From Ruminococcus sp. (lineage in GTDB: Bacteria > Bacillota > Clostridia > Oscillospirales > Ruminococcaceae): a DNA stretch of 44,168 nucleotides. The notes under the pieces are model-generated. The model searched no databases, was not told the origin of the DNA, and was given only the letters and a program-made list of their open reading frames with translations. Of the stretch, positions 1-44,168 are shown one piece after another. The stretch lies in contig JAFUQX010000005.1 of NCBI GenBank assembly GCA_017472145.1, positions 1-44,168 of the forward strand, read 5' to 3'. The stretch's first letter is position 1, and every line of letters starts with the position of its first letter. A program made the position numbers and the translations under genes.

Positions 1-117
1 ACGGAGGGGATTGTAAGACATGAGAAAACTTACGATTTTGCGTACTTTTTGCAATCCCCTCAGTCGTCACTTCGTGTCGACAGCTCCCCTTGCTAAGGGG
101 AGCCTTGTGCGGAAAAT
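1..117. repeat. Dispersed palindromic repeat, copy A (cut by window start)
   Basis: This is the right-hand part of a repeat family that occurs three times in the window (here, 8120-8272 and 10311-10862). It has an inner inverted pair (gaggggattg ... caatcccctc), a small hairpin gtcgtcacttcgtgtcgac, and a terminal hairpin ctccccttgctaaggggag. It has no coding capacity. The left half lies outside the window. Confidence 0.8.
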
Positions 118-131
118 CTGACTTTTTCGAC

Positions 132-175
132 AAGCTGAGGGATTACTGCATTCATGCAGCAATCCCTCTTTTTTT
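132..175 (+). terminator. Rho-independent terminator
   Basis: A strong hairpin with arms gagggatt/aatccctc and ctgcat/atgcag is followed by eight T residues on the plus strand. It sits at the 3' end of the minus-strand gene ending at 177 and may act in both directions. The clear U-tract, however, serves a plus-strand transcript arriving from outside the window. Confidence 0.75.
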
Positions 176-176
176 C

Positions 177-473
177 TTATAAAGCCGATGATTCATCCTC
201 ATTCTTATCCGCAGAGGAGTCCGGCTGCTTTGCTTTTTTCCTTGAGAACCGGATCAGGCTGACTGCACCATAAGCCGCACAGCCGCCCGCCAGGCCTATG
301 CAAAGCCCCATGGAAAGATTCCCAGCAGCAGAACCGATGATCAATCCCAATGAAGCTCCCAGAGAAATGCAAACCGGCAAAAACAGAATTCCCGTATTCT
401 CGGCTGCCTTCTTCTCATTCTCCGCCTGAATCAGCTCATCCAGCTTTTCATTCAGCTTCTCATCCTTCGGCAT
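177..473 (-). CDS. Small two-helix membrane protein, unknown function
   Basis: A 98-residue protein that I do not recognise. A charged N-terminal helix (MPKDEKLNEKLDELIQAENE) is followed by two glycine-rich hydrophobic segments at about residues 27-50 and 52-72, then a Lys-rich and acidic cytoplasmic-type tail. I chose the ATG at 473 because AGGAGG lies about 12 bases upstream and the start overlaps the end of the GH26 gene by 14 bases, which suggests translational coupling. A longer in-frame start at 509 would begin inside the upstream gene without a better ribosome site. It is the last gene of the GH95-GH26 unit and may be a small accessory protein; no function can be assigned. Confidence 0.7.
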   Translation of the reverse strand: MPKDEKLNEKLDELIQAENEKKAAENTGILFLPVCISLGASLGLIIGSAAGNLSMGLCIGLAGGCAAYGAVSLIRFSRKKAKQPDSSADKNEDESSAL

Positions 474-2169
474 ATTCTTCACCACCCTCCTGCCATAAAG
501 CGGCCTCATCCGCCGCAGTAGTGGTGATCATTCCGGATTCAGCCTGCTCACAGAAGGCAATGTAATCCTCCCGTGTGAGCACACCCTCGGAATTATAGGT
601 CTCGATCAGCGTCTGACTATCGATAAAGGCATTATCCTCTTCTGTCAGATACGGCTCGTACCATAAGCCAAAATAGCTCCACACAGAGCCGTCCCGGAAG
701 GCCGTTGTCACATCCGGCAGTGAGCTGCATTCACTCAGAGCGATCATCTTTCCCTGGGCCAGCTCCTGCAATGCATAATAGGCTTCATATCCGCTGCCGA
801 ATGCCTGCTTTTCATCCATATATACATCGGCTGATGCAATATCATAATAAGTATCATCGGGCAGATAGTCCGTGCTCAGACCGCTCCACACCCAGATAAG
901 ATTGTTCAGCTCATGATACTCGATCATGCGGACATGCATCAGATTCCACAGCCAGACATAAGCTTCGCTGCCGGCGCTGTCCCACCAGTACAGCTCACTT
1001 CCGGCCTGGTGAAGCGGCCGCCACAGAACAGGCACACCTGCATCACAGAGCCGAGACAGCGCCTCCGAAACCATGTCGATATCCTCAATCAGAGAAACAC
1101 ATTCCTCTGAGATCATCCCGCTTTCATACAGATCACGGATCTCCTCCGGGGAGGCCGTTGCAATATCCGCATCACATACGGCATTTGTAAGCATAAAATC
1201 CGTATCCTCCGCAAAGACGCCGGCTTCACCCATGGGCGCATACCAGTGCCACATCAGCCCTACGATACCACCCTGCTCCGCCCATTCCAGGCCGTCCTCA
1301 ATTACATCCCCATTTTCCGGGTCACCACCGTTCTGACTGTAGGAATACAGATCGGCAAAGCGAATGGCCGGGAACTTGCCTGTGGTTTCCACGATCCGGG
1401 CGATCTCTTCGTTTCCGCTTCCGGAAACATGCTGCCCGGAGATGATCTTCTGTCCATAATTCTGCCCCAGAAATTCCAGAAGCTGCACAGTCTCCGGTAT
1501 AGCATCCGGATTGCAGGGGGTGGTATTCACCATCCGGTTGGGACTGAGAGCCGTATCGTTTACAAGCTCGATGCAGTCCACCAGCATATCACCGCTTTCC
1601 TGGCGAATGGCAATGGTATTTACGCCGGCCTCCATATAGATTCCAAAAGCAGTTGCACAGATGAATTTTCCTGTGCCCTCAATGGCCCCGGTGCTGATCT
1701 CCGTATCATTGACAAGCAGGGTATATTCCGCACCCTCCTCTGCACAGGCAATGATCGATATATCATAGTGCTGAGAGGCCGGAAGCTCTGTCCCGAATAT
1801 CATGGTATTGTTCAGATCGCCCTTCAGTCCGCTGACATAACCGCTGCCTGTATAGCCGGGAAGCGCATTGGACGTCTCAAAGGACACCGGCAGCTCCAGG
1901 TCCTCCGCCTGAAGCGTCAGGGACACCTCCTGCATGTACAGATAGGGCACATCCAGCGGCACCTCTGAATACTCCGGCCCGGTCAGCTGTGTGGTGACCG
2001 TAGTAGTGATCGTCGTTGTCCCGGCCGCTGTCGTTGTCCCGGCTATATCCGACAGCACCGCATCCCCCTGCACAGCAACACCTGCTGACTGACTGATTTC
2101 AGCGCAGCCTCCTGCAAAAAGCAGCATTGCGGCCGCCGCAAGGGCACATCCTTGTTTTTTTCGGTTCAT
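460..2169 (-). CDS. GH26 beta-mannanase-like lipoprotein with CBM35-like domain, acid/base position changed to Gln
   Basis: A 569-residue secreted protein. The N-terminus is a signal peptide ending in AGGC, a plausible though imperfect lipobox, followed by a Thr-rich linker at about 45-65. Residues ~70-195 resemble a CBM35/CBM6 carbohydrate-binding domain (LQAEDLELP, GYTGSGYVSG). Residues ~205-500 are GH26-like: SGQHVSG, GGIVGLMWHW, VLWRPLHQAGSELYWWD, LIWVWSG and ALSEC. GH26 enzymes cleave beta-mannans with a Glu acid/base in RPLHE and a second Glu as nucleophile. Here the nucleophile is present (about E480) but the acid/base position is Gln (about Q388), so normal hydrolysis is doubtful. I chose the ATG at 2169, with GGGAG eight bases upstream, over the GTG at 2175. 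It begins 15 bases after the GH95 stop, so they form an operon. Confidence 0.85.
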   Translation of the reverse strand: MNRKKQGCALAAAAMLLFAGGCAEISQSAGVAVQGDAVLSDIAGTTTAAGTTTITTTVTTQLTGPEYSEVPLDVPYLYMQEVSLTLQAEDLELPVSFETSNALPGYTGSGYVSGLKGDLNNTMIFGTELPASQHYDISIIACAEEGAEYTLLVNDTEISTGAIEGTGKFICATAFGIYMEAGVNTIAIRQESGDMLVDCIELVNDTALSPNRMVNTTPCNPDAIPETVQLLEFLGQNYGQKIISGQHVSGSGNEEIARIVETTGKFPAIRFADLYSYSQNGGDPENGDVIEDGLEWAEQGGIVGLMWHWYAPMGEAGVFAEDTDFMLTNAVCDADIATASPEEIRDLYESGMISEECVSLIEDIDMVSEALSRLCDAGVPVLWRPLHQAGSELYWWDSAGSEAYVWLWNLMHVRMIEYHELNNLIWVWSGLSTDYLPDDTYYDIASADVYMDEKQAFGSGYEAYYALQELAQGKMIALSECSSLPDVTTAFRDGSVWSYFGLWYEPYLTEEDNAFIDSQTLIETYNSEGVLTREDYIAFCEQAESGMITTTAADEAALWQEGGEEYAEG

Positions 2170-2184
2170 AGGCACAGCTCCCGA

Positions 2185-4515
2185 TCATACCTTGAGAATA
2201 TAGGTCTGCCCAGCCACAGTCGGGAAGCTGACCACACCGCCGTCTGTAACGGCATCCACTGTACCCTCCAAGCTGATCACACTGATGATCTCATCACAGC
2301 GAACGGCGCAGGGACTGCCATTCTTCGAGAGAATGGAGGCGCTCTCCAGCCGGCCGTCCTTCCAGCTCATGCTGACCTCAAAGCCGCCCCGTGCGCACAG
2401 GCCGCTGATGCTGCCGTTCTTCCAGGATTCCGGAAGAGCCGGAAGCAAATGAAGCTCTCCGCAGTGGCTTTGCAGCAGGCACTCGGCCACAGCCGCCGTA
2501 CCGCCAAAGTTTCCATCGATCTGGAAGGGCGGATGGGAATCCAGCATGTTGGGATTGGTGGAGTGTGCCAGCAGCTGACGCATATTTTCATAGGCCATGC
2601 CCTTATCCAGCAGACGGGCCCACATATTCATGATCCATGCACGGCTCCAGCCTGTGTGCCCGCCGCCGTGAATGAGACGGCGCACCAGTGTGGCCCGGGC
2701 TGCCTTTGCAAGAGAAGGCGTGCGGAAGGGCGAAATGAGATTGGCCGGATGGAGGGCAAACAGGTGAGAAATATGGCGGTGTCCCACCTCAACCTCATCA
2801 TAATCCACAGCCCACTCCTGGATCTGGCCGTACTTGCCCACCTGAATGGGCGGCAGCTTCTCCAGAATCGCCGAAAGCTCCTTGGCAAATTCCTCGTCCC
2901 GTCCCAGGATCTTCGTGCTCTCGATGACATTCTGAAGCAGCACGGTGATGATCTCTGTATCCATGGTAGGACCGATACAGAGACAGCCCTTCACACCGCT
3001 GGCTGTGCGGTATGTATTCTCCGGAGATACAGACGGCCCGGTCACCAGCTGACCCTTTTCATTTTCCATGAGATAATCCACGAAGAACAGAGCGGCTTCC
3101 TTCAGGGTATCATACTTCTCTGCAAGGAATTCCTCATCCATGGTATAGAGATAGTGCTCAAAGATGTGGAGACACAGCCATGCTGCACCCATAGGCCAGA
3201 TGGTAGCCGGCATCCACAGATCCTGAGGAGCGGTATCGCCCCAGATGTCCGTATTGTGGTGACAGGTAAAGCCACGGCAGTCATACATCTCTCTTGCCGT
3301 CTTGCGTCCCGGCTCACGCATACGCTCGATCAGATCGAACAGCGGCGTGTGACACTCGGATAGATTGCAGACCTCGGCCGGCCAGTAATTCATCTGAATG
3401 TTGATATTGATGGTATAGCGGCAGCCCCAGGCCGGCCACATATCCTGATTCCAGATACCCTGGAGATTCATGGGCTGCGTTCCCGGACGGCTTGCGGAAA
3501 TCATGAGATACCGTCCATAATTGAAATAGAGCACCATGAGCTGGGCATCCCGGATGGCCAGCTTGCACTCCTTATAGTCTCCCTCGTCCCCGTGGAGACG
3601 CTTCAGACGCTCATCTGTAGGCAGCTCACTTCCGCCTTCGCTGTTGTCCTCCAGATCAAACCGTACTCTCTGGAACAGCTCCTGATAATCGCTGATGTGG
3701 CGGTAGAGCAGCTCTTCATAGGAGCACTCCATGGCAAATTCCGCATCCAGCATAGCTGAATCCTCAAAGCTGTCCCCATCATAGAAGCTCGTGCCCACAG
3801 ACAGAACCAATGTGGCCTCGTCTGCATTTTCCACCACCAGCTGACCGCCCACGGTCTTTACAGTACCGCCTACAGAAGCTGCACCCAGGACAGCGGCAAA
3901 GAAGATCCCATCCCGGCTGCCTGTGCCTCCGTTGTAAAGGATGGCATTCTCCTTGCAGGGACGGCAGTCATCATAATAATCATCCCGTCCATCGATGGTG
4001 GCCCGGAGGTTTACCTTTCCCGGCTCGCTGGCGGCCACATGCACTACCAGTACATGATCCGGTGCAGAGACAAACACCTCCCGCTCATAGGTAACATCAT
4101 TTGCAGTAAAACGCACAGAGGCCACCGCCTGCTCCAGATCGAGACGGCGGATATAGTCCCTGGCCTTCCCGGCAAAATCCATGTGGATGCCCAGATTGCC
4201 CAAGGGCATATAGTGACGGGAATTGGGCGTTACACCCTGCATCTTTTCAAAGGCCAGCTTCTCCGCCTCCGGAATGCGCTCCTGCCTGAGAAGCTCCCGG
4301 ATTTCGTGAAAGCCCTCCAGAGCGTCGGGGTTGTTGCGCTCACGCTTTCCGCCCGACCAGACAGAGTCCTCGTTCAGCTTGATAACCTCATCCGCAGCAC
4401 CGCCGAATACCATACCGCCGATGCGGCCATTGCCCACCGGAAGCGCCTGGTCAAAATTTTCCGCCGGCTGCTTATACCATAATGTGGTTTGCATATCCAT
4501 TGTCTGTAAATCCAT
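2185..4515 (-). CDS. Glycoside hydrolase family 95 (alpha-L-fucosidase / alpha-L-galactosidase type)
   Basis: A 776-residue enzyme, close to the normal size for GH95. It opens with the GH95 N-terminal beta-domain ([29 protein letters not shown]). The (alpha/alpha)6 catalytic region follows, with LQGIWN and [14 protein letters not shown] (Asn residues near 370), SPENTY (Glu near 498) and FQIDGNFGG (Asp near 666). These match the Asn pair, the acid Glu and the Asp described for the Bifidobacterium 1,2-alpha-L-fucosidase. There is no signal peptide, so it should act in the cytoplasm on imported oligosaccharides; fucose versus L-galactose specificity cannot be told. The ATG at 4515 has GGAGG five bases upstream, better than the GTG at 4533. 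A promoter lies just upstream, and GH26 follows in the same unit. Confidence 0.93.
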
Positions 4516-4547
4516 AAATACCTCCAAAAGCACAGAGATTTCACCTT

Positions 4548-4576
4548 ATTATATCATACTCCCGTTAAAAAATCAA
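4548..4576 (-). promoter_or_regulatory. Sigma-A promoter of the GH95-GH26 unit
   Basis: On the minus strand, -35 TTGATT (4571-4576) and -10 TATAAT (4548-4553) are separated by 17 bases, about 30 bases before the GH95 start. Confidence 0.75.
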
Positions 4577-4768
4577 TCTCTGCGGAGATTTCTTTTCTCC
4601 ATCCAGTATCGTCCGCAGAGAAAGCTGTATCCGCTGCTGCTGCCGGAGACGGGCCTCCTCACTTTTCCGCATACGGCGCACCTGAAAAGCCACGCCCTCT
4701 ATCGTCTGCTCCTGCTCTTTGTCACTCATCATTTCCAGGACCTCTGTAAGCTTCGGAGGTGTTTCCAT
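4565..4768 (-). CDS. Small charged helical protein, unknown function
   Basis: A 67-residue hypothetical protein that I do not recognise. It is largely helical and highly charged (EMMSDKEQEQTIEGVAFQVR, then a run of Arg/Lys/Gln), with no signal peptide or membrane segment. The ATG at 4768 has AGGAG eight bases upstream, which supports this start over upstream in-frame codons. It is divergent from the aconitase gene and upstream of GH95, but a terminator and a fresh promoter separate it from GH95, so it is probably not part of that unit. Confidence 0.55.
   Translation of the reverse strand: METPPKLTEVLEMMSDKEQEQTIEGVAFQVRRMRKSEEARLRQQQRIQLSLRTILDGEKKSPQRLIF
4566..4590 (-). terminator. Terminator overlapping the 3' end of the small upstream gene
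   Basis: On the minus strand AATCTC-cgca-GAGATT is followed by GATTTTTT. The hairpin lies inside the last codons and the stop of the 67-residue gene and directly before the GH95 promoter. Confidence 0.5.
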
Positions 4769-4862
4769 GTCATCTGCTCCTTTCCCTGTCCCTTCGGGAC
4801 TTTTAATTGTGTGCGGAAAGGGCCTGTTTTTATTTTCAGTTGCAGGAATCTTTGTGAATTTC

Positions 4863-4891
4863 TTGACAAACAGGCCGCTTCTTGGTACAAT
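4863..4891 (+). promoter_or_regulatory. Sigma-A promoter of the aconitase gene
   Basis: TTGACA (4863-4868) and TACAAT (4886-4891) are spaced by 17 bases. The leader then contains a small hairpin, atgcgg/ccgcat at 4901-4918, that might influence expression. Confidence 0.85.
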
Positions 4892-4956
4892 AGATATAGT
4901 ATGCGGGGAAATCCGCATTTATTTTCCAAATGTTACAAACGAAAGGAATGATGGAC

Positions 4957-6897
4957 ATGGGTTTGACCCTGACAGAAAAGATCCTGAGCGCACATCTTGT
5001 GGAAGGCGAAATGGTGAAAGGCGAGGAGATCGGCATTCGCATTGACCAGACCCTGACACAGGACGCAACCGGTACAATGGCCTATCTGGAATTTGAGGCT
5101 ATGGGTGTACCGCGTGTAAAGACAGAACGCAGTGTGGCCTACATTGATCACAACACGCTGCAAAGCGGCTTTGAAAATGCAGACGACCACCGCTTCATCG
5201 GCAGCGTAGCCAAGAAGCACGGCATTTACTTCTCCCGTCCGGGCAATGGTATCTGCCACCAGGTACATCTGGAGCGTTTCGGTGTTCCGGGCAAGACACT
5301 CATCGGCTCTGACAGCCACACACCCACCGGCGGCGGCATCGGTATGATCGCTATGGGTGCAGGCGGCCTGGACGTTGCAGTAGCGATGGGCGGCGGCACA
5401 TACTACATCACCTGCCCGAAGGTGGTAAAGGTTGAGCTGACCGGCAAGCTGTCTCCGTGGGTGGCTGCAAAGGATGTCATCCTGGAGGTGCTGAAGCGTC
5501 TGTCCGTTAAGGGCGGCGTTGGCAAGGTGATCGAGTACTGCGGCGAGGGCGTAAAGAGCCTGTCTGTTCCGGAGCGTGCAACCATCACCAACATGGGCGC
5601 TGAGCTGGGTGCAACCACATCCATCTTCCCGTCTGACGAAGTGACCCGGCAGTTCCTGGAGGCTCAGGGCCGCGGTGAGGTATGGACTCCCCTGGCTGCC
5701 GACGAGGACGCTGTATATGATGAGATCGTAGAGATCAACCTGAGTGAGCTGGTTCCGCTGGCTGCATGTCCTCATTCTCCGGACAATGTAAAGTCTGTGG
5801 CTGAGATCGGAAATCTCAAGATCGACCAGGTCTGCATCGGCTCCTGCACCAATTCCTCTCTGCTGGATATGATGAAGGTCGCACACATCCTGAAGGGCAA
5901 GACCGTTCATCCGGATGTTTCTCTGGCCATCGCACCGGGCTCCAAGCAGGTTCTGAATATGATGGCTGATATGGGTCTGCTGAGCATTATGATCGACGCA
6001 GGCGCAAGAATTCTGGAAAGCGCATGCGGCCCGTGCATCGGTATGGGACAGGCGCCCAATTCCGGCGGTATTTCCCTCCGCACCTTCAACCGCAACTTCC
6101 TGGGACGCTCCGGCACAAAGGACGGTCAGATCTATCTGGTATCTCCGGAGCTGGCTGCCTATTCTGCGATCACCGGCGTACTCAGCGATCCGAGAGAGAT
6201 CGGCGAAATGCCTCAGTTCGTTCTGCCGGAAAAGTTCACAGTAAATGACAATATGATCGTTCTCCCGGCTTCTGAGGAGGAAATGGACAGCGTAGAGATC
6301 CTCCGCGGCCCGAACATCAAGCCCTTCCCGGAGACCGCTCCGCTGGAGGAGACCATCGAGGCCGGCTGCTCTCTGAAGGTCGGCGACAACATCACCACGG
6401 ATCACATCATGCCGGCGGGTGCGAAAATCCTGCCGCTGCGTTCCAATATCCCCGCGATCTCTCAGCATTGCTTTACCGTATGCGATGAGGCCTTCCCGAC
6501 CAGAGCCAAGGAAATGGGCAGAAGCATTATCGTAGGCGGCTCCAACTACGGTCAGGGCTCATCCAGAGAGCACGCTGCACTGGCTCCTCTGTATCTGGGT
6601 GTAAAGGCCGTCCTGGTAAAGAGCTTTGCAAGAATCCACCGTGCAAACCTGGTGAATGCAGGCATTCTGCCGCTGACTTTTGTAAACGAAGCAGATTATG
6701 AGAAGATCGCACAGGGCGATGTTCTGGAGCTTGCAGATATCCGTGCAAAGGTCGCAGCCGGTGAGACTGCACTCACATTGGTCAACAAGACAACCGGTAC
6801 AGAAATTCCGGTTCTGTGTGAGCTGACCGGCCGGGCCAAGGACATCATTCTGGCCGGCGGCCTGCTGGACTACACCAGAGAGAACCTGAATAAGTGA
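4957..6897 (+). CDS. acnA: Aconitate hydratase (monomeric, about 646 residues)
   Basis: Aconitase interconverts citrate and isocitrate with a 4Fe-4S cluster. The three cluster cysteines are visible: CIGSCTNSS (~residue 309) and ACGPCIGMGQ (~370). The swivel domain follows, with GDNITTDHIMPAG and GGSNYGQGSSREHAAL. The length of 646 residues fits the shorter bacterial/mitochondrial-type group that starts MGLTLTEKI. I prefer the ATG at 4957, with AAAGGA upstream, although 4948 and 4951 are also possible. The small membrane gene overlaps its stop, and isocitrate dehydrogenase and Rex lie downstream. The set suggests 2-oxoglutarate synthesis for glutamate rather than a full TCA cycle. Confidence 0.96.
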   Translation: MGLTLTEKILSAHLVEGEMVKGEEIGIRIDQTLTQDATGTMAYLEFEAMGVPRVKTERSVAYIDHNTLQSGFENADDHRFIGSVAKKHGIYFSRPGNGICHQVHLERFGVPGKTLIGSDSHTPTGGGIGMIAMGAGGLDVAVAMGGGTYYITCPKVVKVELTGKLSPWVAAKDVILEVLKRLSVKGGVGKVIEYCGEGVKSLSVPERATITNMGAELGATTSIFPSDEVTRQFLEAQGRGEVWTPLAADEDAVYDEIVEINLSELVPLAACPHSPDNVKSVAEIGNLKIDQVCIGSCTNSSLLDMMKVAHILKGKTVHPDVSLAIAPGSKQVLNMMADMGLLSIMIDAGARILESACGPCIGMGQAPNSGGISLRTFNRNFLGRSGTKDGQIYLVSPELAAYSAITGVLSDPREIGEMPQFVLPEKFTVNDNMIVLPASEEEMDSVEILRGPNIKPFPETAPLEETIEAGCSLKVGDNITTDHIMPAGAKILPLRSNIPAISQHCFTVCDEAFPTRAKEMGRSIIVGGSNYGQGSSREHAALAPLYLGVKAVLVKSFARIHRANLVNAGILPLTFVNEADYEKIAQGDVLELADIRAKVAAGETALTLVNKTTGTEIPVLCELTGRAKDIILAGGLLDYTRENLNK

Positions 6898-7115
6898 TGA
6901 TACCTTATACAGAAATTCCCGTATACGCCATGAGCAGCGGTGCAGCGGACTATAAGATCCACTTTGTACTGATGTTCCTGATGTTTATCGTCTACTTCGG
7001 ACTTTCTTTCATTCATAAGAAATTCTTCCCCAGCCTGAACAAGGGTCTCGCCCGGCTGATCATCACCTTTCTTGCACTGGGTGTGGCCGTTCTGGGCGCA
7101 TACTTATGTAGATAG
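6897..7115 (+). CDS. Small two-helix membrane protein, unknown function
   Basis: A 72-residue protein that I do not recognise. It has two hydrophobic segments, at about residues 24-40 (VLMFLMFIVYFGLSF) and 50-69 (LIITFLALGVAVLGAYL), with positively charged residues between them. Its ATG overlaps the aconitase stop by one base (TGATG), so it is almost certainly co-translated with aconitase. A GTG at 6894 is the alternative start. No catalytic or binding motif is visible. Confidence 0.75.
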   Translation: MIPYTEIPVYAMSSGAADYKIHFVLMFLMFIVYFGLSFIHKKFFPSLNKGLARLIITFLALGVAVLGAYLCR

Positions 7116-7133
7116 GGAAAGGAGACTTTCAAT

Positions 7134-7166
7134 ATGGAGCTTCCTGCATATAAAGCGAAGGAATGA
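7134..7166 (+). CDS. Possible 10-residue peptide ORF (MELPAYKAKE)
   Basis: A very short ORF with a strong ribosome site (AAAGGAG, about nine bases before ATG). It ends six bases before the start of the next small gene. Its own sequence supplies the AAGGA ribosome site of that gene. It might couple translation to the next ORF or be fortuitous; only the ribosome site supports it. Confidence 0.3.
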   Translation: MELPAYKAKE

Positions 7167-7171
7167 TAACC

Positions 7172-7309
7172 ATGAGGGTCACAAAAGATCGAAAAAAGAA
7201 GAAATGCAGAAAATTCCGCTTGTCCAGCTGGATAAGCGGCTCGGATCTGGCGGGCGGTCTTTTTGAGCTGCTTCTCAACATTCTGTTTGACATGTTTGAC
7301 GGAATCTGA
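7172..7309 (+). CDS. Small basic protein with amphipathic C-terminus
   Basis: A 45-residue ORF that starts MRVTKDRKKKKCRKFRLSSW and ends in a hydrophobic helix of the type LFELLLNILFDMFDGI. AAGGA lies nine bases upstream of its ATG. It sits between the aconitase-linked membrane gene and the TraX-like gene, all on the same strand, and its stop precedes the TraX start by 20 bases. The basic N-terminus and amphipathic tail suggest a peripheral membrane peptide, but I recognise no family. Confidence 0.5.
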   Translation: MRVTKDRKKKKCRKFRLSSWISGSDLAGGLFELLLNILFDMFDGI

Positions 7310-7328
7310 CCGGAATGGAGGAAACATT

Positions 7329-8090
7329 GTGAACAGCAGGCCTGCACTCAGCCGCAACCAGCTGAAATACCTGGTCATTGCGGCCATGCTGATCGACCAT
7401 ATTGCATGGGCCTTTGTGCCTATGGATACTGTACTGGGACAGGTGATGCACTTCATCGGAAGGCTCACCGGCCCGACCATGGCGTATTTCATTACAGAGG
7501 GATATCACTACACCCGAAACTTTAAAAAATACGCTCTGAGACTGGGTTTTTTCGCCCTGCTCTCGTGGATCCCCTTTGTATACTTTGAGTTTGGCATGAT
7601 GCCGGTTTATTGGTCCAGTTCGGCCAGCGGAAGTCAGCAGCTGGAGCTGATCCCGCAGTTCGGCGTTCTCTACACGCTGCTTCTGGGACTGCTGGCCATC
7701 CGCCTGTGGGACAGCAAGCTGGATATTGCTTATAAAATACTGGGCATTGCCGCTCTCTGCATCCTGTCCCTTTTCGGCGACTGGGCCATATTTGATATCC
7801 TGTGGTGTCTGTTCTTCCACATCTGGAGAAAAGACAATGCAGGCAAGTGGATATCCTACTGCTGCGTGGCCGGAAGCTATATCGCATTCCTCGTCATCGG
7901 CGCCGGCTCATGGCTCAGCTCCCTCTGGGGCTTGGGCGTATTTCTCGTGCCGCTGCTTATTCACTTCTGCTACAGCGGAAATCCGGGTCATAAGCACCCT
8001 GTCCACAAATGGTTCTTTTATATCTTCTATCCAGCCCATCTGCTGGTGCTGGGTTTGCTGAGATGGATGCTTTTCCCGGCCTGCTGCTGA
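7329..8090 (+). CDS. TraX-family integral membrane protein
   Basis: A 253-residue polytopic membrane protein with about seven to eight hydrophobic segments. It shows features of the TraX family (named for the F-pilin acetylase but widespread in Firmicutes as acyltransferase-like membrane proteins): LVIAAMLIDHIAW near the N-terminus, FIGRLTGPTMAYFITEGYHYTRN, and a C-terminal FYIFYPAHLLVLGLLRW with the conserved YPAH. I chose the GTG at 7329 because GGAGG lies seven bases upstream. The natural substrate is unknown, and nearby genes give no conjugation context. Confidence 0.85.
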   Translation: MNSRPALSRNQLKYLVIAAMLIDHIAWAFVPMDTVLGQVMHFIGRLTGPTMAYFITEGYHYTRNFKKYALRLGFFALLSWIPFVYFEFGMMPVYWSSSASGSQQLELIPQFGVLYTLLLGLLAIRLWDSKLDIAYKILGIAALCILSLFGDWAIFDILWCLFFHIWRKDNAGKWISYCCVAGSYIAFLVIGAGSWLSSLWGLGVFLVPLLIHFCYSGNPGHKHPVHKWFFYIFYPAHLLVLGLLRWMLFPACC

Positions 8091-8119
8091 TACAAATGAA
8101 AAACGCATAGAAATCCCAT

Positions 8120-8272
8120 TAAGTCTCCCCTTAGCAAGGGGACGTGGCACGCCGAAGGCGTGACGGAGGGGATTGCGCAGAGAGAGGTAGACTTTAAATT
8201 TTACTTTTACTTGGTGAAGACAATCCCCTCAGTCAGCTTCGCTGACAGCTCCCCTTACTAAGGGGAGCCTTA
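8120..8272. repeat. Dispersed palindromic repeat, copy B (complete)
   Basis: About 153 bases, complete. It has outer hairpins (ccccttagcaagggg and ctccccttactaaggggag) and an inner long inverted pair (ggaggggattg ... caatcccctc). Short hairpins cacgccgaaggcgtg and gtcagcttcgctgac complete it. The ends, roughly aag-ctcccctta and taaggggag-ctta, are inverted copies of each other. It lies between the TraX-like gene and icd, where its terminal hairpins could also terminate transcription. Confidence 0.85.
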
Positions 8273-8307
8273 ATAGGTGACTTTTAATTAAAAAGGAGAA
8301 ATTCCCA

Positions 8308-9525
8308 ATGGCAAATAAAATTCAGATGACAACGCCGCTGGTCGAAATGGACGGCGACGAAATGACAAGAGTTCTGTGGCAGTGGATCAAGGACATCCTG
8401 CTGACACCGTATATCGACCTGAAAACCGAATACTATGACCTGGGTCTCCCCTGCCGTGAGAAAACCAAGGATCAGGTGACGGTAGACAGCGCAGAAGCTA
8501 CCAAAAAATACGGCGTAGCTGTAAAGTGCGCTACCATCACACCCAACGCAGCCAGAATGCCGGAGTACAACCTCTCCCAGATGTGGAAAAGCCCCAACGG
8601 CACCATCCGTGCGATCCTGGACGGCACGGTTTTCCGTACACCGATCCTGGTAAAGGGCATCGAGCCGTATATCCCTACCTGGACAAAGCCCATCACCATT
8701 GCCCGTCATGCTTACGGCGATGTTTACAAGAACACCGAAATGAAGGTGAAGCAGGGCAGCAAGGCTGAGCTGGTTATGACCGATGCGGAGGGCCGCGAGA
8801 CCCGTCAGCTGATCTTCGATTTCAAGGATACAGACGGTATCATTCAGGGCCTGCACAACAAGAATAACTCCATCGCCGGCTTTGCACGGGCCTGCTTCAA
8901 CTATGGTCTGGATCTGAAGCAGGATGTATGGTTTGCTACCAAGGATACCATCTCCAAGCAGTATGACCACACCTTCAAGGATATCTTCCAGGAGATCTAT
9001 GACAATGAGTACAAGGAGAAGTTTGAGGCCGCTGGCATTGAATACTTCTACACCCTGATCGACGATGCGGTTGCACGTGTCATCCGTTCAAACGGCGGCT
9101 ATATCTGGGCCTGCAAGAACTATGACGGCGATGTTATGTCCGACATGGTTTCTACTGCATACGGAAGCCTGGCTATGATGACCTCCGTTCTGGTTTCTCC
9201 GGACGGTATCTATGAGTATGAAGCCGCTCATGGTACGGTACAGCGCCACTACTATAAGTACCAGAAGGGCGAGGAGACCTCCACCAACTCTGTTGCTACC
9301 ATCTTCGCATGGAGCGGTGCGCTGCGCAAGAGAGGCGAGCTGGACAACCTGCCGGAGCTGATGGCCTTTGCAGACAAGCTGGAGCAGGCCACCATCCAGA
9401 CCATCGAGGACGGTATCATGACCGGAGACCTGTATATGATCTCCAAGCTGGAGAATAAGCAGAAGGTGAACTCCAGAGAGTTCCTGGAAGCCATCAACGA
9501 AAGACTGGCTGCATCGATGCAGTAA
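8308..9525 (+). CDS. icd: NADP-dependent isocitrate dehydrogenase
   Basis: This enzyme oxidises isocitrate to 2-oxoglutarate and CO2 with NADP+. At 405 residues it belongs to the homodimeric group shared with eukaryotic cytosolic enzymes. It starts [20 protein letters not shown] and carries the substrate loop [16 protein letters not shown] (~residues 94-109). Further motifs are [20 protein letters not shown] (metal-binding Asp) and [12 protein letters not shown] followed by [10 protein letters not shown]. The ribosome site is AAGGAG. Aconitase upstream provides its substrate and rex follows closely, consistent with redox-linked control. No Rex operator could be identified by eye. Confidence 0.97.
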
Positions 9526-9571
9526 GCATCGGCACGCTTATCGGATGAAAAAGTGAGGTGCGACAACACGC

Positions 9572-10204
9572 ATGCAGAAAGATTCCATCTCTGAATCCGT
9601 CATCCGGCGTCTGCCCAGGTACTACCGGTTTCTATCGGAGCTGGAGGCGGCCGGAACACAGCGCACTTCTTCACGGGAGCTTGCCGCACAGCTGGGGCTT
9701 ACGGCCTCACAGATCCGGCAGGATCTCAACTGCTTCGGGGAATTCGGTCAGCAGGGCTATGGCTATAATGTGACCGCTCTGCGCCGTCAGCTGGAGCTGA
9801 TCATCGGTCTGAACCAGAGCCGCCCGGCTATCATCGTAGGGGCTGGTAATCTGGGGAAGGTCATTGCAGCAAACATCGATTTTGCGGCCTATGGCTTCCG
9901 CCTGACCGGAATCTTTGACATTGACCGGAATATCTGCGGCACAGAGATCGCAGGCTTTACTGTGACTCATATGGATACGCTGGAGACCTTCTGCGGAGAG
10001 GTTCATCCTGTTGTGGCTGTGCTGTGTATTCCTCAGGAGGCGGCACAGGAAACAGCCGATCACCTGGGTGCACTAGGCATCAGCGGCTTCTGGAACTTCA
10101 GCCACTGCGATCTGGAAACGGACCGCAGCCGCATTCAGGTTGAAAATGTGCATCTGGGGGACAGCCTTATGACCCTTTCCTTCCGGATGCCGAAGAAAGA
10201 CTAA
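9572..10204 (+). CDS. rex: Redox-sensing transcriptional repressor Rex
   Basis: Rex represses fermentation and electron-transfer genes and releases DNA when the NADH/NAD+ ratio rises. The 210-residue protein has the N-terminal winged helix (SVIRRLPRYYRFLSEL, then LTASQIRQDLNCFGEFGQQGYGY). A Rossmann domain follows, with VGAGNLGKVIA at about residue 90 and GIFDIDRNICG. The C-terminal helix region with FWNFS is used for dimer domain swapping. The start has only a weak GAGG about 13 bases upstream. It follows icd by 46 bases and may be cotranscribed. Confidence 0.95.
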   Translation: MQKDSISESVIRRLPRYYRFLSELEAAGTQRTSSRELAAQLGLTASQIRQDLNCFGEFGQQGYGYNVTALRRQLELIIGLNQSRPAIIVGAGNLGKVIAANIDFAAYGFRLTGIFDIDRNICGTEIAGFTVTHMDTLETFCGEVHPVVAVLCIPQEAAQETADHLGALGISGFWNFSHCDLETDRSRIQVENVHLGDSLMTLSFRMPKKD

Positions 10205-10235
10205 GCAAAATGTTTCGCCGTCTGCGGACGGCCGC

Positions 10236-10275
10236 AAGGGGCTGCTGCAAATCGATTCTTGCAACAGCCCCTTTT
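10236..10275 (+). terminator. Terminator after rex
   Basis: Arms aaggggctgctgcaa (10236-10250) and ttgcaacagcccctt (10259-10273) form a stem with one mismatch, followed by a short T stretch. It closely resembles the hairpins at 26685-26726 and 31350-31382. Confidence 0.75.
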
Positions 10276-10310
10276 CATAGAAAGGAGCTCAGCTTGTCGA
10301 AAAGCCTCTG

Positions 10311-10862
10311 AAAGCCTCCCCTTAGTAAGGGCAATGTCATCAACTTAAGCAGGTATAAAAGCTTTTTGGTGCAGCAATTTCTCGAAAATGCTGCCAGGGT
10401 CCAGGGACAGCGTCCCTGGTCGCTCTCCGCAGGCTCGCCATCCTTGGGCGAGTCTGCCGAACGCATTTCCGTTGGCGTTCGGGCTGAGAGCGAAACTCCC
10501 TGCGCTGTACTTCCGGCGCACGGAGAAAGGGGTGAAAAATGCGACAGCATTTTTCAGGGTGATTCCCCGCAGTGCGGGGAAATGTCAGCGAAGCTGACAA
10601 AGGGGACGGCGCCGTGGGCGGCGAACAAGACCGCTTCCCCTTGTTCCAACACTCCAGTAAGTTTCTCTTGAAAACGTCCCGGTGGGACGTTTTCAACGCA
10701 GCTATTCTTAAGTTGATGACATTGTTAGTAAGGAGAGGTGGCTGAGCGCAGCGAAGTCGGAAGGGATTGCAGAGTATGGAAAAACTACGATTTTACGCAC
10801 TTTTCTCAATCCCCTCAGTCGTCACTTCGTGCCGACAGCTCCCCTTACTAAGGGGAGCCCTA
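10311..10862. repeat. Dispersed palindromic repeat, copy C, split by a nested element
   Basis: The left end (cctccccttagtaagg, 10315-10330) and the rest (10725-10862, with ggctgagcgcagcgaagtcgg, the inner inverted pair and the terminal hairpin ctccccttactaaggggag) together make one copy of the family seen at 8120-8272. A 394-base palindromic element interrupts it. Confidence 0.85.
10331..10724. mobile_element. MITE-like element with 18-bp terminal inverted repeats and 9-bp target duplication
   Basis: The ends are perfect 18-base inverted repeats: caatgtcatcaacttaag (10332-10349) and cttaagttgatgacattg (10707-10724). The flanks are identical 9-base direct repeats ttagtaagg (10322-10330 and 10725-10733), as expected from a transposase cut. 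The interior has no convincing gene. It is a chain of short hairpins, such as ccagggacagcgtccctgg, gaacgcatttccgttggcgttc, ccccgcagtgcgggg and gtcagcgaagctgac. It is non-autonomous; the mobilising transposase is not in the window. Confidence 0.85.
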
Positions 10863-10917
10863 AGCGGAAAATTCTTAAAACAGACTGAACCCCTTTTCAT
10901 AGAAAGGAGCTTTGACC

Positions 10918-11628
10918 ATGCAAACACAACAGGATACCTCGGCCATTCTGGTCTGCGCCGGAAAGGCCACCCGCATGCAGGGACTGAATAAGATCCTGCT
11001 CCCGCTGGGCGAAAGCAATGTAGCCGGTACCAGCATGCTGGCCTTTGAGCGCTGCCAGCGAATTGCAGAAATCGTCATCGTGGCCCGGGCCTGTGATCAT
11101 GAGGCTCTGCGTGAAACCGCCGAAACATGCGGCATCACCAAACTGAAGGCCATCGTAGAGGGCGGCGATACCCGTCAGGCCAGTGTACTGAAGGGGCTGG
11201 AGGCTATTTCCTCCGAAACACAGCTTGTGGCCATCCATGACGGCGCACGTCCCCTGGTGCGTCCGGAGCAGATCGAACAGGTCATCCGGGATGCAGCCGT
11301 GTTCGGCGGAGCGACCCTGGGCGTGCCGGTGAAGGATACCATCAAGGTGGTAAGTGACGGGCTGATCGTGGATACACCCTACCGTCCCAGCCTGTATATT
11401 ACCCAGACACCGCAGATTTTCAAGAAGGCCGTCTACTGGAAGGGTGTACAGTTCGCTGTTGAGCACGGACTGGACTTCACCGATGACTGCCAGCTTGTGG
11501 AAGCCATCGGCTGCAAGGTGCACATGACTGTGGGGGACTACACCAATATCAAGATCACCACACCGGAGGATATTGAGATCGCACAGATCCTCCTCCGGAA
11601 CACCATGAAAAAGGAGGAAACGGTATGA
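10918..11628 (+). CDS. ispD: 2-C-methyl-D-erythritol 4-phosphate cytidylyltransferase
   Basis: IspD transfers CMP from CTP to methylerythritol phosphate in the MEP isoprenoid pathway. The 236-residue protein has the nucleotide-binding start [20 protein letters not shown], where the usual second Gly and PKQ are changed to A and [12 protein letters not shown] (~residue 110), the core motif, is intact, and [11 protein letters not shown] follows. The ATG at 10918 has GGAG eight bases upstream. It overlaps ispF by four bases (ATGA), giving a two-gene unit. The variant first loop suggests a divergent but probably active enzyme. Confidence 0.93.
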
Positions 11629-12113
11629 GTCTGCCTTTTCGTATCGGGCACGGATATGACGTGCACCGTCTGACAGAAAACCGAAAGCTCATCCTGGGCG
11701 GCGTGGATATCCCCTATGAAAAGGGGTTGCTGGGACATTCTGATGCCGACGTGCTGCTCCATGCCATTTCAGATGCGCTGCTGGGTGCTCTGGCTCTGGG
11801 TGATATCGGAAAGCATTTCCCGGACACAGACCCGGCCTATGCCGGAGCGGACAGCCTGCTGCTCCTGAAGCAGGTTGCAGCTCTGATCCAGGAAAAGGGC
11901 TATGCTGTAGGCAATCTGGACGCTACCATTCTCTGCCAGAGACCCAAGCTTGCGCCCTACATTCCGCAGATGCGTGAGAATATCGCAAAGGCCTGCGGCG
12001 TGGATACAGACGCTGTCAGCGTAAAGGCCACTACGGAAGAAAAGCTGGGCTTCACCGGCGCAGGTGAGGGTATTGCTGCTCATTGCATCGCACTGCTTGT
12101 GAAGCTGAATTGA
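11625..12113 (+). CDS. ispF: 2-C-methyl-D-erythritol 2,4-cyclodiphosphate synthase
   Basis: IspF cyclises CDP-methylerythritol 2-phosphate with loss of CMP. At 162 residues it has the normal length. The metal ligands are visible in GHGYDVHRL (Asp and His near residues 11-13) and [21 protein letters not shown] (His near 45). Conserved [12 protein letters not shown] and [20 protein letters not shown] follow. It is translationally coupled to ispD by the ATGA overlap, and a strong terminator stands 12 bases after its stop. Confidence 0.97.
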
Positions 12114-12124
12114 CACATCCTACA

Positions 12125-12161
12125 AAGACTGCTGAGCCGACCGGAACAGCAGTCTTTTTAT
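12125..12161 (+). terminator. Terminator after ispF
   Basis: A perfect 10-bp stem AAGACTGCTG / CAGCAGTCTT with a 12-base loop is followed by TTTTATTT. Confidence 0.92.
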
Positions 12162-12190
12162 TTGACATCATACAGAATGAATGCTATAAT
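12162..12190 (+). promoter_or_regulatory. Consensus sigma-A promoter of the tandem dockerin operon
   Basis: TTGACA (12162-12167) and TATAAT (12185-12190), both perfect, are spaced by 17 bases, directly after the ispF terminator. The predicted leader is about 160 bases and contains a dockerin remnant. Confidence 0.93.
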
Positions 12191-12239
12191 TTGGAGTAGA
12201 TCGATTTATGGAAGGAGAATCGATCTCCGTACAGACAGC

Positions 12240-12341
12240 GGGGATGTCAACGGGGACGGCGTGATCAATATATCTGATGCAGTCGTTACCCTCACCTATT
12301 CTGCACAATAGGCCGCCGGGCTCAGTCCCGGCTGGAACTAA
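12240..12341 (+). pseudogene. Dockerin remnant in the operon leader
   Basis: In one frame this reads GDVNGDGVINISDAVVTLTY, then SAQ, an in-frame TAG (12309-12311), and AAGLSPGWN with a TAA at 12339-12341. It is one dockerin half-repeat joined to the ending typical of the three genes downstream, and it has no start codon. After its stop comes the same spacer that separates the three genes (aagaaaggaaaact...atg). It is probably the 3' scar of a deleted upstream paralogue. Confidence 0.85.
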
Positions 12342-12356
12342 GAAAGGAAAACTCAT

Positions 12357-13904
12357 ATGAAAAAGAAGCTCACTGCCGCTCTTACAGCGGCAATCACCAC
12401 TGCGGCCATTTCTCTCCCGGTATATGCAGAACATAAGACGGTTCAGATGACCGTTGCGCCGGAGAATATGCTGAATGTACAGGTCGTTGACCCGGACGGA
12501 AATCCGGTAGAAGGCGTCGAAGTGACGATGACCAATTCCTCCGGTACAAAGGTGGCCCGTTGGAATACAGGTGATATCTATAATTATTATCGTTCAAATT
12601 CCGGAATTGACCTTTACAGCAAGCTTCCGGACAGCAACTGCCATTTCACGGAGCCTATTGAAACCTTTACCTCTCTGGCGGCCCCTTATACCGTCGCCGA
12701 CCTGAATGGCTATACGGACAACAGCTTTTCATCCGGAGAATTTGAGGATGATGTATGGTTCACCTCCGGCCAGAAGCGCACGCTTACACTCCTGGCCTAT
12801 GACCCGGATCTTGCAGCGGATACTTCCCTTGCTGCAAATCAGCTGGGAATATACAGAAGCGGCGGATGGAACAACCGCAGCACCTCCACTTATTTTCAGC
12901 TTGACAACACTGTATTCCAGATCAATCACGTGAGCAATGAATCAGGAGGATTGAGCGGCGGATTCGAAGGACTCCCGGCACTGGATGTATCTCAGAATAA
13001 TATCGGTATATTAGCGACTCACAGTCTTACGGATACAGATTTTGAAAAGATGTATTTCGGTGTGGAGTACAGCGAGCTGACGGCGGCGGATACTTTCTCT
13101 GATGCTTTCTCATTTGATCCGGACGCACGGGAATATATCAAGTACCGCGTACACATCACAGAGCTAGACTGGGTCCATGATTCTTTTGACGCCTGGGACA
13201 ATGCATCCGGCACCTTCAGCGCAGACGGACACATATATACCCTTGCTCAGGACCTTGACAGCACAGCAGGACTGGACTATACCACCTCGACACTTCAGAT
13301 CGTCAGCGGTATGATGGTTTCTGCGCCCATTCCGGATGAAAACGGCTACATCGAGTTCTATGTGGACAAGGCAACCCGCCGGTTCAGTGCCTATGTTGCC
13401 GGTGCATGGAAAAAATATGACTCTGCTTCCTCCTGGGACTGCGGTTATCTGGAAGACTACGCACTCAATGAATTGGCCGGGACGCACTACTCTCTCGAGG
13501 TAAGTGCAGTCACCCTGCCGGAAACAGGAGACACTCTCATAGATGTTCCGGCCGGAGAATATACGCTGTCCATTACGGACAATGTACCGGCCAGATTGCT
13601 TGCACCTGGGTCTGTCTCTGTAAATGTGGCTGCATCTCAGGAGGTGCAGAATGTGACGATCGTACTGGATGCGCTGTGCACAAAGGGTGATGTCAACGAG
13701 GACGGCGTGGCAGACATATCGGATGCGACCCTGGCGCTCACCCACTATGCCCGGACGGCCGCCAGTCTTGATTCCGGTCTGAGTGATGTACAGATATCCG
13801 CAGCTGATGTGGATGAGGACGGCGTGATCACCCTCTCTGATGCAACTGCTATCCTCACCTATTATGCACAATATGCCGCCGGGCTCAATCCCGGCTGGAA
13901 CTAA
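12357..13904 (+). CDS. Secreted dockerin protein, one copy of a novel ~380-residue module
   Basis: A 515-residue protein with a signal peptide (MKKKLTAALTAAITTAAISL, cleavage near VYA-E). One long module at about residues 35-440 matches no family I know. It opens with NVQVVDPDGNPVEGVEV and contains YIKYRVHITELD. The signature LQIVSGMMVSAPIPDENGYI is followed by EFYVDKATRRF, and the module closes with LIDVPAGEYTLSI and VQNVTIVLD. The opening and closing pieces resemble the start and end of Cna_B-type Ig domains, so the module may be such a fold with a large insert (inference). A canonical two-repeat type I dockerin occupies the last ~70 residues (GDVNEDGVADISDATLALTH; DVDEDGVITLSDATAILTYY). 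It is first of three tandem paralogues, and its function is unknown. Cellulosome attachment is likely. Confidence 0.9.
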   Translation: MKKKLTAALTAAITTAAISLPVYAEHKTVQMTVAPENMLNVQVVDPDGNPVEGVEVTMTNSSGTKVARWNTGDIYNYYRSNSGIDLYSKLPDSNCHFTEPIETFTSLAAPYTVADLNGYTDNSFSSGEFEDDVWFTSGQKRTLTLLAYDPDLAADTSLAANQLGIYRSGGWNNRSTSTYFQLDNTVFQINHVSNESGGLSGGFEGLPALDVSQNNIGILATHSLTDTDFEKMYFGVEYSELTAADTFSDAFSFDPDAREYIKYRVHITELDWVHDSFDAWDNASGTFSADGHIYTLAQDLDSTAGLDYTTSTLQIVSGMMVSAPIPDENGYIEFYVDKATRRFSAYVAGAWKKYDSASSWDCGYLEDYALNELAGTHYSLEVSAVTLPETGDTLIDVPAGEYTLSITDNVPARLLAPGSVSVNVAASQEVQNVTIVLDALCTKGDVNEDGVADISDATLALTHYARTAASLDSGLSDVQISAADVDEDGVITLSDATAILTYYAQYAAGLNPGWN

Positions 13905-13919
13905 GAAAGGAAAACTTAT

Positions 13920-16604
13920 ATGAAAAAGAAAATGACAGCCATGCTGACCGCTGCGGCCCTGACGTTCTCCCTTGCCAATGGAATGCCGGTCACAGCGGAG
14001 GACCCGGATCTCGACCTCCTGATCACACCGCCCAATCATCTGCATGTAGAGACTCTGAATGCGGCCGGAGAAACCGTAAACACAGAAATGAAGCTGATCG
14101 ATTCCAATGGCGTCTGCCAGGTAAAATTCGGCACACCTGGTTTCGAATTTCTCATAAATGAAACGCAGATCGAAGTGGATAAGCCCTATAAGACAGATTA
14201 TAGCTTCTCCATTCCGGTTACCGAAATCTTACAGTATATTCCCAGCGGCCTGGAATTTCTCCGCATCGACAATATACTATCCAGCGATGACCTTTCAAAG
14301 TATGATCTGAGTGTTGCCGAGGGAACATCCAGCAGCCATACCATGTACCTCAAAAACAAGCATGATACAACGGCCCTTACAGTGCCGGTCAATACCATCG
14401 GTATCTATGCGGACGATGCGATCGCTTCAAAAACGGTAGATCTCACATTCAGCATGGATGATACGGTCTATGCGATAGAAGACAGTCTTCTGGAGGACAG
14501 AAACATTGCCTTTTATCCTTATATAAATACAGAGAACCACCCGGAATTCAGTATGAATGATCCGAACAGCAGTCTGAGTTATGGCAGCCTGGACTATGAT
14601 CGATCTGTAGATAAATTTGATATGACCGGTGAAGAAACGGAATATGTTCTCTACACAATGCATATCTCTGAGCTTAATGATATGTTTATGAGCAACGGCA
14701 CCTTCTATGTGGAGAATGATGACTATGGAACAACGGTAATCGACCTGAAGCAGGATACGAACGAAACGGCCAGCGGTCTGATCATCGTCAGCGGTTCCAT
14801 GGTCAATGCTGTAGTCCCTGATGAACGAGGCAATATCCAGTTTTATGCGGAGAAGGAGCACAGGTATATATATGGTTGTCTTATATCCGCATGCCTGTAT
14901 CATGATAAAACCACCGGTAAAACGCTCGGCCGATCACTGATGGGAAGAGACATTTACAATTGCGCCGCAGAAAAAATGAATATAACGCTCACCGCAACGG
15001 ATTTTCCGGAAACAGGCACAAATATGCTGAATGTACCAGCTGGTGCGTATACCATCGAGTTTGCGTCTGTACCGGATGGATACCTCACCCCCGACCCGAT
15101 TCCTGTCACGGTAACAGATTCTGACGAGATACAGAACGTCTGCATTGTGCTGGAGGAAGGCACAGATCCGGCGGTTCCTGAGCCGCAGCCAGAGCCCTTG
15201 CCGGAGGGTGAGATGGTCTATCCTGAGGACAATATTCTGAATATCCTTGTACAGGATGAGAACGGAAATCTCATTCCGGATGCAACACTGGAGCTTAAAA
15301 ATGACACCGTCAATGAAAAATTTGACTCCGACGGCAGCTACCGCTACAACGGAAATTACCGTTACCATTCCGACTCTCCCCTCACCTGGTATTCAAGTAC
15401 CGATAAGGACCGGTCCATGTACATTCCCCTTGAGGAAATTGCCGCACGGGCCCAGACTGAGAACGCCTTTATGATGCAGTATACAGATGAGGATGATGAA
15501 AGACGCTTTTCCGAAGAGAATATCACCTTTTCATCCGGTGAAACAAAGGAGGTCTCTCTCCTTTCAAAGGAAGAAACGACCGCCGTGGACGCTGTCCTTC
15601 CAGCCGGACACATTGGAGTGTATGGCGATCCGAAATGGGAAAGCAATTCTTCTCCCTATATACCGTACCTTCTCGTGAATGAGCAGCCCTATTATTTCAG
15701 CTCAGATGAAAATACAGGCATATATGGAGACATAACCTGCTATGATATCGGCGAATATACAGACCTCGTTTACTACGGACTCTTTAATCCGGAGTTTGAA
15801 TCAGCAGGAGAAAGTCTGCTCACTCCCTCAGGCGGCCGATATGTGGATCCCAAGCCAAAGCTTTCGGAGGAACCCACAGAATATATAAAGCAGCGGATAC
15901 ATGTAAGCGAGATTTCCGATCAATTCAGATCAGACGGAACGGTCATACTGGAGGATATTCTGTTCAATCCCCGGAGCAATAGATCCGACGCACGCTGTCT
16001 GCTTCTGCTTATAAGCGGCGGCATGGTGAATGCAGTGATACCGGATGAAGACGGTTATGTGGAATTCTATGTAGAAAAGGAGAGCCGGCGCTACTCCTTT
16101 GAATCGATATATCAATACAGTCTCGTGGCCAACAGCTATATAGGGGCTGGTACGATGAAAATACGTGCACAGGGAAGCGCAGCAGACAAGTACACCGACA
16201 CCTATACAGCCGTTACGCTTCCGCAGGAGGGAATTGTTCTGACGACCGTCCCGGACGGCGAATATACCATTGAATTCACAGATGTCCCGGAAAATTACAT
16301 AGAGCCGGAGAAAACTACCCTGGTGGTCGGAGAGACCGAGGGCGTTCAGACTGTCATCCTCACGCTGGAAAAGGAATATATCCTGGGTGATGTCAACGAG
16401 GACGGCGTGGTAGACATATCGGATGCGACCCTGGCGCTCACCCACTATGCCCGGACGGCAGCCAGTCTCAGCTCGGATCTGACCGGGACTCAGCTCCTGG
16501 CGGCGGATATTGACGGGGACGGCGTGATCACCATTGCCGATGCAACCGCCATCCTCACCTATTATGCACAATATGCCGCCGGGCTCAATCCCAGCTGGAA
16601 CTAA
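13920..16604 (+). CDS. Secreted dockerin protein, two copies of the novel module
   Basis: An 894-residue paralogue of the preceding gene. It has a signal peptide (MKKKMTAMLTAAALTFSLAN) and module A at ~35-415, with signature IIVSGSMVNAVVPDERGNIQ. A Pro/Glu linker follows (PEPQPEPLPEGEMVYPEDN), then module B at ~440-815 with LLISGGMVNAVIPDEDGYVE. The C-terminal dockerin has GDVNEDGVVDISDATLALTH and DIDGDGVITIADATAILTYY. The 15-base spacer to the previous stop is almost identical to the one before gene 1 and the one after this gene, which shows tandem duplication. There are no catalytic motifs that I recognise. It could be a structural, adhesive or binding subunit. Confidence 0.9.
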   Translation: MKKKMTAMLTAAALTFSLANGMPVTAEDPDLDLLITPPNHLHVETLNAAGETVNTEMKLIDSNGVCQVKFGTPGFEFLINETQIEVDKPYKTDYSFSIPVTEILQYIPSGLEFLRIDNILSSDDLSKYDLSVAEGTSSSHTMYLKNKHDTTALTVPVNTIGIYADDAIASKTVDLTFSMDDTVYAIEDSLLEDRNIAFYPYINTENHPEFSMNDPNSSLSYGSLDYDRSVDKFDMTGEETEYVLYTMHISELNDMFMSNGTFYVENDDYGTTVIDLKQDTNETASGLIIVSGSMVNAVVPDERGNIQFYAEKEHRYIYGCLISACLYHDKTTGKTLGRSLMGRDIYNCAAEKMNITLTATDFPETGTNMLNVPAGAYTIEFASVPDGYLTPDPIPVTVTDSDEIQNVCIVLEEGTDPAVPEPQPEPLPEGEMVYPEDNILNILVQDENGNLIPDATLELKNDTVNEKFDSDGSYRYNGNYRYHSDSPLTWYSSTDKDRSMYIPLEEIAARAQTENAFMMQYTDEDDERRFSEENITFSSGETKEVSLLSKEETTAVDAVLPAGHIGVYGDPKWESNSSPYIPYLLVNEQPYYFSSDENTGIYGDITCYDIGEYTDLVYYGLFNPEFESAGESLLTPSGGRYVDPKPKLSEEPTEYIKQRIHVSEISDQFRSDGTVILEDILFNPRSNRSDARCLLLLISGGMVNAVIPDEDGYVEFYVEKESRRYSFESIYQYSLVANSYIGAGTMKIRAQGSAADKYTDTYTAVTLPQEGIVLTTVPDGEYTIEFTDVPENYIEPEKTTLVVGETEGVQTVILTLEKEYILGDVNEDGVVDISDATLALTHYARTAASLSSDLTGTQLLAADIDGDGVITIADATAILTYYAQYAAGLNPSWN

Positions 16605-16619
16605 GAAAGGAAAACTTAT

Positions 16620-19154
16620 ATGAAAAAGAAAATGACAGCCATGCTGACCGCTGCGGCCCTGACGGTCTCCCTTGCCAATGGACTGCCGGTCACAGCGGAA
16701 ACAGAATCTGAAACAGCAGCCCCGAAAAATGTCATTGCCAATACGATGCACATCGAGGTAACAGACAGCAGCGGTGAATCGGTAACCGACGCTGAGATGA
16801 AGCTGATAGATGCAGATGGTATCTGCCGATACAAGTTCAAAAGCGACAGCAGCCGATGCTACCCCATGAACGGTTCGGAAATCAGCTATGATCCGATCGA
16901 TGATGAGAAATCCGAATTCTGGGTCGGATTTGAACAATTTGAAAAGCTCATTCCAAGCGGTACGGAGCTGCTCAGCTATATAATAGGCGGCACTGAACTA
17001 TCATCCGCATCCGGAGCGCAATTCCAGCTTTCTGACGGTGAAAGCACAGAAGTAACACTTGTATATAAGGACCTGAATGAGGAAACAGATCTGACGGTCA
17101 TGCCGAATATGTTTGGCATATATGCAGATGAGGCCATTGCCGACAAATCCGTTCTGCCGGTTTACAGCATCGATGATACAGAATACGAGGTCATCAAAAG
17201 CCTTGATTATCACAAAAACATTGCCTATTATACACTCTATGATTCCGACATTGTAAACCACACCAGCTACACTCCCACGATCAGCACAGAGCCTACAGAG
17301 TACATTCTCTACACAGCGAACGTTTCGGAGCTTTCATCCAGATTCACCGAGGACGGTCTGCTCAGCTATGTTAATTCGCTCGTACCCGATGCACTTGTTT
17401 TTGACCTCAGACAGGATACAGAAGAAACCCGTACCTCTCTCATGATCGTCAGCGGGGCTATGGTCAATTACGTCGTACCCAATGAGAATGGATATATCCA
17501 GTTCTATGCAGAAAAGGAAACCAGAGAGTACGAAGTCGATTTTGACTATCACTATGAATACTCAGGAGATGGCGGACTTCAAGTGGGCACCAGCGGCTTC
17601 GGTCTTTATGGCACAGCCGGAGAAAGGATGGACATTACCGCCTCCATTCCCGATTTCCCGGAAAGCGGCGTAAATCTCGTATATGTTCCGGCCGGAGAAT
17701 ACACCATCGAGTTCGATTCCGTGCCCGACACCTGCAGCAATCCCGGAGCGATCCCGGTCACCATTGAGGATTCCTCGGATGTAAAGTCCGTCAGCATCCA
17801 GCTGGAGGATTATAAGGAGCCAGCCGTTACAGAGCCTGCTCCATGGCCGGAGGGTGAGATTGTCTATCCGGAAGGAAATATCCTCAATATACAGGTGAAG
17901 GATTCAGACGGCGCACTTCTGAGCGGCATAAACATGAAAATGAAACACGGCAATCGGGTCAGCTCCTACTCCAGCACGCCCTTAACCAATCAGTTTCTTC
18001 CTATTCCAATCGGCGAATTGAAAAGTCTGTCTGAAACTGACGGCATCAATGCGATAGCTGTTGACAACGAATTGTGTTACAACGACGATGAAACAATTCT
18101 ATTCAAAAGCGGTGAAACTGTGGAGATCTCAGCCTATGCCATAAATGATACGGAAGAAGCTTCTTTCACCCTCAGCGAGGGATCCTTCGGCGTTTACGTA
18201 GATCCTCTGTGGCAGTATAATTCCCTGTACACCGGCTGTCTGCTGATCAACGACACAGCGATATATATGAATCCGGAAAATGATACAAGCCAATACGGCA
18301 CGGTAACCGTTTACACCGTAGATGGCTATGTAAGCTCTGCATACAGCGGACTGTGTAAACCGGGCACGGAGGTCACTCAGCTCGATGACTTTTCCAGCGG
18401 TTCTTCATGCGCTCATCCCGATACTGCATGGGATGCCGAATATATATTGTACCGTACACACATAAGCGAATTGAGTGATGAATTCAGAGCAGACGGTACA
18501 TTCATTGATGATGATTACCTGATCAACCCACGCATGAATACACCATCTTATAGATGCTTCATGCTCATTAAAAGCGGCGCTATGATGAATGCTGTAATTC
18601 CTGATGAGGATGGCTATGTGGAATTCTATATTGAAAAAGAAGACCGTAAATATAAGTTAGAGGTCGATGGCAGTCACAGCACCTACGGCGGCGGCCAGAC
18701 TACCTGCGGCGTATACAGCAGCGGCCTTGCTGCCGATGCGGCTGATGTATATACCTGTACTGCGGTAACGCTTCCAGAAGACGGCGTTTGCATTACTGAT
18801 ATCTCTGCCGGAGAATACACCCTGACCTTCCCCGACCTGCCTGCACAGTACAAGGATCCGGGCGAAATCGTCCTGACTGTGGACGATGTAAAGGGCGTTC
18901 AGACCGTGGAGATCCTGCTTGAGCCGGGCTATACCCTGGGTGATGTCAACGAGGACGGCGTGGTAGACATATCGGATGCGACCCTGGCGCTCACCCACTA
19001 TGCCCGGACGGCGGCCAGTCTCAGCTCGGATCTGACCGAGACTCAGCTCCTGGCGGCGGATATTGACGAGGACGGCGTGATCACCCTCTCCGATGCAACC
19101 GCCATCCTCACCTACTATGCACGGTATGCCGCCGGGCTCAATCCTGCGTGGTAA
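16620..19154 (+). CDS. Secreted dockerin protein, two copies of the novel module (third paralogue)
   Basis: An 844-residue protein whose first 25 residues are nearly identical to those of the preceding gene (MKKKMTAMLTAAALTVSLAN). Module A spans ~40-395 (LMIVSGAMVNYVVPNENGYI) and is followed by the linker PAVTEPAPWPEGEIVYPEGN. Module B spans ~420-770 (LIKSGAMMNAVIPDEDGYVE). The dockerin ends with DIDEDGVITLSDATAILTYY and AAGLNPAW. Signal peptides and dockerins are much better conserved between paralogues than the modules, as expected if the modules have diversified for different ligands or surfaces. It is the last gene of the operon; a bidirectional terminator follows. Confidence 0.9.
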   Translation: MKKKMTAMLTAAALTVSLANGLPVTAETESETAAPKNVIANTMHIEVTDSSGESVTDAEMKLIDADGICRYKFKSDSSRCYPMNGSEISYDPIDDEKSEFWVGFEQFEKLIPSGTELLSYIIGGTELSSASGAQFQLSDGESTEVTLVYKDLNEETDLTVMPNMFGIYADEAIADKSVLPVYSIDDTEYEVIKSLDYHKNIAYYTLYDSDIVNHTSYTPTISTEPTEYILYTANVSELSSRFTEDGLLSYVNSLVPDALVFDLRQDTEETRTSLMIVSGAMVNYVVPNENGYIQFYAEKETREYEVDFDYHYEYSGDGGLQVGTSGFGLYGTAGERMDITASIPDFPESGVNLVYVPAGEYTIEFDSVPDTCSNPGAIPVTIEDSSDVKSVSIQLEDYKEPAVTEPAPWPEGEIVYPEGNILNIQVKDSDGALLSGINMKMKHGNRVSSYSSTPLTNQFLPIPIGELKSLSETDGINAIAVDNELCYNDDETILFKSGETVEISAYAINDTEEASFTLSEGSFGVYVDPLWQYNSLYTGCLLINDTAIYMNPENDTSQYGTVTVYTVDGYVSSAYSGLCKPGTEVTQLDDFSSGSSCAHPDTAWDAEYILYRTHISELSDEFRADGTFIDDDYLINPRMNTPSYRCFMLIKSGAMMNAVIPDEDGYVEFYIEKEDRKYKLEVDGSHSTYGGGQTTCGVYSSGLAADAADVYTCTAVTLPEDGVCITDISAGEYTLTFPDLPAQYKDPGEIVLTVDDVKGVQTVEILLEPGYTLGDVNEDGVVDISDATLALTHYARTAASLSSDLTETQLLAADIDEDGVITLSDATAILTYYARYAAGLNPAW

Positions 19155-19176
19155 GCATTCCCTCTGAAATACAGAA

Positions 19177-19216
19177 AAAGGACGGTTACTGGATTTGCAC
19201 CAGTAACCGTCCTTTA
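19177..19216. terminator. Bidirectional terminator
   Basis: A perfect 13-bp stem ggacggttactgg / ccagtaaccgtcc with a 7-base loop, with A-rich and T-rich flanks. It stands between the plus-strand dockerin operon and the convergent minus-strand galE unit. Confidence 0.9.
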
Positions 19217-19221
19217 CTTTA

Positions 19222-19752
19222 TTATACCTGGATCTTACCTGTGTCAAAGTTGCTGGATTCCTCTGTGATCTCACCGCCCAGAAACTTAAACTTGAGGAAC
19301 TGCTCACCCCGGAAGGTAAGGCTGCCCTGCTGATTGAAGGGAATCTCCTTGTATACCACCTTTGTGGTTACAATGTGCAGGATCTCACCCTTGCGTGTAC
19401 GGAAAATCAACTCATAATACTCATTATACAGCTTGGATGTACCGCTGGGATCCAGTGTGCGCCGACGCTCATCTACCTTCTGCACCAGCATAACCATCTC
19501 TGTCCGTACCGGACTTTTGCCCTTTGAAAATAAACGCATGTTCTTCTCCCCCGTTATGTAATATTCCCGGTTAAATTCCATACGGTGCCCGGCCGAGCCA
19601 ACCGTATCCTGCGCAAAAATCTCATCAAACTTCTGACGGAACCTGCTGCGCTTGGAGCCAAGCAGCACCACCAGAAACAATACGACCGCAATCGCTATCA
19701 CAATAATCAGGAAGTCATTGATCGCTTCCCGAAAGGTTGACGTCATATCCAT
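19222..19752 (-). CDS. DUF2500-like membrane-anchored protein
   Basis: A 176-residue protein with one N-terminal membrane segment (~residues 13-32, FLIIVIAIAVVLFLVVLL) followed by a soluble beta-rich domain. The pattern YYELIFRTRKGEILHIV, then KEIPFNQQGSLTFRGEQFLKF, resembles DUF2500 proteins, whose function is unknown. The ATG at 19752 has AGGAG six bases upstream and begins 13 bases after the galE stop, so it is the second gene of a galE unit. The in-frame extension up to 19815 lies inside galE and is unlikely to be used. Confidence 0.75.
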   Translation of the reverse strand: MDMTSTFREAINDFLIIVIAIAVVLFLVVLLGSKRSRFRQKFDEIFAQDTVGSAGHRMEFNREYYITGEKNMRLFSKGKSPVRTEMVMLVQKVDERRRTLDPSGTSKLYNEYYELIFRTRKGEILHIVTTKVVYKEIPFNQQGSLTFRGEQFLKFKFLGGEITEESSNFDTGKIQV

Positions 19753-19765
19753 AATTCTCTCCTGT

Positions 19766-20782
19766 TCACTCCAGCCCTCTCGGATTCTGACAGACAAACC
19801 GCCAGCTGTCCGCACACATCCGCTCCAGATCCGCTGAAGCTGTCCAGTTCAGCTCCTCTCTGGCCCGTGTTACATCTGCATAGGATACAGCCACATCTCC
19901 GCTGCGCCTGGCTTCCATAGAAAGCGGGATCTTCTTTCCGCAAGCAGCCTCATAAGCCGCTACCACCTCCAGCACACTGCTTCCCTTTCCTGTACCCAGA
20001 TTGAAGGTACGAAAGCCCCTGTGCCGGGCCGTATACTCTCTCAGAGCCGCTATATGCCCCTCTGCTACATCCATTACATGAATATAATCTCTTATACCCG
20101 TACCATCCGGCGTATCATAATCGCTTCCATATACGGACAAAGCCTGTGTCTGGCCTGTGGCCGCACGGGCTATGCACGGTACAAGATTTCCCGGAACTCC
20201 GCTCGGGTCTTCGCCCAGCAGTCCGCTCTCATGCGCTCCGATGGGATTGAAATACCGCAGAGCGGCCACACTCCATTCAGGATCTGTTGCACACAGATCC
20301 CTCAGGATCTGCTCCCCCATGAGCTTGGTCTGGCCATACGGGTTCACTGCACTCGTTTTCATATCCTCCTTATAAGGAGCAGTCTCTCCAGCTCCGTATA
20401 CGGTTGCAGAGGATGAAAATACAAGGGACTTGCAGCGGTTTCTCTGCATCACATGGAGCAGCTGCAAAAGACCATATACATTATTATGATAATAATCCAG
20501 CGGCTGCCGGACCGATTCCTCGACATCCTTCAGTCCTGCAAAATGAATCACACAATCAATGAGGTGATCTCTGAAAATCCAATTCATTTCTTCTTCGTCA
20601 CACACGTCTACATTATAGAACCGCGGTGCAATTCCGGTGATCATCTGAATCCGGGCCAGGCTCGCCACCTTGGAGCGGCTCAGATTATCCACAGCAAGAA
20701 CACGGTATCCAGCCCGCATCAATGCAACACAGGTATGGCTGCCGATATATCCAGTGGCACCTGTAACCAGAATCTTCCCCAT
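19766..20782 (-). CDS. galE: UDP-glucose 4-epimerase
   Basis: GalE interconverts UDP-glucose and UDP-galactose using bound NAD+, supplying galactose for envelope polysaccharide or feeding galactose into glycolysis. The 338-residue protein starts MGKILVTGATGYIGSHTC (NAD-binding GxxGxxG). It carries SSSATVYG (catalytic Ser region) and YGQTKLMGEQ (YxxxK catalytic pair). RYFNPIGAHESG and HVMDVAEGH complete the family pattern. The ATG at 20782 has AGAAGG seven bases upstream; the in-frame extension to 20833 lacks support. Confidence 0.96.
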   Translation of the reverse strand: MGKILVTGATGYIGSHTCVALMRAGYRVLAVDNLSRSKVASLARIQMITGIAPRFYNVDVCDEEEMNWIFRDHLIDCVIHFAGLKDVEESVRQPLDYYHNNVYGLLQLLHVMQRNRCKSLVFSSSATVYGAGETAPYKEDMKTSAVNPYGQTKLMGEQILRDLCATDPEWSVAALRYFNPIGAHESGLLGEDPSGVPGNLVPCIARAATGQTQALSVYGSDYDTPDGTGIRDYIHVMDVAEGHIAALREYTARHRGFRTFNLGTGKGSSVLEVVAAYEAACGKKIPLSMEARRSGDVAVSYADVTRAREELNWTASADLERMCADSWRFVCQNPRGLE

Positions 20783-20957
20783 ATGATAACCTTCTTTCCT
20801 TTGTGCACACAGATTTCTTCTTCCCTGCTGCACTCCTCCTTATAGTATATAATAAAAACCGGATTTTTTCAAGGGATTTTTCGTATTTTTCCTATTTTTT
20901 TTGCATTTGCCAAAAACATATCCCTCTCTGCATGGATTTTATCAGTTCCTACAAATC

Positions 20958-20994
20958 AAAAAGCGGCATCGCCATGGACGATACCGCTTTTTCT
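20958..20994. terminator. Bidirectional terminator between the galE promoter region and the scaffoldin-like gene
   Basis: Arms aaaaagcggcatcg (20958-20971) and cgataccgcttttt (20979-20992) pair with one mismatch. On the minus strand it follows the stop of the 1486-residue gene and has a T tract. Confidence 0.85.
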
Positions 20995-21027
20995 ATCCGT
21001 CAGAAGCCTGACATTTTATTTTTGAAT

Positions 21028-24000
21028 TCAGCCGGTTGTCTCAGGTTCAGTCTCCGACTGAGCATTGGCCTTGTCATACCAGAGTGAACCTACAATTTCC
21101 TTCAGACTCGGAATGATTACCTCCCACTGCGGATTCAGACTTGCACCATACTGAGCGTAGTAGGTCAGTATGTTGGTAGCATCGTTGATCAGCAGTTTGC
21201 CTGCATCACTATTTACACCAGCCGTGCTTTCTGTGTCTACATCGGCCAGGAAGAAGGCCAGCTTCTCATAGTTCGTATCCGCATTGTCTGTCAGTGTCGG
21301 ATTCAGACTTGCACCGAACTTTGCATAGTAAGTCAGCACAGCTGTAGCATCTGAAATTTCTACCATACCGCTCAAGGTAGCATCGCCCTTAACACCGATG
21401 TATACCAGCGACTGAGCATCCAGCATCTCACCATTGTAGTATGCATTTACATAGCCCTTATATACACCCTCATAATCAGATGTACCTTCACGCTCTGCAA
21501 ACAGTGTCTCCGGTGTCAGACCGTTGAAATCAATGTCATTGATGATATCGGTCTCACCGCTTGTATCATCGGAGTAATAAGTGATCAGAATTACAGACTC
21601 AAAGAGATCCGCAGCCTTGAACTCTCTGTCATCTACAGAGAAGTAGAAGTTCGGCTCAATTGCTACCGCAACAACCTCACTGGATACAGCATATACATCC
21701 GGCGGCAGTGTTGTTGTCGTCGTGGTCGTCGTTGTGGTGGTCGTTGTGGTCGTGGTCGTTGTGGTCGTTGTGGTCGTGGTGGTGGTCGTCGTGGTTGTGG
21801 TTGTCGTGGTCGTGGTCGTCGTTGTTGTAGTTGTCGTAGTTGTAGTCGTGGTAGTCGTTGTGGTCGTCGTTGTGGTGGTTGTCGTTGTAGTCGTTGTTGT
21901 GGTCGGCTCCGGAGTGGTCGTTGTGGTTGTGGTCGTCGTAGTTGTCGTTGTCGGCTCCGGAGTAGTCGTTGTCGTCGTGGTCGTTGTAGTCGTCGTTGTA
22001 GTGGTGGTTGTCGTGGTCGTTGTTGTGGTTGTGGTCGTCGTGGTAGTCGTTGTAGTGGTGGTTGTGGTGGTTGTTGTCGTGGTCGTGGTCGTAGTTGTCG
22101 TCGTTGTGGTCGTGGTCGGCTCCGGAGTGGTAGTCGTTGTAGTGGTGGTTGTGGTGGTCGTTGTAGTCGGCTCCGGAGTTGTGGTCGTTGTTGTGGTGGT
22201 TGTCGTGGTCGTTGTAGTAGTCGTTGTTGTGGTGGTCGTTGTTGTGGTAGTTGTAGTGGTTGTAGTGGTTGTGGTCGTTGTAGTAGTGGTGGTTGTGGTT
22301 GTTGTAGAGGACTCCTCCGGAATGATCAGGCAGATCGCACCATCGGTGATGGTAACAGCATCATACTCAACCATGTTGTTGCCTTCGTTATCCAGGAATT
22401 CCCACGCACCGCGAGCTGTGCTTTCCTGAACTACCGGGAATTCATAGTACTGTGTACCATCCTCGGCTGTCTGGATCGGCAGACCCAGCTCCTGAGCCTT
22501 TGCGATTGCCTCCTCATAAGTCAGGATCGGATTGTATTCAAAGCTTACGATCGTAGCACCATCGGCGGCCTTTGTAGGAATCTCATCGCTGATGGCTGCA
22601 CCAAAGGACATCTCTGCCTTGTTGATCAGCATGCTGTTCAGCCACGGATATGCATCACCGGCTGTACCATCGTAGTATTCTGCGAAAGTGCTCAGGTTTT
22701 CGTCAACCTTCAGGTTGCCGCGGACACCCTCAGAACCAATGTAGTCATTATATACATTTACGGAAACTTCCAGAACGCCTGCATCCCATGCATCCTTGTC
22801 ATAGAAGTTCTTGGAGATTACCAGCTGAACCTTATCATCATATTCCGGAACAGCATCAGCCAGGATGTAAACATAGCTGGTCTCAATCAGCTCCAGGCCG
22901 CCTTCCTCATAGATGTTTACCTCATCAGAGTTTGTCCAGTCCCAGCCTCTGTAGCGTCCGCTTTCTTCCAGTACATTATAGTTTGTATCCAGATGGATCG
23001 GGAATGCATAATAGTAAACGTCAGCTTCAGCATCATATTCCTTTTCGATGCCGTACATAGCAGCAGTTGCTGCAACGATGGAAGCATCTGCTACCTCGTG
23101 ATCTACACCGAAGATCAGTTCGCCGTCTGTAAAGGTCGGCTTCTGATCCGTACCAGCGGTTGCAAAGATCAGATCCTGTGTTACGTTCCATATAGAGTGG
23201 TTACCGCCTGCAAACTGGAAGTCATATGCATCCAGCTTACGGCCATCTGCAAAGGGAGTCATAACCTTCTGCAGTGCATCGCTCATGATGTACTTACCGC
23301 CCAGAGCGATACAGTCATCTTCTACATTGTAAGCAACCAGACCCAGGTAACCGGTCTCACCCGGAGTGATGTACTTGCTTGTATTGTCTGCATTACGGCC
23401 TTCCATCTGTACATACAGATCAGTCGGAACATAGGGATCGCCCTCAGCCAGTACGTATACATAGCTTGTTTCAACCAAGGACATAGCGCCCGCCTCATAG
23501 AGGTTGACGTCTCCGGCGATGGTGAAATCCCAGCCTCTGTAGTACTTACCGTCTACCAGCTCATTATAACTTGTATCCAGATGTACCGGGAATGCATAAT
23601 AGTAAACCTTTTCTTCCTCGTCATACTGCTTTTCGATGCCATACTTCTCAGCTGTTGCATCGACAACATCCTGACTTGCAATTGCATGATCCACACCGAA
23701 GATCAGCTCGCCGTCTGTAAATACAGGGCTGGGATCTGTCGCATTGGAAGCAAAGATCATTTCGGATGTTACGCTCCATACAGAGTGGTTTCCGCCGTCA
23801 AACTGGAAGTCATATACATCCAGCAGGCGTCCGTCTGCATAGGGTGTGAAGATCTCGGCCAGCGCATCGCTCAGGTAGTATTTACCGCCCAGTGCTACGC
23901 AGGGCTCAGATGCATTGTATGCAACCAGACCCAGATAGCCGCCGTCTCCCGGAGTGATGTACTTGCCGCCGTCATAGTTGCGAGCTTCCATCTGTACATA

Positions 24001-25488
24001 CAGACCGGAATCATCGAAGGATACGGTTGTAGTAGCTGTTGTGGTGGAAGCAGATGTAGCTGTAGTGGTTGTAGTTGTAGTAGTTGTTGTTGTGGAGGTA
24101 GTTGTATCTGTAGTTGTAGAGGAGGAAACAGCCGCTTCACCTACTACAATATTTGCATAACCGCCGATGGCCACTGCACCATCAGATGTTTCAAACAGGT
24201 TTGTTTTTGCGGTATCATTCAGAACCCATTCCCAGTTATATCTTTCGAGACCAGCGTCATCCACATACATAACCTCGGAAACTTCCAGCGGGAATGCATA
24301 ATACTGTGTACCGTCCGCAGCAGTCTGGAGCGGCAGATCATATTCCGCAGCAACAGCCTCTACAGTAGCCTTATCGGCCACATCGTACAGCAGAGCAAAT
24401 ACCATATCGTCATCAACCGGATCGGATACGTGGTCTGCCGGATACTGAACCGCAAAGATGACATCATTTTCATTTTGGCTGTTGATTTCCAGCACGCCCT
24501 GTACAGAATCGCCGGCTGCATTCTTTGCTGTGCAGTTCAGCAGATACTCGTCCATTTCCCTGGAAGCCTCATCCAAATAGTAAGGAGTCAGAACCTTGCT
24601 GGCGGCCTCACTCAGGCTGAAACGGCCCTTGATACCAACGTTACCCTCGGTATCGTTATGTACAGTCAGACCGATCGCTGCATTCATGCTTTTCGGCTGA
24701 ATAAACTTGCTGGCTACAGACTTAAAGCTGTCATCCAGCTCAGCGCCCTCGATTACCAGAGCGATCTGATCCTCCGGGATCGGTTCGCTGGTAACAGCAG
24801 GAGTGGTTGTTGTAACAGCACCCGTTGTTGTTGTAACGGTATCGCTTGTTGTGGTTGCAGTCGTTGTGGTGGTCGTTTCTGTGGTGCTCTGGAGTGCACT
24901 GCTGTCAACTGTAACAGTGATCTCACCGTGATAAGGAGTAACGTTGTATTCAACATCAGCTTCCGATGCTGCATAGTAATCCAGCAGCTCTATCGGGAAG
25001 GTATAGCTTGTGGTATCACCATCGGTATAACCATTGATGCCAACCTTTTCAGCCAGTGCAACGATCTCCTCATCCTCAGACAATGTCAGAGAGAAGGTTA
25101 CGATCGTCTCGTCCGCATTTTCAGAGAAAAAGGTATCCTCTGATACAAACATCCAGGTGTAGGTGTCGGTGTTGATATTTTCACCAGCAGCAACCGCATC
25201 TGCAAAAGCAGGACCAGCTTCCGCAGTAATTTCGGTAAACAGCTTGGCATCCTGGCTCTGATAAGTAGCCAGATTCAGCGTACCGCCGTTTACAGCCTCT
25301 TCAAACCCAACCGAGATCGTGTCAACGTCTACTGTCAGCTGAACAACCTCACCAGCTGCGCCGCTTACATGTCCTACAATAAATGCAGGGCCATCAGCAG
25401 CAGACGAACTCAGGCTCAGTCCGGCCGGCATCATTGAAACAGCAGTACAGCAGGCTGTCAGCATTGAAAGCACTTTTTTAAACTTCAT
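21028..25488 (-). CDS. Giant Thr-rich multimodular dockerin protein, candidate unusual scaffoldin or surface adhesin
   Basis: A 1486-residue secreted protein. The signal peptide is MKFKKVLSMLTACCTAVSMM with cleavage near SSAADG. Five beta-rich modules of 180-215 residues lie at about 30-200, 240-455, 490-675, 680-865 and 870-1060. The third and fourth are close duplicates (LYVQMEARN / LYVQMEGRN, YLGLVAYN, DGELIFGVDH, YYYAFP). The pattern (Ig-like start, W-containing middle, DGxLIFxV, YxFP strand) recalls cohesins, but that assignment is inference. Thr linkers sit at ~199-231, ~454-485 and a huge one at ~1061-1260 broken by four PEP units. The C-terminal dockerin (~1375-1465) is atypical: GDATLSGMVEISDAT, then a second loop with a long insertion before LLINDATNILTYYAQYG. 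The ATG at 25488 with AGGA upstream is preferred over 25584. Confidence 0.88.
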   Translation of the reverse strand: MKFKKVLSMLTACCTAVSMMPAGLSLSSSAADGPAFIVGHVSGAAGEVVQLTVDVDTISVGFEEAVNGGTLNLATYQSQDAKLFTEITAEAGPAFADAVAAGENINTDTYTWMFVSEDTFFSENADETIVTFSLTLSEDEEIVALAEKVGINGYTDGDTTSYTFPIELLDYYAASEADVEYNVTPYHGEITVTVDSSALQSTTETTTTTTATTTSDTVTTTTGAVTTTTPAVTSEPIPEDQIALVIEGAELDDSFKSVASKFIQPKSMNAAIGLTVHNDTEGNVGIKGRFSLSEAASKVLTPYYLDEASREMDEYLLNCTAKNAAGDSVQGVLEINSQNENDVIFAVQYPADHVSDPVDDDMVFALLYDVADKATVEAVAAEYDLPLQTAADGTQYYAFPLEVSEVMYVDDAGLERYNWEWVLNDTAKTNLFETSDGAVAIGGYANIVVGEAAVSSSTTTDTTTSTTTTTTTTTTTATSASTTTATTTVSFDDSGLYVQMEARNYDGGKYITPGDGGYLGLVAYNASEPCVALGGKYYLSDALAEIFTPYADGRLLDVYDFQFDGGNHSVWSVTSEMIFASNATDPSPVFTDGELIFGVDHAIASQDVVDATAEKYGIEKQYDEEEKVYYYAFPVHLDTSYNELVDGKYYRGWDFTIAGDVNLYEAGAMSLVETSYVYVLAEGDPYVPTDLYVQMEGRNADNTSKYITPGETGYLGLVAYNVEDDCIALGGKYIMSDALQKVMTPFADGRKLDAYDFQFAGGNHSIWNVTQDLIFATAGTDQKPTFTDGELIFGVDHEVADASIVAATAAMYGIEKEYDAEADVYYYAFPIHLDTNYNVLEESGRYRGWDWTNSDEVNIYEEGGLELIETSYVYILADAVPEYDDKVQLVISKNFYDKDAWDAGVLEVSVNVYNDYIGSEGVRGNLKVDENLSTFAEYYDGTAGDAYPWLNSMLINKAEMSFGAAISDEIPTKAADGATIVSFEYNPILTYEEAIAKAQELGLPIQTAEDGTQYYEFPVVQESTARGAWEFLDNEGNNMVEYDAVTITDGAICLIIPEESSTTTTTTTTTTTTTTTTTTTTTTTTTTTTTTTTTTTTTTTTTTTPEPTTTTTTTTTTTTTTPEPTTTTTTTTTTTTTTTTTTTTTTTTTTTTTTTTTTTTTTTTTTTTTTTTTTTTPEPTTTTTTTTTTTTTPEPTTTTTTTTTTTTTTTTTTTTTTTTTTTTTTTTTTTTTTTTTTTTTTTTTTTTTTTTTTTTTTTTTLPPDVYAVSSEVVAVAIEPNFYFSVDDREFKAADLFESVILITYYSDDTSGETDIINDIDFNGLTPETLFAEREGTSDYEGVYKGYVNAYYNGEMLDAQSLVYIGVKGDATLSGMVEISDATAVLTYYAKFGASLNPTLTDNADTNYEKLAFFLADVDTESTAGVNSDAGKLLINDATNILTYYAQYGASLNPQWEVIIPSLKEIVGSLWYDKANAQSETEPETTG
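21709..22306 (-). repeat. ~600-base threonine-codon tract
   Basis: About 199 codons, nearly all ACN on the minus strand, so the plus strand is almost only G and T with scattered C and A. Four PEP-encoding interruptions (ggctccgga on the plus strand) lie near 21903, 21952, 22117 and 22168. All four Thr codons are mixed irregularly, so the tract is kept at protein level rather than as a simple DNA repeat. Two shorter Thr tracts lie at 24032-24125 and 24795-24892. Confidence 0.95.
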
Positions 25489-25709
25489 TTCAAATTCTTC
25501 CTTTCTTTTTATCATTTTGCGCATTGTTTTCATACAACTGCATCCATGCGCCTTGCAAAAGGATCTGCACCTGCACAGGGTCACAGCCGTACTTTATCCG
25601 CTTTGACTGCGCCTCTGTCCATCCCCTTCGCCTTCAAAAGGATATAAATCCACCCTGAAATCACTCTCATTTCAAGGCATATGCATAAGCGCAATCACAA
25701 GATACCTCT

Positions 25710-25738
25710 ATTATACCAAATTGCTTTCCAAAATGCAA
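25710..25738 (-). promoter_or_regulatory. Promoter of the scaffoldin-like gene
   Basis: On the minus strand, TTGCAT (25733-25738), a 17-base spacer, and an extended -10 TGGTATAAT (core 25710-25715). This implies a leader of about 215 bases before the ATG at 25488. The rest of the 25489-25917 gap holds no gene that I can support. Confidence 0.7.
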
Positions 25739-25917
25739 TAGATATTTCAAATAAATTTTCAAAAAATTAGGAAGATGCACCGAACATACAGTTTTTTGCC
25801 CGTTCCTTTGTACAAAATGATGAATCCAGACTCCCGTTTCCGCTCCGGATTTCATTTTTCGTTCCTGCATCCACTCAAAACCTGTCGATTTTCCGTCACT
25901 CATCTGATTTGCAAAAT

Positions 25918-26541
25918 TCATCTGGCCGAAACAAATGAAAAAGCTTCCCCTGCTGAGCCGGTCTCAGCGGTAAAGCCATTGGACCCGCCCAGTACAAGCT
26001 GGAACATCATTTTGAGAATTTCCCGGGGATCCTCACGCTCCGGACTGATCAGCCAGTCCGCCACCATGGATACACAGCCGCTGCAAAAGAAGGCCGTAGC
26101 CAGCTCGACCTGCCGCTCACAGGCCTCCTTCCCCATCAGAGAACGGATCCACACCTTCGCACGCTCCTTTGTCATCTGCTCCATTCGCTTGAGGAAGGTA
26201 TGATCTCCATTCTGACTGCAAAGGATCAGCACCGTACGGCGGTTTCGTTCCAGGAAGGACAGCGCCACCTCCATGAAATGATAGACCTCCTCTCTAAGAG
26301 GGCCGCTGTTCTCCTCCGCATTCAGCTCATAATAAAAATCCTCAAACAGCTGCTCCTCCATCTTGTCCACCATATCGAAAATATCCATATAGTGCAGATA
26401 GAATGTGGAACGGTTCACGGCCACCCGCTCGGTCAGCTCCCGTACCGTTATATTCTTTATGCTTTTCTCCTGCATCAGCTGCAAAAGCCCTTCCTCCAGG
26501 AACTGTCTTGTGCGGCGCACACGTCTGTTTCTTGATGTCAT
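25918..26541 (-). CDS. TetR/AcrR-family transcriptional regulator
   Basis: A 207-residue one-component regulator. The N-terminal helix-turn-helix has the typical form RRTRQFLEEGLLQLMQEKSI, then ITVRELTERVAVNRSTFYLHY (about residues 28-48). The C-terminal half is the ligand and dimerisation domain, with TetR_C-type helices (SFLERNRRTVLILCSQNG, FFCSGCVSMVADWLISP). AAGGAG lies nine bases upstream of the ATG. It lies between two large dockerin genes on the same strand, separated from them by a promoter and a terminator. Its target and ligand are not apparent. Confidence 0.92.
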   Translation of the reverse strand: MTSRNRRVRRTRQFLEEGLLQLMQEKSIKNITVRELTERVAVNRSTFYLHYMDIFDMVDKMEEQLFEDFYYELNAEENSGPLREEVYHFMEVALSFLERNRRTVLILCSQNGDHTFLKRMEQMTKERAKVWIRSLMGKEACERQVELATAFFCSGCVSMVADWLISPEREDPREILKMMFQLVLGGSNGFTAETGSAGEAFSFVSAR

Positions 26542-26684
26542 CCGGCATCACTCCTTCACCTGTAATTATTTATATTATACAGAACAAAAGCTGAATATTC
26601 AAGGCTATTCCATGAATCATTATTTACAAATCAACACATTGTGTGAATCTGTCTGGTTATGTACTGTGAAGGACTGCAAAGAGT

Positions 26685-26730
26685 AACACAGGGCTGCCGC
26701 ATACATCCATGCAGCAGCCCTGTGTTTATT
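26685..26730. terminator. Terminator hairpin between the metallopeptidase and TetR genes
   Basis: A perfect 13-bp stem aacacagggctgc / gcagccctgtgtt (26685-26697 / 26714-26726). A T-rich tail lies on the plus-strand side; on the minus strand it follows the dockerin-peptidase stop. The gctgc/gcagc core is shared with the hairpins at 10236 and 31350. The rest of the 26542-26758 gap shows no gene. Confidence 0.8.
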
Positions 26731-26758
26731 TATCCTGTATTTCACAGGCCGCTTGGGC

Positions 26759-29419
26759 TTATTCCGCCTTCACGTAATTGGTGATCTCAAATTTTGTGAT
26801 CGTACCCGATCCCATAAGCTGGATCTTGTATACACCCTCAAGGGAAATGTTCTCACCGCCTACACTGGCGCCGATAACCTGTCCGCTGATGTTATAAAAG
26901 TAAACCGTACAGTCCTCATCAATATTCAGGTACATTTCAGAGGTATCATAACCCTTGTACTCCTCCAGATACTGCCGTGTCGGTGCAAGATCGATCTCCA
27001 GCCCAGTACTGTATGCAACCGGAATATTGTCGCTCAGTAAGGTCGTTTCATTGCCAAGTGCGTTAAATTCCGGATACAGATCGAAATGCTCAACCTCTGT
27101 CAGATCTCGGACAAGCGACTCATTCCAGCTGGACTCAAAAATGAAATCAGATTCATGTTCCTTCAGCCAGTCATAGCAGCCGTCCAGGATGCCTTCGCCA
27201 TAAACACTCTCGATCAGCTGGATCTGTTTCTCCGGAGTAAAGCCGTCTATATATGTAGCGGTTCCGTCTTCATTCTCTATAAATGTCCCTTCAAAATTTC
27301 CAAGTGCATCCCGGGCCGGGATCCAGCTTGTAAAGTCGCCCTGTGTTGCATGCAGATAGGACAAGAGTACGTTTCCTACACCATACAGTCCATTAAAGCC
27401 TGAAGGATACCCATTTTCGATCCAGTATTCCAGCGGCTGAGTGTAGATATCTTCTTCAACATTATGATTATGATCATTCTCGATAGACATCCAGCCAATC
27501 GCACAGGTATCGGGATAATGCTCCTCCAGATAGTCCAGAGCCAGCGAAGTCACGTAAACTGCAAATCCTTCTGTCAGCGTTTTTCCAGCAAAATACTCAT
27601 CATTTCTGTTTTCCAGCACATGCGCCATCTCATGGATAAAATGATAATTATCGTCTATTAGCAGATCTCCTGACAAAAGATAAACCATATCAGATGCACT
27701 AGCTCCGATGCCCACCTCCGACTCGCTGTCTGTATCCGGACGGCTGACTTTTATCACAAGCCGCTTTCCATGGGGAGCATCCGTATAGGACAGCCCTGTA
27801 ACCGCCTCGATGGCTTCATAGATCCGGTCGGCATGGAGGGCCAGGTCATTGCGGACATAGATATTCTCATCGATCTCGAATGTGATGTGCTCCGTCTCCA
27901 CGATCGTGAATTCCTGTGTAATATAACCAGGCTTTTCCATGGGCACATAATTGGTGATCTCAAAGCGTGTAACCGTACCCTCTCCTACAAGCCTGATCTT
28001 ATAGACATTCTCAAGGGAGACACCCTCACCGCCTGTACACTCCCGGAGCAGCTCACCATTCTCATCATAAAGAGCCAGCTGACAGGATTCATCAATATTC
28101 AGATACATCTCAGAGGTATCATAGTGCTTGTACTTTTCCAGATAGAAGCGTGTCGGCTCAAGGTCGATTTCAAGGTCACTGTAAGCAACCGGAATATTGC
28201 TGTCCAGTAAGGTCGTTTCATTGCCAAGTCCAGTAAAGTACGGATACAGATCGAGATGCTCAACCTCTGTCAGATCACGGACATACAATTTACTCAGATC
28301 TACATTAAAAAAGAAATCAGATTCATGCTCCTTCAGCCAGTCATAGCAGCCGTCCAGGATGCCTTCGCCATAAACGCTCTCGATCAGCTGAATCTGTTTC
28401 TCTGGAGTAAAGCCGTCTACATATGTAGTGGTTCCATCTTCATTCTCTATAAATGTCGATTCAAAATAACCAAGTGCATCCCGGGCTGGGATCCAGCTTG
28501 TAAAGTCGCCCTGTGTTGCGTGCAGATAAGCCAGGATCAGCCGTCCTACGCCATACAGCCCGTTGCCGGCTGAAGGATATCCATTTTCGATCCAGTATTC
28601 CAGCGGTTGGGTGTAAATATCTTCATTGATATTATAATTCGAGTTATTCCCAACAGTTGTGCCCCCAATTGCATAGGTATCGGGATAATGCTCCTCCAGA
28701 TAATCTGTAACCAGAGCGGTGGTATAGGTCGCAAATCCCTCTGTCAGCGTTTGCCCAGCAAAGTATTCGTCATTTCTTTCTTCCAGTACATGTACTGATT
28801 CATGAATGATTGTCATGGTATCTGCGATCAGCAGATCACCAGATGAAAAATAAACCTCATGCCCTGCATGAGCAGCGCCAATCTCCGACTCGCTGTCTGT
28901 ATCCGGGCGGCTGACATTTATCACAAGCCGTTCTCCATAGGGTGCATCCGTATAGGACAGACCTGTAACCGCCTCGATGGCTTCATAGATCCGGTCTGCG
29001 TGAAGGGCCAGGTCATTGCGGACATAGATATTCTCATCGATCTCGAATGTGATGTGTTCCGTCTCCACGGTCGTGAATTCCCGTGTGATGTATCCGGCTG
29101 CGCCGCAGAACTGCTCCAGGATCTGTTCCACCAATGCGTTTTTCATCAGCACGGAATCAAATACATTGATCCGCTGATTCCCGTCAAAATCCGCATTCGG
29201 CCAGGTGAAGGTCTCCGTTTCCAGGCCCAGGAGATATTTTTGCAGCAGCACAACATCCATGATGGTGAAGCTTCCGTCTGAGTTTGCGTCTCCGAGCAGC
29301 GTGACCTGCTCTGTTTCGGCCGTTTCTGCATGAACCGAAACGGTCGGGAAAAGCCCCAGGAGATTCAGCAGCAGCGTACAGCTAAGAAGAACGGATAAAA
29401 AATGCATTCGTTTTTTCAT
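26759..29419 (-). CDS. Secreted dockerin protein with two tandem HExxH metallopeptidase modules
   Basis: An 886-residue protein. Signal peptide MKKRMHFLSVLLSCTLLLNL with cleavage near VHA-E. An N-terminal type I dockerin at ~45-105 has GDANSDGSFTIMDVVLLQKY and ADFDGNQRINVFDSVLMKNA. Two homologous modules of ~390 residues follow. Each opens with FEIDENIYVRNDLALHADRI and carries a zinc motif: TIIHESVHVLEERN with LTEGFATY (H near 205), and FIHEMAHVLENRN with LTEGFAVY (H near 595). HExxH plus a downstream TEG Glu is the gluzincin pattern seen in peptidase-MA-like families. Each module ends in a beta-domain finishing FEITNYV. The ATG at 29419 has AGGAGGA six bases upstream. It is probably a cellulosome-borne protease; its substrate is unknown. 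Confidence 0.9.
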   Translation of the reverse strand: MKKRMHFLSVLLSCTLLLNLLGLFPTVSVHAETAETEQVTLLGDANSDGSFTIMDVVLLQKYLLGLETETFTWPNADFDGNQRINVFDSVLMKNALVEQILEQFCGAAGYITREFTTVETEHITFEIDENIYVRNDLALHADRIYEAIEAVTGLSYTDAPYGERLVINVSRPDTDSESEIGAAHAGHEVYFSSGDLLIADTMTIIHESVHVLEERNDEYFAGQTLTEGFATYTTALVTDYLEEHYPDTYAIGGTTVGNNSNYNINEDIYTQPLEYWIENGYPSAGNGLYGVGRLILAYLHATQGDFTSWIPARDALGYFESTFIENEDGTTTYVDGFTPEKQIQLIESVYGEGILDGCYDWLKEHESDFFFNVDLSKLYVRDLTEVEHLDLYPYFTGLGNETTLLDSNIPVAYSDLEIDLEPTRFYLEKYKHYDTSEMYLNIDESCQLALYDENGELLRECTGGEGVSLENVYKIRLVGEGTVTRFEITNYVPMEKPGYITQEFTIVETEHITFEIDENIYVRNDLALHADRIYEAIEAVTGLSYTDAPHGKRLVIKVSRPDTDSESEVGIGASASDMVYLLSGDLLIDDNYHFIHEMAHVLENRNDEYFAGKTLTEGFAVYVTSLALDYLEEHYPDTCAIGWMSIENDHNHNVEEDIYTQPLEYWIENGYPSGFNGLYGVGNVLLSYLHATQGDFTSWIPARDALGNFEGTFIENEDGTATYIDGFTPEKQIQLIESVYGEGILDGCYDWLKEHESDFIFESSWNESLVRDLTEVEHFDLYPEFNALGNETTLLSDNIPVAYSTGLEIDLAPTRQYLEEYKGYDTSEMYLNIDEDCTVYFYNISGQVIGASVGGENISLEGVYKIQLMGSGTITKFEITNYVKAE

Positions 29420-29574
29420 AACAACTCCTCCTAATATAAATGGTATCGTATTTTTATCGGGCCGCAATATCCCTTGTTGAGCCGCCATCCCCCTCTCTTA
29501 AGGCGCATCGGACGCACAGCCGCCTGTGAATGCGCCGTCTTTCATTTGTAGAAAAAGCTGAAAATTATAACCAT

Positions 29575-29603
29575 ATTATAACATATTTTAGAGATGATTG
29601 CAA
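29575..29603 (-). promoter_or_regulatory. Promoter of the dockerin-metallopeptidase gene
   Basis: On the minus strand, TTGCAA (29598-29603), a 17-base spacer, and an extended -10 TGTTATAAT (core 29575-29580). A second TATAAT lies about 11 bases further downstream. The leader is about 150 bases. Confidence 0.7.
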
Positions 29604-29696
29604 TAGCGTTCTGACTGCTTTTCCGGTAAAATTTGCTTCTTTTCAAAAGTACAGAAAGCGCCGGAAGCGATAATTCTCCGGCCGGAAGCAATCCTC

Positions 29697-29725
29697 TTTA
29701 CAAAGCCCGGCAAATGTGCTATAAT
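29697..29725 (+). promoter_or_regulatory. Promoter of the first zinc-ribbon/DUF4190 gene
   Basis: TTTACA (29697-29702), a 17-base spacer, and TATAAT (29720-29725), with the ATG about 33 bases downstream. Confidence 0.8.
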
Positions 29726-29758
29726 AAAAACAAATTTGTAACATCAGGGGGAATTTCC

Positions 29759-30295
29759 ATGTCAAATATCAAAGTCTGCCCGACCTGTGGGGCGACATTC
29801 GAAGGCGAGCATACACATTGCCCGTCCTGCTATGCACCGCAGACCGATTCCCAGGCCTATCAGAGGGAATATGGAAACAACGGGGCTGGTCAGAATCCGT
29901 ATCCACATCCCGTACAGACGCCCCCGAATTCATATGAAAACGCACCTCAGAATCCGCCGAGTCCCCAGCCACAGCCGATTCCCTTTCAGAACGGGATGCA
30001 GAATCACGGTCAGAATGCACCCTATAACGGCGGGATGGGCCTGTATCCGAATCAGAGCCGTCAGACTCCGGACAGCGGCGGCGGACTGGCCGTGGCCGGC
30101 ATGGTCATCGGTATTGCCTCCATCCTTTTGTGCTGCCTGAATGTGATCAATGTGGCTCTGGGCATTGCAGGCTGTATCCTCAGTATAATCGGCATGAGAA
30201 GCTTCCGGTACAAGGGCTGCGCCATCGCCGGGCTGATCTGCTCCATCTGCGGCATACTGCTGGGCATTCTCTACATGCTGATTATGCTCAGCTGA
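29759..30295 (+). CDS. Zinc-ribbon, DUF4190-type membrane protein
   Basis: A 178-residue protein. The N-terminal zinc ribbon has two Cys pairs (VCPTCGATFEGEHTHCPSCY). A long Pro/Asn/Gln-rich linker covers ~residues 27-105. Two membrane helices of the DUF4190 type come last (LAVAGMVIGIASILLCCLNV and GLICSICGILLGILYMLIML, linked by FRYKGCAIA). The ATG at 29759 has GGGGG about seven bases upstream. Such proteins are common in Firmicutes and their role is unknown. The next gene has the same architecture and is a paralogue. Confidence 0.88.
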   Translation: MSNIKVCPTCGATFEGEHTHCPSCYAPQTDSQAYQREYGNNGAGQNPYPHPVQTPPNSYENAPQNPPSPQPQPIPFQNGMQNHGQNAPYNGGMGLYPNQSRQTPDSGGGLAVAGMVIGIASILLCCLNVINVALGIAGCILSIIGMRSFRYKGCAIAGLICSICGILLGILYMLIMLS

Positions 30296-30353
30296 AAAAA
30301 AAGGCCGTTTGTTGGTGAAAATGGAGAAAATGCGGAGAGACTGATATTTTCTC

Positions 30354-30382
30354 TTTCCAAAAGGCTCTGAATCTGTTATAAT
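30354..30382 (+). promoter_or_regulatory. Promoter of the second zinc-ribbon/DUF4190 gene
   Basis: A weak -35 TTTCCA (30354-30359), a 17-base spacer, and an extended -10 TGTTATAAT (core 30377-30382), with the ATG about 43 bases downstream. Confidence 0.65.
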
Positions 30383-30424
30383 GAAAATGCGAATTTGCAA
30401 TCATGAACGGGGAGGTTCTTAATA

Positions 30425-31294
30425 ATGGCAAAAAATTCTGTATGTTCCGCCTGCGGAATGACAATGGAGGGCGAAAAGAAATTCTGCCCTACATGCGGAT
30501 GTGCAATGACGATAACGGAGGTTCCGGATGCGGCCTCTATGGGACTGGACAGCTTTGCTTCTCCGGCCGGAGATTCCATGAATACAGCTGGTATTCCGGA
30601 GGTCCCGCCGATGAATGATGCGCCGGCTGGTATCCCGGAGGTCCCGCCGCTGGAACAAAGCAGCGCCGAAATTCCCGGTACTGTAAATATCAATCAGTAT
30701 ATGGACATGAGCGGGGCCGGGGCTGTTCCTCCGTACAATAACAATATGGGGATGAATGGCGCAGGCGCTGTTCCGCCGTACAACAGCAACATGGGCATGA
30801 ATGGCGCAGGCGCTGTTCCGCCGTATAACAGCAACATGGGCATGAATGGCGCAGGCGCTGTTCCGCCGTATAACAACATGGGGATGAATGGCACAGGGGT
30901 TGTTCCGCCGTACAACAATAATATGGGTATGTCCCGTCAGCAGGCACAGAATAACGGCAAGGATAGTCTGGCTCTGGTGGGTATGATCATCGGTATCGTT
31001 TCCATTCTCCTGTTCTGCCTGAACTGGATCGATATTCCCATTGCGATCACCGGTCTGGTGCTGAGCATCATCGGTCTCAAGAGCGTGAACAAGAAGGGCA
31101 TGGCCGTGGCCGGTATCATCTGTTCTGTCCTAGGTCTGCTTGCAAGTATTGCTCTGCTGGCTGGTATCCTGTTCGGAATGTTCAGCGAGTCTGACTCCCA
31201 GAATGATATCTACAGCTTCATCGAGGAGTATGAGGAATACGACTATGATGAGGACGATTTCTATGAGTATGAATATCACTATGAGTGGGACTAA
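30425..31294 (+). CDS. Zinc-ribbon, repeat-containing DUF4190-type membrane protein with acidic Tyr-rich tail
   Basis: A 289-residue paralogue of the preceding gene. The zinc ribbon is VCSACGMTMEGEKKFCPTCG. A Pro-rich linker carries IPEVPP twice. Five tandem 15-residue repeats follow (MNGAGAVPPYNNNMG type, ~residues 95-168). Two membrane segments lie at about 178-245 (LVGMIIGIVSILLFCLNW; VAGIICSVLGLLASIALLAG). The last 35 residues are almost only Glu, Asp and Tyr, outside the second helix. The repeats and the acidic tail are missing from the neighbour. Function unknown; perhaps a sensor or scaffold at the membrane. Confidence 0.88.
   Translation: MAKNSVCSACGMTMEGEKKFCPTCGCAMTITEVPDAASMGLDSFASPAGDSMNTAGIPEVPPMNDAPAGIPEVPPLEQSSAEIPGTVNINQYMDMSGAGAVPPYNNNMGMNGAGAVPPYNSNMGMNGAGAVPPYNSNMGMNGAGAVPPYNNMGMNGTGVVPPYNNNMGMSRQQAQNNGKDSLALVGMIIGIVSILLFCLNWIDIPIAITGLVLSIIGLKSVNKKGMAVAGIICSVLGLLASIALLAGILFGMFSESDSQNDIYSFIEEYEEYDYDEDDFYEYEYHYEWD
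30707..30928 (+). repeat. Five tandem 45-base coding repeats (one of 42)
   Basis: Units start at 30707, 30752, 30797, 30842 and 30884. They encode M(S/N)GAGAVPPYNNNMG with small variations; the fourth lacks one codon. Units 2 and 3 are almost identical in DNA, which indicates recent slippage or recombination. Confidence 0.95.
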
Positions 31295-31349
31295 GAGCCG
31301 TACATAAATACAGAACAGGACTCCATGTCCCTCTGCTGAAAAAATACAA

Positions 31350-31388
31350 GGGCTGCTGCAAACCTGAGCGTTGCAGCAGCCCCTTTTT
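31350..31388. terminator. Bidirectional terminator between the DUF4190 gene and alr
   Basis: A perfect 12-bp stem gggctgctgcaa / ttgcagcagccc (31350-31361 / 31371-31382) with T5 on the plus side and an A-rich left flank, so it can end both convergent transcripts. Confidence 0.9.
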
Positions 31389-31389
31389 C

Positions 31390-32520
31390 TTATTCTTCCA
31401 CAACCAGTCTCGGCACTCTTTTGGAGATACCACAGATGATCTCATATCCAATCGTTCCGTAAAGAGAGGCCAGCCAGTCCGCCGTGATCTCACAGTCCCC
31501 GAACAGGGTCACCTCATCACCCGATACCACCGGCTCTGTTACATCCGTTACATCCAGCATCATCTGGTCCATGCACACACGCCCCACGATCGGACAGGCC
31601 ACCCCATGTACCAGCGCCCGTCCCTTTCCGGAAAGAAGCCGTGCATAACCATCGGCATAGCCGGCCGTCACCGTGGCGATCCTGCGTGCGCCTGGTGCGG
31701 TATAGGTCCGCCCATAGCTGATACAATCGCCCTCGGATACCGTCTTGACCTGAGAAATTACGCTCTTAAAGGTCATCACCGGCTTTATATCCACCGGCAC
31801 AGGAACCAGATAGTTTGGCGCAAGGCCATACATCACAATGCCGATTCTGGCCAGTGTACATCTGGGATTGGGCTTGCAGACACTGGCCGCACTGTTCATG
31901 CAGTGCACATGCGGAAGGGCATAGCCCAGCTCCTTCAGGCGGTCATAAACATCCAGGATCCGCTTTTCCTGCTCCGCTGTGTAAAGCACATCCTCCTCAT
32001 CGGGAGAATCTGCTGCAGCAAAATGGGTATACAGCCCTTCGATCTTCAGCCTGGACATCTCAAACAGGGGCAGGAGCTGCTGCACATAGGTATCCGCCGT
32101 CTTGCCCTGAAAGCCGATCCGTCCCATGCCTGTGTCCAGCTTGATGTGACACCGCACCGGTGCATCTGCATACTGCTGGAGCTGCGCTGCATATTCCTCA
32201 GAGATCACACCCTGAATGATATTGTGTCTGGCCATTTCCGGTGCACATTCCGGGGGTGTATAGCCCAGAATAAAAATCTCCGCATCCGGACAGACCCTGC
32301 GGACGGACAGCGCTTCCTCCAGATTGGAGACAGCAAACCAGTGTACACCCAGCTCTGAGAGCTTCCGGCAGATGGCCTCATCGCCATGACCATAGGCATT
32401 GGCCTTTACAACAGCCATGAGCTGTGTCTGCTCCGGGAGAACCGCTCTGACGGAGGTGATATTGTGCGCCAGTGCGGAGAGATCGATTTCCGCCCATGCA
32501 CGATGCAAAATTTTCTTCAT
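31390..32520 (-). CDS. alr: Alanine racemase
   Basis: This PLP enzyme converts L- to D-alanine for peptidoglycan. The 376-residue protein has the PLP-lysine motif MAVVKANAYGHG near residue 39. HIKLDTGMGRIGF and YTHFAAAD follow. The second catalytic residue is Tyr in SYGRTYTA (~265), and GRVCMDQMMLDVTD and YGTIGYEIICGISKRVPR lie near the end. The ATG at 32520 has GAAGG eight bases upstream. It is apparently monocistronic and divergent from the SLOG gene. Confidence 0.97.
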   Translation of the reverse strand: MKKILHRAWAEIDLSALAHNITSVRAVLPEQTQLMAVVKANAYGHGDEAICRKLSELGVHWFAVSNLEEALSVRRVCPDAEIFILGYTPPECAPEMARHNIIQGVISEEYAAQLQQYADAPVRCHIKLDTGMGRIGFQGKTADTYVQQLLPLFEMSRLKIEGLYTHFAAADSPDEEDVLYTAEQEKRILDVYDRLKELGYALPHVHCMNSAASVCKPNPRCTLARIGIVMYGLAPNYLVPVPVDIKPVMTFKSVISQVKTVSEGDCISYGRTYTAPGARRIATVTAGYADGYARLLSGKGRALVHGVACPIVGRVCMDQMMLDVTDVTEPVVSGDEVTLFGDCEITADWLASLYGTIGYEIICGISKRVPRLVVEE

Positions 32521-32586
32521 ATAGAAAGCCTTCTTTCAAAAAAGGATTCCCCAAAGCACAGAAAAGCCGGCTCTGTGGGGAAAGCC

Positions 32587-32615
32587 TTGATTTCTAACGA
32601 GATCTGCGTTATAAT
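32587..32615 (+). promoter_or_regulatory. Promoter of the SLOG-family gene
   Basis: TTGATT (32587-32592), a 17-base spacer, and TATAAT (32610-32615), with the ATG at 32655. Confidence 0.8.
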
Positions 32616-32654
32616 AAATAAGATATCTATACTATGCAAAAGGGAGGTGCGGCT

Positions 32655-33341
32655 ATGCTTCAGCTGCTCCGGGAAGCACAATATAATGATATGTCCTTTC
32701 TCCGCTACCAGGCCCAGACGGTATGCTTTACAGGCCACCGCCCGGAAAAATTCCTGGATGAGCCGCTATATTCCAGCGAGGTCACACTCCGCAGTATACA
32801 GACGCTTCTGACCATGCTCATCGCCGATACCTACGAAAAAGGCGCACGCTTCTTCATCACCGGCATGGCCCGGGGAGTCGACCTATGGGCCGGAGAGATC
32901 CTGCTCTATATGCAGCAGTTTCTCCCGGATATCCACATCATCGCCGCAGTGCCCCACCCGACCCACGGGCAGGCGTTCAGAGAAAAAGAAGCCCAGCTCC
33001 TCTATCGCATCGGAAACGCCGCAGATGCAGTGATCTGCACCAGTGACACCGTCTCCAATTGGTGCTTCCTCAAGCGAAACGACTATATGCTCCGTCACGC
33101 CAGCACGCTTCTGGCTGTCCACCGGCAGAACGAGGGCGGTACGGCCTACACCATTAAAAAAGCCCGTGCGCAGGGTATTGAACGGCGCATCATTCAGCTG
33201 GACAGCTATCCACGTATGATACCGCTTCTGGAGCGCTATCCGGAGGTCTACCGGATGTACCGGCCCTCCCAGCGATATGCCTTCTGGGAAAAGAATCCCT
33301 ACCTGCTCTATCAGTGCGGACTGCTTTCGGAGGAGTCCTGA
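32655..33341 (+). CDS. SLOG-superfamily (DUF1273/YpsA-like) protein
   Basis: A 228-residue cytoplasmic protein with a Rossmann-like SLOG fold. The N-terminal VCFTGHRPEKF and the central FFITGMARGVDLWAGE are the conserved nucleotide-binding signatures of the family. AVICTSDTVSNWCFLKRNDY and EGGTAYTIKKARAQG continue the fold. Related proteins are proposed to bind nucleotide-derived ligands; YpsA of Bacillus affects cell division. The ATG at 32655 has GGGAGG seven bases upstream, better than 32634. Its 3' end overlaps the convergent queH gene by 31 bases. Confidence 0.85.
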   Translation: MLQLLREAQYNDMSFLRYQAQTVCFTGHRPEKFLDEPLYSSEVTLRSIQTLLTMLIADTYEKGARFFITGMARGVDLWAGEILLYMQQFLPDIHIIAAVPHPTHGQAFREKEAQLLYRIGNAADAVICTSDTVSNWCFLKRNDYMLRHASTLLAVHRQNEGGTAYTIKKARAQGIERRIIQLDSYPRMIPLLERYPEVYRMYRPSQRYAFWEKNPYLLYQCGLLSEES

Positions 33342-33985
33342 GTCTGCTTCTGCCGCTCCCGTTCCGCACGGCTGTACACACAGCCGCAGAAATCCTGCCG
33401 GTAGAGGTCATAGGCCTGAGACAGGGCGATGGAGCGCAGATAGCCGCCCTTCTTTTTGAAATCCGAATACAGCCACGGCACGCCGTACTGCTCTGCCAGA
33501 CGCTCCCCTGTCTCATTGATAAAGGACGCGTCCTTGTGGGGACTGATGGAGAGCGTCGTGGTGACAAAATCCGCCCCATCGGCTGAGCCGGCCCGAAAGG
33601 TCTCCTCCAGCCGGTGGGCGATGCATTTCCTGCATCGTTCGCCGCGCTCCGGCTCGTGTTCATGCCCCTTGGCCAGGGCCAGAAACCGCTCCGGCTCATA
33701 GGTTCCGTCCACTACCTCCACGGGATTCTGAAGGGGCATCTCCGAAATCAGCCGCCTTAGCTCCGAGAGACGGTATTCATATTCCTCCCGAGGCATGATA
33801 TTGGGATTATAAAAAAAGAGCCGGATGGAAAAATACCGGCTGAGTGCCTCAAGCACATAGCTGCTGCAGGGGGCACAGCAGGCGTGAAGATACAGAATCG
33901 GTACCTGCTCTACCGGCAGCTGCTTCAGAATCTGCTCCATCTTCACCTGATAGTTCACCCTGGCCTTCGGGGACTCCGGCGTCAT
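33311..33985 (-). CDS. queH: Epoxyqueuosine reductase QueH
   Basis: QueH carries out the last step of queuosine synthesis in tRNA, reducing epoxyqueuosine with an iron-sulfur cluster. The 224-residue protein has the expected cysteines: LHACCAPCSSYVLE (~34-45), RCRKCIAHRLEETF (~125-130) and DFCGCVYS (~205). The ATG at 33985 has GGAGG seven bases upstream and overlaps the ricT stop by one base. Its last 31 bases overlap the convergent SLOG gene. Confidence 0.93.
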   Translation of the reverse strand: MTPESPKARVNYQVKMEQILKQLPVEQVPILYLHACCAPCSSYVLEALSRYFSIRLFFYNPNIMPREEYEYRLSELRRLISEMPLQNPVEVVDGTYEPERFLALAKGHEHEPERGERCRKCIAHRLEETFRAGSADGADFVTTTLSISPHKDASFINETGERLAEQYGVPWLYSDFKKKGGYLRSIALSQAYDLYRQDFCGCVYSRAERERQKQTQDSSESSPH

Positions 33986-34857
33986 CACTGCCCCTCCAGC
34001 TCACGGAGAGCCTTCAGCTCCTCCTGATTCACCTTTATACGGCTGTCACGGAGGACAGTGACCTCATCCCGTGTGGTCTTTACAGGCACATCGGACTTGT
34101 CTGTGAGCACCTTCAGCGCACCGGTCAGCGGATTGGTCTCCACGACCTTGCCCTTGGTACCGTCCTTCAGCGCCACCAGTGCTCCATTCTTCGGAGTGAT
34201 CTTCAGCAGCTCTTCATAGGCGTTCTGCTCATGCTTGAGACAGCACATGAGACGACCGCAGCAGCCGGATATCTTGGAGGGATTCAGGGACAGTCCCTGT
34301 TCCTTGGCCATCTTGATGGAAACCGGCTGGAAATCGGCCAGATATCCCTTGCAGCAGAATTCCCGGCCGCAGATACCGATACCGCCCAGCATCTTGGCCT
34401 TGTCCCGGACACCGATCTGTCTCAGCTCAATACGGGTGCGGAACACCGCCGCCAGATCCTTGACCAGCTCACGGAAATCCACACGATTCTCAGCAGTGAA
34501 ATAAAACAGCAGCTTGCTGTTGTCAAAGGTGCATTCCACATCTACCAGCTTCATGTCCAGCTTGCGGAAGGCGATCTTTTCCTCACACACAGCAGCAGCC
34601 CGTTCCTCCTTGCGGCGGTTGGCCGCCACGATGCGCAGATCCTCCTTGGTCGCAAGGCGGACTACATTCTTCAGGGGTGCTGTAACCTCCGATTTCGGCA
34701 CCTTTTTATTGTGGATCATGACCTCGCCGCACTCAAGACCCCGTGCGGTTTCGGTGATGACCATGTCTCCCAGCTTTGCACGCACATTTCCCGGGGCAAA
34801 GTAATAGGTCTTGCCGCCGCTTTTGAAGCGTACGCCGATAATATCAACCATAGCCAT
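33985..34857 (-). CDS. ricT: PSP1-domain protein RicT (YaaT)
   Basis: RicT belongs to the RicA-RicF-RicT complex that binds Fe-S clusters and promotes RNase Y-dependent mRNA maturation in Bacillus; it is inferred to do the same here. The 290-residue protein contains the PSP1 domain. Its cysteine cluster is GICGREFCCKGYL (~165-175) and SGCCGRLMCCLKHEQ (~200-212). AAAGGA precedes the ATG at 34857. It follows holB by 17 bases, the standard Firmicute holB-yaaT order, and couples to queH. Confidence 0.94.
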   Translation of the reverse strand: MAMVDIIGVRFKSGGKTYYFAPGNVRAKLGDMVITETARGLECGEVMIHNKKVPKSEVTAPLKNVVRLATKEDLRIVAANRRKEERAAAVCEEKIAFRKLDMKLVDVECTFDNSKLLFYFTAENRVDFRELVKDLAAVFRTRIELRQIGVRDKAKMLGGIGICGREFCCKGYLADFQPVSIKMAKEQGLSLNPSKISGCCGRLMCCLKHEQNAYEELLKITPKNGALVALKDGTKGKVVETNPLTGALKVLTDKSDVPVKTTRDEVTVLRDSRIKVNQEELKALRELEGQ

Positions 34858-34874
34858 AGCTTATATTGTCCTTT

Positions 34875-35840
34875 CTATTTTCCTGCAATCAGCTCTGCAC
34901 AGAGAGCGGAGAGGATGAGCTGCACATTTACATTGGCCTGTACGGCCGCAAGTGCTTTTCCGATACATTTATGATCATGCTGACCACCTGCTCCGGAGAG
35001 CTTTCCGGAGAGCAGCCCTGCACCGTCCGGGTCACAGCTGATACAGGGAAGGGATGCACTCATTCTGAGCACCATAGCGTCCCGGAACACCTGATCCAGC
35101 AGCTGGAGCAGCCGGAGGGTCTGATTTCTGTCTGAGCCGACCTGGAAAAATGTCTTCAGCAGATCGTACTCATTCTTATTTATTATACAACGAACGGCGT
35201 CTTTTGTCAATGAGACGAGCCTGCGCACCCCTTCCTCCTCCAGATAGCCTATGCACTGGCCGATGTTGCCGTGGAAGCACTGGATGGCCTCCTGCGCATC
35301 CTCCTGCGCAAAGCCGTGCTCTGTCAGGGCCTGCAGGGTCTCCGCCTCGGAACAAGGGGCCAGACCAAAGGGCACCAGACGGGAGAGAATGGTGGGAAGG
35401 AGAGACTGTCTGGCCGATGCGGTGAAAATAAAATAGGCAAAGGCCGGCGGCTCCTCGATGATTTTGAGGAGGATATTCTGGGAGCGGATGTCCATCCTGT
35501 CGCAGTCTGCGAAGATATAGACCTTTCGCTCACCGCTGTTGGGTGCAATGACAGCCTCGGCGCAGATCCTGCGGACAGTTTCCACGGAGAAGCCGCCCAG
35601 CTTGCCGCTGTGCTCTGCCCAGATGACATCAGGGTGGGTATTCTTCTGAATGGTGCGGCAGTTTTTGCACTGGCCGCAGGGTGCATCCGGTTCGGTACAA
35701 AGGAGGCGCATGGCCAGCCACTGAGCAAGCGTCTTCTTACCCAGGCCATTGTCCCCATAGAACAGGAAGGTCTGGGCCAGACGGCGGCTCTTTGCCATAT
35801 GGCTGAGCGCAGAGCGGACATTTTGATTTCCGTAGAGCAT
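34875..35840 (-). CDS. holB: DNA polymerase III subunit delta'
   Basis: A clamp-loader subunit of 321 residues. It starts MLYGNQNVRSALSHM and has a Walker-A-like GDNGLGKKTLAQWL (~29-42). The zinc-binding cysteines are CTEPDAPCGQCKNC (~48-61). YIFADCDRMDIRSQNILLKI, then EEPPAFAYFIF and SLLPTILSRLVPF, correspond to the AAA+ core, and the helical collar domain follows. GGAGG precedes the ATG. It is first gene of the holB-ricT-queH operon. Confidence 0.95.
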   Translation of the reverse strand: MLYGNQNVRSALSHMAKSRRLAQTFLFYGDNGLGKKTLAQWLAMRLLCTEPDAPCGQCKNCRTIQKNTHPDVIWAEHSGKLGGFSVETVRRICAEAVIAPNSGERKVYIFADCDRMDIRSQNILLKIIEEPPAFAYFIFTASARQSLLPTILSRLVPFGLAPCSEAETLQALTEHGFAQEDAQEAIQCFHGNIGQCIGYLEEEGVRRLVSLTKDAVRCIINKNEYDLLKTFFQVGSDRNQTLRLLQLLDQVFRDAMVLRMSASLPCISCDPDGAGLLSGKLSGAGGQHDHKCIGKALAAVQANVNVQLILSALCAELIAGK

Positions 35841-35872
35841 GAGATACCTCCTTTATGTGCTTATACCATTCT

Positions 35873-35901
35873 ATTTTATCATACTCCTTTGAAAAATGCA
35901 A
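35873..35901 (-). promoter_or_regulatory. Promoter of the holB-ricT-queH operon
   Basis: On the minus strand, TTGCAT (35896-35901), a 17-base spacer, and TAAAAT (35873-35878). Confidence 0.65.
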
Positions 35902-36002
35902 GAGAAAATCCGCCGGTGTAAAATCCCCGGATCTGCGTGGTTTTCTGCTTTCAGCCCCTTTGAGACCGACAGAAATTTCCGGGGCTTTTTTCTATTTTTC
36001 TC

Positions 36003-36031
36003 TTGACAGGCTCCATGCCTTGTGGTATACT
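36003..36031 (+). promoter_or_regulatory. Sigma-A promoter with no gene downstream
   Basis: A perfect -35 TTGACA (36003-36008), a 17-base spacer, and TATACT (36026-36031). No ORF follows before the terminator at 36155-36203. Confidence 0.8.
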
Positions 36032-36037
36032 TGTTTC

Positions 36038-36202
36038 AAGAACACAAATTATTGTTCTTGCACCTTACCAATTGTGGGATTGATACGTCCAAAATACCGT
36101 TACCTTTTCTCCTGGATTAACACTTGCACCTTAGCAATTGCAGCCTATCAAAACAAAAAACCGCATCCACCTGTCTGAAAACAAGTGAATGCGGTTTTTT
36201 TG
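36038..36202 (+). ncRNA. Candidate small RNA (promoter to terminator, ~165 nt)
   Basis: Transcription from the 36003 promoter would begin at about 36038 with a perfect 8-bp hairpin caagaaca / tgttcttg (36037-36044 / 36053-36060). It continues through two copies of an 18-base direct repeat (cttgcaccttaccaattg at 36057-36074 and cttgcaccttagcaattg at 36123-36140). It ends at a strong terminator. There is no start codon with a ribosome site. The repeated segments could be target-pairing regions. The family is not recognised. Confidence 0.5.
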
Positions 36203-36203
36203 G
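36155..36203. terminator. Terminator of the candidate small RNA
   Basis: Arms aaaaaaccgcatccacctgt (36155-36174) and acaagtgaatgcggtttttt (36181-36200) pair with two C-A mismatches, followed by more T. The A-tract makes it bidirectional. Confidence 0.88.
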
Positions 36204-36222
36204 GCCTATCCGGAATAGAAAA

Positions 36223-36258
36223 TAAAAAAGGCAAACCACTCAAATGGTCTGCCTTTGT
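36223..36258 (-). terminator. Terminator of the disrupted tRNA gene
   Basis: On the minus strand a 12-bp stem AAAGGCAGACCA / TGGTTTGCCTTT (one G-U pair) is followed by TTTATTT. It starts about seven bases after the CCA of the tRNA 3' fragment at 36265-36287, exactly where a tRNA terminator would be. Confidence 0.75.
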
Positions 36259-36264
36259 TCAATA

Positions 36265-36287
36265 TGGCTCCCCCAGTTGGACTCGAA
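36265..36287 (-). other. Attachment site: 3' end of a tRNA gene (tRNA-Asn-like)
   Basis: Read on the minus strand this is a T-loop TTCGAGT, T-stem strand CCAAC, acceptor strand TGGGGGA, discriminator G and CCA, the last 23 bases of a tRNA. The sequence further right does not continue the tRNA: the other T-stem strand is ACCAA instead of GTTGG. A 3' tRNA fragment with a normal terminator beyond it is the mark of integration by a tyrosine recombinase. G73 and the acceptor suggest tRNA-Asn (inference). Confidence 0.7.
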
Positions 36288-36463
36288 TTGGTTCTTACTG
36301 ATATTGCAGCTTTCAGAAATATGAAAAATATGGCTATATTACGCCAAAACACAAGAACTTGCGAAAATGCAGTTACCAAGATTTATGGTAAGTTTTCGCA
36401 GCAATAAAGACCAGAATTGTTGGCACACTCCTGTGATATATCAGAAATTCGGAGGACTTTATT

Positions 36464-36621
36464 ATGAAGAATATCATAGAGGGTATGTACTATGGCAGTG
36501 TACTCCCTTTCGGTGAACAGCACATTAGGAAGCAGGAATATGTCGATTATGCAAAAAGCTTTTTGAGGCTAAGGCGGAGTTATTAAAGGCATTCCCAAAA
36601 TGCAGAGAGATGCTGAATTAA
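36464..36621 (+). pseudogene. Frameshifted DUF6809-like gene
   Basis: An ATG with GGAGG eight bases upstream starts MKNIIEGMYYGSVLPFGEQH, which resembles the N-terminus of DUF6809 proteins, common on Firmicute mobile elements. The frame ends at 36586. A +1 shift near 36553-36560 restores KLFEAKAELLKAFPKCREML and a stop at 36621. The gene is therefore broken and shorter than usual. The preceding 36288-36460 holds a 29-codon open stretch without a start, possibly another remnant. Confidence 0.6.
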
Positions 36622-36633
36622 ATCTAACTATTC

Positions 36634-36670
36634 AAAAGAGAGTTGCTCGATTTATGAGCAACTCTCTTTT
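36634..36670. terminator. Bidirectional terminator
   Basis: A perfect 15-bp stem aaaagagagttgctc / gagcaactctctttt with a 7-base loop, between the DUF6809 remnant and the convergent dockerin gene ending at 36693. Confidence 0.92.
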
Positions 36671-36692
36671 CCAAAATTTTCTGCCTGATAAA

Positions 36693-38204
36693 TCAGTACA
36701 TAATCCAACCTTTCGTAAAATTACAATCAATGATACTGCCCGTTTCAGGATCAACGTAAACGGTAACGCCCATTGATAATGTGCTGCTTGCCTTGTCCGG
36801 ATCAGTGAAGATGAGTTCAGTGTTTTCAGCCTTGACCTTATAGGCAGAAATCCCTTCCTCCAGAGAATAAATCACAAACTCAGCCGTTGGATTTATCATT
36901 GACGTAATTACAACCTCTCCGCAATCTGCTGTCAATTCCTCTGGAACTGCTAAATCCGTGCAGTATTCTTTCGCCTTTTCTATTGCGTCATCCTCAGTAA
37001 TGACAGGGGACAGCTTCATTTCAGCTGCCTTATCTAAAGAAAGATCCTGAAGGAATTCATGACCTTCAACTGCAAAAGTTCCATCATCATAATCCATAAC
37101 AATAATATCATATCGCTCTTTATCAAGATGAACTTCCTTGTAATATACATCAAAAAAATAGTATTTACCGCATAGATTGAAGCTGCTGTCGGTGATATAA
37201 TTCCATCCGGTATTTTCAAATGTCAGATCACTGTAATCAAGCTTCGGATTCAGTTCACTGAGCGTATTCGCAAGCTTTGATTTCACACCATCAGGCAGCG
37301 TATCATCTCCAATGATACATATCTGATTCTTTACAATAGATTGATGGTTCTCAATCAACAACCTCTTCATCATACACAAATCAAACACATCAATACGTTC
37401 ATCCTCGCACAAATCGCCTGACTGCCAGTCAGCAAGCATTGCATCCGGTATGCAGAGCAGCCATTTTTGCAGTGTGACTACATCCGCAACAGAAAATACT
37501 CCGTCAGCATTTATATCACCCTTGATCTTTTCCGGAAGTGCTTCCTTTGTAAACTGTATAGTGACTGTCACATCCTCATAGTTCTGTGTGGTGATCGTAA
37601 CCAATTGCTCCGCTGTACCGCCTGCGCTTTCATTTCCTGTATAGGTCAGTACAGAGCCATCCAGTGAAATCTCGGACAGAATTCCATTTTCGTCGGTAAG
37701 TTCGCCAAGAGTATAGGTACGTGTACCGCAGTCCTCCTTATCCATCACAATATCATTCAAATCAAAAGTATCTGTTTCGGAGGATACCACGGTAATCGGT
37801 TCGGGAGCTTTCGCTGTCATACCGCTTGCCTTTGCAATCGTAAAGTGTCCCTCTCGTTCACCATCAAAAGGGTCATTGACAGCTGTTGTAATCTTAAAGG
37901 TCACCTCACCTGCATTTACGCCGGCACTGGTTCCTTCACCATCCTCACTGATAACCGTGTAGATATAGGACGACGGCGGTCTAGTGTATGTACCGACAAC
38001 AACATCAAATTCTGGCTTGATTTCTTCACCTGTATAGGTAAATACAGGAGGATATACCTCAAAGCAGATGTTGGCATTAGATAAGATTGGATTTATAACC
38101 TCTGCCTGTGTGCTTATATTCGGCACCGAAATCAGCAAAAAGACTGTGGACAGAACAACTGCACTTAATCTCCGCATTCCACGGAAAGACAGTATATGTT
38201 TCAT
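36693..38204 (-). CDS. Secreted dockerin protein with a free-standing FTP/PepSY propeptide-like domain
   Basis: A 503-residue protein. The signal peptide (~1-34) is MRRLSAVVLSTVFLLISV. A beta domain at ~45-125 resembles repeat-type Ig domains (PPVFTYTGEEIKPEFDVVVG), with a second beta domain to ~225. A type I dockerin lies in the middle (~228-285: GDINADGVFSVADVVTLQKW, then DLCEDERIDVFDLCMMKRLL). Residues ~300-503 look like the FTP and PepSY parts of a thermolysin (M4) propeptide: FFDVYYKEVHLDKERYDIIV, VITEDDAIEKAKEY, FVIYSLEEGISAYKVKAENT, VYVDPETGSIIDC. No peptidase domain is attached; a broken M4 gene lies 64 bases upstream. AAGGAG precedes the ATG. It may act as a chaperone or inhibitor of a cellulosomal protease (inference). 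Confidence 0.82.
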   Translation of the reverse strand: MKHILSFRGMRRLSAVVLSTVFLLISVPNISTQAEVINPILSNANICFEVYPPVFTYTGEEIKPEFDVVVGTYTRPPSSYIYTVISEDGEGTSAGVNAGEVTFKITTAVNDPFDGEREGHFTIAKASGMTAKAPEPITVVSSETDTFDLNDIVMDKEDCGTRTYTLGELTDENGILSEISLDGSVLTYTGNESAGGTAEQLVTITTQNYEDVTVTIQFTKEALPEKIKGDINADGVFSVADVVTLQKWLLCIPDAMLADWQSGDLCEDERIDVFDLCMMKRLLIENHQSIVKNQICIIGDDTLPDGVKSKLANTLSELNPKLDYSDLTFENTGWNYITDSSFNLCGKYYFFDVYYKEVHLDKERYDIIVMDYDDGTFAVEGHEFLQDLSLDKAAEMKLSPVITEDDAIEKAKEYCTDLAVPEELTADCGEVVITSMINPTAEFVIYSLEEGISAYKVKAENTELIFTDPDKASSTLSMGVTVYVDPETGSIIDCNFTKGWIMY

Positions 38205-38268
38205 GTGTATACTCCTTGTTCAAATTATCTTCTCCCCCACAATGTGATATTGCAGAGGAGAAGTAAAG

Positions 38269-40746
38269 TTATGATTCAACACTCTCAAAAACAGTAGCAT
38301 TCGCTTCACAGCGGTTAGTATTGTTGCTAAATTTAATTTTTGCAAATTCAACGAAATACTCTCTATTACCCTTGCTGTCGTATCCTAAAAGTTTGATTTT
38401 TTCAGCCAATTGACTTATGGTGATCACTGTTGTAGAAGAGTAGGTGGAATCTTGGCGATTTTTGAATGTAAGTTCAATATTATAAAGCTTTCCAGTAAAA
38501 TCAGTGTTCTGGGACTCAATATCCGCAAGCTTCATAATCAGATCACACTGTTTCTGATTCAACGTATATCCAACAAGAATCTCCTCGTCCTTTCGCTCGT
38601 AGCAATAGACATAGAAGCGATTTCCAAACTCAGTTATGTCCTTTCCAGTTGAAACAAACCTGTTACCGTCCGCATCATACAGTGTATTTACATTTGGTAC
38701 AAGCTCACTCAAATTAGTCTCCACTTCATCATTCAGAGAATCATCCATCCAATCCTCTCTATGGACGATCGTGTCAAAATAGAATACATCCGTTATCTCG
38801 CTGCTATTGAGATCAAGATCATAATATGTTGCGCATATTGTTTTATCTTCTCCAGGAGCAATAATCGCAGGTTGATAGAAGTAATGATAGCCTTCTTCTA
38901 CAAAAGCTATGTAATATCCAGGACTTAAAGCGATATTCGCAGTATATCCGGGACTTGAACCTACCAACGCACCTGTTTGATAACTTCCCACCAATACTTC
39001 GCTGCCGTCAGTAAGCTGATATAGATTCACGGTTATATCCACTGGAAGCTTATTTACAAAATCGTAAACATATACAGATACATTGCTCGTAGTTTCACTA
39101 TCCTTTACCATCTTAAAAGTACGTGTACTGCTTTCATAACTCATATTTAGACGATAGCTGTATGTTACGTATCCATCTGCTTCAATTGTGATGTAATACC
39201 AGCCCGGTTCAACTACTTGCGCTTCATTGTTGTTAAGTGTATATTCCAAAGAATCTATAGTGGTGCTTTTCAGTGTAATCTTTGCATTTGCAATTGATGT
39301 ATCAGGAGCGTCATAATCCACAGCATTTATCGTCAGCTCATATTCACTGCTGTCATACTGCCATATTTCATCTAATGCAGCAGTAATCTTCTGAATCTTA
39401 TCATCATCAAAACCTAAAGCCTTCGCTGCTTTTAAGACATTGATACGGACAGAGTTCATGTTTGAAGTAGTGCTGTAGCGACCTTGTGTCATTGATGAAT
39501 AATACAGTTTGCACAAATCAGTTTTATCAATACCCGATTGTGCCATTCGGTATACAGGATATGTAATATATGGTATATAATCGTGTTCATCTCATTCTGT
39601 TATAGAACTATTAAAATCAATTTCAAATGTAGGGGGATTTGCAGCATTTCTGTCACTTTCAATTACACTGTTTCCTGTTATACTTTCTCCATGAAGCCAG
39701 TCATCATCATCCATAAAGCTGCCAAATACATCCGCATATCCTTCGTTAATTCCTTTAACGGTATATCCGTCTGCTCCAAACGCATCTTCTAAAGCAAATT
39801 TGTTAAACACTCCATGAGTGAATTCATGGCCTATCACATCGAAAGAAACAGCATCAGTATATGGAAGCTCTTTCTTTTCACAGATACAAATTTGTGTTAG
39901 ATCAGAAAAAGTGTTATCGTACAGCATACTTGACTGAATTCCAACGCAAAAGTCACTCTGAACATTTGTGTAATAATAACGATTCAATCCAGATTCCTTA
40001 GCATACCACTTCAGTCAATGACGAATTCACAATATGCGGCTCACCGTTTGCGACTCCAATGAATCCAATAGAAACACTTGACTGTGGATAAATAATATTT
40101 GTATATGTACCTTTCAATGTATAGTTTCCGTTACCATTATCAATAACAGATGCAGCCCAGCTGTTTGTGATTTCAGTAATCGTAAAGTCACTGTCAAAAG
40201 TTAGTTCCCAGCTTACAATTGGTTCATCGGTTGTGTTGGCAAGTACAATTTCACCGTTGAACCCGCCTTCCCATGTTTGATTTACATTCAGTGTTGCATC
40301 AAATCCGGAATATTTCTCGAATCTTGTCTGACACATTGTAAAATCACTCGGAACACCTTCAGCTTCAGACAGAGAGTAACCAAATTCTACTGACTCATTC
40401 GACGCTATATTAGCATTATAGCCAGCATTTCTGACATAAATCATGTCATTTTCCGTTGCAAGGTTGCCATTCCACATTCCCGTTGCTTCGCCATTCAGAT
40501 CATATGCAAGCATCCAGTTCTCAATTGTTTCAGCTCCGGCATTTGTTATGGTTACGCTTACGTTTTGATTATTCTCTCCCCAACTGTCTACGATGTCATA
40601 ATCGATTGTGTAGCCATCATAAACGTATGTGTAACTTTCTTCATTATCAGCAAATGCTGATAATGGCAGCGTAAACAGCATATTAGCCGCCATTGCAACA
40701 CCGATAAATGCCTAAATGCCGCAAAACATCTTTTAATTTTGCTCAT
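38269..40746 (-). pseudogene. Broken M4 (thermolysin-type) metallopeptidase with CBM2-like modules
   Basis: The ATG at 40746 has AGGAGG upstream and starts MSKIKRCFAAF, but a one-base shift near 40710 throws the signal peptide out of frame. The frame resumes at AFIGVAMAANMLFTLPLSAFA and two CBM2-like beta modules follow (WMLAYDLNGEATGMWNG; WEGGFNGEIVLANTTDEPIV). A second shift near 40005 links to WYAKESGLNRYYYTNV and the M4 core: DVIGHEFTHGVF (zinc His pair and Glu) and GINEGYADVFGSF (third ligand). An in-frame TGA at 39592-39594 interrupts before DEHDYIP, possibly the catalytic-His region. The M4 alpha domain (GIDKTDLCKLYYSSMTQGRY) and two carboxypeptidase-regulatory-like beta domains follow. 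The M4 N-terminal domain and propeptide are missing. Three independent lesions argue for a pseudogene. Confidence 0.85.
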
Positions 40747-41452
40747 ATTTTTCCTCCTAAGCGCATTCGAATTTTTGAAAACATATATGTTTATGTTGCC
40801 AGAAAAATGATCAACACGCATGGCATGCTACTGCTGTATAGTATGCGCCAACGTAATAATACAGCCGTTCTGACATATATTCAATCTAATTGTAACACAA
40901 CCGAGACAGTACGTCAATAAGAAAGCGTAATAAATCACAAATCTGATTGGATTTGCAACATACTACATTAACATTAATTGTATCAAAAGCAGCTGCATTA
41001 TTTTGCTCTTGCAAATGCCGAAGTACGAGTACAACAAATACATTTTTTTGCAAAACTCATCTTCCGTTTTTATTCATATACTACACACTAGCAATTATAA
41101 CATTTCTGTCTTTTTTGTGTTTCTTGCAAAATGCAATTCTGTTTTCTCTTTCCATGGGAAAACGGCTTTTCTTTCGTCTTTCTTTATGAGTGTTGAGTAT
41201 AATGCATAAAAAGGACCACTTCAATTTGTCACATCCTCCAAATTTTCAAAATCAGTCCGCCAAAACAGCCTACTTGTGTCCTATATGAGTGAGCGGGCAT
41301 GATGCACGAAAACATACAATGGGATTTATGCAAATACACAAACTTTCGGCAAGCTCCATAAAAGCGGTTACGAAATCAGCCGTTTTTGTAGGTACTTATG
41401 AAAGGGTATGAAAGCTCTCTCTCAAAAAATCAAATTACAGGAGGACGAAATT
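40747..41452. other. AT-rich intergenic region without a supported gene
   Basis: No ORF with a convincing ribosome site is visible. A terminator-like hairpin aaaagcgg / ccgttttt (41360-41387) precedes the excisionase-like gene. A short open stretch around 41282-41410 without recognisable similarity may be a remnant of a mobile-element gene. Confidence 0.5.
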
Positions 41453-41728
41453 ATGATGACAAGAAAGACAAAACAGGAGCTTATCGCTCAGATCGTTGCG
41501 GTACTGGAGGCAGTGATTGAGGTCGAGAACGAACAGCAGCTTACGGAGCAGAAATCAACTGCACCGGTCAAGGAATGTACGGAGGCTGTGAAAGGCTTAT
41601 CCGAACACACCGTCCGTCAGTTTGTTGCGCAGGAAAAGATACCGTTTATCAGAACGGGTCAGGGCAAGCGTGGTAAAATTCTAGTCAGCAAGGCTGGATT
41701 GCTCGAATATCTGGGAGGCGTGGCGTGA
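41453..41728 (+). CDS. Excisionase-like DNA-binding protein
   Basis: A 91-residue protein. The C-terminal half has a MerR/excisionase-type helix-turn-helix with wing: GLSEHTVRQFVAQEKIPFIR, then GKRGKILVSKAGLLEYLGG. The N-terminal half is a charged helix (TKQELIAQIVAVLEAVIEVE). The ATG at 41453 has GGAGG eight bases upstream; the in-frame 41408 start is poorer. Such genes on integrative elements direct excision with the integrase or control element genes. Its stop overlaps the next start (TGATG). Confidence 0.8.
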   Translation: MMTRKTKQELIAQIVAVLEAVIEVENEQQLTEQKSTAPVKECTEAVKGLSEHTVRQFVAQEKIPFIRTGQGKRGKILVSKAGLLEYLGGVA

Positions 41729-41838
41729 TGGCTAACCCAACATGGTTCGACGGCAAGTCCGTCAATGAGGTGGAGTTCTGCAGGGCATTGCGTGGGTTCA
41801 GAGGCATTCGCACAAATTATGTGTCATCGGTGGTGTAG
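41728..41838 (+). pseudogene. Remnant of an element replication/primase-type gene
   Basis: A 36-codon ORF beginning MANPTWFDGKSVNEVEFCRA and then LRGFRGIRTNYVSSVV. The first ~20 residues resemble the start of large phage/plasmid primase-helicase proteins that follow Xis-like genes on Firmicute elements. Almost the whole body is missing, as if an internal deletion joined the start to the end. It is coupled to the upstream gene by a one-base overlap. The family link is a recollection of similar N-termini and is not certain. Confidence 0.45.
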
Positions 41839-42186
41839 GGCGTGTAGGCGTGTAAACACGCTGTCATTACACGGGCAAAGTCACGTATTTTCAGGAAATA
41901 CACGCTTACACACCTGTTTGCAGGGTAGCGTGTAATTGGCGTGTGTGCCGTGCGTACAAAAATGCAGGGGGATGACCTGCACGGTCTTGCGATCTGCGAC
42001 CGCTTTTTATAGGGGTGCAGAGGAACCGCTGCCCCACGGACTATTTTCCGCAAAAAACAAAATCTTTGATTTTGCCCTTTTGCGGACGCACAGCGGCGGG
42101 AAAATAGTCCTAGTGGGTTAGAACTATTCCTTTAGAATAGGTTTACCCCCTGAAAGATTCCCAAACAGAAAAAGGAGTGAAAATAC
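41839..42186. promoter_or_regulatory. Candidate oriT / regulatory region before the relaxase
   Basis: The left part is crowded with gcgtgta/tacacgc-type short repeats in both orientations (41836-41950). A 12-bp inverted repeat ggactattttcc / ggaaaatagtcc (42038-42049 / 42099-42110) encloses a smaller hairpin, aaaatc ttt gatttt. A nested hairpin ctattc / gaatag within gggtt...accccc (42115-42150) lies 30-70 bases before the relaxase. MobV relaxases nick at hairpins just upstream of their genes, so oriT is expected here; the nick site cannot be named. Confidence 0.5.
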
Positions 42187-43401
42187 ATGAGCTATGCGAT
42201 TATCCGCAATAAAAATTACAAGATAAATGCCGTCCCTCTGATGGAACGGCACAACGAACGGCTTAATCATAATTACAGCAATAAGGATATAGACCTGTCA
42301 CGCACTTCGGAGAACTATCACCTCAAGAGGATACAGGCTGAGTCTTACCAGCAGGAGTTTAAAAGGATACGAACAAGGCAAGGTCTGAAAGGCAATCTAC
42401 GTCTGCACGGTGAGAAGCAGAGCACTGTGCTTTGTGAGTTTGTTATTACCTCAGACAAGGAGTTCTTCGATAGAATTGGCAAGGAACGTACAAAGAAATT
42501 TTTTCAGGACGCTTACGATTTTGTAACAGCAAAGGCTGGAGGTGAGCAGTATGTACTCTCTGCCGTTGTTCATATGGACGAAGCGACTCCCCATATGCAC
42601 GTCGCTTTCATTCCTGTCATCAACGGCAAGGACAGAAAAGGCAACCCCTGCAAGCGTATCAACTGCTCGGAGTTCTGGAAAGGGAGGGACAGTTATTCCC
42701 GTCTGCAAGACGAATACTATGATTTTATCACAAGCAGGGGTTATGATTTGGAGCGTGGTGAGAAAGGAAGCACCGCCGAGCATTTGTCCGTTGCGGAGTA
42801 CAAGCTGAAAAAGACTGAGGAACAGCTTGCCTCAATGTCGGAGCAAATTGCAGAGATTGAAAATATTGAGGAGGTCAAGGCTACAAATCTCCCGCTGAAT
42901 ACTGTCGCTATCAAGAGGGACGATTTTGAAATGCTCTCCGCTGCGGCTAAAAAACATGTGGGTACGAAAAATGCAGAAGCAGAAAATGTTCAGCTTAAAG
43001 CGGAGTGTACAAAACTAAAAAGTGAGAACGAGGCACTGAAATCAGCGAGGGACAATTTATCGGGACAGCTTCATCAGCTTGAATATGAGTATGGGCGGTT
43101 TTACGAAACCGTTGCAGATGAGGTTGATTTTGCTGAGGAGAACGAGATGCTGAAAAAGGAAAATGAGGTTGTTTCTTTACAGGTGCATACACTATCAGAT
43201 GATGTACGGATACTCAAAGAAGAACGGTACCAACTTGAAAAGCAAATTGAGAATAAGGATGAGGAACTTATCCAGACAAAATCCTTACTGAAAGCCTTGC
43301 AGGAGAAATTCGACAGGGTCATGGATTTTATCAAGCGCCACAACCTGAAAGAAAAGCTGGAGGAGTTTTTGAAGCCGAAAACGCATCACAGGTCGATATA
43401 G
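42187..43401 (+). CDS. MobV-family relaxase (Pre/Mob plasmid recombination protein)
   Basis: A 404-residue protein that nicks oriT and pilots the DNA strand during mobilisation. The N-terminal half shows the family pattern: SYAIIRNKNYK, RHNERLNHNYSNKDID, and the metal-binding histidine motif VHMDEATPHMHVAFIPV (~residues 132-148). The C-terminal half (~210-400) is a long coiled coil rich in Glu, Lys and Leu, typical of these proteins. AAAAGGAG lies upstream of its ATG. Presence of a relaxase without a type IV secretion system marks a mobilizable element. Confidence 0.95.
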   Translation: MSYAIIRNKNYKINAVPLMERHNERLNHNYSNKDIDLSRTSENYHLKRIQAESYQQEFKRIRTRQGLKGNLRLHGEKQSTVLCEFVITSDKEFFDRIGKERTKKFFQDAYDFVTAKAGGEQYVLSAVVHMDEATPHMHVAFIPVINGKDRKGNPCKRINCSEFWKGRDSYSRLQDEYYDFITSRGYDLERGEKGSTAEHLSVAEYKLKKTEEQLASMSEQIAEIENIEEVKATNLPLNTVAIKRDDFEMLSAAAKKHVGTKNAEAENVQLKAECTKLKSENEALKSARDNLSGQLHQLEYEYGRFYETVADEVDFAEENEMLKKENEVVSLQVHTLSDDVRILKEERYQLEKQIENKDEELIQTKSLLKALQEKFDRVMDFIKRHNLKEKLEEFLKPKTHHRSI

Positions 43402-43437
43402 GCATTATCAACATGGCATATTTCTTACATTTGCTTC

Positions 43438-43466
43438 TTGACTTTACCATGTGAAAGTAATATAAT
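43438..43466 (+). promoter_or_regulatory. Promoter of the integrase gene
   Basis: TTGACT (43438-43443), a 17-base spacer, and TATAAT (43461-43466), about 50 bases before the ATG at 43519. Confidence 0.85.
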
Positions 43467-43518
43467 TAAGAACACAGGAGTATGCCATAAATTCACACAT
43501 CAAAAGGAGAGATGTACT

Positions 43519-44168
43519 ATGGCAAATATTCAGAAAAGAGGAAATTCATATAGAATTAAGGTTTCATGCGGATATGACGCAAATGGCAAGCAGGTCATTC
43601 AATCCATGACTTGGAAGCCGGAACCGGGAATGACGGAGCGTAAGATCGAAAAGGAGCTTCAGCGGCAGACGGTGTTATTTGAAGAAGCCTGTCTGAAGGG
43701 ACAGGTTGTAGCAACAATTAAATTTGAAGAGTTTGCCAAGCAGTGGTTCACAGAATACGCTGAAAAGCGGCTGAAGGCTCAGACGATTTGTGGCTACCAC
43801 TACCTTGAGCCGAGGATTTACAAGACAATCGGACATATGAGGCTTGATAAGATTACGCCTCGTCACATTCAGAAGTTCATCAACGGCTTGTGTGATGAGG
43901 AGCGTAAGGATTCACTTGGAAGCAAAGGCAGAAAGCTGTCCGCAAAGACGATCAAGCTGCACCTTTCGCTGATTTCCACCATCTTTGATTATGCAATCAA
44001 GATGCAGATGGTCTCATCAAATCCCTGCAAAGCGGTATCTCTTCCCTCCCCCGATAAGAAGGAACGAGAAATTTACACGCTTGAGGAGGCACAGCATATT
44101 CTGGAATTGTTTGAGAACGAGAGCGAGGATAATTTCAAATATGTTGTATTCTTCACGATGGCGATGTA
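43519..44168 (+). CDS. int: Tyrosine recombinase / integrase (partial, 3' end outside window)
   Basis: The open frame runs from the ATG at 43519 (AAAAGGAG upstream) through the window end, about 216 residues. It begins MANIQKRGNSYRIKVSCGYD, the AP2-like arm-type DNA-binding N-terminus of phage and Tn916-type integrases. A core-binding SAM-like domain follows (FEEFAKQWFTEYAEKRLKAQ; HLSLISTIFDYAIKMQMVSS). It ends at the start of the catalytic domain (EIYTLEEAQHILELFENESE). The catalytic R-H-R-Y residues lie beyond the window. It probably integrates the element at the tRNA 3' end found at 36265. Confidence 0.93.
   Translation, partial: MANIQKRGNSYRIKVSCGYDANGKQVIQSMTWKPEPGMTERKIEKELQRQTVLFEEACLKGQVVATIKFEEFAKQWFTEYAEKRLKAQTICGYHYLEPRIYKTIGHMRLDKITPRHIQKFINGLCDEERKDSLGSKGRKLSAKTIKLHLSLISTIFDYAIKMQMVSSNPCKAVSLPSPDKKEREIYTLEEAQHILELFENESEDNFKYVVFFTMAM

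What the first reader, a model, noticed from the sequence alone, without database searches (positions are those of the whole stretch)
12357..19154. Tandem family of secreted dockerin proteins built from a novel ~380-residue module
Three adjacent genes encode five copies of a module that I cannot assign. It has a recurring core signature (VSGxMVNAVIPDExGY followed by xEFYxEKExR), a Cna_B-like opening strand and a closing VPAGEYTIEF strand. Copy number is 1+2+2. The signal peptide and dockerin are near identical between paralogues while the modules diverge strongly, which suggests diversification of ligand or surface specificity. The dockerins predict cellulosome display. A non-catalytic binding, adhesin or structural role is inference.
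Basis: partly seen in the sequence, partly recalled or inferred. Interest (0 to 1): 0.85.

Follow-up and report, generated by a model that had tools for sequence, protein, structure and literature searches.

The report
Tandem surface proteins with split domain
A gut Ruminococcus-like bacterium carries a three-gene operon of secreted proteins built from a new, about 380-residue module (a common surface-protein domain split open by a large unknown insert), all ending in much the same plug for the cellulosome, apparently because the plug is copied between neighbouring genes while the modules keep their separate histories.

Summary
In detail: genes at 12357-13904, 13920-16604 and 16620-19154 carry 1+2+2 copies of one module, each gene with a signal peptide and C-terminal dockerin. 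The module is no longer wholly unassigned. Its two ends are the two halves of one CnaB/SpaA-type (prealbumin-like) domain, co-linear with SpyCatcher/CnaB2 and clearer with the middle cut out. Between them sits a 265-310-residue insert matching nothing in the PDB and nothing credible in Pfam. Isopeptide Lys/Glu equivalents are absent. Full-length modules were found only in the window's taxonomic family, with a dockerin or, in five proteins, a sortase-like tail. The operon's site is empty in one congener. The contrast reflects copying of the plug, not demonstrated acceleration of the modules. Best reading: non-catalytic surface-displayed binding proteins, ligand unknown. No structure model was obtained.

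The parts
12162..12190 (+). Consensus sigma-70 promoter TTGACA-17-TATAAT with TG before the second hexamer
   Evidence: 12 of 12; 11-12 of 12 before the arrays of G003, G007 and G004, best 8 of 12 in G010
12240..12356 (+). Decayed C-terminal half of a dockerin (in-frame stop) plus the array's usual intergenic spacer, now in the 5' leader of gene 1
   Evidence: 85% over 114 nt to the end of gene 1 plus spacer
12357..13904 (+). Gene 1: signal peptide (by eye), one module, dockerin (515 aa)
13920..16604 (+). Gene 2: signal peptide (by eye), modules a and b, dockerin (894 aa)
16620..19154 (+). Gene 3: signal peptide (by eye), modules a and b, dockerin (844 aa)
12447..13676 (+). Module m1; insert at 12576-13505, flanks are the CnaB-like halves
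14016..15155 (+). Module m2a; insert at 14142-14993
15207..16376 (+). Module m2b; insert at 15336-16208
16725..17807 (+). Module m3a; insert at 16851-17645
17853..18929 (+). Module m3b; insert at 17964-18761
13683..13901 (+). Dockerin of gene 1
16383..16601 (+). Dockerin of gene 2, homogenised with that of gene 3
18936..19151 (+). Dockerin of gene 3
19177..19215 (+). Terminator-like hairpin, 16 pairs, after gene 3

Best explanation
An operon of three secreted, non-catalytic proteins that the cell displays on its surface or cellulosome through one shared class of dockerin. Each module is a CnaB/SpaA-type domain in which a loop of 8 residues in CnaB2/SpyCatcher has been replaced by a 265-310-residue insert. 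The CnaB part would be the rigid frame and the insert the business end, binding an outside ligand (plant wall material, host glycan or another cell). Recombination or gene conversion at the dockerin, helped by tandem position, keeps the plug of some neighbouring genes alike, and so matched to the same cohesin, while the modules follow their own lines of descent. Shown: split-domain homology by sequence, homogenised dockerins, synteny, two alternative anchors in relatives. Inferred: the beta-sandwich fold, the recombination mechanism, which cohesin is bound, the binding function and the ligand.
For: Split CnaB: profile positions 12-47 and 336-365 match residues 30-65 and 74-103 of 4mli (E 7e-4 for the two pieces together); with the insert cut out of 10 of the 20 modules the profile matches 4mli from end to end (E 7.8e-7) and other CnaB-type pilus and adhesin chains, against 3.7e-5 and half-length matches for the same halves in swapped order. 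Insert: no PDB sequence at E up to 5, no credible Pfam. Surface: of 26 proteins with the module whose C-terminus I read, 20 end in a dockerin (one cut by a contig end), 5 in a Thr-rich or acidic stalk with an xPxTG-like tail, 1 is unclear. The nearest PDB dockerin is that of ScaH, a group-4 dockerin reported to bind the surface-anchored ScaE cohesin (PMC5301203, passages). Homogenisation: one within-genome pair in each of four genomes shares 65/71, 69/71, 66/71 or 73/80 dockerin residues and 38/40, 35/37, 33/37 or 41/42 fourfold sites, with only 29-42% of module residues alike; the orthologues L056_2/L057 share 300/384 in the module but 41/78 in the dockerin. Of 36 positions kept in at least 80% of 20 modules, 19 are Gly, Pro, Tyr or Phe.
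Against: The swapped-order control also scores, since each half resembles CnaB by itself (Pfam SpaA in 6 of 10 members, against 8 of 10 in the right order). A fifth genome with two module genes, G171, does not have homogenised dockerins (43/66 residues, 10/20 fourfold sites). The Gly-Arg of the ScaH dockerin is Ile-Ser here, so the ScaE assignment is weak, and no ScaE-like anchor was identified in this genome: the cohesin model found two places, and the ORFs seen in those loci showed no sortase tail. The closest dockerin elsewhere in the genome is on a protein that by eye is a GH5 cellulase, which would fit integration into the enzyme complex instead. Six conserved charged residues (D141, E225, D280, E286, K291, R294) leave catalysis open. 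Ligand binding is untested.
Confidence: 0.55

Rival explanations
1. The module is a new carbohydrate-binding module, that is, the ligand is plant cell wall polysaccharide and the proteins are CttA-like substrate tethers.
For: The genome has 124 dockerin matches; the window also holds a CttA-like protein with an X-dockerin, a GH26-CBM35 protein and a CBM2 protein. Surface display of substrate binders is described for CttA (PMC5301203, passages).
Against: No CBM family matches any module or insert in Pfam. Sortase-tailed relatives occur in four genera; whether those live on fibre was not tested.
Confidence: 0.3
2. The insert is an enzyme of an undescribed family.
For: Large insert with a few strongly conserved charged residues; dockerins often carry enzymes (general knowledge).
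Against: No match of the insert to any PDB sequence, and none of the module or insert to a curated enzyme family in Pfam or NCBIfam; the invariant positions (N9, P279, G283, Y353) are structural in type.
Confidence: 0.15
3. The near-identical dockerins reflect selection for one cohesin, or very recent duplication, rather than recombination between tandem genes.
For: Dockerin and cohesin must match; of 57 dockerin pairs under 6 kb apart only 3 are homogenised, and 4 of the 7 homogenised pairs lie on different contigs; G171's two neighbours are not homogenised.
Against: Silent sites are also homogenised (33/37 to 41/42) while those of the modules of the same pairs are alike at only 27-34%, and orthologous dockerins between species share only 2/21 to 11/26 fourfold sites over eight pairs. 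Recent duplication of whole genes is excluded by the modules. 3 of 57 near pairs against 4 of 7083 others reach 85% at silent sites (Fisher p 1.7e-5; the cut-offs were chosen by me).
Confidence: 0.12

Closest known systems
CnaB2 domain of the fibronectin-binding protein used as SpyCatcher (PDB 4mli, 2x5p), and Pfam SpaA PF17802
   Same: Opening strands and closing strands align in order
   Different: Split by 265-310 residues; the isopeptide Lys position is Val in 17 of 20 and never Lys, the Glu position is never Glu
R. flavefaciens group-4 dockerin proteins (ScaH, CttA, ScaB; PMC5301203, PMC2930009, passages)
   Same: Best PDB match is the ScaH dockerin (E 5.5e-13); the two repeats of each dockerin share 15-18 of 31 residues
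   Different: The recognition Gly-Arg of ScaH is not kept; no X-module match in these three proteins
R. flavefaciens FD-1 ORF01263-ORF01267: five tandem ORFs ending in group-4b dockerins, mostly transglutaminase-like (PMC2930009, passages)
   Same: Head-to-tail secreted dockerin genes with conserved C-terminal and variable N-terminal parts
   Different: Different passenger; the conserved part is said to reach upstream of the dockerin; no test of silent sites in the passages seen
FD-1 ORF02170-ORF02173: four tandem SIGN-UNK-Doc group-4a genes (PMC2930009, Table 1 as shown)
   Same: Tandem secreted proteins of unknown module with group-4a dockerins
   Different: Sequences not on hand; homology not tested

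Membership tests
Dockerin type I (PF00404) | Profile score above the curated cut-off | tested here: met
   25.5, 33.2 and 31.9 bits against 22.9
R. [quoted passage not shown]
   Repeat 1 and repeat 2 share 18, 15 and 17 of 31 residues in genes 1, 2 and 3; no threshold and no control dockerins compared
R. flavefaciens group-4 dockerins | Gly-Arg at the recognition site, as reported for several members | tested here: not met
   Ile-Ser at the aligned place in the first repeat
R. flavefaciens group-4 dockerins | Binding to the ScaE cohesin | not testable with these tools
   Needs a binding assay
CnaB / SpaA prealbumin-like domain (PF17802) | Profile score above cut-off on the natural protein | tested here: inconclusive
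   Above cut-off in gene 2 only (28.3 against 23.1 bits, two stretches, best one a half-profile match); 14.1 bits in gene 1, none listed for gene 3; 7 of 20 modules match at E up to 0.01
CnaB / SpaA prealbumin-like domain (PF17802) | One continuous domain of about 90 residues | tested here: not met
   Halves separated by 265-310 residues in 20 modules
Isopeptide-forming CnaB | Lys in the first strand and Glu as catalyst (roles recalled) | tested here: not met
   Val 17, Thr 1, Leu 1, Cys 1 at the Lys place; no Glu at the Glu place, 20 sequences; the columns rest on the alignment
Carbohydrate-binding modules | Match to a curated CBM family | tested here: not met
   None in Pfam for modules or inserts; CAZy/dbCAN models not on hand
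Sortase-anchored surface proteins (relatives only) | xPxTG-like motif, hydrophobic stretch, basic tail | tested here: met
   By eye in five relatives, L059, L043, L044, L094, L046; not in the window proteins, which end in dockerins

The most novel reading that the evidence does not exclude
A new surface-recognition domain family of gut Ruminococcus-type bacteria, made by inserting a large unknown domain into a CnaB frame, that has moved between two display systems (cellulosome dockerin and sortase stalk); and a rule for cellulosome evolution: in tandem arrays the dockerin can evolve in concert by gene conversion, so paralogues stay plug-compatible while their modules age and specialise freely.
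Probability: 0.5. Interest if true: 0.65.

Novelty: new variant of a known kind. Interest (0 to 1): 0.5.

Why it matters
Dockerin proteins of unknown module are a large part of a ruminococcal cellulosome (118 proteins in FD-1, PMC2930009, passage). This gives one such module a boundary, a partial origin (split CnaB), a distribution, a syntenic home with an empty site, and a second anchoring mode, so that function can be tested on a defined insert. The concerted dockerins offer an explanation of how tandem cellulosomal paralogues keep one cohesin specificity, and warn that dockerin similarity alone is not evidence of recent gene duplication.

Tried and rejected
No fold search was therefore possible.

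The whole-module profile against solved structures gave the CnaB N-terminal half as its best stretch in the top hits. Rejected as families of the module: CarboxypepD_reg, Big_1 and DUF7382 (under their cut-offs) and the chance-like hits. An isopeptide-linked role was rejected. Virus or plasmid origin: no relative in viral contigs or plasmids. A fossil gene in the G007 gap was looked for and not found; the gap holds an unrelated ORF. That adjacent dockerin genes are homogenised in general was rejected: 3 of 57 pairs under 6 kb (such pairs include repeats within one ORF), and G171's neighbours are not. A folded regulatory leader over the fossil dockerin was not supported (z -1.58, 15 of 200 shuffles fold as well).
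Full report
WHAT IS THERE. Three head-to-tail genes (515, 894, 844 aa) lie between ispF and a short DUF-like gene followed by galE. They begin after a promoter that matches the sigma-70 consensus at 12 of 12 positions (12162-12190) and end before a 16-pair terminator-like hairpin (19177-19215), so they look like one operon. Each has a signal-peptide-like start (judged by eye) and a C-terminal dockerin above Pfam's cut-off. Five modules occur as 1+2+2, and no sixth was found in the genome. The genome is a 2.55 Mb, 76-contig assembly with 124 dockerin matches, 122 of them over the cut-off; the named relatives are Ruminococcus and Oscillospiraceae MAGs.

WHAT THE MODULE IS. A profile of 20 modules (five from the window, 15 from named loci L053-L059) matches SpyCatcher/CnaB2 in two co-linear pieces, profile 12-47 to residues 30-65 and 336-365 to residues 74-103 (E 7e-4 for the whole chain; the single pieces are weak, i-Evalues 0.11 and 59). 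The 8-residue gap of CnaB2 thus corresponds to 288 profile positions. Cutting the middle out of 10 of the 20 modules gives a profile that matches 4mli from 2-92 to 18-103 at E 7.8e-7 and other CnaB-type chains such as SdrD, pilus proteins and a collagen adhesin. The same halves in swapped order give only half-length matches, best 3.7e-5. In Pfam, SpaA is found in 8 of 10 natural-order joins (best 1.8e-7) and in 6 of 10 swapped ones (best 7.9e-6); so much of the signal is in each half alone, and the order adds one to two orders of magnitude. The insert (265-310 residues in 20 modules) matches no PDB sequence at E up to 5 and has only single-member Pfam hits at E 0.012 or worse. At the place of the isopeptide Lys the 20 modules have Val 17, Thr 1, Leu 1, Cys 1, and none has Glu at the place of the catalytic Glu (the roles are recalled). 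Of 36 positions kept in at least 80%, 19 are Gly, Pro, Tyr or Phe and six are charged.

WHERE IT OCCURS. In the genus 5 of 16 genomes, our own included, have full modules (a sixth, G005, has only a 47-position weak match). Family: 14 of 396 sampled genomes at E up to 1e-6. Order: 4 of 394 at E up to 1e-3 including our own, the only other substantial one being in the same family. Phylum: 3 of 398 including our own, the other two over 70 and 36 positions only. No relative in viral contigs or plasmids. These are samples, so rare copies elsewhere cannot be excluded. I read the C-termini of 26 proteins with the module: 20 with a dockerin (G010's is cut by the contig end), 5 with a Thr-rich or acidic stalk and an xPxTG-like tail (L059, L043, L044, L094, L046), 1 unclear (L098); weak or partial loci (such as L026, L047-L049, L052, L099, L100) were not classified. 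The change between dockerin and sortase-like anchors suggests that the module works at the surface and is the functional unit.

THE LOCUS. The array lies next to ispF in the window, G003, G004 and G010, and one unrelated ORF away in G007; the DUF side is also confirmed in all but G010. G003 has the same 1+2+2 layout, G004 1+1, G007 2, G010 2 up to the contig end. In G011 fewer than 80 bases separate the matched ends of ispF and the DUF gene: an empty site. In the remaining genus genomes ispF was not found within about 1.5 kb of the DUF gene, nor in the longer stretches taken for G002, G008 and G009, so they do not inform on the site. Consensus promoters of 11-12 of 12 stand before the arrays of the window, G003, G007 and G004; the best in G010 is 8. 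The module tree pairs m1 with G003_1 (100/100), puts all six second modules together (100/100) and the six first modules together (93/87), so the two-module gene is older than these species; the split of genes 2 and 3 is not resolved.

THE ENDS EVOLVE IN CONCERT. For genes 2/3 of the window the dockerins share 65/71 residues and 38/40 fourfold sites, the modules 304/725 and 48/143. The same holds for G003 genes 2/3 (69/71, 35/37; modules 227/730, 32/95), G004 (66/71, 33/37; 107/375, 14/46) and L056 genes 1/2 (73/80, 41/42; 119/379, 16/59). Not all pairs do: G003_1/2 (40/71, 7/23), L056_1/3 and L056_2/3 (44/79, 43/79) do not, window gene 1 is intermediate (59/72 and 60/71, 28/35 and 28/37), and in a fifth genome, G171, the two neighbours are not homogenised (43/66, 10/20; modules 159/384). 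Orthologues show the reverse: L056_2 and L057 share 300/384 in the module but 41/78 in the dockerin; WIN1 and G003_1 share 226/408 in the module (55%) and 39/71 in the dockerin (55%). Signal peptides are near identical only between window genes 2 and 3. High-identity DNA tracts at the dockerin are 202-256 bases in the homogenised pairs of the window, G003 and G004 and 383 (at 82%) in L056. Genome-wide I compared 120 of 124 dockerins (the four lowest were left out): 7 of 7140 pairs have at least 85% alike at 12 or more fourfold sites; three are neighbours (the window pair, a C6 pair, a C45 pair), four are on different contigs. The C6 and C45 neighbours carry other passengers, not the module, that have also diverged (188/308 and 184/590 identical). 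Neighbours are enriched (3 of 57 against 4 of 7083, p 1.7e-5, cut-offs chosen by me; near pairs include repeats within one ORF), but adjacency is neither needed nor enough. A decayed half-dockerin followed by the same spacer upstream of gene 1 suggests that the array once held another gene there.

HOW IT MOST LIKELY WORKS. The proteins are exported and plugged by the dockerin into a cohesin. The best solved relative of the dockerin is that of ScaH, reported to bind the surface-anchored ScaE (PMC5301203, passages); but the Gly-Arg of ScaH is Ile-Ser here, and the nearest dockerin in this genome (79%) is on a protein that by eye is a GH5 cellulase. Surface anchoring and enzyme-complex integration are thus both open. 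A CnaB frame with a large loop insert suggests a binding protein; ligand and fold are inference.

AGAINST WHAT IS KNOWN. Tandem dockerin genes with conserved C-termini and variable N-terminal parts were described in R. flavefaciens FD-1 (PMC2930009, passages), as were four tandem unknown-module group-4a genes, which may or may not be this family. Searches for dockerin with 'concerted evolution' (0 papers), 'gene conversion' (1, on an unrelated method by its title), 'prealbumin-like fold' (0) and CnaB with Ruminococcus (4, listing only, none titled on such a module) found no report of the split module or of homogenised dockerins in this open-licence library; most subscription papers are not held.

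VERDICT. Real, ordered and only partly known: a new variant of a known kind (CnaB-related surface modules on cellulosomal dockerins), with an unassigned insert and a good case of concerted dockerins.

Noticed in passing
window 21028-25584 (-): Large Thr-rich protein with a CttA-type X module (PF18244) and a dockerin near its C-terminus, nearest in the PDB to putative cellulose-binding protein chains 4wkz and 4iu2; its dockerin repeats (ISDATAVLTYYA, INDATNILTYYA) look like those of the array.
   Followed up: partly
window 26759-29488 (-): Secreted-looking protein with an N-terminal dockerin and two tandem copies of a domain with an HExxH motif (HESVH, HEMAH), which suggests a duplicated zinc peptidase; Pfam gave only Dockerin_1 and a short B2 hit.
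   Followed up: no
L078 (G000:C6:11000-15000): Two adjacent genes with homogenised dockerins (66/67 residues, 36/36 fourfold sites) and diverged bodies (188/308, 55/77), not of the module family; a third near-identical dockerin is on C33.
   Followed up: partly
L072 (G000:C45:55000-60600): Another adjacent pair with homogenised dockerins (73/77, 37/41) and diverged bodies (184/590, 31/100).
   Followed up: partly
G000: C74:20180/C63:15675 and C52:14922/C35:14898 dockerins: Cross-contig dockerin pairs nearly identical at silent sites (23/24, 24/26); they may be neighbours split by assembly or distant conversion events.
   Followed up: no
window 460-4533 (-): GH26-CBM35 protein next to a GH95 enzyme.
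   Followed up: no
window 39998-40693 (-) and 42187-43401 (+): A short CBM2/CBM49 protein, and a Mob_Pre plasmid recombination protein, suggesting a mobile element near the contig end.
   Followed up: no
L040 6538-7428 (-): In G007 an unrelated ORF, by eye an SGNH-type hydrolase, lies between ispF and the array gene.
   Followed up: no
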